A program made the translations under genes and the position numbers. From contig OY725488.1 in assembly GCA_963281255.1 (NCBI GenBank), positions 10,203,524 to 10,267,523 of the forward strand: DNA of 64,000 nt. Direction: 5' to 3'. Shown here piece by piece: positions 1 to 64,000 of the stretch (positions are counted from its first letter, which is position 1; every line of letters starts with the position of its first letter). This stretch comes from Aphrocallistes beatrix. Its lineage: Eukaryota; Porifera; Hexactinellida; Sceptrulophora; Aphrocallistidae. Below the pieces are notes generated by a model. That model had not been told where the DNA came from. It searched no databases and saw nothing but the letters and a program-made list of their open reading frames with translations.

Positions 1-1045
1 GTCCCGGATTTCATTCGACACCTAAACCAAAATCAAAGGAAGGGCCTCGGATTTTTTTTCTTTGGCCCCGCCTTGCCTTGGTTTGGAAAATTCCTGTGAC
101 CACCCCCTGACTGTAAATTCCCATACCTGCCAATCTCGGTTGGACCAGAGTCAATAAAAATGGTTATGCGTATATTTTCATACCTTTATGCACATATTTC
201 CAAACCATTAGACAGATTTGAAAAATATACTAGAGACTATATTCTAATGGTTGACATGGGGTTTTAGGGGCATAGATTTTGAATATTAAATTTTCAGATC
301 AATATGATAAATTATTATTGAGCTCAAATGAATAGAATGGTATAAGTTAAGTATTCTTATATTTTTGTATAATTGAGAATGAGACAATAACAAACTAACC
401 TTCGTGGTCTACTCTTAGTCTTGGGATTGCTCTGTACCGTTTGGGCGCACTAGAAACAGTTCAGCTAAAAACAGTTCATATACAGTTTATATAAAAGTAT
501 TATTTTAGAAAAGTATAATTCAATTCATCCAAATATATTAATTAATTACATTTTATAGAATAACTTTATCGATTATTTCTACAATGAGCCTATGAATAGT
601 ACTAATACTTCTCTCGTCATGAGTAGAATTAGTTTCAACAAACACAGATGATGATTATTCTTTAAGTATGTATTACGTCATACGAAAACCATGCAACCAG
701 AAAACAGATGGATCCAGGGGTTCATCCAGCTGTATTTGGATTTATGCTTAAAACATTCCTCTGGTTATTTTCAGGCGCCTAGCCTAAGCTGGCCTTCCCT
801 CGCATTGAATACTACGATATAGAAATTTAGTCCTATTTTAATTGCATGCGCCGTGCGCCGTAGACGCGCCACATACGCTTAGATTAAATCCTGCATACTA
901 CTCCACCCAGACTGGTTGAAGCCTATTTAAATTTATTACTCTTTCTTTCAATCTCTGATTCTGTTACTTGACACAGTTTTTATTTATACTAACTAATTTG
1001 AAATATCCATCAAGCTCAGCTATTTAGCAATACAATAACATCTTA
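1..1045. other. Intergenic, repeat fragments only
   Basis: I see no gene here. About positions 40-115 match, in opposite orientation, the repeat at 28350-28430 (both carry a poly-T/CTTTGGCC core followed by TTTGGAAAATTC). About 190-310 is one decayed monomer of the 141-bp repeat better seen at 22720-23050, recognisable by GGTTGACATGGGGTTTTAGG. Confidence 0.5.
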
Positions 1046-2383
1046 CTACGGGCGTTCAATAAGTTCTAGGCCCTACCTTCTTATTATGTCTGTAGTGCAA
1101 TTGAATCCAAGTATTTGCATTAATAATGAACCTTAGACGATTTTCTATTCAGATCTACTTCATTTCAATGCCTACTATATTTAGTTTCCAAATTATAGCC
1201 TATTCTATTTATCCTGTTTTGACCATCTTTGTTTTTTCCAACGAAAAATGGCATCCAATTTGAAACTCGAGCAACGTGCTTCTATCAAAATTCGCACGCT
1301 TCTTGGTATTGGTCCAAAAGACATTCTAATAGACTTTGAAATAGTTTATAGAGATGCTAGCCTTTCATATATCACTGTGAAGGAGTGGGCCAAACGCTTT
1401 CGTGAGGGACAGGAGTCGATAGACGATGACTATCGGAGCGGGCGCCCCAAATCCGCCGTCACCAGTGGGAATACCTTGGAAATTGGATGGATGGTGGAAG
1501 AAGACCCCCATATCACTGTTGACGAGTTAGCTATGCATGTGGGGATTTCAACGGGAGCTGCTCATGCCATCCTTATCGATGAACTGAATGTTACGAAGGT
1601 TTGTTCCAGGTGGATCCCGCATTCACTCACAAAGGCCCAAAAAGATCGTCGGGTTATGTGTGCACAAAAGTTACTTTCCGAGTACCAGGATGCTGATCCA
1701 CGAAGGTTATCTGAAATCATACCGGTGATGAGACATGGATACGATATAATGAACCACAATCCAAGGAAAGAAAAAAAGTTTGGGTGCTTAAGGGAGAGCG
1801 GCCTCCAGTTAACCCGAGGCCAGATTTCAGAGATCAGAAGGTCCTATACTCAATTTTCTTTGATGCACATGGTCCAGTTGCCCAGATAATTATTCCCAAA
1901 GGAAGCACAATCACAGGGGACTTTTACGTCAATAGTTGCTTATCAGAGGTTGAAAAACATTATTGGGAGCGGAGACCAAAGTCAGGTACACGGGGCCTGA
2001 GATTATTGCACGATAATGCACGGCCGCATAAGACAAAGCTGGTCAAGGAAGAATTGGATAGAATGAGAGTCATTGAGCTAGATCATCCAGCCTACTCACC
2101 TGATCTAGCTCCCTGTGACTTCTGGCTCTTTGCAAAGTTAAAGAAAGACCTTGCAGGGAAACATTTTCAGAGCAGGATCGACCTAGGAAATGCTGTTTGG
2201 AGATCCCTAAAAGCCATTCCACCCGAAGACTATAAAAATGTATTTTTCGAATGGTTGACTCGTCTAGAACGTGTTGTAGATTGTAAGGGTGATTATTTCG
2301 AGAAAATGTGAAAATTATAGCTTGATATTCTGAATAGTTTCAAAATTATAGGGTAGGGCCGAGAACTTATTGAACACCCGTAG
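1046..2383 (+). mobile_element. mariner DNA transposon with 32-bp TIRs and TA duplication
   Basis: The element is 1,338 bp long and bounded by TA on both sides (1044-1045 and 2384-2385). The left inverted repeat starts CTACGGGCGTTCAATAAG (1046-1077). The right one (2352-2383) is its complement with two mismatches. It carries one transposase reading frame broken once by a frameshift. Size, TA target and the DD34D transposase place it in the Tc1/mariner superfamily, mariner branch. The matching ends suggest a fairly recent insertion. Confidence 0.93.
1248..2311 (+). pseudogene. mariner transposase (DD34D), one frameshift
   Basis: Two overlapping frames make up one mariner transposase. The first (from ATG 1248) holds the N-terminal helix-turn-helix half, ending in the WIPHSLTKAQKDRR and LLSEYQ segment. 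The second frame supplies TGDETW with the first catalytic Asp (codon at 1727), then LLHDNARPHKT with the second Asp and YSPDLAPCDFWLF with the third. There are exactly 34 residues between the second and third Asp, the mariner spacing. The frame changes by one base near 1718-1720, just before TGDETW, so as written the protein loses its catalytic core. Only one defect is visible, which fits a young copy. An assembly error at this spot is also possible. Confidence 0.9.
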
Positions 2384-3727
2384 TAGCTTTAGAGAAAGAT
2401 TTAAATCGGTAAGAGCATAGAAAAATAAGAAAAGAAGTTAAATGATAATGAGGAGAGAAGACAATATAAGTATCAAAAATTGATCGGGAAAATGATCAGG
2501 TTTAAAAAGATCACAATGTTATTGATGGTGCTGGTGAACCAAGGGACACGGAGACAGCTGAAATAATCCTTACAACTTTTTTTCTCAGTTCTGGAATCCC
2601 TGGTTGAGGCGAAAGAGTTTCTTGAAATTCTCCAAGTAACCTAACCTGTAGTTTCCTTGAATCTCGACGCACAACTGGTACTTAGATTGCAGTCTGGCCT
2701 TTTGAAGTATGAAACATTGATCGTTTTGAATGGAGAAGCATTGTAGAGGAGCTGTCTTGATAAAAAGATAGTTCAGGGTTGCAGTGTTCTATTCCATCTT
2801 CTTTAGAATTAGAGCTAGATGCACTCTCTTCGAGTGTTCGGTTCCAATCTTCTTGATCAACAGAAATAACTCGGTTTACAAATGACTCTTTCTTGACTGA
2901 GGTTGTATGAGAGTGTAGCTGTCTGAAGGAGAACTGAACGGGTTCTGTAGGGCAATGAGTTGTGGGATTATAGGATTTATTTCTACTGCTATTTTTATCT
3001 GAGTGTTAAGAGCAAGAAGAAATTCAATTTGAAGATTGTAGAATCGATTTGTTGCTTGGAATGATTTATATAATTCAGTATCTACCTTAGTATGTATCAC
3101 CAAATATAGACTGGGAGTTTTAATAATAATAACAAAACAAAACAATCATATTTGTTAACGAGGTCAAATACGGTATTTTATTTCATTGGATAAAATTGAG
3201 TACTAAGTACTTCGAGGTAATCAGCACTTTGAATCTAACTCTACGTTTAGTTGGATTTCCACAATATCGAAAATTTCAGACAACACAAGCATTTGTTTTA
3301 GGACTTGCAGGTGCTAATATACAAACTGCTATTAATAGTTGAAGGAGAGTCATAAAAGTCATGGGATTGATAAGAATTCTTACATTCTTACATATATTAT
3401 AGAAAACCTGTTAAGGTACCAATAAATGTATTTGCTAAATCCGGAACATCCATGAAGTGATAGGCTGGAATATTCATTCTAATGTAGTCTTAAGCTAGAC
3501 TAGGAAATCCTAATGCCAAACATTGAAATAAATGATCAAACATGAATAACATAACAACAAAATAAAAATCAAATCAAATACGTATAAACATAAAACTGCA
3601 GAAGATAGAAAAAGTAAATTATCACGAAACACAATATTATGATCATAAAATAATGTCACATCAGAATCTGGGGAGCTAACAAACACAAGCGCGCTTGGCA
3701 ATAAAATAAAGCTCATAATTTGAACAA
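2384..3727. other. Intergenic, no supported gene
   Basis: Short open frames exist (for example 2876-3145 and 3510-3731, minus strand), but they lack recognisable domains and their composition is that of AT-rich non-coding DNA. I see no clear transposon ends here. Confidence 0.4.
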
Positions 3728-4932
3728 TCACAAACGAGAGAATAGTTTCAATATTGTTCCTCTGATCTGTTGAACAGTGACAATATCTCGCAATTCACTC
3801 AAACATATTCCAAATAATGCAGGAGAAGATCCAATTTCAGTTCCTTTATCACCGAACTGAGTAAGTAGCTCCCCATCATTTGAAAATATCTTCACTTTAG
3901 AGTCTCCACAGTCTGTTACTAAGATATTCTGTTGCTGATCTAGACAGAAACAATAAGCATTGTTAATGCTATCTTTCTTAACAACACATCTTGTCAGAAT
4001 GCCTTTTCTAGAAAATGATTGAATAGGAAATTCTGTATTGAATAGCAAAATGTAAAATAATTCTTGAGATAGAGAGATATCTCTGATTTCAGTATCTTGT
4101 TTACAGAATTCAGTCTTGAGAGATATTCTCGTTTCCTCATACAATTCTGGAGTTAACACTTTTAGATTCATTCCCTTTTAGAATGTTCAGTTTCCTCAAG
4201 GGATTTATTCAATTTCAGAATTGCTCTGTCACATTGTACGTAAATTGATTGGTTGCTCAATAGAATATTTTGTGGATTTTTCATTTTGTCATCTTTCACA
4301 GATCTGATCCATTTTCCTTTTATAGAAAAAATCTGAATTCTGTGATTCCCACTATCAGCTATATAAATATTCTTATCTATAGGGTTAATCGCTATACCCC
4401 ATGGAAAATATAGTTGATTATCTTCACTTCCTGCCACGCACCCACTCCATTTTAGTTGAAACCGAGTATTTTCATCATAAACAAGAATCTGTTCATCGCA
4501 ACGACACATTCTATTTATACAATCTTCCAATTCATCTACTCTCCATGTTAGCTTCACATTAGGAATATCAAAATCCATTTCTCTTTTAACTGAATTGAGT
4601 TTCTCTGAAATATTGAATAATGGGCCACTCTTTGGCTTCAATTCTTTGAATATTTGCTCCATTTCTTTCGCCTTTGTTTCGAGGACTCCAACTTTAGTCT
4701 GAATGTTAGTATTTTTATTGATTTTGGCATTCACCTTTTTCCAAATAGTGTCCAATACTCGGATTATTGCTTCTTCTTTATATTCGATAAGACTTCTCAT
4801 TTCTCTGCTGACTTTTCTTACTTCCAACTTCTTCCTTTCAATCATTTCTCTAAATGAGTTCATCCTACTCTGGAGTTTGTTACTTACTCCGGATGAGCTA
4901 ACAGGACCAGATCCTGGATCTGCTGTTGCCAT
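3728..4932 (-). pseudogene. NHL family A copy 1, internally deleted
   Basis: This copy reads from MATADPGSGPVSSSGVSNK (ATG at 4932) through a coiled coil (about residues 15-115), the DIPNVKLTWRVDELEDCINR linker and the first NHL blades, to a stop at 4168. The rest of the propeller continues in another frame from 4171 to 3728. Compared with the intact copy at 49122-50393, the segment encoding SYDFPLSGICTDNIHIYVG is missing at the join, a deletion of about 80 bp that also shifts the frame. The two pieces overlap by only 4 bases, so an intron is unlikely. The rest of the C-terminus (CLDQQQNILVTDCGDSKVKI) is well preserved, so inactivation looks recent. NHL propellers bind RNA or protein in known proteins; the role in this family is unknown. 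Confidence 0.8.
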
Positions 4933-5044
4933 TTTTGATTTACTATTATTCCAATTAAGACCAGTCGAGTTATTATATAAAAGTATATTTTATTCACAAT
5001 ATTCATTTCAATTCATTTATATATACATTGTAATAACATCTTTT

Positions 5045-5078
5045 GAAATACTATACTCATATATAGGACTACAATTAC
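5045..5078 (-). promoter_or_regulatory. Conserved upstream block of NHL family A, with TATA-like core
   Basis: Read on the minus strand this block contains CCTATATATGAG followed by TATAGTATTTC. It lies about 113 bp upstream of the copy 1 ATG. Nearly the same block lies 97-109 bp upstream of the copies starting at 47394, 50393 and 59728. Conservation next to decaying genes and the TATA-like core suggest a core promoter. This is inference from position and similarity only. Confidence 0.45.
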
Positions 5079-5285
5079 TACTTTACTCCTTCCAATACTT
5101 TACTATTTTGATTGTATTATATTAATTGACTTCAATACGCATACTCTTAGACAAGACATATCAATTTTAGAGTCAATGAAATATTCAAACTAAGGTTAAT
5201 TTTAATTATTATTTCTTTATACTCTAATAACAAATGTATAATCCTAAATGAAAATTTTCAGAAAGATGTTTACTACATATTAGAC

Positions 5286-5651
5286 CAGTGGTAGCGTTTG
5301 CGAATCCCGGATCATAATTTCAATCCCGGGATTGAATATTTCGCACTATATAATATGCTTAATCTAGTATAGATGAAATTAATTTGTAAACCTTTATTAA
5401 ATAGAATAAATTATTTCTACAATAATGATGAAGATTAGATGTAGTGAATGATATAAGTTTTCAATGAAGTTTTAGTTTTTATCTATTTGAGGTCGATTAT
5501 TTCGTATGAAGCAAAGGTTGTCAAGCGTTGTATCACCAAGTCTAGTCCTGAATTTATTGCATAGGTAATCCCGGGATTGACATTCAACTCCCGGGATTCA
5601 ATCCCGGCTGAAAATGTATCGGGATCCCGGGATTGAAAACCCTAACCAGTG
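5286..5651. mobile_element. Non-autonomous element with clustered CCCGGGATT palindromes
   Basis: Both ends carry the self-complementary motif AATCCCGGGATT in several copies (5305-5335 on the left, 5565-5635 on the right) around an AT-rich core. The outer ends CAGTGGTAGCGTTTGC and, reversed, CACTGGTTAGGGTTTTC form imperfect inverted repeats that resemble hAT termini. I could not match a target duplication. Confidence 0.5.
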
Positions 5652-5744
5652 ATTCCCAAATGGTAGTCCATTTATCTGCAATAATATATATTCATCATAA
5701 ACTTGTAAAATTGAAAATCACTTTTGGGGCCATCAATATCGCTG

Positions 5745-6230
5745 CAGGTCCAAATCCAGGTTAAATACTATAGGAGTGTATCTTTCGAATCCACAAGGAA
5801 TTTATATGATAAATTACTTGTTTACTTTAGATACATAGAGTAAACAAATTCCAAAAATAGGCTAGAAAGAAACTTAAGGTTGACATGGGTACATTGATAT
5901 AGAATGTTATATTTTCGAATCCATATGATAAAATATTTTTGTATCTTTGTTGACAAAAGGTACATAATGTAATAAATTTTTAATTGTAATAAATACTAGC
6001 TTTCAAACATTGACCTTTTGTGTGTAGATTCAAAATATTGCATTTGTAATCTTATTTTGATATTTTATTTTTTCACAATTTATTTATGAAATATGCAAAT
6101 TTGAAATGGATTGGTTAAAGTAATCTATATTTAGCTCCCGTAGAAAGTTTTGAATTTTTCGACATTCCAGGCCCCCTCAGGACGAATCTGCGATTATAAA
6201 GTGTTCGCTAGCCGCGCAATTCAAGCGCGC
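5745..6230 (+). repeat. 141-bp monomer repeat ending in GC-rich hairpin block
   Basis: Degenerate monomers here share with 22720-23050 the phrases TACATAGAGTAAACAAATTCC, AAAATAGGCTAGA and GGTTGACATGGG. At 6170-6230 a GC-rich terminal block follows, ending AAGCGCGCTTGTATT, the same order as at 22720-23125 and, reversed, at 63393-63780. Confidence 0.6.
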
Positions 6231-6284
6231 TTGTATTTATTAAACTGACTTTCAGCAGAATTATTGTGAAATCTTATATATTTA

Positions 6285-6425
6285 AACGCTAGAATTTTTT
6301 GTTTTTTTTGTTTGTCCGAATTGGTTGAAAAATTGGCGAATCGTAGGGATACGAAAATTGGCATGTAGGTGTCAAATGATGAATCTACGATTAATTTCAA
6401 AGATCTAAGCAAAAATTTAACACCT
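6285..6425 (+). repeat. Interspersed repeat shared with 31825-31965
   Basis: This stretch (CGTAGGGATACGAAAATTGG then CATGTAGGTGTCAAATGATG) recurs as its reverse complement at 31825-31965, including the adjoining TTTGTCCGAATTGGTTGAA and the long T run. No open frame explains the similarity. Confidence 0.6.
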
Positions 6426-6654
6426 CTGCAAAACAGATTGAGGTAAAGATCTAATTGAGTTTGAATTTTATTTGAGATCCATAGCTAAAATGAATTTACG
6501 AATATATTCCCTTTCTTCGTATTTTCATATCAAAATTACTAAGTACATAGTACAAAATAACTTGTTTTCAACATATAAAAGGACTATATATTTATATCTT
6601 CAAAATTATGGATGAGCTATTCACAAACATTGATGCATTCATTAGCCTGAATTA

Positions 6655-7060
6655 ATCATTTGAACTGAAGATATTGATCCGACAATAAATATTCTTCTTA
6701 CTCTCAGTATGATGGTGTTCAAGTACAGCAAACAGAGGAGACAACTAACCAATGTAAATTATATTTGTACATTAGATAACTAACACTTGGGCAATTAAAA
6801 TGTTTGCTAGATAAGTTATCTCAAATTCTCAACGACTATCTCGCTGCATTCACAAATACATTACGTATACTATTGCTAAAACATTTTATTAGAATCACAC
6901 GAATGTAAAAACTTAGGTAGGCACTACTTCATGTTAAAAAAATACTTAATAATACCTAGAAAGATTGTGTTTCACCTTTTACTTAGAATAACCTACCTTG
7001 ATTAACTCATTATCATTCCTATTAAACTCTTTGAGCCAACAAATCATGTAACTGAAGGTA
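6655..7060 (+). pseudogene. Relic of the 7TM gene, start fused to 3' end
   Basis: The start context of the intact gene at 7576 (ATATCAATCCGACC before ATG) reappears at about 6670-6690 with the ATG lost. It is joined directly to the 3' coding end (CAGTATGATGGTGTTCAAG, then AAACAGAGGAGACAACTAACC). Almost all of the coding region is deleted. The following 300 bp match 9080-9378, so this relic and the one at 8985 descend from one internally deleted copy that was later duplicated. Confidence 0.6.
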
Positions 7061-7575
7061 TTCTCACCACATTATGCTGTATTATATGGAGTGTTGCTAT
7101 AATTAAGCTCACCGTCTTAGCATATAGTAGAAGTCAGTTTATTCAAAAGTTCAAACCAACACGCATGATTACATTGATAAGTTTTACAATTGGTCCATTT
7201 ATTTTTTACCATTCGTAGGTCTTTAGATCATTGAGAGGTAAATTTATGCTGATTTCCAGAAAATTATACAGAAAAACCATTCAATCTTTTAATATTAAAA
7301 GTGTGTCAGAAGATATCTAATGAATTAATTGTGTCATAAATTGGTTGTTCCAGATAAATTTCTGGATTTAAACTGATCTACAATTATTTTATCTTACTCT
7401 ATCTACTAATTCTGATACCTGTTATTCGAACAAGTACAGATTCACATTTGAATAAATGAAGTAGTGCCATTCGTATATATACGAGTACGCGAATACTGCA
7501 TACATTCATTAGTTAAAATTCTCAAATTCATTAATTAGTTAAAATTATCATTGAACTGAATATATCAATCCGACC

Positions 7576-8607
7576 ATGAATAATATATCTGTCATTGGAC
7601 TATCCATTTTCATCATACTCTTTCTCTCATTCTGTTTGTTAGCATCAGTTGTCCTCATCTACTATGTTAGGAGAAGGTATCTTCTTTATCTTGATATGAA
7701 GTCTATCTCTCAGGATGAGTTAACGTTGCTATCGTTTCAGAACCATCGTAAAAACCTAAGAATTAAAGCTCTCATATCCAACTTCATCGTAATCATAGTC
7801 ATAATTGAAATCCTAATCTACCTATCTTTTTCACTTCTTAGCATAGATTATTTAGAAGAATATTCCTCGACCCTTTTTAAGAATATGCTTAGAGTTTTAA
7901 CCAAATTTTCTTATATTTATAAATATATCAGCGTAATATCGTATTTCTGCCATCTTCCAATGCTATCGTTGCTACTGAAGGTTCTTTGGTTAATATATCT
8001 CCATTCTCCTTACAAATACACTATTATTAGATGGACATGGTACATAGTAATTAGATGTGTTTTGTTTTCCATTTTTTGCTATTTTCAAAGTACGAGCCAG
8101 TGTTCCATTGGTTGGCATGATATCATATGTAACACAATTGAAGCAATATATATGTTTGTATCTGTATCTGATCTTATCATTTATCTGGTGTACGCTCGTC
8201 GTCTCTACATTCAGCTCAAGAGCAGAGAGACTGAAGCTAGATGGTGTAAAGACAGAGCTGAGTATCGTAATGCTAGGTCTCTCCGTCTCCATTACAAAAT
8301 AGCCACCATTCTAGTGGCAATAGCGATGTGCAGCATCACAATATTTCAAAATCTCGCCATTTCTAAAACTATTTTATCATCTTTTATTGGCCATGCTGTA
8401 ATTCACCAAATAGATGATTTCTATAAATATTTCGAATTTTTCGAATTCACAACGTATATATTACTATTTAACCTGAACTACCTGTATATAGTCAGTATGA
8501 TTGTATTCAACTACTGCAAACAGAACAGACAGCTAACCAATGTTAATAACAAGATAAAACCTATTGTTAAGAGATACCATAATACTTTCACCTATACAAG
8601 ATGCTGA
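7576..8607 (+). CDS. Orphan seven-transmembrane receptor-like protein
   Basis: A single-exon 343-residue membrane protein. I count seven hydrophobic segments, at about residues 5-30, 62-88, 118-143, 152-172, 184-206, 243-263 and 289-310. The longest hydrophilic loop lies between segments five and six and is rich in basic residues (RRLYIQLKSRETEARW), as in the third intracellular loop of G-protein-coupled receptors. I do not see a DRY or NPxxY motif, so it belongs to no class I can name. The start was chosen at the first ATG, just before the hydrophobic run. Decayed partial copies lie on both sides (6655-7060, 8985-9378, 9379-9895), so the locus is a local tandem array with one survivor. Ligand and function are unknown. 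Confidence 0.65.
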   Translation: MNNISVIGLSIFIILFLSFCLLASVVLIYYVRRRYLLYLDMKSISQDELTLLSFQNHRKNLRIKALISNFIVIIVIIEILIYLSFSLLSIDYLEEYSSTLFKNMLRVLTKFSYIYKYISVISYFCHLPMLSLLLKVLWLIYLHSPYKYTIIRWTWYIVIRCVLFSIFCYFQSTSQCSIGWHDIICNTIEAIYMFVSVSDLIIYLVYARRLYIQLKSRETEARWCKDRAEYRNARSLRLHYKIATILVAIAMCSITIFQNLAISKTILSSFIGHAVIHQIDDFYKYFEFFEFTTYILLFNLNYLYIVSMIVFNYCKQNRQLTNVNNKIKPIVKRYHNTFTYTRC

Positions 8608-8984
8608 TGCTAAAGTTTAAGCATGATTGCAAGTTATGAAGAACTAGCATTATATTCTCATTGCTATTGTATTTCAATGTATCTAATACTATATCCAATA
8701 TCTAATGTAAAAGTTATTTGTAAATATCCTCATTTTGGTAATCTTGTTATCAGATAATCATAACCTTTGTAACATTGAATAAATAACAATAATTATAATA
8801 GAATTACGATAGTGTTTATTAATAACATCACACTATACTTAAACAGTTAAATTGTGGTGCTCATAAACAAGGGTTGTCTTAAGTTTTATAACACTATCAA
8901 TGATTAGATAAATTCTATTCGTTCATATCTTAGTGAACTTCGATCGTCAAAATAGGATCATGATTCTACAAGTAGTAATACCCT

Positions 8985-9378
8985 AAACGAATAAAATCCG
9001 ACCATAAATATTCACCTTAATCAGTATAATGGTGTTCAGATACTGTAAACAGAGGAGATAGCAACCAATGGAAATTAAATTTGTATGTTAGGTAACTAGC
9101 CTTTGAGCAATTTACATGTACGCTAGATAAACTATTTCAAATTCTCAACGACTATCTTGCTGCACACACAATTACATTGCGTATTCTATGGTCGCTAAAA
9201 CATTTTATAATAGAATCACACGAATGTAGAAACTTAGGTAGGCATTATTTCATGCTAAAATAATACTCAAAAATATCTAGAAAGATTACGTTTCACCTTT
9301 TACTGAAATGTTACCTTGATTAACTCATTATCATTCCTATTAAACCCTTTGAGCCAATACATCATGTAATTGAAGGTA
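8985..9378 (+). pseudogene. Second relic of the 7TM gene, same internal deletion
   Basis: ATCCGACCATAAATATTCAC is joined to the gene's 3' end (GTATAATGGTGTTCAGATAC, then AAACAGAGGAGATAGCAACC) with the same coding deletion as the relic at 6655. The downstream flank (CAAATTCTCAACGACTATCT and onwards) matches 6815-7060. The shared deletion shows one event before duplication. Confidence 0.6.
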
Positions 9379-9895
9379 TTCTTCCAATACTATCGTTGCT
9401 ACTGAAGGTTCTCTGGCTAACATATCTCCATTCTCCTTACAAATACACTATCATTAGGTGGACATGGTACATAGTAATCATATAGTCAGTATTATTGTCT
9501 TCAACTACTGCAAACAGAAGAGACAGCTAACCAATGTTAATAACAAGATCAAACCTATTGTTAAGAACTACCATGATAGTCTCTACTATAGAATATACTG
9601 ATGCCAAATTTTACAAATGATCGCAAGTTATGAAGAACAGCAATGATTATACCTATTTTCTCATAGCTATTGTATTTCAATGCATTTAACACTATATCCA
9701 ATATCTAATGTATAAATTATTTGTGAATACTCTCATTTTGGTAATCCTGTTATCGGATTATCATAGCCTTTGTAATATTGAATAAATTGCGATAATTAGA
9801 ATATATCTAAGATAGTGTTTATAACACCACACTACACTTAAACAGCTAAATTGTGGTGCTCATAAACAAGGGTTATCTTAAGTTAGCCTCGCAGC
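9379..9895 (+). pseudogene. Third relic of the 7TM gene with a different deletion
   Basis: This copy keeps the coding stretch for LPMLSLLLKVLWLIYLHSP and KYTIIRWTWYIVI, then skips about 435 bp to the C-terminal MIVFNYCKQNRQLTNVNNKI segment and continues through the 3' flank. The flank (AAATTGTGGTGCTCATAAAC at about 9853) matches 8850-8880 downstream of the intact gene. The first part abuts the second relic with no spacer. Confidence 0.65.
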
Positions 9896-9943
9896 GCAAG
9901 CGAGCGAAGCGCACTTGTTATTAATTAAAGTGATTAGCAACAC

Positions 9944-10010
9944 TGTCAATATATTCGCACCTTCACTAAGGACGTTGTCAATATATTCGCACCTTCACTA
10001 AGGACGTGAA
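9944..10010 (+). repeat. Two tandem copies of a 32-bp unit
   Basis: CAATATATTCGCACCTTCAC followed by TAAGGACGT occurs twice in direct, essentially identical copies. It follows a GC-rich block at 9886-9921 (CAGCGCAAGCGAGCGAAGCG) of the interspersed family described at 23058. Confidence 0.8.
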
Positions 10011-10382
10011 TTAATGGATGTTATTGATGAGATCTTAGAGGTAAACATCAGGAGTTCGCTTAATACAACTTTTACACTTAGATGCTATGATGTTCACAAA
10101 AATTTATCAGCATAGACTGAAATGTTCATATTTTCACACCTCTGGTTAACATGTTAATAGAGCTGCACATCTCTTTCTATCGCAAATGAACAACTGTCTC
10201 ACGTTTATCACTAACCTTATGGAATTTGGCGGAATAATGTAACAATGATAAATAATATGTTTCAGACTTATTCAAATAATAATAAATGACCTAATTCGTA
10301 ATCTCAAAATTTGTTGAAATTTGAGGGAAACAAATTTTAATAAAAACATAAAATCACACTAGACGCTAGATACAGGCTAGCA

Positions 10383-11342
10383 TCATTGGAATGTAAAGTT
10401 AGGGTTTTGTGACACAATAAATATTGTCCCGGAATGGGACACAGCAATACCACGGGGTGAAATGAGTTCTCCTCTTAATTTCCCTTTCTTCCCTAGCGCA
10501 TGAATGAGCTCTCCGGAATGTGTGAATATCTTGATAGTGTCATGGCCCCAGTCACTAATCAAGATATTCATATCTGGATCTAAACAGAAGAAGAATGGTC
10601 TATCAACCAAACAATTCTGTTCAATTCCTTGAGAGACACAGGAAGTTAGCAGGTCTCCACTCCTGGAGAATATTCTCACGCAGTTAGGACTCCAGATTAG
10701 CACCACCAGTGTATCTGGACTCAGTTTCACGTCTTCAGGGTAGTGAAGGGTTCCTGTCCCAATACAGGATTTGAAACTGAGGTTACCTGATAATACACTC
10801 ACTCTGTGGTTTCCCAAATCTGCTATGAACACATCTCCATTTCGGTCTACACACAATCCTCTAGGATCACATAGCTCTCCTTCAGCTCTGTTGATTAGTT
10901 GGAGAGTATCTTTATTGAATTGGAATAAAGAATCTTGTGTCCAGTCTGTAACGAAGATGAATTCTTCTGTTACTCCTACTCCCCATGGTCCCCTGAGTAC
11001 ACCCTGATCAAACTGAGTATGGAACTCTCCTTGGAAGGACAGTACCCTTACACACCTGTTACCGAAATCAGCTATGTAGACCTTCTGACTTATCTTGTCT
11101 AATGCTAATCCTCTGGGATATTTAAGCTCGTTATTTTCTGTTCCTAGCTCCACAGCTGACACGACGGATTTCTTTTTAGTGGTGTAATCGGGACATTTCC
11201 AAGTGATGACATCTCCAAACTCAGATATTTGGGATTGGAGGGTTACTAAAGACGGACATTGGAATGCTATGGGAGGGAGTTTAGTTGGTGTCTCTTTCTC
11301 CTTCTGTCCCTGTTGATACAGCAGACCTGCTTACTGGTGCAA
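10383..11342 (-). CDS. NHL-repeat protein, 5' end not found
   Basis: The 259-residue open frame from 11162 is almost entirely NHL blades: LKYPRGLALDKISQKVYIAD, LRGPWGVGVTEEFIFVTD, LCDPRGLCVDRNGDVFIAD, then LHYPEDVKLSPDTLVVLIW, FFFCLDPDMNILISDWGHD and LISPRGIAVSHSGTIFIVS, enough for a six-bladed propeller. The frame stays open upstream to about 11330 (including KLPPIAFQCPSLVTLQSQIS), where an AG acceptor (GTAAGCAG) precedes it, so the true product is longer and spliced. I see no coiled-coil exon between 11343 and 12885. Either the first exons are short or the gene is truncated. It is only distantly similar to NHL family A and closer in layout to the gene at 44627. Confidence 0.75.
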
Positions 11343-11671
11343 GGGTAGATTCGCATTAGCCTAAAAGAGAGAATCGGAATATATTCATGAAAATAAAAAA
11401 GATTTATTCTCATTGTATCACTTTTTACTATACAATAAACCACTTTTAATTACTTTGTACGAGGTATTCAGACCAGTATTGAATCTCTACTGGAAGATAT
11501 GTGATAAATATTCCGCCATACCACTTTTTGAGTATGTGTTCCGCCCCTGTAAATTGCATGGATAAATCTCTGTGGACACGCAATCGTTCAACTGCATTTT
11601 CAACTGCGGGTTAAAGTTTTTATGAACGGAGAACAACTCTGGCTGTGAAGATGTAGCTGCATACTTACCAA

Positions 11672-12515
11672 CCCTCCAGGGATCCCTGGATTATCCAGGG
11701 AAATGAATTATGATCCAGGGATCCAGGGATTTTGAGCTTTCAACTAGCCTATAAGAATTTCCATTATTGTAATATAGTTTATAGAATTTATTGAATAATC
11801 TTATGTTCCTCATTATTTACCAAGTCTTCAGGAATCCAGGAAAATTTCCTGGACCACGAATTTCGAAAATTATTCTAGAATTTGATCAAGTGATTATTTT
11901 ACGTGTTAGATGGCATTATACAGTACCCGGACAAAAGTATTTGCACACTTCATTATCTTACGTGCATTTAATACTAAAGTGGATCTATTCATGAAGATTA
12001 AAACTCCGAAACGGTAAGTGATACAGCTAATCGAGTTTCAAATTCGAAATCTTCGCATTCGAATTAGTTATTGTAGGATATATCTAATCAATTACTAATT
12101 CCCAATTATTTCAAATTATCAATCACTGTCACCTTGTGCACATACTATGTCCCTTTTTATCACTATACATGATGGTGATGTACTACCCCTTGTGTCACAG
12201 GTTGATAATCTTACTCATTGGGTTGTGCAATTTGTTAGAAATCTTCAACTATTACTAATTCGAATGTGAAGATTTCGAATCTTAAATCAGACTCTTAATA
12301 TCTTTTAGAGTTTGAATACTTTTCTCTTCATGAAAAGATCAATTTAGTACTATTTGATGGGGAAGGATATAGTGTACAAATACTTTTGTCCGGGTACTGT
12401 ATATGATGTACCTTTCCCTAAATAGTTTACTTATCCATTTCGAAAATTTTGATTACATATATTCGGCCTTTATTTAAAATCCAGGAAATTCCCTGAATTG
12501 AAAATGCTGGTAACC
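11672..12515. mobile_element. Element with CCAGGGATCCCTGG palindromes, split by a MITE
   Basis: The left part (11672-11860) has repeated CCAGGGAT/ATCCCTGG motifs and the right part (12478-12515) has the related TCCAGGAAATTCCCTG. The 479-bp element at 11921-12399 sits inside it. Outer ends TTACCAACC and, reversed, TTACCAGCA are weakly inverted. Boundaries are approximate. Confidence 0.45.
11921..12399. mobile_element. 479-bp Tc1/mariner-type MITE, copy 1
   Basis: TA duplications flank the element (11919-11920, 12400-12401). The ends are CAGTACCCGGACAAAAGTAT and its complement. Interior copies of a TTCGAA-rich inverted segment (AATTCGAAATCTTCGCATTC) match the element at 26330-26808, which has exactly the same length. 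The GGACAAAAGTATTT end is typical of Tc1-like elements. No coding capacity. Confidence 0.85.
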
Positions 12516-12885
12516 ACTGATTTGGAGATATTCTGTTCCAACACTGGCATTGTGTCTCTACTTATTCTTCTATAAATAAACTAATTCTGAGAAATACTAT
12601 GCAGTGACGTTAGCACTTTGTTAAATATGCTAAGCTTGTTTCAGTCAAAAATATTTTCCATATATAAACGGCAGTATAAGTAGTTAACCGCAACTATGGA
12701 ATGTGCTATCGCACAAAGATGGGGAGAACCTTTCGAAAATGTACAATATAGCTCTTTTCTATTTCGTCGGATTCCTAAATTCCATATGATGGTATGCATC
12801 ATCATGAAGATTTAATTTAAGATCATATTTCAACACATCAATATACATAATAAACAATAGAGAATCAGTGGATAGTAACCAAGAG

Positions 12886-13743
12886 CTATGAAACAAATAT
12901 ATGCAAGCTGTTACCACCCTCAGAAATAACAACTGCTCTGTAGTCGTCGATTAGAGCTATTCCTTGTGGATTCTGAAAACTCACTCCATAACCTGGTTCA
13001 GCAAAGGTGTTTAGAAGAGTTCCATCTTTTCTGAATATTCGTATATAGTCACAGAATTTATGATTGATCAATATATTCCCGGAAATGTCAAGGCAGAAGA
13101 AATTTCCGATGCAAGGTATCGTTAGGGATCGTAATTTTTTTCCGGCATAAGAATAAGTGCGGATACACCCCAGAGCCAGTACATACACTTCTTCTGGCAT
13201 CAGTTTGACATCTACTGGATGATATAATGAATGGTCAGAGATTTGTCGTTCATAGTATAGATCCCTGTCTCGAATTTGAACGCGATTGTTCCAACAATCA
13301 GCAACAAAGACATCTCCGTTAGATGAGATGGCAAGCTGCTTAGGACGATTGAACTTACCAATAGTCTGCCCTTTGCCTCCTTGCTTCCCAACGAAATGGA
13401 TTCCTCTTGTATCTTTTCTGAAATGCATGACATAGTGGGTTACAATATCAGTCAGATAGAGATTGTTCTCGTGGATAGCAATACCTCCTGGATCACTGAG
13501 GTGTTTAGGTGTGAACCTTCTAATGAACTCACCAAATTCTGAATAAATTGATATACAAATAGGATTTGAATGTACAACATAGATCTCTCTAGTGTTTGGG
13601 TCAATAGCGATGGCTTTAGGATCGTTTAATTGTCCTGTGCCTGTTCCTTTCTTTGCTGCTTCTATCATGTGGTTGAAAGTATGGTCAAGATGTGTATTAG
13701 ATACGCCTGGTAGTTGCGAAGAATCAGGAAATCTAATTGTCAT
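12886..13743 (-). CDS. NHL-repeat propeller protein, probably a 3' exon
   Basis: A 285-residue frame with about six NHL blades: LNDPKAIAIDPNTREIYVVH, LSDPGGIAIHENNLYLTD, FNRPKQLAISSNGDVFVAD, LYHPVDVKLMPEEVYVLAL, FFCLDISGNILINHKFCD and FQNPQGIALIDDYRAVVIS. It has no coiled coil. Two bases before the ATG lies a good 3' splice site (pyrimidine-rich CTATTTTTTAG), so this may be the last exon of a longer gene whose first exon I cannot find. The first blades resemble the decayed fragment at 42420-42661. Confidence 0.7.
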   Translation of the reverse strand: MTIRFPDSSQLPGVSNTHLDHTFNHMIEAAKKGTGTGQLNDPKAIAIDPNTREIYVVHSNPICISIYSEFGEFIRRFTPKHLSDPGGIAIHENNLYLTDIVTHYVMHFRKDTRGIHFVGKQGGKGQTIGKFNRPKQLAISSNGDVFVADCWNNRVQIRDRDLYYERQISDHSLYHPVDVKLMPEEVYVLALGCIRTYSYAGKKLRSLTIPCIGNFFCLDISGNILINHKFCDYIRIFRKDGTLLNTFAEPGYGVSFQNPQGIALIDDYRAVVISEGGNSLHIFVS

Positions 13744-14138
13744 TTCTAAAAAATAGATTTGAATTTTGTCTGTAAATCGAATGAAAGAAGAGTTGTTGAT
13801 AAACTATAGGGAATACCATAACTTAGGACTAATTATAGTATCAGTCTCTGGGTATCAGATGACTGATTTAAGATAAGATTGCCAACGTAATCAATCTAAC
13901 TTGATCTAAATCTTGTTCTCTTCAAAATTATGTCTATAAACCAGTTTATATGCCATCTAGTCAGCTAGTCTTGTGTGAATTGCTGACTAATTATAGAATT
14001 CCAAGATCAAGACCATCGGAAGCACTTAAAAAGTGGGCATGGCAGCCCCTGCCTCCCAATTAGTCTATCACAGCAGTCCCTGCATACCAACTAGCCGCCC
14101 TACAAATACATTAGCGTCCCCAGACACACCTACTAGCC

Positions 14139-14295
14139 CAGCGGTTTTCAACCTGACTGTGGACCCCCTATATCAATTTTCCTATATTCTGTGGACCCTC
14201 GTATTAACCGTAATACAAAATTTCGAAACCTGTGAATCTCCTGATATCTTCTGTGGACCACTAAGGGGTCTATGGACCACAGGTTGGGAACCACG
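14139..14295. mobile_element. 157-bp hAT-type MITE with 8-bp TSD
   Basis: Flanked by perfect 8-bp duplications TACTAGCC (14131-14138 and 14296-14303). The ends are CAGCGGTTTTCAACC and, reversed, CGTGGTTCCCAACC, the common CAGTGGTTCCCAACC terminus of hAT (Charlie-like) elements. It is related to the copy at 18007-18250. Confidence 0.88.
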
Positions 14296-14299
14296 TACT

Positions 14300-15317
14300 A
14301 GCCTCTCCAGGTCTAGCAATTAGCGTCTCTAGGTCTACCTACTTGCCTCTTCAAAAGTCCCTGCCGCCCCATGTCTGACGGCCTTGTCCAAGTTTAATGT
14401 GATCCCAAGGAGTGCGCTAGATCAGGTTGGAATACTTTGAACAGAAATGTTATTGCTGCATCATTTGCACTAGGAAGATTAAAGGTCTTGTTAGCATCGG
14501 ATTTACATTGCATAATGACTCTGCTTAATCGGGTCACATCACGTCTCGATTTTTGTACTGATTAAGCGGGATTCCCATTTAACCAATTAAATTTTGCAAA
14601 ATTACCGGCACCTTCCCTCCCATTAACTACAGTACATCCTCGCTAGTCCGAACACTTCATTTTTACAATCCGAACACCCAAAATATGATCTTATTCGCCT
14701 CTATGCTTTAATTCAACGTTTATAATATTATCTCTTAATCAATGATTGAGAAACCTCGTTAAAAATCAATCATAACATAATATTATTCTTAATATTCTAA
14801 CACATTTATCATAGTTAAGACCCCATTGAATTACATACAGGCAGCCTCTCCGTTCGTAGTTTCAACTATTTGAGAAACATTTTTTTTGTGTGTAATATTT
14901 GTCGTTCGAGACATAGTCCCTCGAGTATTCGCCGTTTTCAACATATTTAAAAATATATCTCAGATATAGTGATAAATTCAACATAAATAAGTTCAATTCA
15001 AACTGATGATCAGAATTGATTGGATTCTCAAAATACATGTGGTGGAATATAAATTATCTTTATACACGTGGGAATAAGAGCATGCACTTAAAGGTATCTT
15101 AGTAAATGCTCTGATGATTCATCATCAATATTATACAAATACATTTTCCGCATCTGTTGTTGTATGCATGCCTCCAGTATAAATACAAGGAATAGAATAA
15201 ATAATCTACTTTAGTCCAGAAATTCAAAAGATAGATCAAACAGCTAAAACTTCAAGGTAAAATTTTTAAACGTAGAATTGATTCTGTTTTGAATTTTAGG
15301 ACATTTTGGGAATATAA
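14300..15317. other. Intergenic before the subtilase gene
   Basis: I see no gene. About 14515-14600 is a decayed piece of the pogo-like MITE family found whole at 30425-30612 (CTGCTTAATCGGGTCACATC). The rest is AT-rich. Promoter elements of the subtilase gene presumably lie just upstream of 15318, but none is distinctive. Confidence 0.4.
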
Positions 15318-18300
15318 ATGCTTGTATACGTCTATGCATTCCTTTTGGCTACTGTGGTAGCTGGGAGACAATTTCCTGATAATGAGAGGTACATTATCCT
15401 CCTGAAAGAGGGATCAGATGCTGGAGACATCGAAGAGCTGATTCAGAGGATGGAAGTGCACGCCTCTTCTACTCGTGAAGAGATGCACGTAGGATCCTTA
15501 ACTTCACTACTGCCTATCGTGTACGGAAACATGAGTGAGGCTACAGCTGAGATAGTGAGTGATTAAAATTAAGATTGCCTCATGAAATATTGCATCATTA
15601 TTTCAAGAAGTACAACAGTCATTTAAAAACTTATTACAGTCGACTCCGCCTAATAGGGTCACATCATCAAAGGCATTTTAACCCGAATAAGTGGAGAACC
15701 CTATCATCCGAAAATAGCTTCTATGTGTGAAAGCTATTCCGGTCCTGCCAAAAGTGTCCCGATTAACCAGTGGCCTTATTACATGACAGAGTTCTTAAAT
15801 CAATCTTTAGCTGTGAATATTCTGACCCATTAATTTTTAAATTATCGATTTATACTCAGGCATTGCTGAATCAAATTCAGAATAAAGAAAAATTGTTACT
15901 GGATTAACTGGTTACAAACAAATAATTACTAAGAAATTTGGGAATTTCATCTCAAAGAAATCCTTCTCAACCTGTAATATAAGTACTGTAGTACGGCCAT
16001 GCCTAATTTCTGGGACGGGACGGAATCATCCCGAAAATCTAGGTACCTATTTTTCGGGACGGGACGAGTCAAGATGCCTAATCTCTGGGACGGGACAGAA
16101 AAGGTACCTAATTTCCGGGACGGGACGGGTTAAGATACCTAATTTCCTGCAGTACCGTCATTTGACTTTTCAATTCTATATTTAAATTCAATCAATTTAT
16201 GAATCAAATTGAATAAAATACAATAATGTTAATTGTTAATTCCCTATTCCCTAAACTATAGGTATCAAAAATACAAAATGTTGATGGCATCGTACCAGAC
16301 CAATCTATAGACCCTTACGAATCCTTCGAAAGGGACAATTCTCTCATTTTGAATAGTCCTAATATTTATCGCTATAACTTGGACATTATCAATGATTTGG
16401 ATTGTGCTGATGATAGTTATCACATACCTAACACTGGGTTAGGAGCAGACATCTATATTCTCGACTCCGGAATCAACTATGATCATCAAGATTTCAGGTA
16501 GTACTGATGCATAGATATTTGAATGATGCTACTTACCAAATTACACTAAATTTGGATCATATATTCCTCATATGGTGGATGATACTGGGTTCAACTTTTG
16601 CAAAAATTTAACACATTTTCAAAAAGGTGTCCAATTGTATTAATCAATCAGAATCCAGAGATTTAACATTACAAGTAAATGTATGAAAATACAATTATTT
16701 TTGATGCAATAATATCTGCCTTCAGTTGGAAAGTTAAAATCCTGCAATTTCATTGGTCAACACAGCTTGGCATACTTAGGAAATGGGTGCAAAACTACAC
16801 CACATAAGGAATGTCTGTGCCAAAATTGATAAAAATCGATCTAAAAGCTTTCTCAAAAACTTCGACGGATGGACGGACGAATGTCGTACACCGTCGGTAC
16901 AAATAAGGCAGCTCCTATAATAGGACTTGTGCTAAAAATCCTGCAATAAATAATTACCATGTGTAGGTTTGATGATGGGACGAATGGAACGAGAGCAAAA
17001 CTAGGCTTTGATGCTATTGACGCTCATTACCATACAAATGAACAGGGAAGAGACCCTATCGGTACAGGCACACACTATGCTGGAATCGCAGCAGGTGTAG
17101 ACAGTGGATTTGCGTATGATGCAAATCTGTACTCTGTGCGAGTCAAAGGGGCAGCACCCTTTTACGGCAGTTGGGTAACTGTCCTCAACGGAATGGAAGC
17201 AGTTTCTAAGATGCATGACACGAATTCAGCGAGGTATATACTGTAAATATCATAATTTAACTCTTCAATAAATTATATTTTATCTCCCTTAATAGATGTA
17301 ATACGTGCACATATGGCGTCAGGGCATTATAAAGCCCTCCAGAGATACGCTCCTATTCTTAAACCCATAAATTTGCATACGCCTAAATCGATAAATAACA
17401 TTATAATAGTGGGTAAATTGGCTAATATTCTAAATTTTCTCGCTCCTAAACACTTTAGGGCTTAGAATTATACGCCTAAAGGAGCGTCTCGCGCTCCTAG
17501 ATAATTCCTTGTATGGCGTATATGTAGTAACATAAAATCAAACTTAAAGCGAGTGTTGCTTAGTATGGGCTATACATTCATATATGTCCACGAAAGGCTG
17601 TATATACTTAGGATGCGCAGATTTTAACGCTAGATGGTCCCTAGTATGGCCACGATCGTAAAGAAAAGCCAATAATACCCTTTAAAGTTCACCTGGCTAT
17701 TTTTAATGATGCATAGTTAAGAACTCGTTAATCTCTACAAGCTACTTCACCTCCAAAATTAATCAACTCCATTGGATGCTCAGATTTCAGGGTGATCATC
17801 ACAAAATATATTTTCATTTTACAGTATTAACTAAGAGCGATTCTATATAAAGAAATACGAAAAAGAATTTGAATTGGTGATTAAAAGAAAGATATTATGG
17901 CCGGTCGGACACAAACTCATTTAGTATACTGTACATCATATAGTCTCTCATATTAACATTAAAATATTAATAATACTAGTATAAATTACACTTATATACA
18001 CTACTGCAGTGGTTCCCAACCTGGGGTCCATGGACCCCTTAGTGGTCCACAAAAGATATCAGGAAGTCCACAGTATTCGAAATTTTATTTTACGGTTAGC
18101 CGTAGAATGCCCAGAGGGGACACAGTGTCCCCGATGTCGCGGATGTCTCCCAGCCATTTTCTATGGCACTGGAGCCGAAGCCATATAAATGCTGGGCATT
18201 CTACAGTTAATAGGAGGGGGTCCACAGCCCAAAAAGGTTGAAAACCGCTGCACTACTGCATGTGATCTCATATATTGAAATAATAGGCCAGGTTTTGTGG

Positions 18301-20432
18301 GATCGATTGCAAGCATCACAATAACAGGAGATAACAAGTTGGCCGACAGAGCTTCCAGGGCATTATGGGCTAAAGGAATTATTACAGTTTTTCCCACTGG
18401 AGACTCTCGTGTCGATTGTTATAAGAAAACATTCTGTCGAGCAGGGTCTATATGCGTAGGTGCACATGAGTATGACCAGTGTAGCTGTAAGAAGAAGACA
18501 TGGATAGACTCTGGCTATGGATCCTGTATTAATGTAGTAGCGCCTGGGGTGAACATCCTAAGCGCTAGTAATGTAGATAATCGAGGTAAGTGAAACAAGC
18601 ATTAATTATTTATTATTAGCATATTATTAGCATATTCATTATTAGTACATGCAGGCCCGTAGCCACCGGTAAATTGAACCGCTTTTAGGTAATTTATATA
18701 TATTATATGTAATGCGGAAATGGTTCGACTTTTCGAAAAAGGAAATACAGTCGACTTCGCTTAATTGGGTTGTCACGAAAATTTTGGTCCGGGGGACCAA
18801 TTTTTTCATGGAAAATTGGTCCTCCCCTGAAAATTTTGGTCCTACTATGGACCAATTTTCCATGGAATTTTGGCACGGGGGGACCATTTTTTTCAGGAAA
18901 AATTGGTCCGGGGACCATTTCTTTCAGAAAAAAATGTCTGGGAGAATAATTCTTTCATGGAAAATTAGATTCTATCAATCATTTGACATCCTCGACTTTT
19001 TGATACTTTTCAATTGTCGAACAACCAAGTTGTTTGACCCCGGACTGACAATTCATATTTTAGTTTTCAATACATTAGATGGACAATACTCAGGCGTTCA
19101 AAATTCCTGAATATACTTATCCTCAATTACATACTAATACTGTATTGCTATGGATTTGTTATATCACAGTATGATACTAAGAAGTAACTCATTCTAGTCA
19201 TACCAACACTTAAACAATGGTTGTTACTAATATCCGGGACAGAGCTGCAGGATATCCCCGGTTTTAACTAAAATACTGGACATGTCCCAATAGACCAGTG
19301 TTGCTGTGGGAATGGGAATGACTTTTCCCCCGGTGGGGATCCCCATAGGATTCCTATGGGGATTCTCACAGGAATTCTATGGGAATGGGATGTGAATTGA
19401 AATTTCATTCCCACGGAAACCCTGATACATATTTAGCTAATCTCTAATCTAAGAAGTGTATTTTATTTCTTCTGCTCTCTAAAATCTGAACTCTCTTCCT
19501 ATTGAGTGCCTAATGGCGGACCAAAATTCCTTATGGAAAATTGGTCCCCAGGACCAAATTTCCCTGAAAAAAATGGTCCCCCGGACCAATTTTCCCTGAA
19601 AAAAATGGTCCCTCCGGACCAAAATTCCATGGAAAATTGGTCCATGTAGGACTAAAATTTTCAGGGGAGGACCAATTTTCCATGAAAAAATTGGTCTCCC
19701 GGACCAAAATTCCATGGAAAATTGGTCCCCCGGACCAAAATTTTCGCGGACCATTTTTCCAGTGACAGGGTCACTGTTTAATCGGGCCACTTTTGGCAGG
19801 ACCGAAATAGCTCTCACACATAGAAACTAATACAAAATATTTTCGGTTAATAGGGTTCTCCGCTTAATCTGGGCAAAATGTCCTCTGACCGATGTGGCTC
19901 TATTAAGCGGAGTCGACTGTAGTTCAAATTGCAGATTTAGGAAATAGTTCGACTTTTTATCATTAGAATTGATGGTGGTTTTTTTGCGAACTATTTCCTT
20001 TTTTGGAAAGTCGAACTATTTCCGGTTTTTTTGCGAACTATTCTCACCATACCATATATAATTATCCCCAAAAAGGACCATTTTACGGTCAGATTGGTTT
20101 CAACCACTTTTTAGTTCAAAACACTTCACACCTGATGCATACGACCTTGATATCTAGTATTTAATTAAAGAGAATGAATGGTTTGTTTTACATAGTATTT
20201 ATGATATAAAATAGGTTTCATATTTAAGAGCGGAACATCTACTGCTTCTTCCCTTGTGGCTGGAGTGGTAGCATCCATGAAGGCAGCCACCCCTGATCAT
20301 TCTAATAACCGAATATCAGGAAAATTCTTGACTTACAATGTTGACGACTTAGACAAATCTGAAATGCCTTCCTGCATAAGAAATAGATCTTACGGCAAGA
20401 GACTCCATGTAAGCTCTAAGCTCTTCGAATGA
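15318..20432 (+). CDS. Secreted proteinase K-like subtilase, probably inactive
   Basis: Five exons give a 418-residue S8 (subtilase) protein: 15318-15554, 16262-16497, 16967-17233, 18287-18585 and 20215-20432, all with GT-AG sites and consistent phases. Order of parts: signal peptide (about residues 1-16, MLVYVYAFLLATVVA), inhibitor I9 prodomain, then the catalytic fold. The catalytic Asp is present in ADIYILDSG (D147). The HGTH motif reads TGTH: the catalytic His position is Thr191. The oxyanion Asn position (AAGNN in proteinase K) is Asp286 in FPTGDS. The nucleophile is kept in SGTSTASS (Ser355). With His lost, normal peptidase activity is not expected, although frame and splice sites are intact, so it may be a pseudoenzyme. 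A short alternative end is possible: GTAAGC follows RLH at 20408. Introns 3 and 4 are filled with transposons. A relic of exon 1 lies at 22596-22665. Confidence 0.85.
15640..15790. mobile_element. Decayed pogo-like MITE fragment in intron 1
   Basis: The left end CAGTCGACTCCGCCTAATAGG and the interior (TGTGTGAAAGCTATTCCGGT, CCTGCCAAAAGTG) match the complete copy at 30425-30612, with rearrangement. It lies in intron 1 of the subtilase gene. Confidence 0.7.
15993..16150. repeat. Clustered CGGGACGGGAC motif repeat
   Basis: Four or more copies of GCCTAATTTCCGGGACGGGAC or close variants, in a roughly 45-bp rhythm. The same motif occurs in inverted clusters at 21080-21190 and 57171-57225. Non-coding, in intron 1 of the subtilase gene. 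Confidence 0.8.
18007..18250. mobile_element. 244-bp hAT-type MITE with perfect 8-bp TSD, intron 3
   Basis: The 8-bp duplication CACTACTG occurs at 17999-18006 and 18251-18258. The ends are CAGTGGTTCCCAACCTGGGG and, reversed, CAGCGGTTTTCAACC. It ends 36 bp before exon 4 of the subtilase gene, close enough to overlap the branch-point region. Confidence 0.92.
18706..20045. mobile_element. Nested non-autonomous transposons in subtilase intron 4
   Basis: Four layers can be read. The outermost carries the motif GGAAATAGTTCGACTTT at 18706-18746 and 19935-20045. Inside it is a pogo-like MITE (18748-19919, TA on both sides) whose ends CAGTCGACTTCGCTTAATTG and, reversed, CAGTCGACTCCGCTTAATAG match 30425-30612. 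That MITE is split by an element (about 18776-19766) whose ends are clusters of GGACCAATTTTCC palindromes. Inside that, at 19296-19424, is a short element with GGGAATGGGAATG ends. Confidence 0.7.
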
Positions 20433-21079
20433 ATGATATACACAGTTGTCTATTTTGCTCTCAGATCAGTTTCAAAAGTATTCACGCTCTAACTAGCAAG
20501 TAATTAGCTGCTAGTATTACTAACTTGGTAACTTTATGAAATACTTTTAGATAAATTAATTATATTTTAGGCCTTATGCTGTATTATCTAATTTATTTAG
20601 TCGAATAGTGCCACTATTTCTATTGTTATGCTCTATTAATCTATGCCTTATTAATAACAAACTTAAATAATCTCCGGGGTTGGATGTGTACGAAAAAATA
20701 AACGTTTGTGACTATTTAAGGAATACCGTTTTGGAACACAACAACTGGTTTTTCAATGCAGTTGATATATTCGTTGGAACTTGTTTCAAAGTGACTCTTT
20801 TGATGAAGGAAAATAATTTTAAAATCAATTTAAAATGTAAATAAATGTAATTCAATATTTACAGTCTGTACAAATTTCAAATCAAACAATGGGAAGCAAA
20901 AATATACTGGTGATGGATTAAAATGTTCGAAAAATAAATTCACTCTTGACACTGATCGGTGTCAATAGCCTCACTTAAAAGTGCCAATAACATGGACAAT
21001 ATGAAAAATGCTTTAAATTGAGATTGCCAAGTAATAGTTTAAAATGTGTATTATCGCGAATATTAGGAAAAGAAATGGG

Positions 21080-21190
21080 CATGCCTAATTTCCGGGACGG
21101 AATCCCGTCCCGGAGATTAGGCATCTTGACTCGTCCCGTCCCGGAAATTAGTACCTGATGGTCCCGTCCCGTCCCGGAAATTAGACATGC
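21080..21190. repeat. Inverted cluster of the CGGGACGGGAC motif
   Basis: The left part reads GCATGCCTAATTTCCGGGAC. The right part carries three reversed copies (GTCCCGTCCCGGAAATTAG). The element would fold on itself. Same family as 15993-16150 and 57171-57225. Confidence 0.75.
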
Positions 21191-21199
21191 ACAAAATAA

Positions 21200-22595
21200 T
21201 TGTTCATCAACAATATCAGGTACCATGTATACTTGAATAGTAGCCGGAGCGATTAATAATTTTTAGCCCCATTTAATACCTGAAGAAAAATCTACATTTC
21301 AAATTTAAGAGAATTTTCGATGAATATTATCGAAAGAGTGGATCAAGAAATGGCATAAAGGGAGAATAACAGTTGCAAATAAATTCGAGCACCGACTACT
21401 TTTCAAGTATGGCTATATAATGCTCCACGGCATGAATTCGATTTATCAGAGGAAGTAACCGTGAGTAGAAACACAATCAACTCATCTTTCTTTAACAATG
21501 GAAAGTTTTGAGATAAACTCATTGAAGATAATCAATAGAAATGTACAATACACGAGATCGTAATCGGAATGTTGAGAATTTCCAAAGTCTACCATCTGAT
21601 TACCATTCTTAAGTAGTTATAAAAACTAATTAAAATCTATTTATTTCAATTAAATTCTCATAGCAACTTCCAAGGATGCTTAAAAGAGATCTGAAAAAAG
21701 CTCCACACAAAACAAAATTCTTTTTGCAGCTGATCAACATTTGTAGGTCTCTCAACACACTTGTCATCGAAATATATAATAATACTATGTACTGATATTT
21801 GCTTTTGAATCGAATCGGAATGTGAATTCTTATAGCATTCTATACAATGTGGAAAATTCACACATGTGAGAAAAGGAGGAATTTGAATGGAGTTCACCAC
21901 TTCATTATAATGCTTCCATGATTCTACCATCAAAATTATGCAATTCCTTCCTCGCATCACCATACGTAACAATGAGTGAATTTGACATCTAATCTTTTAA
22001 ACAGGATTCGAAGCCTTTTAGGTGACTTAACACAGTTTCACATTTCAAAATTAGCTAATTTTTGTTCTTAGATATTCTAATGGCAGAAAGCTGTTGGGTC
22101 ATTGAGAGATTTCAGAATGCTCTGTGAAAATTTTTGATTCTCCATAAATTTTATTGTCAATCTTCAAGAAATTTTAGGGACTCACTTGGTGGCACTACTT
22201 GGCACGCATACTAATTTCGACCGAATTAATGATTTGCAAGCAATCTTAAAAATGTCCGACGTTAAACAGTTGAAAGCGCTCTTAACTATACCTAAGATCC
22301 TATTCGTATCAAGAGTGATCTTTGGGATATGCCCTGTGAAAGATAGATATCCACACACCCACATATTTCGCTAACGGAGTTACATCTACGTATTCGATTG
22401 ATATCGAGTGAATAATTAAATTCTTTACACGTTCTTTAGTCAAGATTAAGCATCTGACATTTACTCATATTAATAGTAGTAGTAGTTAGTCTTTGACCAA
22501 TTAAGGACAAATCAGATACTGATCTTCGCACTTTCGCTATATATTATCTTTTATAACTTTAAATTTTAATATTAATTGGTAAATTTAATAGTACA
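21200..22595. other. Intergenic, weak open frames only
   Basis: An open frame on the minus strand at 21658-21972 (104 residues, CVNFPHCIECYKNSHSDSIQ) and a pair of opposed frames at 22182-22374 have no domain I recognise. They could be gene relics, since they lie next to a duplicated exon fragment, but I cannot support a gene. Confidence 0.3.
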
Positions 22596-22665
22596 TGTCG
22601 GGAATACAAATGTTTCTATATGTCTGCGCATCTTTGTGGCTACTGTGGTAGCTGGGAGTCAATTA
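22596..22665 (+). pseudogene. Relic of subtilase exon 1
   Basis: CGGGAATACAAATGTTTCTA at this point parallels the start of the subtilase gene (TTGGGAATATAAATGCTTGT). The following GGCTACTGTGGTAGCTGGGA is identical to the signal-peptide coding part at 15349-15368. The copy has lost the reading frame and ends before the prodomain. It shows that the subtilase gene was once duplicated in this region. Confidence 0.75.
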
Positions 22666-22719
22666 GAAACAAAGATGATTGGGATAGAAATACTGTTCCA
22701 ATTGTAATTTTACAAGTAC

Positions 22720-23057
22720 TAATGTGTTTGAATTTACAGATACATAAAGTAAACAAATCTCAAAAATATGCCAGAAACTTGCTTTCAACGGTTGACATGG
22801 GGTTTTCAGGGGTATATATTTCGAATATCATATTTTTGAGTAAAATTGATTATTAATTTGTTTACTTTTGTTTACAATAGATACATAAAGTAAACAAATT
22901 ACAAAAATAGGCTAGAGGCTAGTTTCCAACGGTTGACATGGGGTTTTTAGTGCTGTAGATTTCGAATATTATATTTTCGGATCCATATGAAAAATTATTT
23001 GTTGACCTTTGTTTACAATATTTATATAAAGGAAAAATTCCCAAAATAGGTTAGATT
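22720..23057 (+). repeat. 141-bp monomer tandem repeat
   Basis: Monomers begin near ATACATAAAGTAAACAAATT and contain GGTTGACATGGGGTTTTTAG; the latter recurs at 22790 and 22931, a 141-bp period. The same period is seen at 63552/63693 in reverse orientation. In both places the array runs straight into the GC-rich block described next. Confidence 0.8.
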
Positions 23058-23125
23058 GAGTAACTCCAGGGGCCCGCAGGGCGACTCTGCGGACACGCAG
23101 CGCAAGCAAGTGAAGCGCGCTTGTA
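23058..23125 (+). repeat. GC-rich hairpin block (interspersed family)
   Basis: GAGTAACTCCAGGGGCCCGC, then GCGACTCTGCGGACACGCAG and GAAGCGCGCTTGT. Related copies lie at 6170-6230, 9886-9921, 26925-26993, 31217-31290, 61449-61523 and 63393-63474. Fuller copies contain short perfect stems such as GCGGACACTGCGTGTCCGC and GCCCGCAGGGC. It stands out as an island of high GC in AT-rich DNA. Function unknown; it looks like one end of a mobile element. Confidence 0.75.
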
Positions 23126-23199
23126 TATGTCATGGGGAAGCTTCAAATTTGGTGGAATTTAAAATTCCCCCAGATTTGAAGTTTCCCCATGACATATAT
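23124..23199. repeat. Long near-perfect palindrome upstream of tetraspanin
   Basis: ATGTCATGGGGAAGCTTCAA on the left pairs with its complement on the right (GAAGTTTCCCCATGACAT) around the centre GGAATTTAAAATTCC, giving a stem of more than 30 bp with few mismatches. It ends about 33 bp before the tetraspanin ATG, so it could lie in the promoter or the 5' UTR. Confidence 0.85.
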
Positions 23200-23231
23200 A
23201 TATAACTCTTTATTATAAATAGTAATTCGCC

Positions 23232-24285
23232 ATGGAGCTCCTCTTCTATACCTTCAAGTTTCTCAGTTGGCTACTCAACTTCATCCTTATGATTATTGGA
23301 GGTGCCATTCTTGGTATAGGGATATATGCACTGATAGAGACGCGTAAGTAATTTCTGTCAATGCAGTATTATTAAGTAAAGCCAGGCTTGATCAATACAA
23401 TTATAATTCTCGTTTATAAACAGGTCGATTTGGAAGTGTGATAAGCTCATCTCCCATTGTCACAGAGCCTGCGCTCATGCTTATAATCCTTGGTTCTATA
23501 ATTCTTTTTCTGAGCATTCTTGGTCTGATCGGGACTCTGAGACAGATCCGCATATTTCTCTTTGTGTATGCTGTAATCATCAGTCTCATGGTATTAGCAG
23601 AGCTTGGAATGGTTGGATATTTGGTGTATAGCTTCACTCAGAATAGAGACGCATTCAATTCTGAAATTGGGAGTAGTCTATCTGTGTATATTGAGAGATA
23701 TCGAGATGACTCAGATCTGAGAGCTCTGTTGGACTTGGTCCAGACTGGGTTAGGCTGTTGTGGGATTAATGATCCAAGCGATTGGGACGATAACAGGTAT
23801 ATAAACTATTTTAATTATGTATCAACTAAATGATATTTTATAATAACAATTTTCATTTAAATTTAATCGAATTTCCAGATACTTCAACTGCATCGCACCT
23901 GGAATGGAGGCGTGTGGTGTTCCTCTTTCATGTTGTCTAAGCGAGCTGCAAATAAATACACAGTGTGGGTATCAAGTTAGAAAACCAGATCAGAGCGCAA
24001 GACTATCAAATATTAATAATATCGGCTGTATAGGGAAGTTAACTAGCTTCATGGTTGACAATGCCATCCTGCTTGGATCAGTTGTAGGTGCCTTCTTGCT
24101 GGTGCAAATATTTGCAATCACACTAGCTTTAAGTCTTGCTTCTGAGATTCCAATCGTCCGAAGGGTAAGTAGCCTTCATACAGAATAGAAATAATCTGCT
24201 ACCTCACTTTATCCTTTGTATTTTTCGTGTTTGTTTATAGAACCGGGAGGACAAGAAGAAAAAACGAGAGAGGCAATACCGTTGA
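23232..24285 (+). CDS. Tetraspanin
   Basis: Four exons (23232-23343, 23424-23796, 23879-24164, 24241-24285) with GT-AG sites and matching phases encode 271 residues, the usual tetraspanin size. Order: short cytosolic start MELLFYTFK, TM1 (about 10-34), small loop, TM2 (LMLIILGSIILFLSILGLIG), TM3 (IFLFVYAVIISLMVLAELG), large extracellular loop, TM4 (AILLGSVVGAFLLVQIFAIT), and a very basic tail (NREDKKKKRERQYR). The loop has the diagnostic CCG (GLGCCGINDPSDW), the PxSCC-type motif (VPLSCC) and further Cys residues for disulfides. Tetraspanins organise membrane protein complexes. The start is the first ATG in frame. The introns of 76-82 bp show how short introns can be in this genome. Confidence 0.93.
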
Positions 24286-24384
24286 AACATTTCATTGAGA
24301 CTCTAATTACTTAATATACTTAGTATTTATTTGCGCTGGAGAGGATTATTATATTCGTTGCAATGATCTTCCCATAGTCTACAC

Positions 24385-24530
24385 CAGAGTTGCACGCGGG
24401 CCGAAATTTGTAACCGCGGCCCGCAATTTTAAGTTAACCCGGCCCGCGGCCCGCAAGAAGCCTGCATAAATATTTTTGGCCCGCAAGAAGCCCGCATAAA
24501 TATTTTTGCCCGCTTTGTAAGTTATAAACT
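24385..24530. repeat. 3' terminus of hAT element with GCCCGCGG cluster
   Basis: The terminus CAGAGTTGCACGCGGGCC starts at 24385 and is followed by repeated CCGCGGCCCGC and GGCCCGCAAGAAGCC motifs. These look like the subterminal repeats to which hAT transposases bind. They lie directly downstream of the hAT transposase frame. Confidence 0.7.
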
Positions 24531-24563
24531 ATAAACATATTAAGTAGACTAAATATTCATGTT

Positions 24564-25940
24564 TCAAAATGTGCCTCCTGCTCGATGAGCAGCAGCTATA
24601 AATTCTAACGAATTGACATATTTTGGTGAAAGAAGCGACCTTCGTGAGGTTAATATCATTCCGGTGTGTGAAAAGTCACGTTCGGATTGCGCGGAAGTGG
24701 CCGGACAGCATAAAACATGTCGAGCCAGTTTTCCCAAGATGGGAAAGCTGTGTTGGACTGTGGCCCAATAGGTCAGGGGATTTTCTTCATCATAATCTGA
24801 TGCAACTCCACCATTGATATATATGTCATACTCTTGCTGCAAGTTGAGCGTTGTATCCCCAAAGTGCATTACAGGCTGGATTTTGTCCCTCATAGTACCA
24901 AAAAATGATTTTCCTTTTTTTTGAGGTGGTTCTTCTGTTTCTGCGTCGGTAATTAATGGGAGTGGAGATGCTGTTTCACTGCTGGTTTGTGCGAGTGTCT
25001 CAAGCCATCCAGGGAGGTTTTTCAGTAGATTTCTTTTGAACTTCCTGTCCGCTGGAGTTGAGTCAGGGAGAAAGCTGAGCGATTTGAAAGCAGGGTCAAA
25101 TATCGTAGCTATCCAGTGGAATTGTGTGATTGAGCTATATAACTTCTCGTCCAGGAGAGAATGGATATTTTGCTTCAGAGTTGCGATCTCAAGACTGTCC
25201 AGATCTTCGTGGATGGGCATAGCGGAGAGCTTATAATATGACGGGATTACAAGATTTATTGTTGGACGCGTGTTAAACTGTAGGTTCTCAAAGACACAAT
25301 TAAGCACTTCCGTCACATCTCGGATTTTCTCGTTTAGCTCTTTGTCGACAGCAGCCAGTAGAGGTAATTTAACCCTCTCAGTTAACTTCTCCGAGAGTTT
25401 GGTATAGCTCTCGTGGATGCTGTGCGCACGATGGTAAATAGAAGTCCATGGGTGGGTGTTACCTCCATGCTTAATTGAGACAGGAAGTGTTTCTTGTATT
25501 CCTGTAGCTTGCTTGACATATTTACAGAGATTTGCGACTGCGTCTTCATATTGTTTCACTTCGGGAACCTGACGCTGGGTTTCCTTGTAGGCGTCTGCGA
25601 AAACTGTGTGTATGCGATGACATATACAGTCAAGCCTGGGAGAATCTCACAATCCAGAGACCATGTTGGAGCCTTTGTCAGTAACAACAGGTGCAGAAAA
25701 GCTTATCAGGCCGTACTCCTCTGTTATTTGTTTGAAGTGTCTCAAAATATTGTCACCTGTATGGGAGTCGGTCCCGAAGTGTTCCACCGCTAAGAGACAG
25801 TGCTTCAATGTGAAATCCTTACTCACCCAAAATGCGTGCACGTCGAGGTAGCTCAATTTACGGAAATTGTCAGTCCACATATCGGTGGTGAGAGAAACTG
25901 CTGAAGAACAAATCGGTTCATGCACTGACTGGTATATCAA
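24564..25940 (-). pseudogene. hAT transposase, one in-frame stop, 5' truncated
   Basis: One continuous minus-strand frame from 25940 to 24564 is interrupted by a single TGA (about 25649-25647) after TDKGSNMVSGL. The upstream part has SLTTDMWTDNFRKLSYL with the first catalytic Asp and VVTDKGSNM with the second. The downstream part has LDCICHRIHTVF (the conserved CxxH region), then the C-terminal dimerisation block PATSAQSERDFSHTGMI and RRSLLSPKYVNSLEF. This is the layout of ZBED-type hAT transposases. The N-terminal BED finger is absent: at about 25928 the sequence changes to a mariner fragment on the other strand. The stop could be a single CGA-to-TGA change. Confidence 0.85.
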
Positions 25941-26202
25941 CCATTGTCTTCCTAAGGCATTCGATGCTTGGAGATCTCGTCCTCTAAAGAACGGGATCCG
26001 AGGTTTACTTCTTCACCATGATAACGGTTCTGTACACACAACATCAGCAACACTGGACTTTCTACTGAAAGTTCTGCCCAGTTGGTAGCTCACCTCACTA
26101 TTGCCCATATTTGGTCCCACGCGACTTCCTTCTGTTTCCAACAGTTAAAGAAAAGACTCGTGGGATAAAGTTTGACAGTCTGTGAGAAGCCCTTGGGACC
26201 CT
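25928..26202 (+). pseudogene. Decayed mariner transposase fragment
   Basis: The + strand encodes a mariner C-terminal core: GIRGLLLHHDN (second catalytic Asp) and, in another frame after indels, VPRDFLLFPTVKEKTRGIKF (third Asp region). The N-terminal half is missing. It abuts the truncated hAT element and is older than the mariner at 1046-2383. Confidence 0.75.
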
Positions 26203-26329
26203 ACTACAAGAAAAATGACAAACCTTCGATAGTTGGTTTCATCGCATCGTATGAATCTTCGCATATTTATGGACAATTCTTTGAAAAGCTCTGAAAATTT
26301 GAATAATATATGCATAATTGTTTTATGTA

Positions 26330-26808
26330 CACTGAGCGGACAAAAGTATTTCAACACTTGATTCTTTCCCATACAAATAATACTAAATCGGAGTATTTCA
26401 TGAAGGGCAATATGTTCAAATTCAAAGAGATACTAAAAATCTGATTTCAGATTCGAAATCTACACATTCGAATTAGTCATAGTTGAACATAACCAATAAA
26501 TTATCCAATTCAATGAACAATCTTATCAGCCTGAGCCACCATAGGTAATTCATTGCCATCATGTATAGTGGTCAAAATGGGTGTATGTGGCATAAAGTGG
26601 CACTGAATGATAATTACAAAAAGTTAGGAATGAATGATTAATTAGAAAAATTAACCTGTGACTAATTTGAATGCGTATTATTCGAATCTGGAATCCGATT
26701 AGCTGTATCCCATACCGTTTAGAACTAACCCTCTTCATGAATAGACCCATTTTAGTATTATTTGTATGGGAAAGAATCAAGTGTTGAAATACTTTTGTCC
26801 GCTTAGTG
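26330..26808. mobile_element. 479-bp Tc1/mariner-type MITE, copy 2
   Basis: TA flanks at 26328-26329 and 26809-26810. The ends are CACTGAGCGGACAAAAGTAT and its complement, with about 60 bp of near-perfect inverted repeat on each side. Length and interior match the copy at 11921-12399. Confidence 0.9.
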
Positions 26809-27580
26809 TATGAGAAAACCTTCAGACTGATCTTATACCTAAGATGAAGCTATTGATAGCTAGATTTGTGTAAAATCTTGATGTCAAAAGTTCCATGCTT
26901 TTCATTTTTGGTTTACTCAAAACAAGCTCGCTTCGCTTGCTTGCACTGCGTTGCTGGCGGACACTTTGTGTCAGCCTGAGGCGCCTGAGGTAACATTGAT
27001 TAATTATAGGGGAGATAACATCTCTAAAAACGTCTGTTCTACTGTCATACTCAATATCGCACAAAAAGTAACCAAATTTGTCAAATTTTAAAGTTTTGAA
27101 GCGTAATGATGACGTCATAACAGAGTGATGAGTCATTATTTTTGATGATAGTTGTATCATACATATATGAGTGATGTTAATATACACATTCTATTAAAAT
27201 TTCAGCCCTCTAGCACTTAAAATACTGAGTTATGGTCAAAAACTGAAATTTCTAATTCTAAAAAAGGTGACAATGACGTCATAATTCCATGATGATATAT
27301 GTAGATACACTAATAGTTTTAATAATAAGGATGCTCCCATTTACGTATATCTCGCAATGTTATTATGCTTTGCTACCTGTTTAGTTAAAACAATATGTTG
27401 CCTTGACTGGTCGATGTCAATAGCTACTTTGATAAAAAATAGAGAAAACAGTAACGAAATATAACATTATAAAGGTCTTACTGAGTCTATAAGCAAAAAC
27501 AGAGAAAATACGAAGTAAGATCAATGATTATAAAACACAATAAGACGATCTTTAAGATACGTATCTCCACGTTTAAGCAC
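26809..27580. other. Intergenic repeats downstream of the chimeric gene
   Basis: A reverse-oriented GC-rich block lies at 26925-26993 (CTCGCTTCGCTTGCTTGCAC). Two copies of the palindrome TGACGTCATAA (about 27110 and 27274) lie in otherwise AT-rich sequence and may mark a small duplicated unit. No gene is seen. Confidence 0.4.
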
Positions 27581-29655
27581 TCAATACAGACTGTTATTCC
27601 CGAAACAAACTCTCGAGCCATCCCTATCCCCAAAACCACTTCTCGAAGTATCCCTATCCTCAAAACCACTTCTCGAAGTATCCCTATCCCCAAAACCACT
27701 TCTCGAAGTATTCTTATCCCCAAAACCACCTCTCGAGGCATCTCTATCCCCAAAACCACTTCTCGAGGCATCTCTATCCCCAAAACCACTTCTCGAAGTA
27801 TCCCTATCCCCAAAACCACTTCTCGAGGTATCTCTACCCCCGAAACCACTTCTCGAAGTATCTCTATCCCCAAAACCACCTCTCGAGGTATCTCTATCCC
27901 CAAAACCACCTCTCGAGGTATCTCTATCCTCGAAACCACTTCTCGAAGTATCCCTATCCCCAAAACCACTTATCGAGGTATCTCTACCCCCGAAACCACT
28001 TCTCGAAGTATCTCTATCCCCAAAACCACCTCTCGAGGTATCTCTATCCCCAAAACCACTTCTCGAGGTATCTCTATCCCCGAAACCACCTCCCGACCAA
28101 TACCTACTTCCGAAACCACCTCTTGAGCCATTCCAAATTCCAAATCGTCCCCAGTCCTCCTTATCACTATCGATTCTCGATTTAATTGTTCTCTCAGGGC
28201 ATTTGTCCTCCCATTCTTCATCTCTCTTTTTAGCATCTGATTTTGTCCTCTTATCTTCAGACCTTGAAAATGATAATTATTGATCAATTCAGACACAGCT
28301 TAGACAAAGCAAACCAATATTCTGACATCTCTCAACATATGAGGTATACACAGGGGCGGTCTCAAGAATTTTCCAAATCGGAGCGAGGCGAGGCCAAAGA
28401 AAAAAAATCCGGGACCACTCCTGGGTATACGTATAAAAGGCAGCGAGAGATTAGGTAAATGACCATAATATATATCATTGAACGGGAATCATTGCACTAA
28501 TTACATACTTTTAACTCAAAAATGATATTTGATAAAAAAGTTTCGAGTATCAGTAATATATCCAAAGAATTTAAGTGATTGAATTAGAAACTTTCATGTG
28601 CAAAGTAGTCAGTATTTAATCAATTTCTTATCAATCCGTATACTGTGACCCCGGGGAATTCTAGACTTGCAGCTGAAGTCAAAACATCCTTGTGGGTCGA
28701 GTAGAGTGACGAGCAGATCAGAGTTGAATTATTAAATCGTAACTCTTTTTAATACAATTAATGATTAGGTTGAAATATTAATCTTACTCTCTTTCTTCCG
28801 TTTCCAGTTTGCGTTTCGGCTCTTCATTGTCCTCGTCTCTTTCCTTGCTGGGTGCAACTTTAGATTCTCCTTGTCTAGAAACAGAATCAAACAAGTGAAT
28901 AAAAAATTTAATTAAAAGTTTAAAGCAATTAGGAAACTGTGTTCATCACAATTGCTCAATTAACTAAAGGTTTAAAGACAATCTAGGACTTCAATCACCG
29001 AATTGAACTGATCCAGTAAAACCAGTCTAACTATACACATTTTTTATCAGTAAACCGTTCCGGAGGCTTCAGTCTTCCTATTTTAGAATGTGCTACATAC
29101 CGAGGAAATATAATACAAAGTGTGACATTTAACATAAGTACTATAGCCTAAGTCATTGACACAGACTGGAATAGACAAATACTAAATTGTTAAAACTTAC
29201 GATTTATCGCTATCACCCTGACGACACATTTTATTTATGCAATCTTTCAATTTATTCACTCTCCAAGTTAACTTCACATTAGGAATATCAATATCCATTT
29301 CTCTTTTTATTGAGTCGATTGAATCTGAAATGTCAATTTTAGGTTTTGATGTTGGATTCAATTTATTAAATAAGTTTTCCATTTCAATCTTGTGGGCTTT
29401 AATCTTTACAATTTCTTTTTCAGTTTCAGTTTTCTTCTTCTCCATTTTAGTATTCACTTCTTCCCAAATAGTATTCAATTCTTGGATTATTGCTTCTTCT
29501 TTCTTTTCGATAAGACTTCTCATTTCTTTGCTGACTCTTCTTACTTCCGACTTCTTCATTTCAATCACTTCTCTAAACGAGTTCATTTTATTCTGGAGTT
29601 TGTTACTCACTCCGAATAAACTACCAGGACCAGATCCTGGATCTGCTGTTGCCAT
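27581..29655 (-). CDS. Chimeric coiled-coil protein with GFGDRDTSR decapeptide array
   Basis: Three exons, 29655-29201, 28874-28788 and 28262-27581, joined by GTAAGT and GTAAGA donors and TTTCTAG and TTTTCAAG acceptors in matching phase, give 407 residues. Exon 1 is the NHL family A head (MATADPGSGPGSLFGVSNKL, coiled coil, then WRVNKLKDCINKMCR), but family similarity stops after MCR. Exon 2 adds a charged linker with a possible nuclear signal (EEPKRKLE). Exon 3 adds more charged sequence (DKRTKSDAKKRDEEW), the transition GSRGGFGSRYWSGGG, and 16 exact-period decapeptides of type [SG]GFGDRDTSR (27611-28090), then a short tail (VCFGNNSLY). Base differences among units fall mostly at third positions in this frame (TTT/TTC, AGA/AGG, ACC/ACT), supporting it over the other frames. 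The NHL propeller is replaced by a low-complexity FG/RG-rich tail like those of RNA-granule proteins; that role is inference. Confidence 0.8.
27611..28090 (-). repeat. Coding minisatellite, 16 x 30 bp
   Basis: Sixteen head-to-tail 30-bp units with no length variation lie inside the last exon of the chimeric gene. Units differ at one to four positions. The pattern of shared variants (for example GGT for GAT in two units, GAG for GGG in two units) suggests duplication of blocks of several units. Confidence 0.95.
28350..28430 (-). repeat. Interspersed repeat shared with 40-115
   Basis: GGCCAAAGAAAAAAAATCCG and TTTTCCAAATCGGAGCGAGG match the reverse complement of the sequence at the left edge of the window. 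It lies in intron 2 of the chimeric gene. Confidence 0.7.
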
Positions 29656-30424
29656 TATAGACTTGCTATTATTTTAATTAAAACCAGATCACAAATAATT
29701 ACAATTTATTCAATAAGAAAATAATACAATTTACTGTAATGCATATTCTATAGTCATACATCACAAAGAAATTCAATATCTTAGTGACTGCACTCCATTA
29801 TTCTTAGCTTCACATTGATATAACAGTGGATGTACTATACCATAGCTTTGCTATCTACTATATACAGAATTACTTGATCAGCTATCGATAACAAAAAGTG
29901 GATTTATTTCTGATAGAGAATGCTAGTAGTCGCTAAAGTACTTTCTTCTTGAATTATCCTATTACGAGGGAATAATGATAATATCTTGATACGTGTTATA
30001 AAACATTTAATATTGGATGCATAGCAACACCTTTAATATATTTATGAGAGTGTTTAGTAATCAAAACAAACTCATACTTGAATAGCTAAATTATTTTAAA
30101 CTCATATACGAGAAAAAATGTAAGAATTCTCTTTAGGATGGTTACTTTTCAAAATTGAATTCATAAAGTAGAGTGAAAGCATTCGTGAACCCAATTATAT
30201 AAGGCCTGAATACCAAAGTCTGAGTAGTATTTTGCTGAACTTGGATACTAAACATTCACAAATGGCAGTAGCTGGGTTGGCTAACGGAACAAATGTGTGA
30301 ACAAGATATTCTTATTCAGCAAATTTCAATTATGTCTGTTTAGTTCAATTCCACTAACATGTATTCTCATATGCATCTGTTTCACGGTCAAAATTTAATT
30401 GAATTTGAAAATATTATCTAAATA
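29656..30424. other. Intergenic upstream of the chimeric gene
   Basis: The first 180 bp are the 5' flank of the chimeric gene. The segment at about 29765-29830 (AATATCTTAGTGACTGCACT) recurs at 40705-40780 next to the truncated NHL copy 4. No other feature is supported. Confidence 0.4.
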
Positions 30425-30612
30425 CAGTCGACTCCGCTTAATAGGGCCACTGTTTAATCGGGTCAGCCGCTTAATCGGGCCACTTTTGGCAGGACCGGAA
30501 TAGCTCTCACACATAGAAGCTAATACAAAATATTTTCGGTTAATAGGGTCCTCCGCTTAATCGGGGCAAAATGTCCTCTGACCGATGTGGCCCTATTAAG
30601 CGGAGTCGACTG
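30425..30612. mobile_element. 188-bp pogo/Tigger-like MITE, complete
   Basis: TA on both sides; ends CAGTCGACTCCGCTTAATAG and its complement with about 27 bp of perfect inverted repeat. The interior again contains CCGCTTAATCGGG-type motifs. It is the best-preserved member here; other copies are at 15640, 18748-19919 and, decayed, 14515. Confidence 0.9.
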
Positions 30613-32557
30613 TAATATGTAAGTTGAGGCTTCACCTCGAATAATCATGAGTCAAGGAATGAATATAGAAAATTAATTTTAAACAAATAATTTTAAACAA
30701 ATGAAAATGAAAATAATCTAAAATTGGTATTCAAAGTTTTGTGATAAATCGTTATGAATCATTGACTGACTCCCCAATTCCAAATTGAATCGTCACTGAA
30801 TATTTGATACAATCCTTGTAAAATCTCCATCGAGAATGGTCTTGAATGCGAGCAATTTTCAGGAAATTATATAAATAGTCTTGACAACAGCCTTATCCTG
30901 GATAGATTTCTTACAAACATCTTCTTGCTTCAGTAAACCGTCACGTAGCTTGGCAACTGCTTCCCCCTCAATTATCCAGTCATTTGTCCATACTCCACCT
31001 TGTGACATGATTCATAGTGCCATATCCCTTCATCACTCCTAATACCTCTTAGCATATAAGGCAAATATGGTTTTCATATAATTAAACAAACAAATACTTT
31101 AAGATCCATTCTTCTTGAAAATGTCGAGGAATTACCGATTCGGATGATTAAATTATACTGCATTAAAAGATAAGGAGATAGAAGATTATTTAAATTATTC
31201 AAGTAATTATTATGACAAGCGCGCTTCGCTTGCTTGCGCTGCGCGGCTTGCGGACACTGCGTGTCCGCAGATTTACCCAGTGGGTGCTTGGGAATATACG
31301 TCACTTTCTTGTTTTATACTAAGTACGCTCGATTATCATTTGTCTACGGTTACATTAATGGAATCGAAACTGTAGCAGAAATTTTGTTTCGTGATAAATA
31401 TAATTTACTTCGTATTAAGTCAACTAATCCTGAATGTAAGCTCAATTTGAATACACAAAGTTCACATTGCTAAAGATTATTATACTTAAATAATCAATTC
31501 CAGTCCATGTCGTTAAAAGTTATTTTATGATCGAATTGATTGATCGTAGCATATAACACACTTTAATTGTTGTTAACAATCAAATTATAGACTCAAAATA
31601 GCAGTATTCAATCATTTATATGAAATAGAATCGTGTGAATGGCATTATAAAAGGCTGATATTTGATTGGTTCACATAAACCAATGAATTTCAATCACAAA
31701 TAGTTATTTTGATTGTATGCATAAGTCACTACGATTTTATTCCAATGTATTTGCATTATAAAATAATCGAATTTGATTGGTCAGCACATTTTGTCACCTA
31801 TCTCGGCGAGGTGTGAACATTTCGCTTAGATCTTCGAACTTAATCCTAGATTCATCATTTGACACCTACATGCCAATTTTCGTATCTCTACGACTTACCA
31901 ATTCTTCAATCAATTCGGACAAACAAACAAAAAAAAAAAAAATCCTAGAGTTTTAATATATAAGATATTTATGTTTAAGGCTTAGAAATATGAATAATAT
32001 TGACAGCTTATTGTAGTTTCGTACAATGATTTATATTGTGGGGAGCAAGGCCGGATTCGGTTAACCGGCAAACCGCCATCAATCTCCGTTAACGGTTAAG
32101 GAAATCTTAGTTCGGTTAGCCGATCTCCTTTATTTGCTAAATATTTACACTAATTTCATTGTTTTGGAGAGATTCAAGAAATTTTTTTTACAAAAAATTG
32201 ATAATACAAGAATTTCAATTCTTCTAACCATATAATAGATTTCGAGACCACTAAAATTCTTAAATAAACAAATATCAGGTTAAAGATTAATCCAAAAATC
32301 CATTATTTCAACCAGTTAATATTGACATCGGTTAACCGGTTAACCGCCCTGAAGGAAACAAAATAACCAACCCTAAAATCGGTTAACCAACCCCATCCCA
32401 GAGGAGTGAAACATATATAGTGTATATAAATGGTATAAAAAATACTAATTGCTTTAGATTCAAACCCAAGACTTTCTAAATATTCACATACTAATAACTC
32501 ATAATATATTCTCAACGAGTTAGCACAGTAAAACACTTCAGTTAATATTCCATCTGT
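30613..32557. other. Intergenic, mixed repeats
   Basis: A small minus-strand open frame at about 31011-30862 starts MSQGGVWTNDWIIEGEAVAK and then AKLRDGLLKQEDVCKKS; it looks like coding sequence but I cannot assign it, and it may be an exon relic. A reverse-oriented GC-rich block is at 31217-31290. The repeat shared with 6285-6425 is at 31825-31965. At 32045-32400 an element carries clustered GGTTAACCGG palindromes in both orientations. Confidence 0.45.
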
Positions 32558-35500
32558 TCACGTGGAGATGTTCTGATAGGTCACATTCTGTCTATACTCC
32601 GAGATGAGCTGGTAGCAGTGAGCATACTGCGCCTAAACGCAAGAAAGATAAATTCAGCGAATATACTATTCGAATCAGTTTCATCCAGACTACAATTGCT
32701 TACCAAACTAATTCAGTGGGATTAGATAATGCAATTTAGTACAAGCCTGGCTTTTTTGCAATACTATGCTCCTGAACTAGCAAACTAGCTACAGAGCTGT
32801 ATTTAGATTGTATTAATTGGTTAAGGTTGGAATAATTGCGTAGTGATTTATCCTCACCTTACTGCACACCATCCGACGTCGCTGTATCCTGACGTTCTTG
32901 ACTAGCTGCATAAGATTCACAGCTCCACCCTTCCTCATCATATTCACAGCACAACACAGCACTATAAACACTCCGGTCTTCCCCACAGCATCAGAACAGT
33001 GGACTACGATAGGGCTGGTATTCTGGTGCGTGACCTGTTCTGCTAGCTTGACGACCGGTAGCAAGTGCGAGGGGGTACCGGTATCCTCCCACTCCATCAG
33101 GAGGTAGTGGGTCAGTGTGCGAGATTGCGACACAGAACTGTCGCTCAGTTCCAGCGTCTGTTTAATCAGATTTCCGATTCTCTCTGAGCTCACCGTCTCA
33201 ACTGAGAACCGGTCTATCTTCGTCTGCAGTCCTTCTTCCGGCCAGTAGCAGCAGCAGGAAGAAGCCCCGGACACAATGTCCTCCCAGCCCCTCACCGTCT
33301 CCAACGCCACCACCGTGGTGGCTGCGCTCTGCCAGAGCATCTTTAGGAATGCAGCTGAGGTGTGGTTGTGTGGGTTTACAGTTGCTATGAACTGAGTGTC
33401 CACACCTCTGATGCTGACATAGGACGCATTAATGTAGTCTCCCTTGTGCCAGCTGTCTGCCTCTAGCACCACTCTGTTCCTGTCGTAAGGGAGAGAAGTG
33501 CTGTGCGTGTTCTTGGATTGGTTTTCTGGTCGAATCGCGTCAGATACAAGCGCCATTGAACCCACTGAATCGAGGAATTCTAGATATGCGAATTCTTCCT
33601 CTATCCTAGCAACCGTAGCTTCACTATCAGGATAGGAATGCAACATTTTCACACCTCTGTTTCCTAGAGACATCTCCAGGAGACACAGGTATGCGAACTT
33701 ATACTGCTCCACCGTCTGGACCATGTAGGATCTATGCTCCCTTATGCTCCTCACAATCTCAGGCAGGCACACTTGCACCTCAGATTCCAGCAGCTTCATA
33801 GCTATGTACAGCAAGATGAACACTCCCGTCCTACCAACTCCTGACGTGCACACGACACAGATAGGAGTGTTTGTGCTGTGTTGCTCCTTCACACCTCTCA
33901 GCATCTCAACCATCCCACTAGTATCCTCGGGGACTGTGCCATCTCTCCACCCCGTGTAGTGGAACTGAGTTATGGTTGAGGTGTTTCCTGATTGGGTGAC
34001 AACTAACTCTCTTCTAAACCACTCCCCTTCACACACCTCTTCTCCTAGCTGGATTTCTACCCCTGACACCTCTATGCAACGATCCTGACACTCTGGCCAG
34101 TACAGTTCACACCTCCTCCGCCCATTCTCCACCGGATCTGTCAGCTGCACTACACAGCTGACATTGCACTGCAGTAACATGTGCCACATATCAGCCACTG
34201 TGTCCACTAGAGGTCCCTGAGTGGCGATGAACACGTTGGGTTCTTGCCCTAATGGTACAAAGGACGCGTTGATATACTCACAGCCACTACTCAATGTTAT
34301 TCTTGTGTGGTCGTAAGGAAGGATGTCCTGGTATCTATTCTTAGCAGCATTCCTAGGTAGACGGGCGGTATTCATGGTGTGTGTAGATGTGTGGGGAATT
34401 GATCCAAACTCTCCTTTCAATTTCGAATCTTTGTCAGCTGTTAAACTCTCAATTTCACACTTCAAAAAGGTGAATGAATTGTCGGTATCCAAAATCTCAT
34501 AGTATCGTCCCTTATCTACTGTCACTCCCTGATACGTGTCTAGCTCATAGTAGAGTCCTGTCTGTGCTGCTGGGACTGATCCTAGCATATTATTAGTATT
34601 AGTGGGGTCAGTAGTGAGTTTAGTGTGATGCTGCTTTTTCCGCTTTAAATAACTTATTACACAGATGAATGGATGAGGTTCATAACTGAGACTATGCAGC
34701 AGATACTTGTAATCACTACAATGATAGTTACCAGGGTAGCCGTGGATATGCCAGTAGAAGAGTTTGAGGCTATTAGTGGAGGATCAGTTACTGTTGACAT
34801 TCCAATTGGTTTAGAACTTGAGGTTGGGAATTCAGATGTCAGATCTCGTATTGATGTTTCAGATTTGGCTGGAATAGTCGTAGACTCTGTCATGTGTGAG
34901 GGTATCGTTAGCATTGGTACTGTTGGCATTATTGACTCTATTGGCACTGTAGTCATTATAGGTACTGTTAGCACACTTGACACTGTTGGCATTATAGACT
35001 CTATTGGTACCGTTGATATTATAGGTACTGTTGGCACACTTGGTACTGTTGGCATTATGGACTCTATTGACACTGTAGTCATTATAGGTACTGTTAGCAC
35101 ACTTGACACTGTTGGCATTATAGACTCTATTGGTACCGTTGATATTATTGGTGCTATAGGAACTGTTGGAACTGTTGGAGCTGCTGAAGCTTCTAGAACT
35201 CCAACTACTCCAACACTTATTTCTGGAATAGCAGTCAGATTTAACTCAAGACTGAACACGACCATATTTTCTAACACTCTGCGACAAGAATATGCTCCAC
35301 TGTGTTGTGACGTCACTGAAGGAATGGTGATAACAGGAAATGAAGATGAAGTGTCTCCATTTGGAAGTATCCATCTCCCGTCTCCTGTCTTAGCACTACA
35401 AGTTAAAATAAAGTTAGCTGTGTTTTGTACCACATTTAGTGTTGTATTGCTTGTGTATTCTCCGTCGCTTAGTACACTTCCTTCCACACTGATATGGCCT

Positions 35501-36322
35501 CCTTCTACAATCAAACACAGCTGTAACTAATCACACTCTTAAATTGCGTTAATTAAATACTAAACATTGCATCAATATATACCTTTTATATCTACTAATA
35601 TTGCTCCAACAAAAGCATTCGTTATAACACCTTTCCTGAAACAATAAAGTAAATACTCTCCTGTACTCTTCTCGTTCTTGTATAAATCGTATATATTAAT
35701 TGGATTAGAATATCTTAGCAAAGAAGAAGAATCAATCCATTCCTTCTCTGTATTGTCGTTAGGATCTAAGCAGTTGAATTTTCTGTTGTAAGGATCTACG
35801 TCCAGTGTGTATGTGAAATCATTTGCTGTTGTTGTACTGAATGTGACACCGATAGTCCCTAAACAAATACATTATATTTGCAATATGTTGATCATTCTAT
35901 CACTATTTTGTATATACAAATATTCACACCAAATATCATATAACGGCATATGAAGGAGCAAATTAATTCCAATTTACGATTCTACATTCATTTGAATATC
36001 TTTCAAATGCATATCTATTTTAACGAGGAAGTGATATAATCAGTTCGTGTATAAATCTACATCATAGAGTACTACAGTGATTGTGATAGCACCAATTAGC
36101 ATAGGTTGACCTCGTGAATAATTAAGCAGGAGTTTGAATAATTACAATGCTAATTTGAGACCAGAAATACATATCTGTTACAATTGCATGCTGTTCTTGC
36201 TCGAAATTGTTGAGGAAGAGCCTAGTCTTGGTATTGTGTGACTTACCTGTTCTACACATCTCCATCATAGATATCAATATGCAAACAGAGACGGATAAGT
36301 GCTGTCTGATTCTCAATTCCAT
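32558..36322 (-). CDS. Receptor tyrosine phosphatase with Ig domain and two PTP domains
   Basis: Exons: 36322-36247 (signal peptide MELRIRQHLSVSVCILISMM), 35858-35583 (extracellular), 35504 to about 34660 (Ig-like domain FILTC...SGAYSC, a Thr/Ser/Pro-rich stalk of 20-residue repeats TVPIESIMPTVSSVLTVPIM, then TM TLVTIIVVITSICCIVSV), about 34588-32858 (phosphatase domains) and 32632-32558 (final AQYAHCYQLISEYRQN). Splice phases agree except between the TM and phosphatase parts, where either a short intron or a frameshift near 34560-34740 must be assumed. D1 has KNRY, WRD in place of WPD, and VVCTSGVGRTG: the Cys and Arg are kept but the His before the Cys is Val. D2 has VHCSDAVGKTG (Arg to Lys) and WED, so it is probably inactive, as D2 often is. 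It should remove phosphate from tyrosine at the plasma membrane. Confidence 0.85.
34914..35170 (-). repeat. Coding 60-bp repeats of the phosphatase stalk
   Basis: The units encode TVPIESIMPTVSSVLTVPIM and close variants, about four and a half copies with 60-bp and 120-bp periodicity. Rich in Thr, Ser and Pro, they would form an extended, probably O-glycosylated stalk. Confidence 0.8.
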
Positions 36323-37485
36323 TCAATGCTATAAATCCTGATCAAATTATTTGAAACTATACAATATTGCATACATATGCTCTAACTTAGATTGGAACAT
36401 ATTTATAGTGCTGCGAGAGCCTATACACAGAGACATAGATCCGGTGGATAATTTGATTCCGCCTCACCATAAAATATTAAATCAAGATAAATCTGCATTC
36501 CAGAGGCACTAACAGTTGTTACTCAGGTTCTCTTACTGAGTTGATGTAAACATTGTTGTGTCTTAGTAACATTATTGTAACTCTACTCGCTAGTTCAGTA
36601 CTACAGCACAACAGTAGCAAACTATTTAACGTAGCATTAGGACAGTCGAGGTTAATCGTTGAGTTTTAACTAAAGAGCTCACTAAGTTATGACAAGATTG
36701 GGTTTGCAGTTGCCTTCGTGATAACGTTATGCAGAGATATGGGAACATCTGTTTTCCCAACACCGTCTCTACACTGCACGATGATCGGTAGAGTGGGGAA
36801 GTTCATCTTAACTCTAATCATCTCTTGTACTATGCTCATTACACTCTGGCCCCCAAAGAAGGTAGATTGACATATTTCATTATATCCCTCTAGACCATGG
36901 ACATATTCTTAAGGAACTTGTAAGTCGTCATTAGTCTGAATTGCGTTAACTGTCATGTGTCCGAATCGATTTTTAGAATATTGCCGTTCATCCAAATAGT
37001 AATTTGGAAGGTTATCATTTGTCGTTTAAAATAAATTAGATTCTCCCTTCACCTATAGTTTATGAATTTTTATTAAAATACGTTTGTATGTTGTGTAGTA
37101 TAATGAAATACTAATTGATAAGAGGACATCACAATGTGTGACTTGTTGAATGTTGTCTTAAAAAGTCCAAGAAACAAAATGGCTGTTAGTATATTGTTAA
37201 AATTGGGTTTAGGCTGTGGCCCGATAATCATGTCAGTTCGGAAAATATTTTTTAGTGACACAGTGATCTAAGTCAGGACCGGGAGTTTTCGCACAATGAT
37301 CAAAACCAAATATTACTCGATTCAACGGTAAGTTCTACTTTCGCCTATTCTACTTAACACAGCCATGAAAGTCCTTATGTACAAAGGTCGAAGTTTTTCG
37401 AGGGTCCTTCGGGATCGGGGCGGGAGTCATTATGATTGATTACCCCTTGACTCTAGAGTTCACAGCAACAATAACTCTAAATATA
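36323..37485. other. Intergenic with decayed PTP fragment
   Basis: At about 36690-36890 the minus strand encodes MNFPTLPIIVQCRDGVGKTD, a phosphatase signature loop like D2 of the neighbouring gene (PIVVHCSDAVGKTG), with breaks around it. This is a relic of a second phosphatase gene. Nothing else is supported. Confidence 0.55.
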
Positions 37486-37525
37486 TTAAACAGATAAATA
37501 AGTTTGAGAATACAAAAGATTTTGT

Positions 37526-38802
37526 TCAAAAAATAGGATAGAAAAGTTGAAGTTTACATTGGTTCTTCGCAAAATCTGCTGTAATGATACAGTCATGTTG
37601 AAAAAGAGAAATACCAGTAAGACTAGAGAACTGTCCTTTCTCAGATCCTTTCTCCCCGAACTGAGTGAGTAGCTTCCCTTCATTGGAAAATATCTTCACT
37701 TTAGAGTCTCCATTGTCTGCTACTAAGATGTTTTGTTGCTGATCTAGACAGAAACAAAAAGCAGAGTTAATGCTATATTTCTTAACAACACATCTTGTCA
37801 GAATGCCTTCCTTAGAAAATGCTTGAATTGGAAAATCTGTTTGGAATAGCAAAATATAAAACAATTCTTGAGATAGAGATATATCTCTGATTTCAGTATG
37901 GTGGTTATACTTGTAGAAAGATTGAGAGATATTCTATTTTCTTCAATCAAATTCAGAGTTAACACTATTAGATTCATTCCCTTCGATTCACCAACATAAA
38001 TATGAACATTATCTGCACAGATACCTCCGAGAGGAAAATCACAAGATTTAGAATTTTCTTTCTTTTCGCTAGATTCGTTCAATTTCAGAATTGTTATATT
38101 GCATTGTACGTAAATTGATTGGTTGTGAAATATAATATTTTCGGGATTTTTCATTTCGTCATCTTTCACAGATCTGATCCATTCTCCTTCTCTAGAGAAA
38201 ATCTGAACTCTATCATTCCACTTGTCAGCTATATAAAATTTCTTATTCATAGGGTTACTCGCTATACTCCATGGATTCCAGAGTTGATTGTCTGCTTTAC
38301 CTTCCTCGCACTTACCCCATTCTAGTTGATACTGAGTATCCTCATTATAAACTAGAATATTTTGATCACAGCGACACATTTGATTTATGCAATCTTTCAA
38401 TTCATCAACTTTCCAAATTAACTTCACATTAGGAATATCAATATCCATTTCGCTTTTCACAGAATCGATCGAATCTGAAATATCAATCTTAGGTTTTGAT
38501 GTTGGATTCAATTCTTTGAACTTTTTCTCCATTTCTACCTTGTAGGCTTCAATATCTTCAATTACTTTCTGGGTTTTAATTTCCTTCTCCATTCTCGAGC
38601 TGACTTCTTCCAAAATAGTATCCAAATCTTGGATTATTTCTTCTTCTTTCTTTTCGATTAGACTTCTCATTTCTTTGCTGACTCTTCTTACTTCCAACTT
38701 CTTCCTTTCAATCACTTCTCTAAACGAGTTCACTTTACTCTGGAGTTTGTTACTCACTCCGAATAAACTAACAGGACCAGATCCTGTTTCTGCTGTTGCC
38801 AT
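37526..38802 (-). pseudogene. NHL family A copy 3, frameshifted
   Basis: The first frame (38802-37798) encodes the head MATAETGSGPVSLFGVSNKL, coiled coil, linker and blades up to LIEENRISLNLSTS, where it departs from the family. The second frame (from about 37915 to 37526) resumes with LFYILLFQTDFPIQAFSKEG and NILVADNGDSKVKI. The shift lies at about 37885-37915. The C-terminus also differs from the intact copies after GQFSSLTGISL. Probably a recently dead copy. Confidence 0.8.
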
Positions 38803-39840
38803 TATAGACTTGCTATTATCCTAATTATGCATAGATCAAATACGAGTAAGTAAGCTTGCTTAACAGAGAATTTACTATTCAATTCAAATTGATGCACTAA
38901 GGTAACATCCCAGTAAAATACTACAGTATCTACTCTGCCAGGCCAAAGGTATCGGAACACCATTTGCTTTGCACCCATAACTAACTATCCATTGTGGCTA
39001 ACTCATTAATCAATTAATACCTTGATAGCTACTGAAAATATCATTTTAATTTCGAAAGTTACGGTCGAAAATCTTTGTTGTGGCAACAATCCCGCAACAG
39101 GTCGGCACAATACGTACTACTCAACGACTACCAGGCCGGTCAGGTAAGTCAATGACGACTTAACTCATCATCTTGTTGAACTGATTTACCCCCAATTTAC
39201 TGTAATTTTATTATTCTTACTTTATACTATTTGTTATCTGTTTATTGTTTGTTTGTCTAGACTCTAGATAGAATTATAGAAGCATTATATTAGAGCAGGG
39301 CTAGTGGTAGGTTTTAGTGCCATGATTTACATGCACTGAAGTACATGGCACTTTGCGCATGCGCAATGTACTTCGCAATGCATTGATGCAAATGCATTGC
39401 ATTGAGTCATTGACTCCTGCATAATCAGAATTTATTTTTTCGTTCACCGTGCTGATCATTACAGCAAGATCACTTCTTTCACCCAAATACGTGTCACCAT
39501 TAGAAGTTACTGCTTCTGGTTATCAGAATGGAGTTGCTGAACTCTGCTTGAGTCACAATTCATTGTACTGATTAATGAAAATTAGTTGTTGTAACACTTA
39601 TCGACTTTGTCAATACGATGTTGTTTGGGATTTGAGGGGAAATTCACATTTACTGGATTTTTTACAGGCTCGCGAGCAAGATTTGTTAAAATTGCGGCTG
39701 CGGTTACAAAGTTTCATCCCGCGTGCAACTCTGATACGAGCGGGAGAGCTGAAAATGCTCCCAATTAAATGTTTCTTAATTAATACAAAACACAATACTT
39801 CGGTCACAAAATAAAGAAAAGTTAATAATTCAGAGTGCAA
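38803..39840. other. Intergenic flank shared between NHL copies
   Basis: The segment at about 39575-39840 (TATCGACTTTGTCAATACGA, then AAAACACAATACTTCGGTCA) is nearly repeated at 45970-46130, in both cases just downstream of an NHL family A copy. It marks a segmental duplication rather than a gene. A cluster of ATGCAT-type palindromes lies at 39310-39415. Confidence 0.5.
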
Positions 39841-40705
39841 TCACAAACGAGAGAATCCACTCAATAAATAGAAATCACTCGTCTGAACAGTATAAATATC
39901 TCCTAATTCACTCAAAGATATTCCGTAGAGTGCAGAGAACTGTCCCTTCTCAGATCCTTTCTCACCGAACTGAGTGAGTAGCTCCCCTTCTCTGGAAAAA
40001 ATCTTTACTTTAGAGTCTCCACCGTCTGCTACTAAGATGTTGTGTCGATAATCTAGACAGAAACAAAAAGCACGGTTAATGCCTCCTTTCGAAACAACGC
40101 ATCTTATTAGAATGCCTTCTCTAGAAAATGCTTGAATTGGAAATTCGGTATTGAATAGTAAAATGTAAAACAATTCTTGAGATAGAGATATATCGAAGAT
40201 TTTAGTATCTTGTTGACAGAACTCAGTCTTGAAGGATATTCTGTTTTTTTCAATTAAATCTAGAGTTAACACTATTAGATTCATTCCCTCCAATTGACCG
40301 ACATAAATATGAATATAATCCGCACAGATACAGCTGAGATCAAAATCATAAGATTTAGACTTTTCCTTCTTCTCAGTAAATTCATTCAATTTCAGAATTG
40401 CTCTATCACATTCCACGTAAATTGATTGGTTGTGAAATATTTTGTGGCTTTTTCATTTCGTCATCCTTTACATATCTGATCCAATATCCTTCACTAGAGA
40501 AAATCTGAATTATGTGATTCAATTCGTCAGCTACATAAATATTATCATTCATAGTCGCAATACCTTGTGGATAACAGAGTTGGTTGTCTTTGAATCCTCT
40601 GTCGTACTTACTCCATTTCAGTCGATACCGAGAATTTTCATTATAAACTAGAATCTGTTGCGCTCAAAACGGCACATTATAATTATGCAATCTTTCAATT
40701 CTTCC
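39841..40705 (-). pseudogene. NHL family A copy 4, lacks the coiled-coil head
   Basis: The 191-residue frame (40416-39841) carries the last blades, LSQELFYILLFNTEFPIQAF and DYRHNILVADGGDSKVKI. Upstream to 40705 the earlier blades are present but broken. At 40705, within the KDCI linker region, the sequence jumps to DNA that in the chimeric gene lies upstream of the ATG (29765-29830), so head and coiled coil were deleted. Confidence 0.8.
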
Positions 40706-40835
40706 AAGATATTCTATATCCTAGTGACTACACTTCAACCTTATTTTTACGTTCACATTGATACTACAATGGAAGATGTATGTTGTAATTACCCTGGCTT
40801 TATTTATATTTAGGAGTTATTAGATTGGCTACGAA

Positions 40836-40970
40836 TTTTGGTCCGCGAAAGAATTGGTCCGGGGGACCATTTGTTTCAGGGAAAATTGGAACAGGGGACC
40901 ATTTCTTTCATGGAATATTGGTCCAGAGGACCATTATTTTCAAGGAAAATTGGTTCGGGAGACTATTAGA
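40836..40970. repeat. GGACCAATTTT motif cluster
   Basis: Repeated AAATTGGTCCGGGGGACCAT-like units about 33 bp apart, the motif that forms both ends of the inner element in the subtilase intron (18776-19766). Confidence 0.75.
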
Positions 40971-41224
40971 TGGAATAATGGTTTTATGTTTATAATTTTC
41001 AAATCCAAATGCCTAAAAAGGGTCAATTATTTTTTACATGCGCTAGATCAGGGGTTCCAACCCATTACCCCGTTGGTTAACACAGGAAACAAACATATTC
41101 AAGTGTGCATATTGTTAATTAAAAAAATTCAAATGTAAGAAAATATTTGTAATACTATATGACTCTCGTTCCAATCAACAGTCATAATAGTCCCAAACCC
41201 AGCAACTTAGTTCCCGAAAAGGCA

Positions 41225-41950
41225 ATTAAACTATCCTTTTTCAATTCCTTTCTCATCGAAGTGAGTGAGTAGCTTTCCTTTATTGGCGAATATCTTCACT
41301 TTAGAGTCTCCATTGTCTGCTACAAATATGTTGTGTGCTGATCTAAACAGAAACAATGAGCACAGTTAATGCTATTTTCTTAACAACACATCTTGTCAGA
41401 ATGCCTTCTCTAGAAAATGTTTGAATTGGGAAATCTGTATTGAATAAAAAAATGTAAAACAATTCTTGAGATAGAGATATACGTATCTCTGAAATCAGTA
41501 TTCTGGTTACAGAATTCAGTCATGAGAGATAATCTGTTGTCTCCAATCAAATCTAGAGTTAACACTATTACTAGATTCATTCCCTCCCATTAACCGACAT
41601 AAATATGAATATTATTTTTACAGATACCTGCGAGACTAAAATGATAAGATTTATATTTTTATTTCTTCTCAGTGGATTCATTCAATTTCAGAATTACCGC
41701 AATACATTGTACGTAAATTGAGTAGCAGTGAAATATAATATTTTGAAGATATTTCATTTCATCATCTACCACAGATCTGATCCATTCTCCTTCTATAAAA
41801 GAAAATCTGAATTCTACCATTCAATTTCTCAGCTAAATAAATATTCTCATGCATACTTGTAAGATTAGTAACACGCCCCATGGATGAGAGTTGATTGTCT
41901 CAGCTTCTTGATCTGACTTACTCAATTTCAGTTGATACCGAGTATCTAAG
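41225..41950 (-). pseudogene. NHL family A copy 5, heavily decayed
   Basis: Phrases such as GAATATCTTCACTTTAGAGT, TTGTCAGAATGCCTTCTCTA and GATCTGATCCATTCTCCTTC follow the order of the intact gene across the whole propeller, but many small indels leave no long frame. The head is missing beyond 41950. This is the oldest family A copy in the window. Confidence 0.75.
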
Positions 41951-42419
41951 TTTTTTTAGATTAAAAGAGTTCATTATATGAAGTTCCTTAGAAAGTATAA
42001 TACTATATTATTATGTATTTAAAATTATGGTACATCGTCAAGGGTTACTAGGGAGATTAGCAGTTTAGTGCCATTTAAACAAACCTAGAGATACTAACCT
42101 TTATGATTTAAAATGCGTTGGAATTCTAATACCAATATGACCAATGCTGGGATGCAACCAGTAGAGATTGAGTTTCAAAAATGATATATGGCAGTGCTCC
42201 TTAACCGGTGGGGAATGGAGGCTCATTAGGTGGGAATGGTGCTTCTGGAGAAATATTATGTCAAGGTTATTAATTGGGACTAATTCACTAAGGTAACTTT
42301 AATGATTCGTGTGAAATTTGTTTATGATACTTCAGATCGCTCTCTACGATTTAAATATGATAGTCGACACAATATGCGATGTAAATATTTTCGTTGGTAG
42401 AGACAGCATCGTGTTTTGG

Positions 42420-42661
42420 CATGTGAAACTGTCAAACACCCGATCCTAACCATGCAATCTGACCATCGAGACCGTTGTCTACAGACACTTTAAAATGGAA
42501 CAGACAGTGAGCATTCAAATCTGTCACATAGATATGTCTCAATGTATGGCGATACCATACGGACATTTCAAATATTTAGGTTTAAAAGATTTCACATTTT
42601 TTCCGTTCTCAGTGAACACGTAAATCCCTGGTTCGTTAGTTCTATACTCAATGTTGAGATC
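42420..42661 (-). pseudogene. Decayed NHL fragment of another subfamily
   Basis: The minus strand encodes GIYVFTENGKNVKSF, KYLKCPYGIAIH and, after a break, RHIYVTDLNAHCLFHFK. This matches the first blades of the gene at 12886-13743 (IYSEFGEFIRRFTPK, GGIAIHENNLYLTD) rather than family A. Only two blades remain. Confidence 0.6.
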
Positions 42662-42671
42662 GTCTAAACTG

Positions 42672-42943
42672 CAGTGTTTCTCAACCTTTTTAGACTTCCG
42701 CACCCCTTTTTAATAAAGGTAGCGTCATTACGCCTATTCAATAAAATGCATTGATTTACACATCATATGATTTTGAAAAAGCACTTCCAAGAATACAATA
42801 AAATGTGTTAAAGCTAAATAATGCACTTCATTGAGGAGGCAAAATGGAACAAATTTGTTATTACTTAGTAAATATTAATCAAGTGGCTATACTTTCTCGC
42901 ACCCCCCAGAATCGTCCCTCGCACCCCCGGTTGAGAACCACTG
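42672..42943. mobile_element. hAT-type MITE
   Basis: Ends CAGTGTTTCTCAACC and, reversed, CAGTGGTTCTCAACC. Flanking GTCTAAAC (42662-42669) and GTCTAAAG (42944-42951) look like an 8-bp duplication with one mismatch, although two extra bases on the left make the exact edge uncertain. Confidence 0.75.
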
Positions 42944-43442
42944 GTCTAAAGTGTCAGAGGCATGTGCCACATATACCTCGTTGTGCTCGAGTCATTGGCA
43001 ATGCCATGCGTGCGGTTAGTACCACTGATGTTAATGCATTAAAATCCAGTGTTTGTAGGTTTTGATAGGTCTCAGGGAAGATATCAGATAGAGTTATGTC
43101 ATTAATTGGATTCAGACATCTCTTCACTCCTCATATATCATGCACAGTTCATTCTACCACGTAGAAAGGATGAGAGTGTTGTTCCTAGTTTGGAGATTTA
43201 TTTCGTCCTTCGTCCGTACGTACGTGTGCTCGTTCCTGGAAATCTATTGGACTAAACTCTTCCAGTTTATAATAATTATTTGGTGAAGCTCTATTCAAGG
43301 TTCGATATTCTAAATTCGCGATTAAAACGATGGGTTTCGAGTGGTGCTGCTAAGACAGACTGACTACTGGGAGCAACAGGAGTTAGCAAACACTTTTAAG
43401 TGTTAAGCTTTTAAGAAAATCTCAAACCATTTCAAAGACTTA

Positions 43443-44205
43443 CAGGGTGGCTCATAAGTTCTGTGATAAGCTTCATTAAGTATAAAATTTCTTATACTCA
43501 AACAATCTTAGCTATTATGGTCTTTAGAGATTCTAAATCGAATATTCTCAATGATTTTAGAAGACTTTTCCAGTCTAAGACCTGAACTGTGTTTTGTATG
43601 GTGATTTTTATGGGGGAAAAATGTGTCCTGGCACGCAGCGAAAATCCAGTATCAGGTCCCACTGCTTTTCAAATTATCTTTCTAGAGTCTTCAAATTCTA
43701 CGAAAAATTGGCTCTCACATTTCCCTCAAACACTCTAAATTTGTAGAAATATAGGATGTTTATATCAGCACATATTGAGAACTATTTGGATCAGATATTT
43801 GGTGATGTGTGCAATTTTGGGTGATTTTGCAAAATGTACCTAATTTGATCTCGTCAAATAATAACTTTCTCTCGTTTCTGATAATGAATTCAATGGGTTT
43901 ATGAAATATTTCCATGATGAATGAAAGGTATCTGGTACTAAATCGCCATAGGACATCGATTATAAAGACATTTTTTACAGAAGTTGAGACCTTGATTCTC
44001 GATTTTCGCTGCGTGCCAGGACACATTTTTTCTCCATAAAACTCACCATACAAAACACAGTTACAGGTCCTAGACTTGATAAATCTATTAAAATCATTGA
44101 GAATATTCGAATAACATTCTCTAAAGATCATAATAACCAAGATAGTTTGAATATAAATCATTTTACACATAATGAAGCTTGTATCAGAACTTATAAGCCA
44201 CCCTG
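43443..44205. mobile_element. 763-bp foldback MITE, copy 1
   Basis: TA on each side. Arms of about 220 bp are inverted: CAGGGTGGCTCATAAGTTCT on the left and its near complement on the right. The inner edge of each arm carries AATGTGTCCTGGCACGCAGC. The full copy at 54892-55659 is in the same orientation and similar over its whole length. The open frame at 43760-44170 follows from the palindrome and is not a gene. Confidence 0.9.
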
Positions 44206-44626
44206 TACTTAATTAATGAACATTCCTAGCAACCACGATTTGAACTTTAATGGATAATAATGAAAGTGGTCTGTGTCGTGTGACCACTTCCATTAACCAA
44301 TCTTGCATGGTTAGTATGAACTCTGCTACTGATTAGTTGCTGACGCGACAACTAATGTAGGTTACGAACTGTAGACGAAATTGTGCACAAAACGACAAAC
44401 ATTGGTTCAATTTTCATAGAAAGTGCTTTCTAAATTTAGAATTATTCTTAACATGCCACATAATTATTCAAATAATGATTTGCCGCTCAGTATAGTTCCA
44501 ATTGGTACTAACACTGATAGAACATGTTTCAGTGTAGAATAGATATAGATATAAAGCTATATCGATGGATTATTGAATATATACGAATTGATATTTGGAA
44601 GAACTGAGTGAGTTTGACTGGAAGAA

Positions 44627-45862
44627 ATGGCTAGTGCTAGTGTGTTAAGTGAGGATAGGTTTCGGTCGAAGGTAGATAGAGTGAGAGAGGAAATTAGAAG
44701 GAAGTTCTTTAGAGCTCATCAGGTGCTAGGAGAGAGAGAGACTGAACTGCTATCAGAGTTGGATCAGCTAGAGGAGCGATACAGGGGGACTGGTATTACT
44801 GAACAGATTGAGGACTTAGAAAAATTGAAAGAGGTTGAGTTAACTACTTCAAAGGTAAACAAAAACAAAGATCTAGTGATGCAACACGTTTCAGAGTTGG
44901 ATGACCGTGTGAGGAAGCTAAGGGAAGATTGGGAGAAGGAGAGAGCTAGCATGAGGAAAGTAGAGTTGGAGTGGGATGCAGAGTTGGAAACTAGATTGAG
45001 TGAGTTAGGAGCGATTAGGGTAAGTTCTTTTCGGGACTATAAGGAAATAGAAAACCCAGTAATCGTAGCTGGTAAACACAGCAACGAGAAACTTGAGTCA
45101 GCTAGAATGTTCTGTTATCCTAATTCAATCACTATTCACCCTGAAACAAACAATGTTTATGTATGCGATTGGGGGAATGATCGTGTCCAAGTATTTACCA
45201 AATCTTTGCAGTTCTTATTCAATTTCAGTGAAAAGATGAACTCTCCAGATGGTATGTGTATCAGTAACAATTCAGTGTATATTACACAGTTTTATGGTCA
45301 ATGTCTGAATAAGTACACTGCTGAAGGGAAATTCATGAAGTCAGTCGGGAAAAAAGGAGACAAGAAACTCGAATTTGTCCATCCTCGTGGTGTTGCCGCT
45401 TCCAATGATAAAAATAGAATTTATATATGTGACCGTAGCAATAAGAGAATTCAATGTTTAAACTTGAATCTTACATTCAATTCAGTTATTCCAGATATTC
45501 CTTATCCTCGCGACATCAAGATAACAGCTGAGGAGATATTAGTGCTGACAGAAGGAAAACATTGCATCCATTACTATAATAACGCTCATCAGCTGGTAAG
45601 GGAGATAATTCCACGTGGAGAAGGTGGGCATGTGACTAATCCAAGCAATTTCTGTCTGGATGCTGAACATAATATTCTAATAACTGATTGGTTAGCTCAT
45701 TGCGTCCTAATATTCACAAGCAAAGGGGAGCTGATCCACAAGTTCGGTAGAGAAGGAACAGAAAGAGGAGAATTCTCTTTCCCTAGAGGAATAGCTGCCG
45801 ATTCTGAACATAGAATCATAATAATTTCTGAAAATCCTAACTTTTGTCTTCAGTTATTCTAA
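44627..45862 (+). CDS. Coiled-coil NHL-repeat protein, intact
   Basis: An intronless 411-residue protein on the strand opposite to family A. Residues about 5-125 form a charged coiled coil (LGERETELLSELDQLEERY, RKLREDWEKERASMRK). The rest is a propeller of about six NHL blades, including CYPNSITIHPETNNVYVCD, VHPRGVAASNDKNRIYICD and FPRGIAADSEHRIIIIS. It has the body plan of TRIM-NHL proteins without RING and B-box, so ubiquitin ligase activity is not expected; NHL propellers of known relatives bind RNA or protein. The C-terminus NPNFCLQLF resembles that of the gene at 10383 (NPNFTFQ), so these two form one subfamily. Start: first ATG, next to the coiled coil. Confidence 0.85.
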   Translation: MASASVLSEDRFRSKVDRVREEIRRKFFRAHQVLGERETELLSELDQLEERYRGTGITEQIEDLEKLKEVELTTSKVNKNKDLVMQHVSELDDRVRKLREDWEKERASMRKVELEWDAELETRLSELGAIRVSSFRDYKEIENPVIVAGKHSNEKLESARMFCYPNSITIHPETNNVYVCDWGNDRVQVFTKSLQFLFNFSEKMNSPDGMCISNNSVYITQFYGQCLNKYTAEGKFMKSVGKKGDKKLEFVHPRGVAASNDKNRIYICDRSNKRIQCLNLNLTFNSVIPDIPYPRDIKITAEEILVLTEGKHCIHYYNNAHQLVREIIPRGEGGHVTNPSNFCLDAEHNILITDWLAHCVLIFTSKGELIHKFGREGTERGEFSFPRGIAADSEHRIIIISENPNFCLQLF

Positions 45863-46189
45863 CTCTCCTACTGCTCCTACTTTAGTTATTAGTTAATGAC
45901 CATATTAGCTGTATTGTTCTTAATGACCTGTATTTTACAATATGCTCTGTTGTTGAATTCTATTATTAATGAAATTAGTTGTGGAAATATTTATCGACTT
46001 TGTCAATACGACAAGAAAATATTAAGAGGAATTCACATTTTGATACGAGCGGAAGAGCTGAAAATGTTCCCATTTAAATGTTTCTCAATTAATACAAAAC
46101 ACAATACTTCGGTCACAAAATAAGAAAATTCATAATTCAGAGTGCAATCACAAACGAGATCCACTCAATAAGTGGAAATCACTTGTCTG

Positions 46190-47394
46190 AACAGTATAAA
46201 TATCTCCTAATTCACTCAAAGATATTCCATAGAGTGCCGAGAACTGTCCTTTCTCACCGAACTGAGTAGCTCCCCTTCATTGAAAATATCTTTACTTTAG
46301 TGTCTCCACCGTCTGCTACTAAGATGTTGTGTCGATAATCTAGACAGAAACAAAAAGCACGGTTAATGAAATCTTTCGAAACAACGCATCTTATCAGAAT
46401 GCCTTCTCCAGAAAATGCTTGAATTGGAAATTCGGTATTGAATAGTAAAATGTAAAACAATTCTTGAGATAGAGATATATCGAAGATTTTAGTATCTTGT
46501 TCACAGAATTCAGTCTTGAGAGATATTCTGTTTTCTTCAATTAAATCTAGAGTTAACACTATTAGATTCATTCCGTCCAATTGATTGACATAAATATGAA
46601 TAGAATCCGCACAGATACAGCTGAGATAAAAATCATAAGATTTAGACTTTTCTTTCGTCTCAGTGGATTTATTTAATTTCAGAATTGCTCTACTACATTG
46701 CACGTAAATTGATTGGTTGTGAAATAGAATATTGTGGCTTTTTTATTTCGTCATCCTTTACATATCTGATCCAATATCCTTCACTAGAGAAAATCTGAAC
46801 TCTGTGATTCAATTCGTCAGCTACATAAATATTCTTATTCATAGTCGCAATACCATGTGGATAACAGAGTTGGTTGTCTCCTCTTCCTCTGTCGCACTTA
46901 CTCTATTTTAGTTGATACGGAGAATTTTCATTATAAACTAGAATCTGTTGCTCAAAACGACACATTCTAATTATGCAATTTTTCAATTCTTCCACTCTCC
47001 ACTTCAACCTCACTTTAGGAATATCAATATCCATTTCTGTTTTCAATGAATCGATCGAATCTGATATTTCGATTTTAGGCTTCTTGGGTGTTGGATTCAA
47101 TATTTTGGATTTTCTTAACATTTCGGTCTTGTGAGCCCTGATCTTCTCATTTTCTTTCTGAGCTTCAGTTTTCTTCTTCTCCATTTCAGCAATCACTTCT
47201 TCCCAAATAGCATCCAATGCTCGTACAATAGCTTCTTCTTTATTTTTGATTAGACTTCTCATTTCTTTGCAGACTCTTCTTACTTCCAACTTCTTCCTTT
47301 CGATCACTTCTCTAAACGAGTTCACTTTACTCTGGAGTTTGTCACTCACTCCGAATAAACTAACAGGACCAGATCCTGAATCTGCTGTTGCCAT
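46190..47394 (-). pseudogene. NHL family A copy 6, broken
   Basis: The head and coiled coil are intact (47394-46903, MATADSGSGPVSLFGVSDKL) but end in a stop after ENSPYQLK. The first blade is out of frame, and the remaining blades (46703-46254) end early after TKVKIFSMKGSYSVR. It is close to copy 4 (both have DYRHNILVADGG) and shares its 3' flank, so the two arose by duplication. Confidence 0.8.
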
Positions 47395-47502
47395 TATAGA
47401 TTTGCTATTATTTCAATTAATAACAATTCAGTTATATAAAAGTATATCTTATTCAGAATTTATAATTTTACTCAGTTAAATCCTTAGTAATAACATCGCA
47501 TT

Positions 47503-47535
47503 GAAATACTATACTCTTATATAGGACTACAATTT
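47503..47535 (-). promoter_or_regulatory. Conserved upstream block of NHL copy 6
   Basis: On the minus strand: CCTATATAAGAGTATAGTAT, 109 bp upstream of ATG. This version has the best TATA-like core (TATATAAG) of the series. Inferred promoter. Confidence 0.45.
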
Positions 47536-47659
47536 CTGATATATTTCTTGTCATACATCTACAAAGGTTTCAATTAATTAACTCAGAGATACTTATTATT
47601 TTTCAGAGTCAATAAGAGTGTAGAACTAGGCTTTCTCATAAATCATTGTGAATAGATTG

Positions 47660-47998
47660 GAACCCCGCATAACGGTCACCCCAGAATAGCGGCCACCCCG
47701 CTATCCCGAATTCCGATCATTTGCTTTAGAACAAATCCAGATTTTTAATCTTGGAATAATGGTCAATTACTTTTAACAATAGAGAATCATTATTACATGT
47801 TTGACAACGAAAACAATTTCTTGACAATAAAATAGCATCACATTGTACAAGTACCCTATACATGTAATTTCTACACATTTTTTAGGTCACCGGAAGCGAA
47901 AAATTACATGCGTATTCTAGTTAGAATTATGTAATAGTTTTACATTATAATTACGGACACTTTTCTCGGTCCCAAGGATGACCGTAGTTCCACTGTAC
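47660..47998. mobile_element. Decayed pogo-like MITE
   Basis: GGAACCCCGCATAACGGTCA on the left and, reversed, CAGTGGAACTACGGTCATCC on the right make imperfect inverted ends around a non-coding core. A TA lies outside the right end. Confidence 0.5.
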
Positions 47999-48342
47999 CT
48001 TAATCATAAAAGCGAATTTCCAGGAAACCACTGCAGTCGCATTATATTTTAAAACTAAAGTAGTTTAAATCCTGTCTCTACCTAGTTTATGAATTTTCAT
48101 TAGAATAAGTTTGTTACCAAGGTTCCCTTCAGGATTTTGAAACCGTATTGCCAGTGGCATAGCCAGAATATTCTGACGAGGGGGAGCAGCATCCAGCTGG
48201 GGGGTCTAGGGATGCTGTAAGCCTCCAGTGGGGTTCAGACGCTTTGCTCCTGGAAGCTGACAATAAATAATTTATAATATATGCCTAGCCTACCGCAACA
48301 GGTCAACTGGTGCCATTGCTTCTTACAAGGATTAGCATAGTA

Positions 48343-48851
48343 CAGTCGACTCTCGTTAACACGTACACCAAGGGACCGTGGAGATTTGTACTCCTTATCC
48401 GGAGTACGTATTAACCGAAGTACGTACATAGCCACATTTGTCAAAAATACTTAATATACATAGTGATAACTACGTGAGAGTATGAAATTGTACTTGTCAA
48501 ATAGAGAACTCATTATCCATGTTGTATTAACGAGATTCGACTGTATTTTCATTGAGAAATATCTGTCTAGTATCTATCTACGTACATACTACGTACCATA
48601 TTCAAAGTGCTCGTAGGCACACACTTGTTCGTATTATCCGTGTTCGTATTAACCGATGTATTTAGTATTGAAAACGCACTGAAGGGGACCCACAAATCGT
48701 ACTTATTATCCGATATTTCGTCTTATCCGAGTTCGTGTTAACCGGAGTTCGTTTGTATATATTTTGCCATAGATTAGGTTGGGGAATCAAAACTTGTACT
48801 TCTTATCCGATTGTACTCCTTATCCGTGTTCGTATTAACGAGAGTCGACTG
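48343..48851. mobile_element. pogo-like MITE, composite of two
   Basis: Ends CAGTCGACTCTCGTTAACAC and its complement, TA on each side. A second internal end (GTATTAACGAGATTCGACTG, finishing near 48544) shows that a complete copy of about 202 bp is contained in the longer element. The interior repeats GTACTCCTTATCCG and TTCGTATTAACCG. Confidence 0.8.
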
Positions 48852-49121
48852 TAGTAAGTGTATGTACTAAATATAGAACAATAGAGGGTTGATCACTCTT
48901 TTGGATTATAAAGATAATAAGGCAACATAGACTTAGCAGCCAGTAACCTTTTGAGAGTATTATTTTTTACGTGAATGGCCAGACCACTTTTGCGCGGAAT
49001 ACTAACGTCGACAAAATGAAGCTAATATATCTATACACACAACAGTAAATATGAAAAGTAAATAAAGTAAACACAATACTATGAACATAAGGTAAAGTAA
49101 AGGTTCTAATTCCGAGAACAA

Positions 49122-50393
49122 TCAAAGAAGAGAGAATGCTTCTAGTGAGTGGTGATAGTCCGACTGACCAGTAACAATATCTCCTAATTCAGTGAAAGAT
49201 ATTCCAACTAGTGCGGAAAACTGTCCCTTCTCAGATCCTTTCTCACCGAACTGAGTGAGCAGCTTTCCATCATTGGAGAATATCTTCACTTTAGAGTCTC
49301 CACAGTCTGCTACTAAGATGTTGCGTTGCTGATCTAGACAGAAACGAAAAGCACGGTTAATGCTATCTTTCTTAACAACACATCTTGTCAGAATCCCTTC
49401 TCTAGAAAATGCTTGAATTGGAAATTCAGTATTGAATAGCAAAATATAAAACAATTCTTGAGATAGAGATATATCTCTGATTTCAGTATCTTGTTGACAG
49501 AATTCAATCTTGAGAGATATTCTACTTTCTTCAATCAAATCTAGAGTTAACGCTATTAGATTCATTCCATTCCTTTGACCGACATAAATATGAATATTAT
49601 CTGTACAGATACCGCTGAGAGGAAAATCATAAGATTTAGAATTTTCTTTCTTCCCAGTCGATCCATTCATTTTCAGAATTCGTTCATTGCATTGTACGTA
49701 AATTGATTGGTTGTGAAATAGAATATTTAGTGGGTGTTGCATTTCTTCATCTTTCACAGATCTGATCCATTCTCCATCTCTTGAGAAAATCTGAACTCTG
49801 TGATTCAATCGGTCAGCTACAGAAATATTCTCATTCATAGGATTAGTCGCTATACCACATGGAAAATAGAGTTCATTGTCTCCGTTCCCTCCTTTGCATT
49901 TACTCCATTTCAGTTGGTACCGAGTATCTTCATTATAAACTAGAATCTTTTGATCGCAACGACACATTCTATTTATGCAATCTTTCAATTCATCCACTCT
50001 CCACGTTAACTTCACATTAGGAATATCAATATCCATTTCTCTCCTAGCTGCTTCGATTGATTGAAATATCTCAATTTTTGGCTCTGACTTTTGATTTAAT
50101 TTTTTCAGTAATGTTTCAAGTTCTTTAACTTTAGTTTCTATCACTTCAATTTCTTTCTGAGTTTCAGTTGTAGTGTTCTCCATTTTCTTATTCACTTCTT
50201 TCCAAATAGCATCCAATTTTCGGATTATTGCTTCTTCTTTCTTTTCGATAAGACTTCTCATTTCTTTGCTGACTCTTCTTACTTCCAACTTCTTCCTTTC
50301 AATCATTTCTCTAAACGAGTTCACTTTACTCTGGAGTTTGTTATTCACTCCGAATAAACTAACAGGACCAGATCCTGGATCTGCTGTTGCCAT
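49122..50393 (-). CDS. Coiled-coil NHL protein, family A, intact
   Basis: An intronless 423-residue reference member of family A. Order: conserved N-terminus MATADPGSGPVSLFGVNNKL, coiled coil (about 14-115, with KKLEVRRVSKEMRSLIEKKE), linker DIDIPNVKLTWRVDELKDC and RCDQKILVYNEDTRYQLKW, then a propeller with blades such as YFPCGIATNPMNENISVADR, HPLNILFHNQSIYVQC, LSGICTDNIHIYVGQR, LSQELFYILLFNTEFPIQAF and FCLDQQRNILVADCGDSKVK. It has no RING, B-box or signal peptide, so a cytosolic oligomer is likely. Its frame and length match the copy at 58457. Function unknown. The start is set by the strict conservation of the first 20 codons across copies. Confidence 0.9.
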   Translation of the reverse strand: MATADPGSGPVSLFGVNNKLQSKVNSFREMIERKKLEVRRVSKEMRSLIEKKEEAIIRKLDAIWKEVNKKMENTTTETQKEIEVIETKVKELETLLKKLNQKSEPKIEIFQSIEAARREMDIDIPNVKLTWRVDELKDCINRMCRCDQKILVYNEDTRYQLKWSKCKGGNGDNELYFPCGIATNPMNENISVADRLNHRVQIFSRDGEWIRSVKDEEMQHPLNILFHNQSIYVQCNERILKMNGSTGKKENSKSYDFPLSGICTDNIHIYVGQRNGMNLIALTLDLIEESRISLKIEFCQQDTEIRDISLSQELFYILLFNTEFPIQAFSREGILTRCVVKKDSINRAFRFCLDQQRNILVADCGDSKVKIFSNDGKLLTQFGEKGSEKGQFSALVGISFTELGDIVTGQSDYHHSLEAFSLL

Positions 50394-50489
50394 TATTCGT
50401 TAATATTCAATTATGAATCAGAGTAAATTTGTTCTACAGATAACTAAGCAATTAAATTCAAATCAATGCACTTGTACCAACATCTCAGT

Positions 50490-50525
50490 GAAACACTATA
50501 CTCCCATTCATATAGGACTATAGTC
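50490..50525 (-). promoter_or_regulatory. Conserved upstream block of NHL copy 7
   Basis: On the minus strand GAGTATAGTGTTTCA preceded by CCTATATGAATGG, 97 bp upstream of ATG. Same block as at 5045, 47503 and 59832. Inferred promoter. Confidence 0.45.
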
Positions 50526-51068
50526 CCTGAGATATTTCTTACATTACACTTCATACTTTATTTGATTTAATTTTAGATAGGACGTAATATATTTCAGTAT
50601 TGTTCAGTTCAGTTAGATAAGATAGGGATATTGAAACACTATATTGCTTTGCATCATAAGTAATAATAAAATGGGTCTATGGTCGCCGATCAATTATCGC
50701 CACCAGGTTTAATGAAATCTAACATCAATTTCGAAATACAAGTACATACTCGAATAAATCAATCTAGAAGCTTGCTATAGATAATCCTTTCTAAAACGTA
50801 ATTACTAGCACCTGTATCACCTTGTGTCACTTGCCACTTGTTAAGACCATAGACGAAATACAAAATTTAAGGCTGAGCCCCCACTGGAACCTCGAAATTG
50901 TCCTTAGATTTCGAAAAGTTCGGTGCCCCTGGTTATGACCATTATATTATGGGAACGAGTGGATCAAGGTGGCACAAGCGATATTAATTACCCTTTAGGC
51001 ATAAAGATGAATAAAAATCTTCTAAACTGAGTTACTCGAGTGTGCAGATTTCGAATTTGATGTTAGAT

Positions 51069-54000
51069 CATAGCCTACTGTAATAATGCCTCACAGTAAA
51101 AGTACCAGGGATGCAGTAATAGCCGATATTGTGATGTAAAGCATAATATTCTACACTAACAAAATTTGTTCTAGTACACACAAATTCGACTAATTCTGCG
51201 ATCCCTTTTTAAATTTGTGAATTTGAATAACAAATTTGGAATATGATAGTTAAATTTAATATAATCACATACAATCTTCTACGTACAAACAACAAAGAAA
51301 TACTGAATAACTAATACAAATATCTGTTCTCTCATTCACACAGTCTAGATCTTGGTTGCTCTGACAAACTTATACGTATTGGCGTGTCTATTAGTCTACT
51401 CTTCTACTCGCTTGCTGACTCACTTCCTGACGGGTAATGAAACAAAACCTACATAAGTAAATGAAATATAAGTATTGGTACGTAAATAAAATATTTAACA
51501 AAATAACAATAAGAATTCAGTTCAATTTACGCTTCTCAAATCCCTTCGATATTACTAGTGAATTATAATTCTTAATCTTATTGGCAAGAAAGCAGTTGGC
51601 AGCAGTAAAGATAATCTTCTCCAAAATATTCCACTTTGATACTTCGCAACTAGGACAATTCAACCTCCAACTGTCAGCATCAGTCTCTTCCACAAAAATT
51701 AAAGCCAATTCAACTAGAATTTTCCTAGATGGACATTCTACAAGCACAGCTAATAATTCATCATTCTTTTCAATACTAACAAAAATCTTCCATAATGTTG
51801 CTACAGCAAGAAGAACTGGTTCTGATGAATATTTAAGTCCACCACGATCTACTAACTGGATAAGCTTAAACTCATCAGGTGAATCAAAATCAAACATAAC
51901 TTCTTTATCAATTGTCAAAGAGCTGATACAAATACGACATGATTGAGAATGTTTCAAGTATTTAAAAACAGAATATCCTGCAATGAAAGCAAGGGATTGA
52001 ACTATTTGGGGAGTACATTCTATATATGAAAGATCACCGATTCCTTCAAGAAAAGGATCTAATATAGTATTTCCATCTTCATCACTTGTGAGTGAAGGCG
52101 ATGAAAATGATTTTATAAAGTTCTGCAACGATTCAAACGATGTGCTATTTTGATTAGGGAACATTTTCAAAATGCTAGAGAGTTTCAGACGTCGCTCGGT
52201 CTCAAGAACTTGGAGGTAGGATATGTGGTAATTAGAACCTGACATTAAACGATGCAGTCCAAAATGATGTTCTAATGGATCTGTCTGTAAAAAAGATGAT
52301 AACAAGAAGGAAAAACCACAGTGTTGAATTAAATGATTAGTGATTTGTCGTAAAGCAATACAAGCGTGTCGAAAACTTCTGTAGGTTTGCTTACTCAATT
52401 TTCCTGGTTTACCTGGTAAAGAGTGCCAAGCATCCAACCAAAATACGATACGAGTGAGAAATGAAAATCGTTCATCATTCAAAGTTAAAGGGCTCGAGAA
52501 GCTATCGTTTAGACGAATGCCTTTAAAAGGAGTGTTGATGTTAAATAATTTCCAAAGAGAAATTAGAACCCTGACTAGATCAGATGTACTATTACGAAAC
52601 TCAGGGCAACGTAACTCATTTTGAATCTCAAGTGCAGCTTGCGTTAGTTCGTTGACTACCTTCAGAACCAATTTTACATTTTGCCGCTCAATACTCGAAG
52701 GGTAACAGGATTTCACAGTCAAGTGAGGGGCGAGTTTGGCTAAACTATTTCGTTCTGATTTATAAAGAAGATGTATATCTTGAAAGCACGCTGAATGGTT
52801 CTGAAGAGGATATTTAGTAAAATCAACCTGAAAATGATCAAAATTGGGAAAAAGAAATGTTTTGTCAAAATCTTTTTGATTCAACCAATTATTACGAATA
52901 CACTTCAAAATGTGAACAAAATCGAAAGTAAGGAATAAAACTCTATTGACATCGGAAGGATGGGGTACTTGAATATCTAAATCTTTTCAGCTGAGATAGA
53001 TGGGCATGGAATTAGGCGAGAAATACAGGACCATTTCTTATGCAAACTAGATACCATAATGGAAAAGACAGTTTTGGTGGGATCTTCAGGATTTAAATTT
53101 GGCGCAATAATCTTTCCACCTTTATATGAAATATCAGATTTCACATGAATCTCGTCCATTTGGAGGATGACATTTTTTTCTTGTGGACTGAAGCATGAAG
53201 TAGCTTTGGAAAGATAGGCACAGGAATCATTTTCAAGACCAAAAGAAGAATATAAATTATCTAACGTATGAACGTGTGGTAAAGTGAGACAGTCTAGATT
53301 TTGGAGATAAGAATAACAAGATGGTGAAATGAGATGAGTTTTAATGGCTAAAATTTGTGTGATTAAATTATACCGTCGCCTGTTTTTGGGAATGAACAAA
53401 TTATCCAATTGACATAGGATAAATTGGAGCTTGGCTAAATCAGGACAATTATCTACTGATCCTTCCTGATTTGCAAAATCATTAACAACCTCCTTAATGT
53501 GATTTTTAGCTCGTGGAATGTGTGTTTACTTTTAGCTTGAATTGATGCAGCATACTTCAAATAAATTTTATTCAAAAGATACTCAATTTGTCTTACATCA
53601 TTAATTGTATACATTGATAGGGAGAATGACTGTCCTTGCAGCCAGGCGGATGCAACTAAAGATGAATTTATTTCTAAATACAGATTCACGGAAATGCTTC
53701 GTTCGACCATATTGGGATGAATAAATGTAATAGTAGTATCGTCACGGTACCATACTAGCCAATTATTTTGTAAATTAATAAGAAATAACTTATCTTTCAG
53801 ATCTCGCAGGTTGGTAATCATATACTTCTTTTTCTCCTCACTGTCAGATAGCAAGCTCAGCTGAATGGTTTGATTAATAAATTCTTCTTCCTTCGATTCG
53901 AACGAGAGGCGAGTCCGTTTGGTTGTAGAAGTTGATGAATAGTAAAAAGGACATCCAGGTAGAAAACAAGGGATAGCACCATCTCTCAACTTAGGTTTGG

Positions 54001-54516
54001 TTCGAGGTACATCAGTGAAGGTCCCGTCTCCATTGGGAACCTTGTGTGTCTTGATTATATCGTCGTCTCGAAAATGCTTGGCGCATACGTTAACAACTTT
54101 GAGGGTGTCTATATCATCACGATGTAGAGCACTGATCCACGCCTGTCTGAGTTCCGGCGGCTTGTCTGGCATTCTGAATATTGGAACTCGATCATCCTGA
54201 TCATAGTTACTCGTACATCCAGGAGCCGAGCAGCTACTAGGCATGATTAGCTGATAGACTGATACTAATTATTAAATTGATATAAAATGAATGAAAATGT
54301 ATGTTGGCACAATGGTTATTTAAAGAACTGATTAAATGACAACAAATAAATTTCAATTATTCTTATTTACCTTCCTACTCAAATGTAAACAATGAGGTTA
54401 TTTAATAACTAATATTTATTTATAAATATTGTGGTTACCTAAATATTACCGGCTATTAACGCATCCCTAGTCTCAAAATCCTAGCTTATTGTTAGGCATT
54501 ATTACAGTAGGCTATG
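51069..54516 (-). mobile_element. P-element/THAP9-like DNA transposon
   Basis: About 3,448 bp. The ends are inverted for more than 70 bp with gaps: outermost CATAGCCTACTGTAATAATG, then a subterminal AGGGATGC...TAATAGCCG block. The flanks TGTTAGAT on the left and GGTTAGAT on the right (depending on the exact right edge) give an 8-bp target duplication with one mismatch, as expected for the P superfamily. One transposase gene lies inside on the minus strand. Complete ends and only two visible frame breaks suggest a young insertion. Confidence 0.85.
51517..54244 (-). pseudogene. P/THAP9-like transposase, two frameshifts
   Basis: Three frames follow in order. 54244-53453 starts with a THAP zinc finger (CSAPGCTSNYDQDDRVPIF, then CAKHFRDDDI). 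The next frame (about 53530-52977) has QLDNLFIPKNRRR and the catalytic-region phrase QMDEIHVKSDISYKGGKI. The last (open from about 52985 to 51517) has LDIQVPHPSDVNRVLF, FVHILKCIRNNWLNQ and the C-terminal TDPLEHHFGLHRLMSGSN. Each neighbouring pair stays colinear with the family when the frame shifts by one base, near 53490-53530 and near 52983. No intron-like sites are seen at either place. Otherwise full length. Confidence 0.85.
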
Positions 54517-54891
54517 GTTAGATTTTCAATGACAATCGTAATTTTAATGAATCTGCGAACAGGTCAACTAGAATTCTTAAAACTATTCTTCACTCAATTC
54601 TGAGCAGATTTCCAAATTAATTTTTGAATTAATAAGAAATTTCAACTTTTAAATATCTCAGAATACTTCCGCTCAATTAAATCGCTATTGGATGTTTATT
54701 AGTCTCTGTCCGTAGAAATTCAGGAATCAAGAAATAATGGATTGTAGAAGTACTAAGCACAGAATATAAACATACATATAGCATAGTCATTCCATAAGTA
54801 AATCTCATAATTTAGTCATTGATAACATTAGGAGGTTTCTGTACAATGTTCCCTCAAGAATATACTCATTAGAATTCGAGTTAGGGATATA

Positions 54892-55659
54892 CAGGGTGGC
54901 TCATTAAGTTCTGCAACAAGCTTCAGTAGGTATAAACTTTCTTATACTCAGACCATCTTAGTTATTATTGTCTTTATATATTGTAATTCGAATATTCTCA
55001 ATGGTTTTAAAATATTTTCCGAGTCTAAGACCTGGAAATGTGTTTTGTATGGTCAGTTTTATGGCGGAAAAATGTGTCCTGGCACGCAGTAAAAATCGAG
55101 AATCAGGGCTCACTGCTTTTCGAATGATCTTTCTAGAGTCTTCAAATTCTAGGAAAAATTGGCTCTCACATTTTCATCGAACACTCAATTTGTAGAATAT
55201 TAAGATGTTTACATCAGTACATATTGAGAGCAATTTGGAGATTTTTGGAGATGTGAAAAAAAGTGCCATTTTGGGTGATTTTGCAAAATAGACCTAATTT
55301 GAACACGTGAAATAATAACTTTCTCTCGTTTCTGATAATGAATTCAGTGAATTTATGAAATAATTCCATAGTGAATGAAAGGTATCTGGTGTCAAATCGT
55401 CATAGAACAGCGATTATGAAGACATTTTTTACAGAAGCTGTGACCTTGATTCTCGATTTTTACTGCGTGCCAGGACACATTTTTCCGCCATAAAACTGAC
55501 CATACAAAACACATTTCCAGGTCTTAGACTCGGAAAATATTTTAAAACCATTGAGAATATTCGAATTACAATATATAAAGACAATAATAACTAAGATGGT
55601 CTGAGTATAAGAAAGTTTATACCTACTGAAGCTTGTTGCAGAACTTATGAGCCACCCTG
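54892..55659. mobile_element. 768-bp foldback MITE, copy 2
   Basis: TA on each side; ends CAGGGTGGCTCATTAAGTTC and its near complement; arms of about 220 bp. Same structure and orientation as 43443-44205. The two arms of this copy are very similar to each other, suggesting it is the younger of the two. Confidence 0.9.
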
Positions 55660-55661
55660 TA

Positions 55662-57170
55662 TATCCAGTTCAAACAGTCTTTTCTTTGCAAGTACTTTGT
55701 GGTGATAGTGTGCTCTTATGTATTTTATCGTTTTTGTTCAAGAAAGATCAGAAGAGGAAGTACAGCACAGAGTTAGAGCGAAAGGCAGCAGCTAAGGAGG
55801 AGGCGGGTTCGATTCCTCTGGGCTCCGAGGAGAAAAGATCTGAAGCTACCTGAATAGTTCTGGGACAAAATATCACTTTAGCGGAACAGCGGCGCAGTAA
55901 GTGTTCCCTAGAATATCTATGGCGCAGTGGGTAGTCCCTTAGGACTTCTACGGTCCCGCAGAAGGCCAGGGTAGAACATCAATGGCGCTACAAATGGTCT
56001 CCACAGAGCATCTATGGAAAATAGTGAACACTTATTGTGCAGTGGATATTTCGGGGGTTCCATCTACGGCGTGACAGACACCCTTAATACTGCTCTGCTG
56101 CATATGTGGGTAGGGGAAGACTTGAACTACTTGTTCTGGGATAGGATTAGATTCGCCACTCTAAAGTAGGGTTGATATAGAAAAGAACTTCTATTCAACA
56201 TGGAAGAAACTCACTCTTCAAACTGGAGAGGGACGCATTATCGAAAAGGTTGAGTGGCGTTACTGAAGTAGCTCACCTGTTTCACCTGTTTCATGTGGTT
56301 ATCTCTCCTAACTAGAAGGTAGAGATACAGTTTGTAGGATTGGCAGTAGAAGAGACTCTCAGGTTCAGAAAAATAATTATATTTTGTTCCCACTCTCAAC
56401 TGATTAGCTGGAGTGGTGCTAGGATGAAGCTGAGGATTGGGTGAGACAGTCTTACCAGGAGCAAAGATCTTCCCAGCGAGAATAGGAAGAGTGAGAGGTT
56501 GTTCAACTCGACCTCGAAAGCCTACCCTCAATAGTCAATACCACAATGTCAATATGATTTAGTGTGATGTTTTTTAGGACCAAAAGTATGAAGAATGAAA
56601 GAGTTGAAATTGAGATTGTTGGCTTAATATAAAGTAAATCTATTTATAATGAACTTAATTTTTGCTACAGTTCTGATTATTGTAAAAACTGATAAATTCA
56701 ATTAATAAAAAAGATCTTAAGCTATTTAACTTGACAATATTTAGCAATATTCTCTGGTCCCTTAGCTGTGAAAGGGGTTTATGGGATTTTCTCCTCGGAA
56801 TTAGCACTCCAGAAATCACAAAGAAAATGGTAGCTGTTAGTACATCTAAACATGAGTAATTGCGTACGAAGAAAAAAGACCTTCATCGTATATTTCGAGG
56901 CGATCAATTTGCACCGCAACCTGTCCTTAGACATCCACCAAATTTTAAACATGGCATTTCTTTCACTGGATAAACTTGAGTGCCATCAAGTGCTTCATCG
57001 TAATCAGGATTTGGAGTTTTAGCGCAAATTTCTAATTATGTCAATAATTAACTGTACCCAACAGTAGCATTAAGACTTAACGATGCTGTACCTCCAATCG
57101 ATCGTACTTTTTCTTAAATTATGAATTGTCAGAGGCTTCCTCTTGCGTGTGAATGAGAAAGTCTCGGGCA
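55662..57170. other. Intergenic with uncertain exons
   Basis: A + strand frame at 55647-55853 starts inside the foldback element and then reads a short hydrophobic run and a basic stretch (FLFKKDQKRKYSTELERKAA), as after a membrane segment. A minus frame at 56238-56531 reads VEQPLTLPILAGKIFAPGKT and LRVGTKYNYFSEPESLFYC. Both look somewhat protein-like but I recognise no family. They may be relics. Confidence 0.3.
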
Positions 57171-57225
57171 TGCCTAATTTACGGGACGGAATGCCGTCCC
57201 GTCCAGTAAATTAGGCATGCCCAAA
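57171..57225. repeat. Short perfect palindrome of the CGGGAC family
   Basis: GGGCATGCCTAATTTACGGG pairs with its complement about 30 bp later, leaving a 4-base loop (AATG) and one mismatch. It is a minimal foldback version of the motif at 15993 and 21080. Confidence 0.85.
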
Positions 57226-57495
57226 GTCTCAGGGAATGTGAGACATAGGGGAGAGAGGAGACATGGTTTCACTCGCAGAGAGCGCCATGCTGGCGATACA
57301 CTTCTGGGAGTCAGAACGAACGCTAGTTTGTGAAGAAATGGCTGGGTGCCTAAAGTTGAGAAAAGCAACATCAAATATTTCTGCCAAACCGCTGGTGTCG
57401 GGCATTAAAGGAAAGGACGAGAACAGAACTGTCATTGTAATTGTATCTCGAACAATCGAGTCAATATAGTTGTGAAATAAATTATAAATTATCTC

Positions 57496-57947
57496 TAGGG
57501 CATTAGTCGATCCTCAAAAAAAGGATCTAGATCCAGATCCCGATCCTAACTTATAAAAGGATCTTCGATCCGATCACGATCCCCAAAAAGATCCTTTCAA
57601 TAATAGTCGGAGGACTATAATTTTTAGTACAGCTCCTGGAAGGAGATGCCTTATGGCATGGACGTTGTGCAATGTCCGTCCGTCTGCGGCAGCCAGGGAC
57701 GTACTTAGTGCTTAAGTTAGTATTCAAACCATAAAACACATAAAAAATATATTTAATCGGCATAAATTTCAACACTTTCACCTCCAACTTGGGGATTGAA
57801 AAGAAAAAGGATTGGATTAAATTCAGTAAAAATTTCGATCCGATCCCGATTCTACTTTTAAAAAGGATCGTGGATCCGATCTCGATCCTCAAAAAAGGAT
57901 CGCGATCCGGATCTTTCGATCATGGATCGAAGGATCCTAATGCCCTA
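57496..57947. mobile_element. 452-bp hAT-type MITE with GGATC palindromes
   Basis: Ends TAGGGCATTAG and its perfect complement. Flanking ATTATCTC and ATTACCTC are an 8-bp duplication with one mismatch. Both ends are packed with GGATCCGATC / AAAAAAGGATC motifs in inverted orientation around a unique core. TAGGG ends and 8-bp duplications are hAT features. Confidence 0.85.
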
Positions 57948-58456
57948 ATTACCTCCTAAATCGTTATTCTAATCAGTAAGCAGGATTGTAAACTCGGGAA
58001 GGGATTGCTAGGGCCTTGTATAGGACTAACATTTGAAGACTCAATTCTGACAATTTACATTATGAATGATAATCTGAGATAATAATAGCTCTCTAAAAAT
58101 TATCGGTAGGTCCATGGCCCATACCAACCCTTTCGGAGCCTACGCCTATCTACGCTAATACTGATCATATTCTAAACTGTACTTAATGATTTCAACAATA
58201 CATAACTGAATACAGACAAAAACATAAATAATCAATTTTCAAGAATTGTTTGATCGAGTGATTCAAGCGAAATACTTTCGGCATAATACGTAGTTACGAA
58301 ATAATCAAAGAAAAAGCAAAAAGGAAAATGAATAAGATTACAACATTATAAAAACCAAAATTATACACAGAAAACAGGGAAAATAGCAAAGACAATCCTC
58401 TGAAAACACAATACTACGATCATAAAATAGAGAAGATTACATAATTCAGGGAACAA

Positions 58457-59728
58457 TCACAAATTAGAGAATGTTTTCAATAAGGGTGAATAGCCCTGCT
58501 GAATAGTGAAAATATCTCCTAATTCACTCAGAGATAATCCAACTAGTTCAGAGAACTGTCCTTTCTCAGATCCTCTCTCACCGAACTGAGTGAGTAGCTT
58601 CCCTTCATTGGAAAATATCTTCACTTTAGAGTCCCCATTGTCTGCTACAAAGATGTTATGTTGCTGATCTAGACAGAAACAAGCAGCATAGCTAATGCTA
58701 TCTTTCTTGACAACACATCTCGTCAGAATGCCTCCTCTAGAAAATGCTTGAATTGGAAATTCAGTATTGAATAGCAAAATGTAGAACAATTCTTGAGATA
58801 GAGATATATCACTGATTTCAGTTTCTTGTTGACAGAATTCAGTCTTGAGAGAAATTCTGTTATATTCAAGCAAATCTAGAGTTAACACGATTAGATCCAA
58901 TTTATTCGATCGACCGACATAAATGTCATTATCATCTGCACAGATACCTCTGAGACCAAAATGATAAAATTTAGACTTCTCTTTCTTCTCCATAGAATCA
59001 TTGAATTTATAAATAGCTCTAATCCCGCATTGTACGTAAATTGATTGGTTGTGAAATATAATATTTTGTGGAGCATTCATTTCGTTATCTTTCACAGATC
59101 TGATCCATTCTCCTTCTCTAGAGAAAATCTGAACTCTGTGGTTCCATTGATCAGCTACATAAATATTCTCATTTATAGGATTAGTCGCTATACCCCATGG
59201 CTGATAGAGTTGATTATCCCTTTTTTCTTCCTCGCATTTACTCCATTTCAGTTGATACCGAGTATCTTCATTATAAACTAGAATCTGCTGCTCACAATAA
59301 AACATATCTATACAATCTTTCAATTCATCCACTCTCCACGTTAACTTCACATTAGGAATATCAATATCCATTTCTATTTTGGCGGTTACGGATGTTTGAA
59401 ATACGTCAATGTTTTGTTCTGACTTTTGATTTAATTTTCCCAAAAAGGTTTCATGTTCTCTAGCTTTTGATTTGATTTCCTCAATTTCTTTCTGATTTTC
59501 CATTTTCTTCTTCTCCATTCTAGCACACACTCCTAACCAAATAGTGTCTAATTTTCGGATCATTTCTTCTTCTTTCTTTTCGATTAGACTTTTCATTTCT
59601 TTGCTGATTCTTCTCACTGCCGACTTCTTCCTTTCAATCACTTCTCTAAACGAGTTCAGTTTACTCTGGAGTTTGTCACTCACTCCGAATAAACTAACAG
59701 GACCAGATCCTGGATCTGCTGTTGCCAT
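58457..59728 (-). CDS. Coiled-coil NHL protein, family A, intact
   Basis: The second full 423-residue member. Head MATADPGSGPVSLFGVSDKL, coiled coil (KKSAVRRISKEMKSLIEKKE), linker DIPNVKLTWRVDELKDCID (its RCDQ segment reduced to FYCEQ), then the propeller: YQPWGIATNPINENIYVAD, APQNIIFHNQSIYVQC, LRGICADDNDIYVGR, LSQELFYILLFNTEFPIQAF and FCLDQQHNIFVADNGDSKVK. The coiled coil differs more from the copy at 49122 than the propeller does, which could mean that the head diverges under selection for specific pairing; this needs substitution rates to test. No intron. Function unknown. Confidence 0.9.
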   Translation of the reverse strand: MATADPGSGPVSLFGVSDKLQSKLNSFREVIERKKSAVRRISKEMKSLIEKKEEEMIRKLDTIWLGVCARMEKKKMENQKEIEEIKSKAREHETFLGKLNQKSEQNIDVFQTSVTAKIEMDIDIPNVKLTWRVDELKDCIDMFYCEQQILVYNEDTRYQLKWSKCEEEKRDNQLYQPWGIATNPINENIYVADQWNHRVQIFSREGEWIRSVKDNEMNAPQNIIFHNQSIYVQCGIRAIYKFNDSMEKKEKSKFYHFGLRGICADDNDIYVGRSNKLDLIVLTLDLLEYNRISLKTEFCQQETEISDISLSQELFYILLFNTEFPIQAFSRGGILTRCVVKKDSISYAACFCLDQQHNIFVADNGDSKVKIFSNEGKLLTQFGERGSEKGQFSELVGLSLSELGDIFTIQQGYSPLLKTFSNL

Positions 59729-59831
59729 TAGGGATTTGTTATTATTTCAATTACGATCAAATGGATTAGGTTAGCTCTACAGAGAATTTAATAGTCCAAT
59801 TCATTTCAATGCATTATAATAAAATCTCAGT

Positions 59832-59862
59832 GAAATACTATACTCTTACTAGGAAGGACTAC
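59832..59862 (-). promoter_or_regulatory. Conserved upstream block of NHL copy 8
   Basis: On the minus strand AGTAAGAGTATAGTATTTCA, 104 bp upstream of ATG. The TATATA part is disrupted here (CCTAGTAAGAG), while GAGTATAGTATTTCA is exact, so the second part may be the more important one. Confidence 0.4.
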
Positions 59863-59869
59863 AGTTTCT

Positions 59870-61448
59870 GAGATAATTCTTGCATTTACCCTCACTGTAT
59901 AAGATTCTATTTTTAGACATTAGTTCAATACAGCTCAGTTCAGTGTAGTTAGATAATATATGTGCACAGTGAAGTCTGGGATTTTATTAATTAGTATTAT
60001 GACTATTCTTAAATCAATTCAAAGTTCACTTCTAAGCGATTTTTTAGAATTGATAAGAAGTTCCTAAATTTTCAGAATTCTGAATATGACTGTAATTACT
60101 GGACTCTACTAAGTGAATATTTTCTTAAATTTACCATTATAGTCTAAATTCGTTGTACCGTTTTTTAATATTATTATTTCTTTCCTGCTGTTTAAGCTTC
60201 TAAAGAAATAGTACGAAAAAACAATTTATATACTTATACTAAGAATTAACTAAAATTTATATATATTTTAAAACAACATAGCAACATGAGAAATAAGCGT
60301 TGTAAATAAATTATACACAATACTCATATCTACAATCTTGACTTCTAATGGTATTACTCTAAATGTCATGCGATAGGGACATTTCCTTACACTGACATTC
60401 ATTATGAATAGTTGTATTAATCTAGTAATTTCCAGAAATAGGTTGGTCAATAAATCTATTTAAATATTAGCGATTCACCTAGCAACTATTTGTACCATTA
60501 CAATTACGTAATTGCTTTGAAAGATTATAAACTTTTTATATGGAATATTTTGCAAATTGATTGATGAAATGACCATTGGTGACCATTTGAACCTGTTTAA
60601 ATCAAAATTGATTTCGACTTTGGGTTATATAAGTAGAAATCATTGGACTATGGAATATTATTGATATCCCAAGGATGAGAACGTTTCGCAATATAAGTGA
60701 TTATTAATCGCGACAACCACCAAAGTTACTACATCTGAATTTAGTGATTTCGTACTTTAAGGTTATATGGGAGAGACATCCGAGATGTGAAAACCCCAAA
60801 TTTGAAAATTTTCGAACGTGTAGATTTCTACGACTAGCTCATTGATTCCCCGAGGTCCGACAATGCAGTATCTCTAATTTTCCCATATTTATCCTTACCA
60901 CTTCATATGAACTGTCCGTGAGGAGTTAAAATATTCATATGAATCTATCAAGAATAGAAAATCCATCACGTAGAAGCAATGGAAGAGTTTATTTCGGAAA
61001 AATGATTGCCAACAGCAAGCCTTGGAGGATAATTCTGGATTATTCATATTTGATATTCACCTTAATTAATAATGACATATTTTTGGAAACTATCAAATAT
61101 ATTCTGAATTCAAAATGGATATATGTGTGAAAAATGTTTAAATTCTAAATCTGATATAGATATCGGATCTAACTGACAAAATCGTTTCTAGGTGTTCCCA
61201 TTGAGTATTTATTTTAAATCAAACATCTAATAATTCGAATTCATCCTTTTTTGTGTCGAAAAATACTTGAGTAGAATTCTAGGTTTCTGCTTTGTTGCCA
61301 TTAAATATCAACAAGAATCCAAAATTTCGAAATTAAAGAGAATTGATTGGATAAAAATCATAGAAAAAACCGCGTGAAAAGAGGTTCTACTGCACAAGTA
61401 CTATTTATTACCTAATTAGCTTGGGTATCTAACTATAAATCTTGCGTC
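59870..61448. other. Intergenic, nothing recognised
   Basis: AT-rich sequence with short open frames (60268-60450, 60939-61130) that show no domain. No transposon ends seen. Confidence 0.35.
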
Positions 61449-61523
61449 TGTGGAGAAGGAGGCTCAGGCGGAGACGAAGTGTTCGCAAGCCGCGCAGCGA
61501 TAGCAAGCGAAGCGAGCTAGTAT
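61449..61523 (+). repeat. GC-rich hairpin block
   Basis: GTTCGCAAGCCGCGCAGCG and AGCAAGCGAAGCGAGC identify a member of the family described at 23058, without neighbouring 141-bp monomers. Confidence 0.7.
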
Positions 61524-61705
61524 TATTCAAATTTGAAGAAATAAAGACGTTAGATTTACATTATCAATATGAACTAAACAAGAGAACACTAATAGTACAA
61601 TAGCAAGTCAGTAGGTTTAGAAATCTGACAGCTAAGACTATGGAAACAACTGCGAATCTTATGAAACTAATATTCTATTATATTTGAAGAGTATATTTCT
61701 ATATC

Positions 61706-63138
61706 TTAGAAACATCTCTTGTCCACTTCATCTCTGTAGTAAATTACAATGTATTCAGGAACACATGCAGCATCGTTGTAGAGAGCTAGCTCATCATAGT
61801 TGAGTGAACCTCCAGCATGTCCATAAAGAGAATTGTAACCTTTGTCAAGAGCAGTTCTGTTTATATCATCTTGAAATCTTAGCTGCTTAAAGCCAGGAGC
61901 ACACTTGACATAGAACATAGCTCGATAGCCATAATCCTTGATTCCCAGAGTGTAGTCATGGCATTTAGAACTCTCAGGTGCGAAAGTCAGGCAATTCCCA
62001 AATCGAGTGTATCTACAATTCGTACCAACTTTAGTTATATCAAAACCTTGTTTGGAAACCAAACATATAGTACAGTCAGCTCGATCGCATAGACTTGTTT
62101 TTAAGAAGATCGCAAGTAATTTTGCAACCATGAAAATAGTATTCAATTAATTCTGTATTGCCATGCCTCAGAGTTTTCATGTAAGCAATCAGTTTGTCTT
62201 GAGCTCCTTCGGGACAGATTTTTAAAATGGCTGTAATAGGTGGACATGCTCCTTTGGTTGGATTCCATTTCTCTTGGAATTTAGAATCAACGAGTTGGTA
62301 GTCTTCATGCTCCTGCTCCAACTCTAGCACTCCGAACTCTAGAAGAGTATAAATAGAAATTATTCCTTAATAATAATCTGGATGGGAAAGCTGAATAAAA
62401 CCGAATGGAATAAGGTTGAATCAAATTCATGACTGGAATAAGGCCGAATATTCAACACTGGAAAAAGGTCGAATTTTCATTTTGGATCTAGAGGAAGAAT
62501 GGTTTTTAATTTGTGAACTAAATAATGGAGGGTCGATTGGGAGCATCACTTGGTTTGTTGGGAAACAGGGAGATTTTAAGGGTTTTGACATGGAATATTT
62601 TGAAAATTTGCCTGGTGGTGTTTTTAGGAAAAATGTATATTCAACTTGTTTGTCACTTATTTATTTCAGTATTACGTACATATTACTCGACTCATCCAGT
62701 TGTGAAAATTCGGCCTTATTCAGGATTGACAATTCGGCCTTATTCCAATCTCATTTTCGGCCTTATTCCAGTTTGAAAATTCGGCCTTATTCAGTCAACT
62801 CAGCTGGATTGATAGACACAAGGAATATCTTATTTCATTGCCAGTTCTGACTCGATTATGTTCTGCGTTTGTAAACTCACTTCTGTAGTGCTGAGCAGCA
62901 CATGTCTGTCCACAAAAGTCGAAGAACTTCTTTTTCATATCGTAAAACTTTTTCTTCCCGCAGGAAGGACAACGCTCGCCTTTGCCATACTGGGGAAATT
63001 TGGTAAAATCTCCATCGTAGCAGTTCTGACACAATTTGTAAACTGGATCGACATCGATTCCTTTGCATTTGATGCAAATATTAGCTACATTTTGTCCACA
63101 AGTGTAGCAGATCTGACTGTTGATGCGAGATGTATTAA
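61706..63138 (-). CDS. PARP-like ADP-ribosyltransferase with zinc-binding N-terminus
   Basis: Exon A (63138-62881) carries Cys pairs (CYTCGQ, CIKCKG, CQNCYDG, CPSCGKKKFYD, FDFCGQTCA), probably zinc-binding. It splices by GTGAGT to exon B (62338-61706) in matching phase (QHYR-KFGVLELEQ). Exon B matches the PARP catalytic fold of the plant/fungal-like PARP group: KFQEKWNPTKGACPPITAIL, then YYFHGCK with the first-triad His, FGNCLTFAPESSKCHDY, and YNSLYGHAGGSLNYDELALY with the Glu. The usual Tyr of the H-Y-E triad is Thr here. After LLKN the frame shifts by one base at a 5-base homopolymer (about 62100), which may be a sequencing error or a real break. A further 5' exon must exist: exon A begins at an AG acceptor in phase 1. 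Such enzymes transfer ADP-ribose from NAD+. Confidence 0.72.
62390..62812. mobile_element. Foldback element with AATAAGGCCGAAT motifs in PARP-like intron
   Basis: The left end has GGAATAAGGCCGAATATTC and related copies. The right end has four reversed copies (AAAATTCGGCCTTATTC). The core is non-coding. It fills most of the 542-bp intron of the PARP-like gene. Confidence 0.75.
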
Positions 63139-63302
63139 CTAAATAAGAATACAAGAAAGGATAAATATATCTGAATATGAACAGTGTTATAGCCTGTTTT
63201 CCTACTTACAAATATGAAATAAAAATCCATAAAAGTCAGAGTCAATATAAGATTAGCCTAGAAAGGATGACAATGCAGAATAGACTTTAATTCATAACTA
63301 AC

Positions 63303-63370
63303 AGGGTTGTCGTAGGAATGGGAATACCCACATATTCCAATATTGGATGGGAATGGGATGCCTTTAAGCC
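63303..63370 (+). repeat. Fragment of GGGAATGGGAAT element
   Basis: CAGGGTTGTCGTAGGAATGG begins like the terminus of the small element at 19296-19424 (reversed, CAGGGTTTCCGTGGGAATG) and contains the same GGGAATGGGAT motif. The other end is not found. Confidence 0.5.
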
Positions 63371-63392
63371 AGAAGAATAATTTTATACAAAA

Positions 63393-63780
63393 CAAGCGCG
63401 CTTCGCTTGCTTGCGCTGCGCGGCTTGCGGACACTGCATGTCCGCAGAGTCGCCCTGCGGGCGCCTGGAGTTACTCAATCTAAACTATCTTTGGATTTTT
63501 TTCGTTTATATATATATTGTAAACAAAGGACAACGAATAATTTATCATACCGATCTGAAAATATGATATTCGAACTCTACACCCCTAAAAACCCCATGTC
63601 AACTGTTGGAAGCTAGTTTCTAGCCTATTTTTGTCAATTGTTTACTTTATGTATCTATTGTAAACAAAAGTAAACAAATTATTTATCACATCGATCTGAA
63701 AATATGATATTCGAAATCTACACCCCTAAAAACCTCATGTCAACTGTTGGAAGCTAGTTTCTAGCATAATTTTCAAAATT
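63393..63780 (-). repeat. GC-rich hairpin block plus two 141-bp monomers, reversed
   Basis: 63393-63474 is the most complete GC-rich block, with stems GCGGACACTGCATGTCCGC and GCCCTGCGGGC. It is followed by two monomers (GATCTGAAAATATGATATTC at 63552 and 63693, period 141). This mirrors 22720-23125 exactly in order, showing that block and monomers form one element. Confidence 0.8.
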
Positions 63781-64000
63781 CGTCAAATCGTGTGAAAAAT
63801 GTATATAAAGGTGTGAAAATATAGAAATAACCTTTTTAACTGCTATACACTATAATATATAATTGAGACATTCATGAAACTTAGTGCTTTGAAGTATTAA
63901 TTACAATTACAGCCTACAATATTGTCGTATAATGATTTCTAATGTGAGAGTGAAGCCGTACATACATAGTATTGTCTAGAAAAGGTGTGAAAAATGGTTT

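What the first reader, a model, noticed from the sequence alone, without database searches (positions are those of the whole stretch)
27581..29655. A new chimeric gene: NHL-family coiled-coil head spliced to a 16-unit GFGDRDTSR array
Seen: family A similarity ends exactly after MCR, a GTAAGT donor follows within 25 bp, and two further exons join in perfect phase to give 407 residues. The last exon holds 16 exact 30-bp units that read [SG]GFGDRDTSR only in the spliced frame; unit differences are mainly synonymous in that frame. Known: FG/RGG-type low-complexity tails occur in Vasa/DDX4, nucleoporins and RNA-granule proteins. Inferred: a duplicated NHL gene lost its propeller and captured a disordered tail, giving an oligomerising, possibly condensate-forming protein.
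Basis: partly seen in the sequence, partly recalled or inferred. Interest (0 to 1): 0.87.

Follow-up and report, generated by a model that had tools for sequence, protein, structure and literature searches.

The report
Coiled-coil gene with repeat tail
In an animal-like stretch of DNA, one copy of a family of coiled-coil/propeller genes appears to have lost its propeller and to be spliced instead to a long, disordered, repetitive tail, a plausible but unproven new gene.

Summary
The gene model is in the sequence. A coiled-coil head (29655-29221, minus strand) is 78-87% identical in DNA to five NHL-gene copies; similarity stops at MCR, with no propeller trace beyond. Of 400 shuffles, 24 had some route, 7 a three-exon route, none as much added coding. 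Exon 3's non-repeat part looks coding; exon 2 less surely. The 16 units are exactly 30 bp, but their differences are not mainly synonymous: 3 of 11 distinct variants. The head is mainly one 87-residue helix, the tail predicted disordered. New: five of five other full-head copies share a 5' flank that this copy lacks; its flank matches a headless copy at 40.7 kb, supporting a partly duplicated NHL gene. A Ddx4-like condensate is weakened: charges lack blocks. No donor was found; no genome or transcript could be examined. Probably a young chimeric gene; possibly unexpressed.

The parts
29201..29655 (-). Exon 1: coiled-coil head of the NHL family A (145 residues, MATADPG...NKMCR) plus QGDSDK and two bases of a split codon
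   Evidence: 78-87% DNA identity to five paralogous heads over 142 codons, ends at MCR; helix predicted at residues 13-99, 69 of 151 residues with pLDDT of 90 or more; whole model mean pLDDT 73.9, pTM 0.37
28875..29200 (-). Intron 1 (326 bp, phase 2), C|GTAAGT ... TTTCTAG|A
   Evidence: splice-site scores 5.1 and 5.6 bits with a recalled generic PWM; 45% purine against 65% in exon 1 and 76% in exon 2
28788..28874 (-). Exon 2: 87 bp, symmetric (phase 2-2), so it can be skipped without a frame change; charged linker
   Evidence: codon score 12.1 bits, reached by 46 of 13515 stop-free intergenic windows and 129 of 4000 shuffles; with family A left out of training 6.9 bits, reached by 678 of 4000 shuffles
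28263..28787 (-). Intron 2 (525 bp, phase 2), A|GTAAGA ... TTTTCAAG|G; holds a dispersed repeat at about 28353-28422
   Evidence: splice scores 4.9 and 5.8 bits; 81% match over 70 bp to window 37-106
27581..28262 (-). Exon 3: charged linker, RGG-like transition, 16-unit decapeptide array and TGA stop
   Evidence: predicted disordered, mean pLDDT 39.1 without an alignment
27611..28090 (-). 16 units of 30 bp, [SG]GFGDRDTSR, with a five-unit higher-order period
   Evidence: TRF 16.2 copies, 0% indels; units five apart differ by 1.73 bases on average against 3.13-3.44 at the other lags from 1 to 8
29766..29830 (-). 5' flank shared with the headless family copy at 40706-40773
   Evidence: 79% over 68 bp, E 1e-10 within the window
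27318..27323 (-). ATTAAA poly(A)-signal-like hexamer, about 258 bp after the stop codon
   Evidence: pattern only

Best explanation
A young chimeric gene. Shown in the sequence: a partial duplicate of an NHL-family gene (5' flank, ATG and 145-residue coiled-coil head) ends abruptly and is followed by unrelated sequence with two decent, in-phase introns and an RGG-like exon in which a 30-bp unit has expanded to 16 copies. Inferred: the duplication tract ended inside the gene, new 3' exons were recruited from the flanking sequence, and the array grew in place by unequal exchange or slippage in about 150-bp steps. Inferred mechanism of the product: the head still forms the family's coiled coil, alone or with the two intact propeller-bearing paralogues (50393, 59728), so that the protein would display several copies of a charge-balanced, F- and R-rich disordered tail in place of a propeller. 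It would thus act as a propeller-less partner (a modulator or scaffold) of its relatives.
For: Sharp end of homology at MCR and no propeller trace; in-phase splice chain without a rival at the chosen thresholds; purine shift at all predicted exon borders, and a GC shift for exons 2 and 3 but not exon 1; coding signal in the exon 3 non-repeat part: 23.1 bits in frame, reached by 17 of 2761 stop-free intergenic windows and by 3 of 4000 shuffles (33 of 4000 were stop-free), and a spliced-frame array score of 41.8 bits against at most 15.1 in any other open frame (30.3 against 21.9 with family A left out of training); 5' flank shared with a propeller-bearing but headless copy; helix in the head and disorder in the tail; head 62-75% identical in protein to those of its paralogues, so co-assembly is possible.
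Against: No transcript, no genome and no orthologue could be examined. The head's integrity proves little: all six heads are open, including those of copies that break later (ORF lengths from ATG 254, 334 and 163 aa in c4932, c38802 and c47394). Focal-specific changes are 1 synonymous and 8 non-synonymous, giving no sign of purifying selection (p=0.70). Unit differences show no synonymous excess. Exon 2's coding signal is only moderate and largely vanishes when family A is left out of the training (678 of 4000 shuffles reach it), and in exon 3 frame +1 also scores well (17.2 bits). The splice sites are decent, not exceptional: 5.6-7.0% of all GT or AG sites in the window score as high. 24 of 400 shuffles gave some in-phase route. 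A second, looser threshold lets four chains reach another array frame.
Confidence: 0.5

Rival explanations
1. Unexpressed partial duplicate: the head is a dead gene fragment, like several neighbours, and the array is a minisatellite that happens to lie in an open frame.
For: Of the six copies with a head, only two (50393, 59728) keep a full 423-aa frame; focal-specific changes show no constraint; no synonymous excess among units; 24 of 400 shuffles gave some in-phase splice route; the three plus-strand frames of the array are open too.
Against: 0 of 400 shuffles gave as much added coding; exon 3 non-repeat coding signal and frame preference; no indel among the 16 units.
Confidence: 0.3
2. Exons 2-3 belong to a separate, RGG-type gene with another first exon; the head lies in its 5' region and is not part of the main transcript.
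For: Nothing found after MCR is related to the NHL family; exon 3 resembles RNA-binding protein tails in composition (inference); exon 2 alone could be joined to any phase-2 exon.
Against: Among stop-to-stop ORFs of at least 40 aa on the minus strand between 28875 and 32700, none but the head exceeds 84 aa; exon 1 has a donor of the right phase 20 bases after the homology ends. Short first exons were not searched for.
Confidence: 0.15
3. The head was inserted as an isolated block into an unrelated locus, rather than being what remains of a duplicated NHL gene.
For: Five of five other full-head copies are recognised by a shared flank lying within about -30 to -190 (leave-one-out E 1e-7 to 2e-17); the focal copy is not, and shares with that profile only about the last 36 bases before its ATG (E 0.0019).
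Against: The focal flank at -111 to -175 matches that of the headless, propeller-bearing copy at 40.7 kb (E 1e-10); weak similarity to two of the five other flanks (P 0.005 and 0.015; the other three 0.185-0.26). So the flank is probably a second subtype of the family's own flank.
Confidence: 0.1
4. The protein forms Ddx4-like condensates through its FG/RG tail.
For: 18 FG, 5 RGG and 10 RSG motifs in the whole product; predicted disorder; an oligomerising head would add valency (inference).
Against: In the array charge is spread more evenly than in any of 500 shuffles and net charge per 10 residues is never beyond 1 either way; in Ddx4, removing the charge blocks abolished droplets (PMC4352761, passages read).
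Confidence: 0.15

Closest known systems
NHL / TRIM-NHL proteins (TRIM2/3/71, Brat, NHL-2)
   Same: The head's intact paralogues carry a coiled coil followed by NHL repeats (Pfam NHL E 1.4e-05 and 5.7e-13 in copies 50393 and 59728); weak TRIM_CC match of the head (E 4.4e-05 in the spliced protein, but 23.8 bits against a cut-off of 30).
   Different: No NHL repeat in this gene; no RING or B-box in the Pfam scans of the focal product and the two intact paralogues.
Ddx4/Vasa N-terminal disordered tail
   Same: Disordered, rich in FG and RG/GR pairs (Ddx4 features from PMC4352761 passages).
   Different: No helicase domain; no charge blocks; a decapeptide array of constant unit length instead of irregular motifs.
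Bacterial decapeptide repeat (Pfam PF25296; DotG/IcmE structures such as 7muc)
   Same: GF every ten residues; phmmer E 7.9e-24 for exon 3, Pfam E 1.4e-05.
   Different: Pfam scores are below the curated cut-off (25.3 and 21.8 against 45 bits); in the printed alignment the position that mostly holds leucine in the bacterial repeat holds Thr here. Judged a match of period and composition, not of descent (inference).
Chimeric genes from partial duplication with recruitment of flanking sequence
   Same: Duplicated 5' part, unrelated 3' part, new introns. A review of novel exon-intron structures in duplicates is PMC3449122 (start of abstract seen in the search listing only).
   Different: The recruited part contains an expanded 30-bp array.

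Membership tests
NHL-repeat protein family | At least one NHL repeat / six-bladed propeller | tested here: not met
   No NHL match in the 407-aa product at E up to 1; tblastn with a full paralogue (E up to 0.01) finds no propeller between 13656 and 29221.
NHL-repeat protein family | Descent of the head from a gene of that family | tested here: met
   tblastn 72% over 145 residues, E 8e-51; DNA 78-87% to five copies.
TRIM / RBCC proteins | RING and B-box ahead of the coiled coil | tested here: not met
   None in Pfam scans of the head, the spliced product or two full paralogues. ORFs upstream were not scanned.
TRIM / RBCC proteins | TRIM-type coiled coil | tested here: inconclusive
   TRIM_CC E 4.4e-05 at 23.8 bits, cut-off 30; best solved relative is TRIM45 at E 0.24; a long single helix is predicted.
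Ddx4/Vasa-like condensate tails | Disordered, with many FG/RG pairs | tested here: met
   the disorder prediction was made without an alignment, and the pairs were counted, not tested against a background.
Ddx4/Vasa-like condensate tails | Blocks of 8-10 residues of alternating net charge | tested here: not met
   Net charge per 10-aa window of the array: 0 in 101, +1 in 25, -1 in 25 of 151 windows. The linker ahead of the array was not scanned this way; its charge mixing is ordinary.
Ddx4/Vasa-like condensate tails | Phase separation in vitro or in cells | not testable with these tools
   Needs protein.
Bacterial decapeptide repeat PF25296 | Score above the curated cut-off | tested here: not met
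   25.3 bits (exon 3) and 21.8 bits (spliced protein) against 45.
Chimeric gene | Spliced transcript joining both parts | not testable with these tools
   No RNA data and no held genome.

The most novel reading that the evidence does not exclude
A recently born animal gene in which a propeller-less NHL coiled-coil head carries a skippable linker exon and an expanding decapeptide array, made as a partner that joins its propeller-bearing paralogues and exchanges their binding domain for a repetitive, evenly charged disordered tail whose length varies between individuals.
Probability: 0.2. Interest if true: 0.6.

Novelty: new variant of a known kind. Interest (0 to 1): 0.42.

Why it matters
If transcribed, it would be a clear case of a new gene caught soon after its birth: intact parental paralogues, a sharp breakpoint, recruited introns and a repeat array, all within 64 kb. 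It would allow a direct test of how a disordered repeat tail is added to an oligomerising domain.

Tried and rejected
Residual propeller homology after MCR, as a decayed ancestor: not found; anchored alignments to 5 copies (P 0.30-0.88) and local alignments of four pieces to 3 copies (P 0.14-0.95) are no better than shuffles. Selection on the array from synonymous counts: no excess in any of the six frames (P 0.57-0.88). Head-only dN/dS: pairwise NG86 omega 0.43-0.81 among all 15 pairs, not informative about the focal copy (YN00 failed for one of 15 pairs). Terminal inverted repeats around the locus: nine pairs listed in 26500-32500, none spanning the gene. Relatives elsewhere: none confirmed in viral contigs (with proteins, 18 with the repeat unit) or in genome contigs; these collections are viral or prokaryotic and the scans start from short peptide patterns, so this says little about an animal gene. 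Rfam at gathering scores and tRNA scans of the window: nothing. A sponge was suspected as source from gene content and base composition; this is recalled and untested. Paper searches: 1 paper listed of 1; 10 of 67; 15 of 29; 0; 4 of 4; 7 of 7; 10 of 38. No listed title or abstract start describes such a fusion; unlisted papers were not seen, so this is no proof of absence. Passages were read in PMC3503706, PMC4352761, PMC6351104 and PMC8242945; the first and last gave nothing used here.

Error of mine: two of nine codon-training sequences were out of frame (found). Its numbers are dropped; one search replaces them and is weaker (17 of 2761 and 46 of 13515 windows reach the observed scores, where one search had 0 and 5 of the same totals). 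In one search a ninth sequence, with an internal stop, was left out.

Full report
What is there. On the minus strand, 29655-29201 opens with MATADPGSGPGSLFGVSNKL and encodes the 145-residue head that five other copies in the window also carry (ATG at 4932, 38802, 47394, 50393, 59728). DNA identity over 142 aligned codons is 78-87%. Two of the six copies, 50393 and 59728, keep a full 423-residue frame with NHL repeats; the copies at 4932, 38802 and 47394 break after 254, 334 and 163 residues. In the focal copy the similarity stops at MCR. An alignment anchored just after it is no better than shuffled sequence for any of the five copies, and the two introns, exon 2 and the start of exon 3 show no propeller trace in the three copies tested.

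The gene model. With generic splice matrices written from memory, the four sites score 4.9-5.8 bits; 5.6-7.0% of all GT or AG sites in the window do as well. What is unusual is the combination: at thresholds set just below these scores, the only routes from the head to the array are this chain and the form that skips exon 2, and none enters either of the other two array frames. With the sequence between head and array shuffled, 24 of 400 trials gave some route to the array frame, 7 of 400 a three-exon route, and none, among routes leaving after the head, as much coding sequence. At a looser threshold (4.0/4.0) the same two chains remain in the array frame and four chains reach another frame. 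The exons are 63-76% purine, the introns 45%; GC is higher in exons 2 and 3 (42-49%) than in the introns (31-35%), but not in exon 1 (32%).

Coding signal. My first codon test was wrong because two of nine training sequences were out of frame. The corrected one gives 23.1 bits for the 57 non-repeat codons of exon 3 (17 of 2761 stop-free intergenic windows and 3 of 4000 shuffles reach it, with 33 of 4000 shuffles stop-free at all), 12.1 bits for exon 2 (46 of 13515 windows; 129 of 4000 shuffles) and 41.8 bits for the array, against at most 15.1 in any other open frame. Frame +1 of the exon 3 part scores 17.2. When family A is left out of the training, exon 3 gives 17.7 bits (7 of 4000 shuffles), exon 2 falls to 6.9 (678 of 4000) and the array to 30.3 against 21.9. 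Exon 3 is therefore likely coding; exon 2 less surely.

The array. Sixteen units of exactly 30 bp. Units five apart are the most alike (1.73 differences against 3.1-3.4 at the other lags from 1 to 8), so it probably grew in blocks of about 150 bp. The first unit (GGFGSRYWSG) follows an RGG-like stretch, so growth in place is as good an explanation as capture (inference).

Origin. In a leave-one-out profile test, five of five other full-head copies are recognised by a shared flank lying within about -30 to -190 (E 1e-7 to 2e-17); the focal copy is not, and matches a profile that includes the last 30 bases only over about its last 36 bases (E 0.0019). Its flank at 29766-29830 instead matches 40706-40773 (79%, E 1e-10), which lies ahead of a copy that has lost all but the last 13 residues of its head and still has propeller sequence by tblastn (64% and 75% identity to the 50393 copy), although a 203-residue piece of it gave no Pfam match at E up to 0.01. 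Pairwise, the focal flank is weakly similar to two of the five others (P 0.005 and 0.015) and not to three. The simplest reading is a second subtype of the family's own 5' flank, so the focal locus is what is left of an NHL gene and not a head inserted alone. The head tree places it with 38802 at weak support (55).

How it may work. The head is predicted mainly as one helix of 87 residues at high confidence; the rest of the head is modelled poorly (mean pLDDT 73.9, pTM 0.37). Its best solved relative by sequence is the TRIM45 coiled coil at E 0.24, which is weak. Exon 3 is predicted almost without structure (mean pLDDT 39.1, single sequence). I infer a coiled-coil oligomer that shows several disordered tails and may mix with its paralogues, replacing their propeller. 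NHL propellers can bind RNA, as in C. elegans NHL-2, which is also found in P granules (PMC6351104, passages); the focal product would lack that binding surface. The Ddx4 comparison is only half met: FG and RG-type pairs are many, but the charge blocks that Ddx4 needs (PMC4352761, passages) are absent from the array. The strong match of the array to bacterial DotG/IcmE chains (E 7.9e-24) reflects GF every ten residues; the cut-off of the Pfam decapeptide model is not reached, and I do not read it as kinship.

Against the reading. There is no evidence of transcription. All six heads are open whether or not the copy is broken later, so an open head is no proof. The focal head shows 1 synonymous and 8 non-synonymous private changes, no sign of constraint, though the intact copies look much the same (2 and 5 in 50393; 2 and 18 in 59728). 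No relative of head or tail was confirmed in the collections searched, which are viral or prokaryotic. No whole genome is held.

Verdict. The chimeric gene is more likely than not (about 0.5-0.6 for the gene, less for the function), the condensate idea is weakened, and the donor is unknown.

Noticed in passing
39841-40773 (-): Headless family copy: a deletion seems to join its 5' flank to the last 13 residues of the head, followed by propeller sequence in more than one frame; its flank is the only one found in the window that matches the focal gene's beyond the last 50 or so bases.
   Followed up: partly
34914-35178 within 34657-35526 (-): A second minisatellite (63/126-bp period) lies in an ORF with a weak immunoglobulin match, just upstream of an ORF with two protein-tyrosine phosphatase stretches (32816-34720); it may be the stalk of a receptor phosphatase.
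   Followed up: no
4177-4932, 37918-38802, 46735-47394 (-): Three NHL copies whose frame breaks after 163-334 residues, beside two intact ones: the cluster is partly decayed.
   Followed up: partly
51517-54268 (-): THAP domain (Pfam E 5.8e-14) and, in a neighbouring frame, a weak TNP-like match below its cut-off: probably a THAP-type transposon.
   Followed up: partly
1185-2311 (+): Mariner-type transposase in two overlapping frames (Transposase_1 E 4.2e-11 in the second; the name mariner is recalled).
   Followed up: partly
24564-25646 (-): hAT transposase C-terminal dimerisation region (E 5.3e-15).
   Followed up: no
30423-30614: Perfect 28-bp inverted repeat with 136 bp between the arms, with similar sequence near 19.8 kb and 15.7 kb: perhaps a small non-autonomous element upstream of the focal gene.
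   Followed up: no
28353-28422: Intron 2 holds a copy of a repeat also found at window 37-106 (81% over 70 bp).
   Followed up: no
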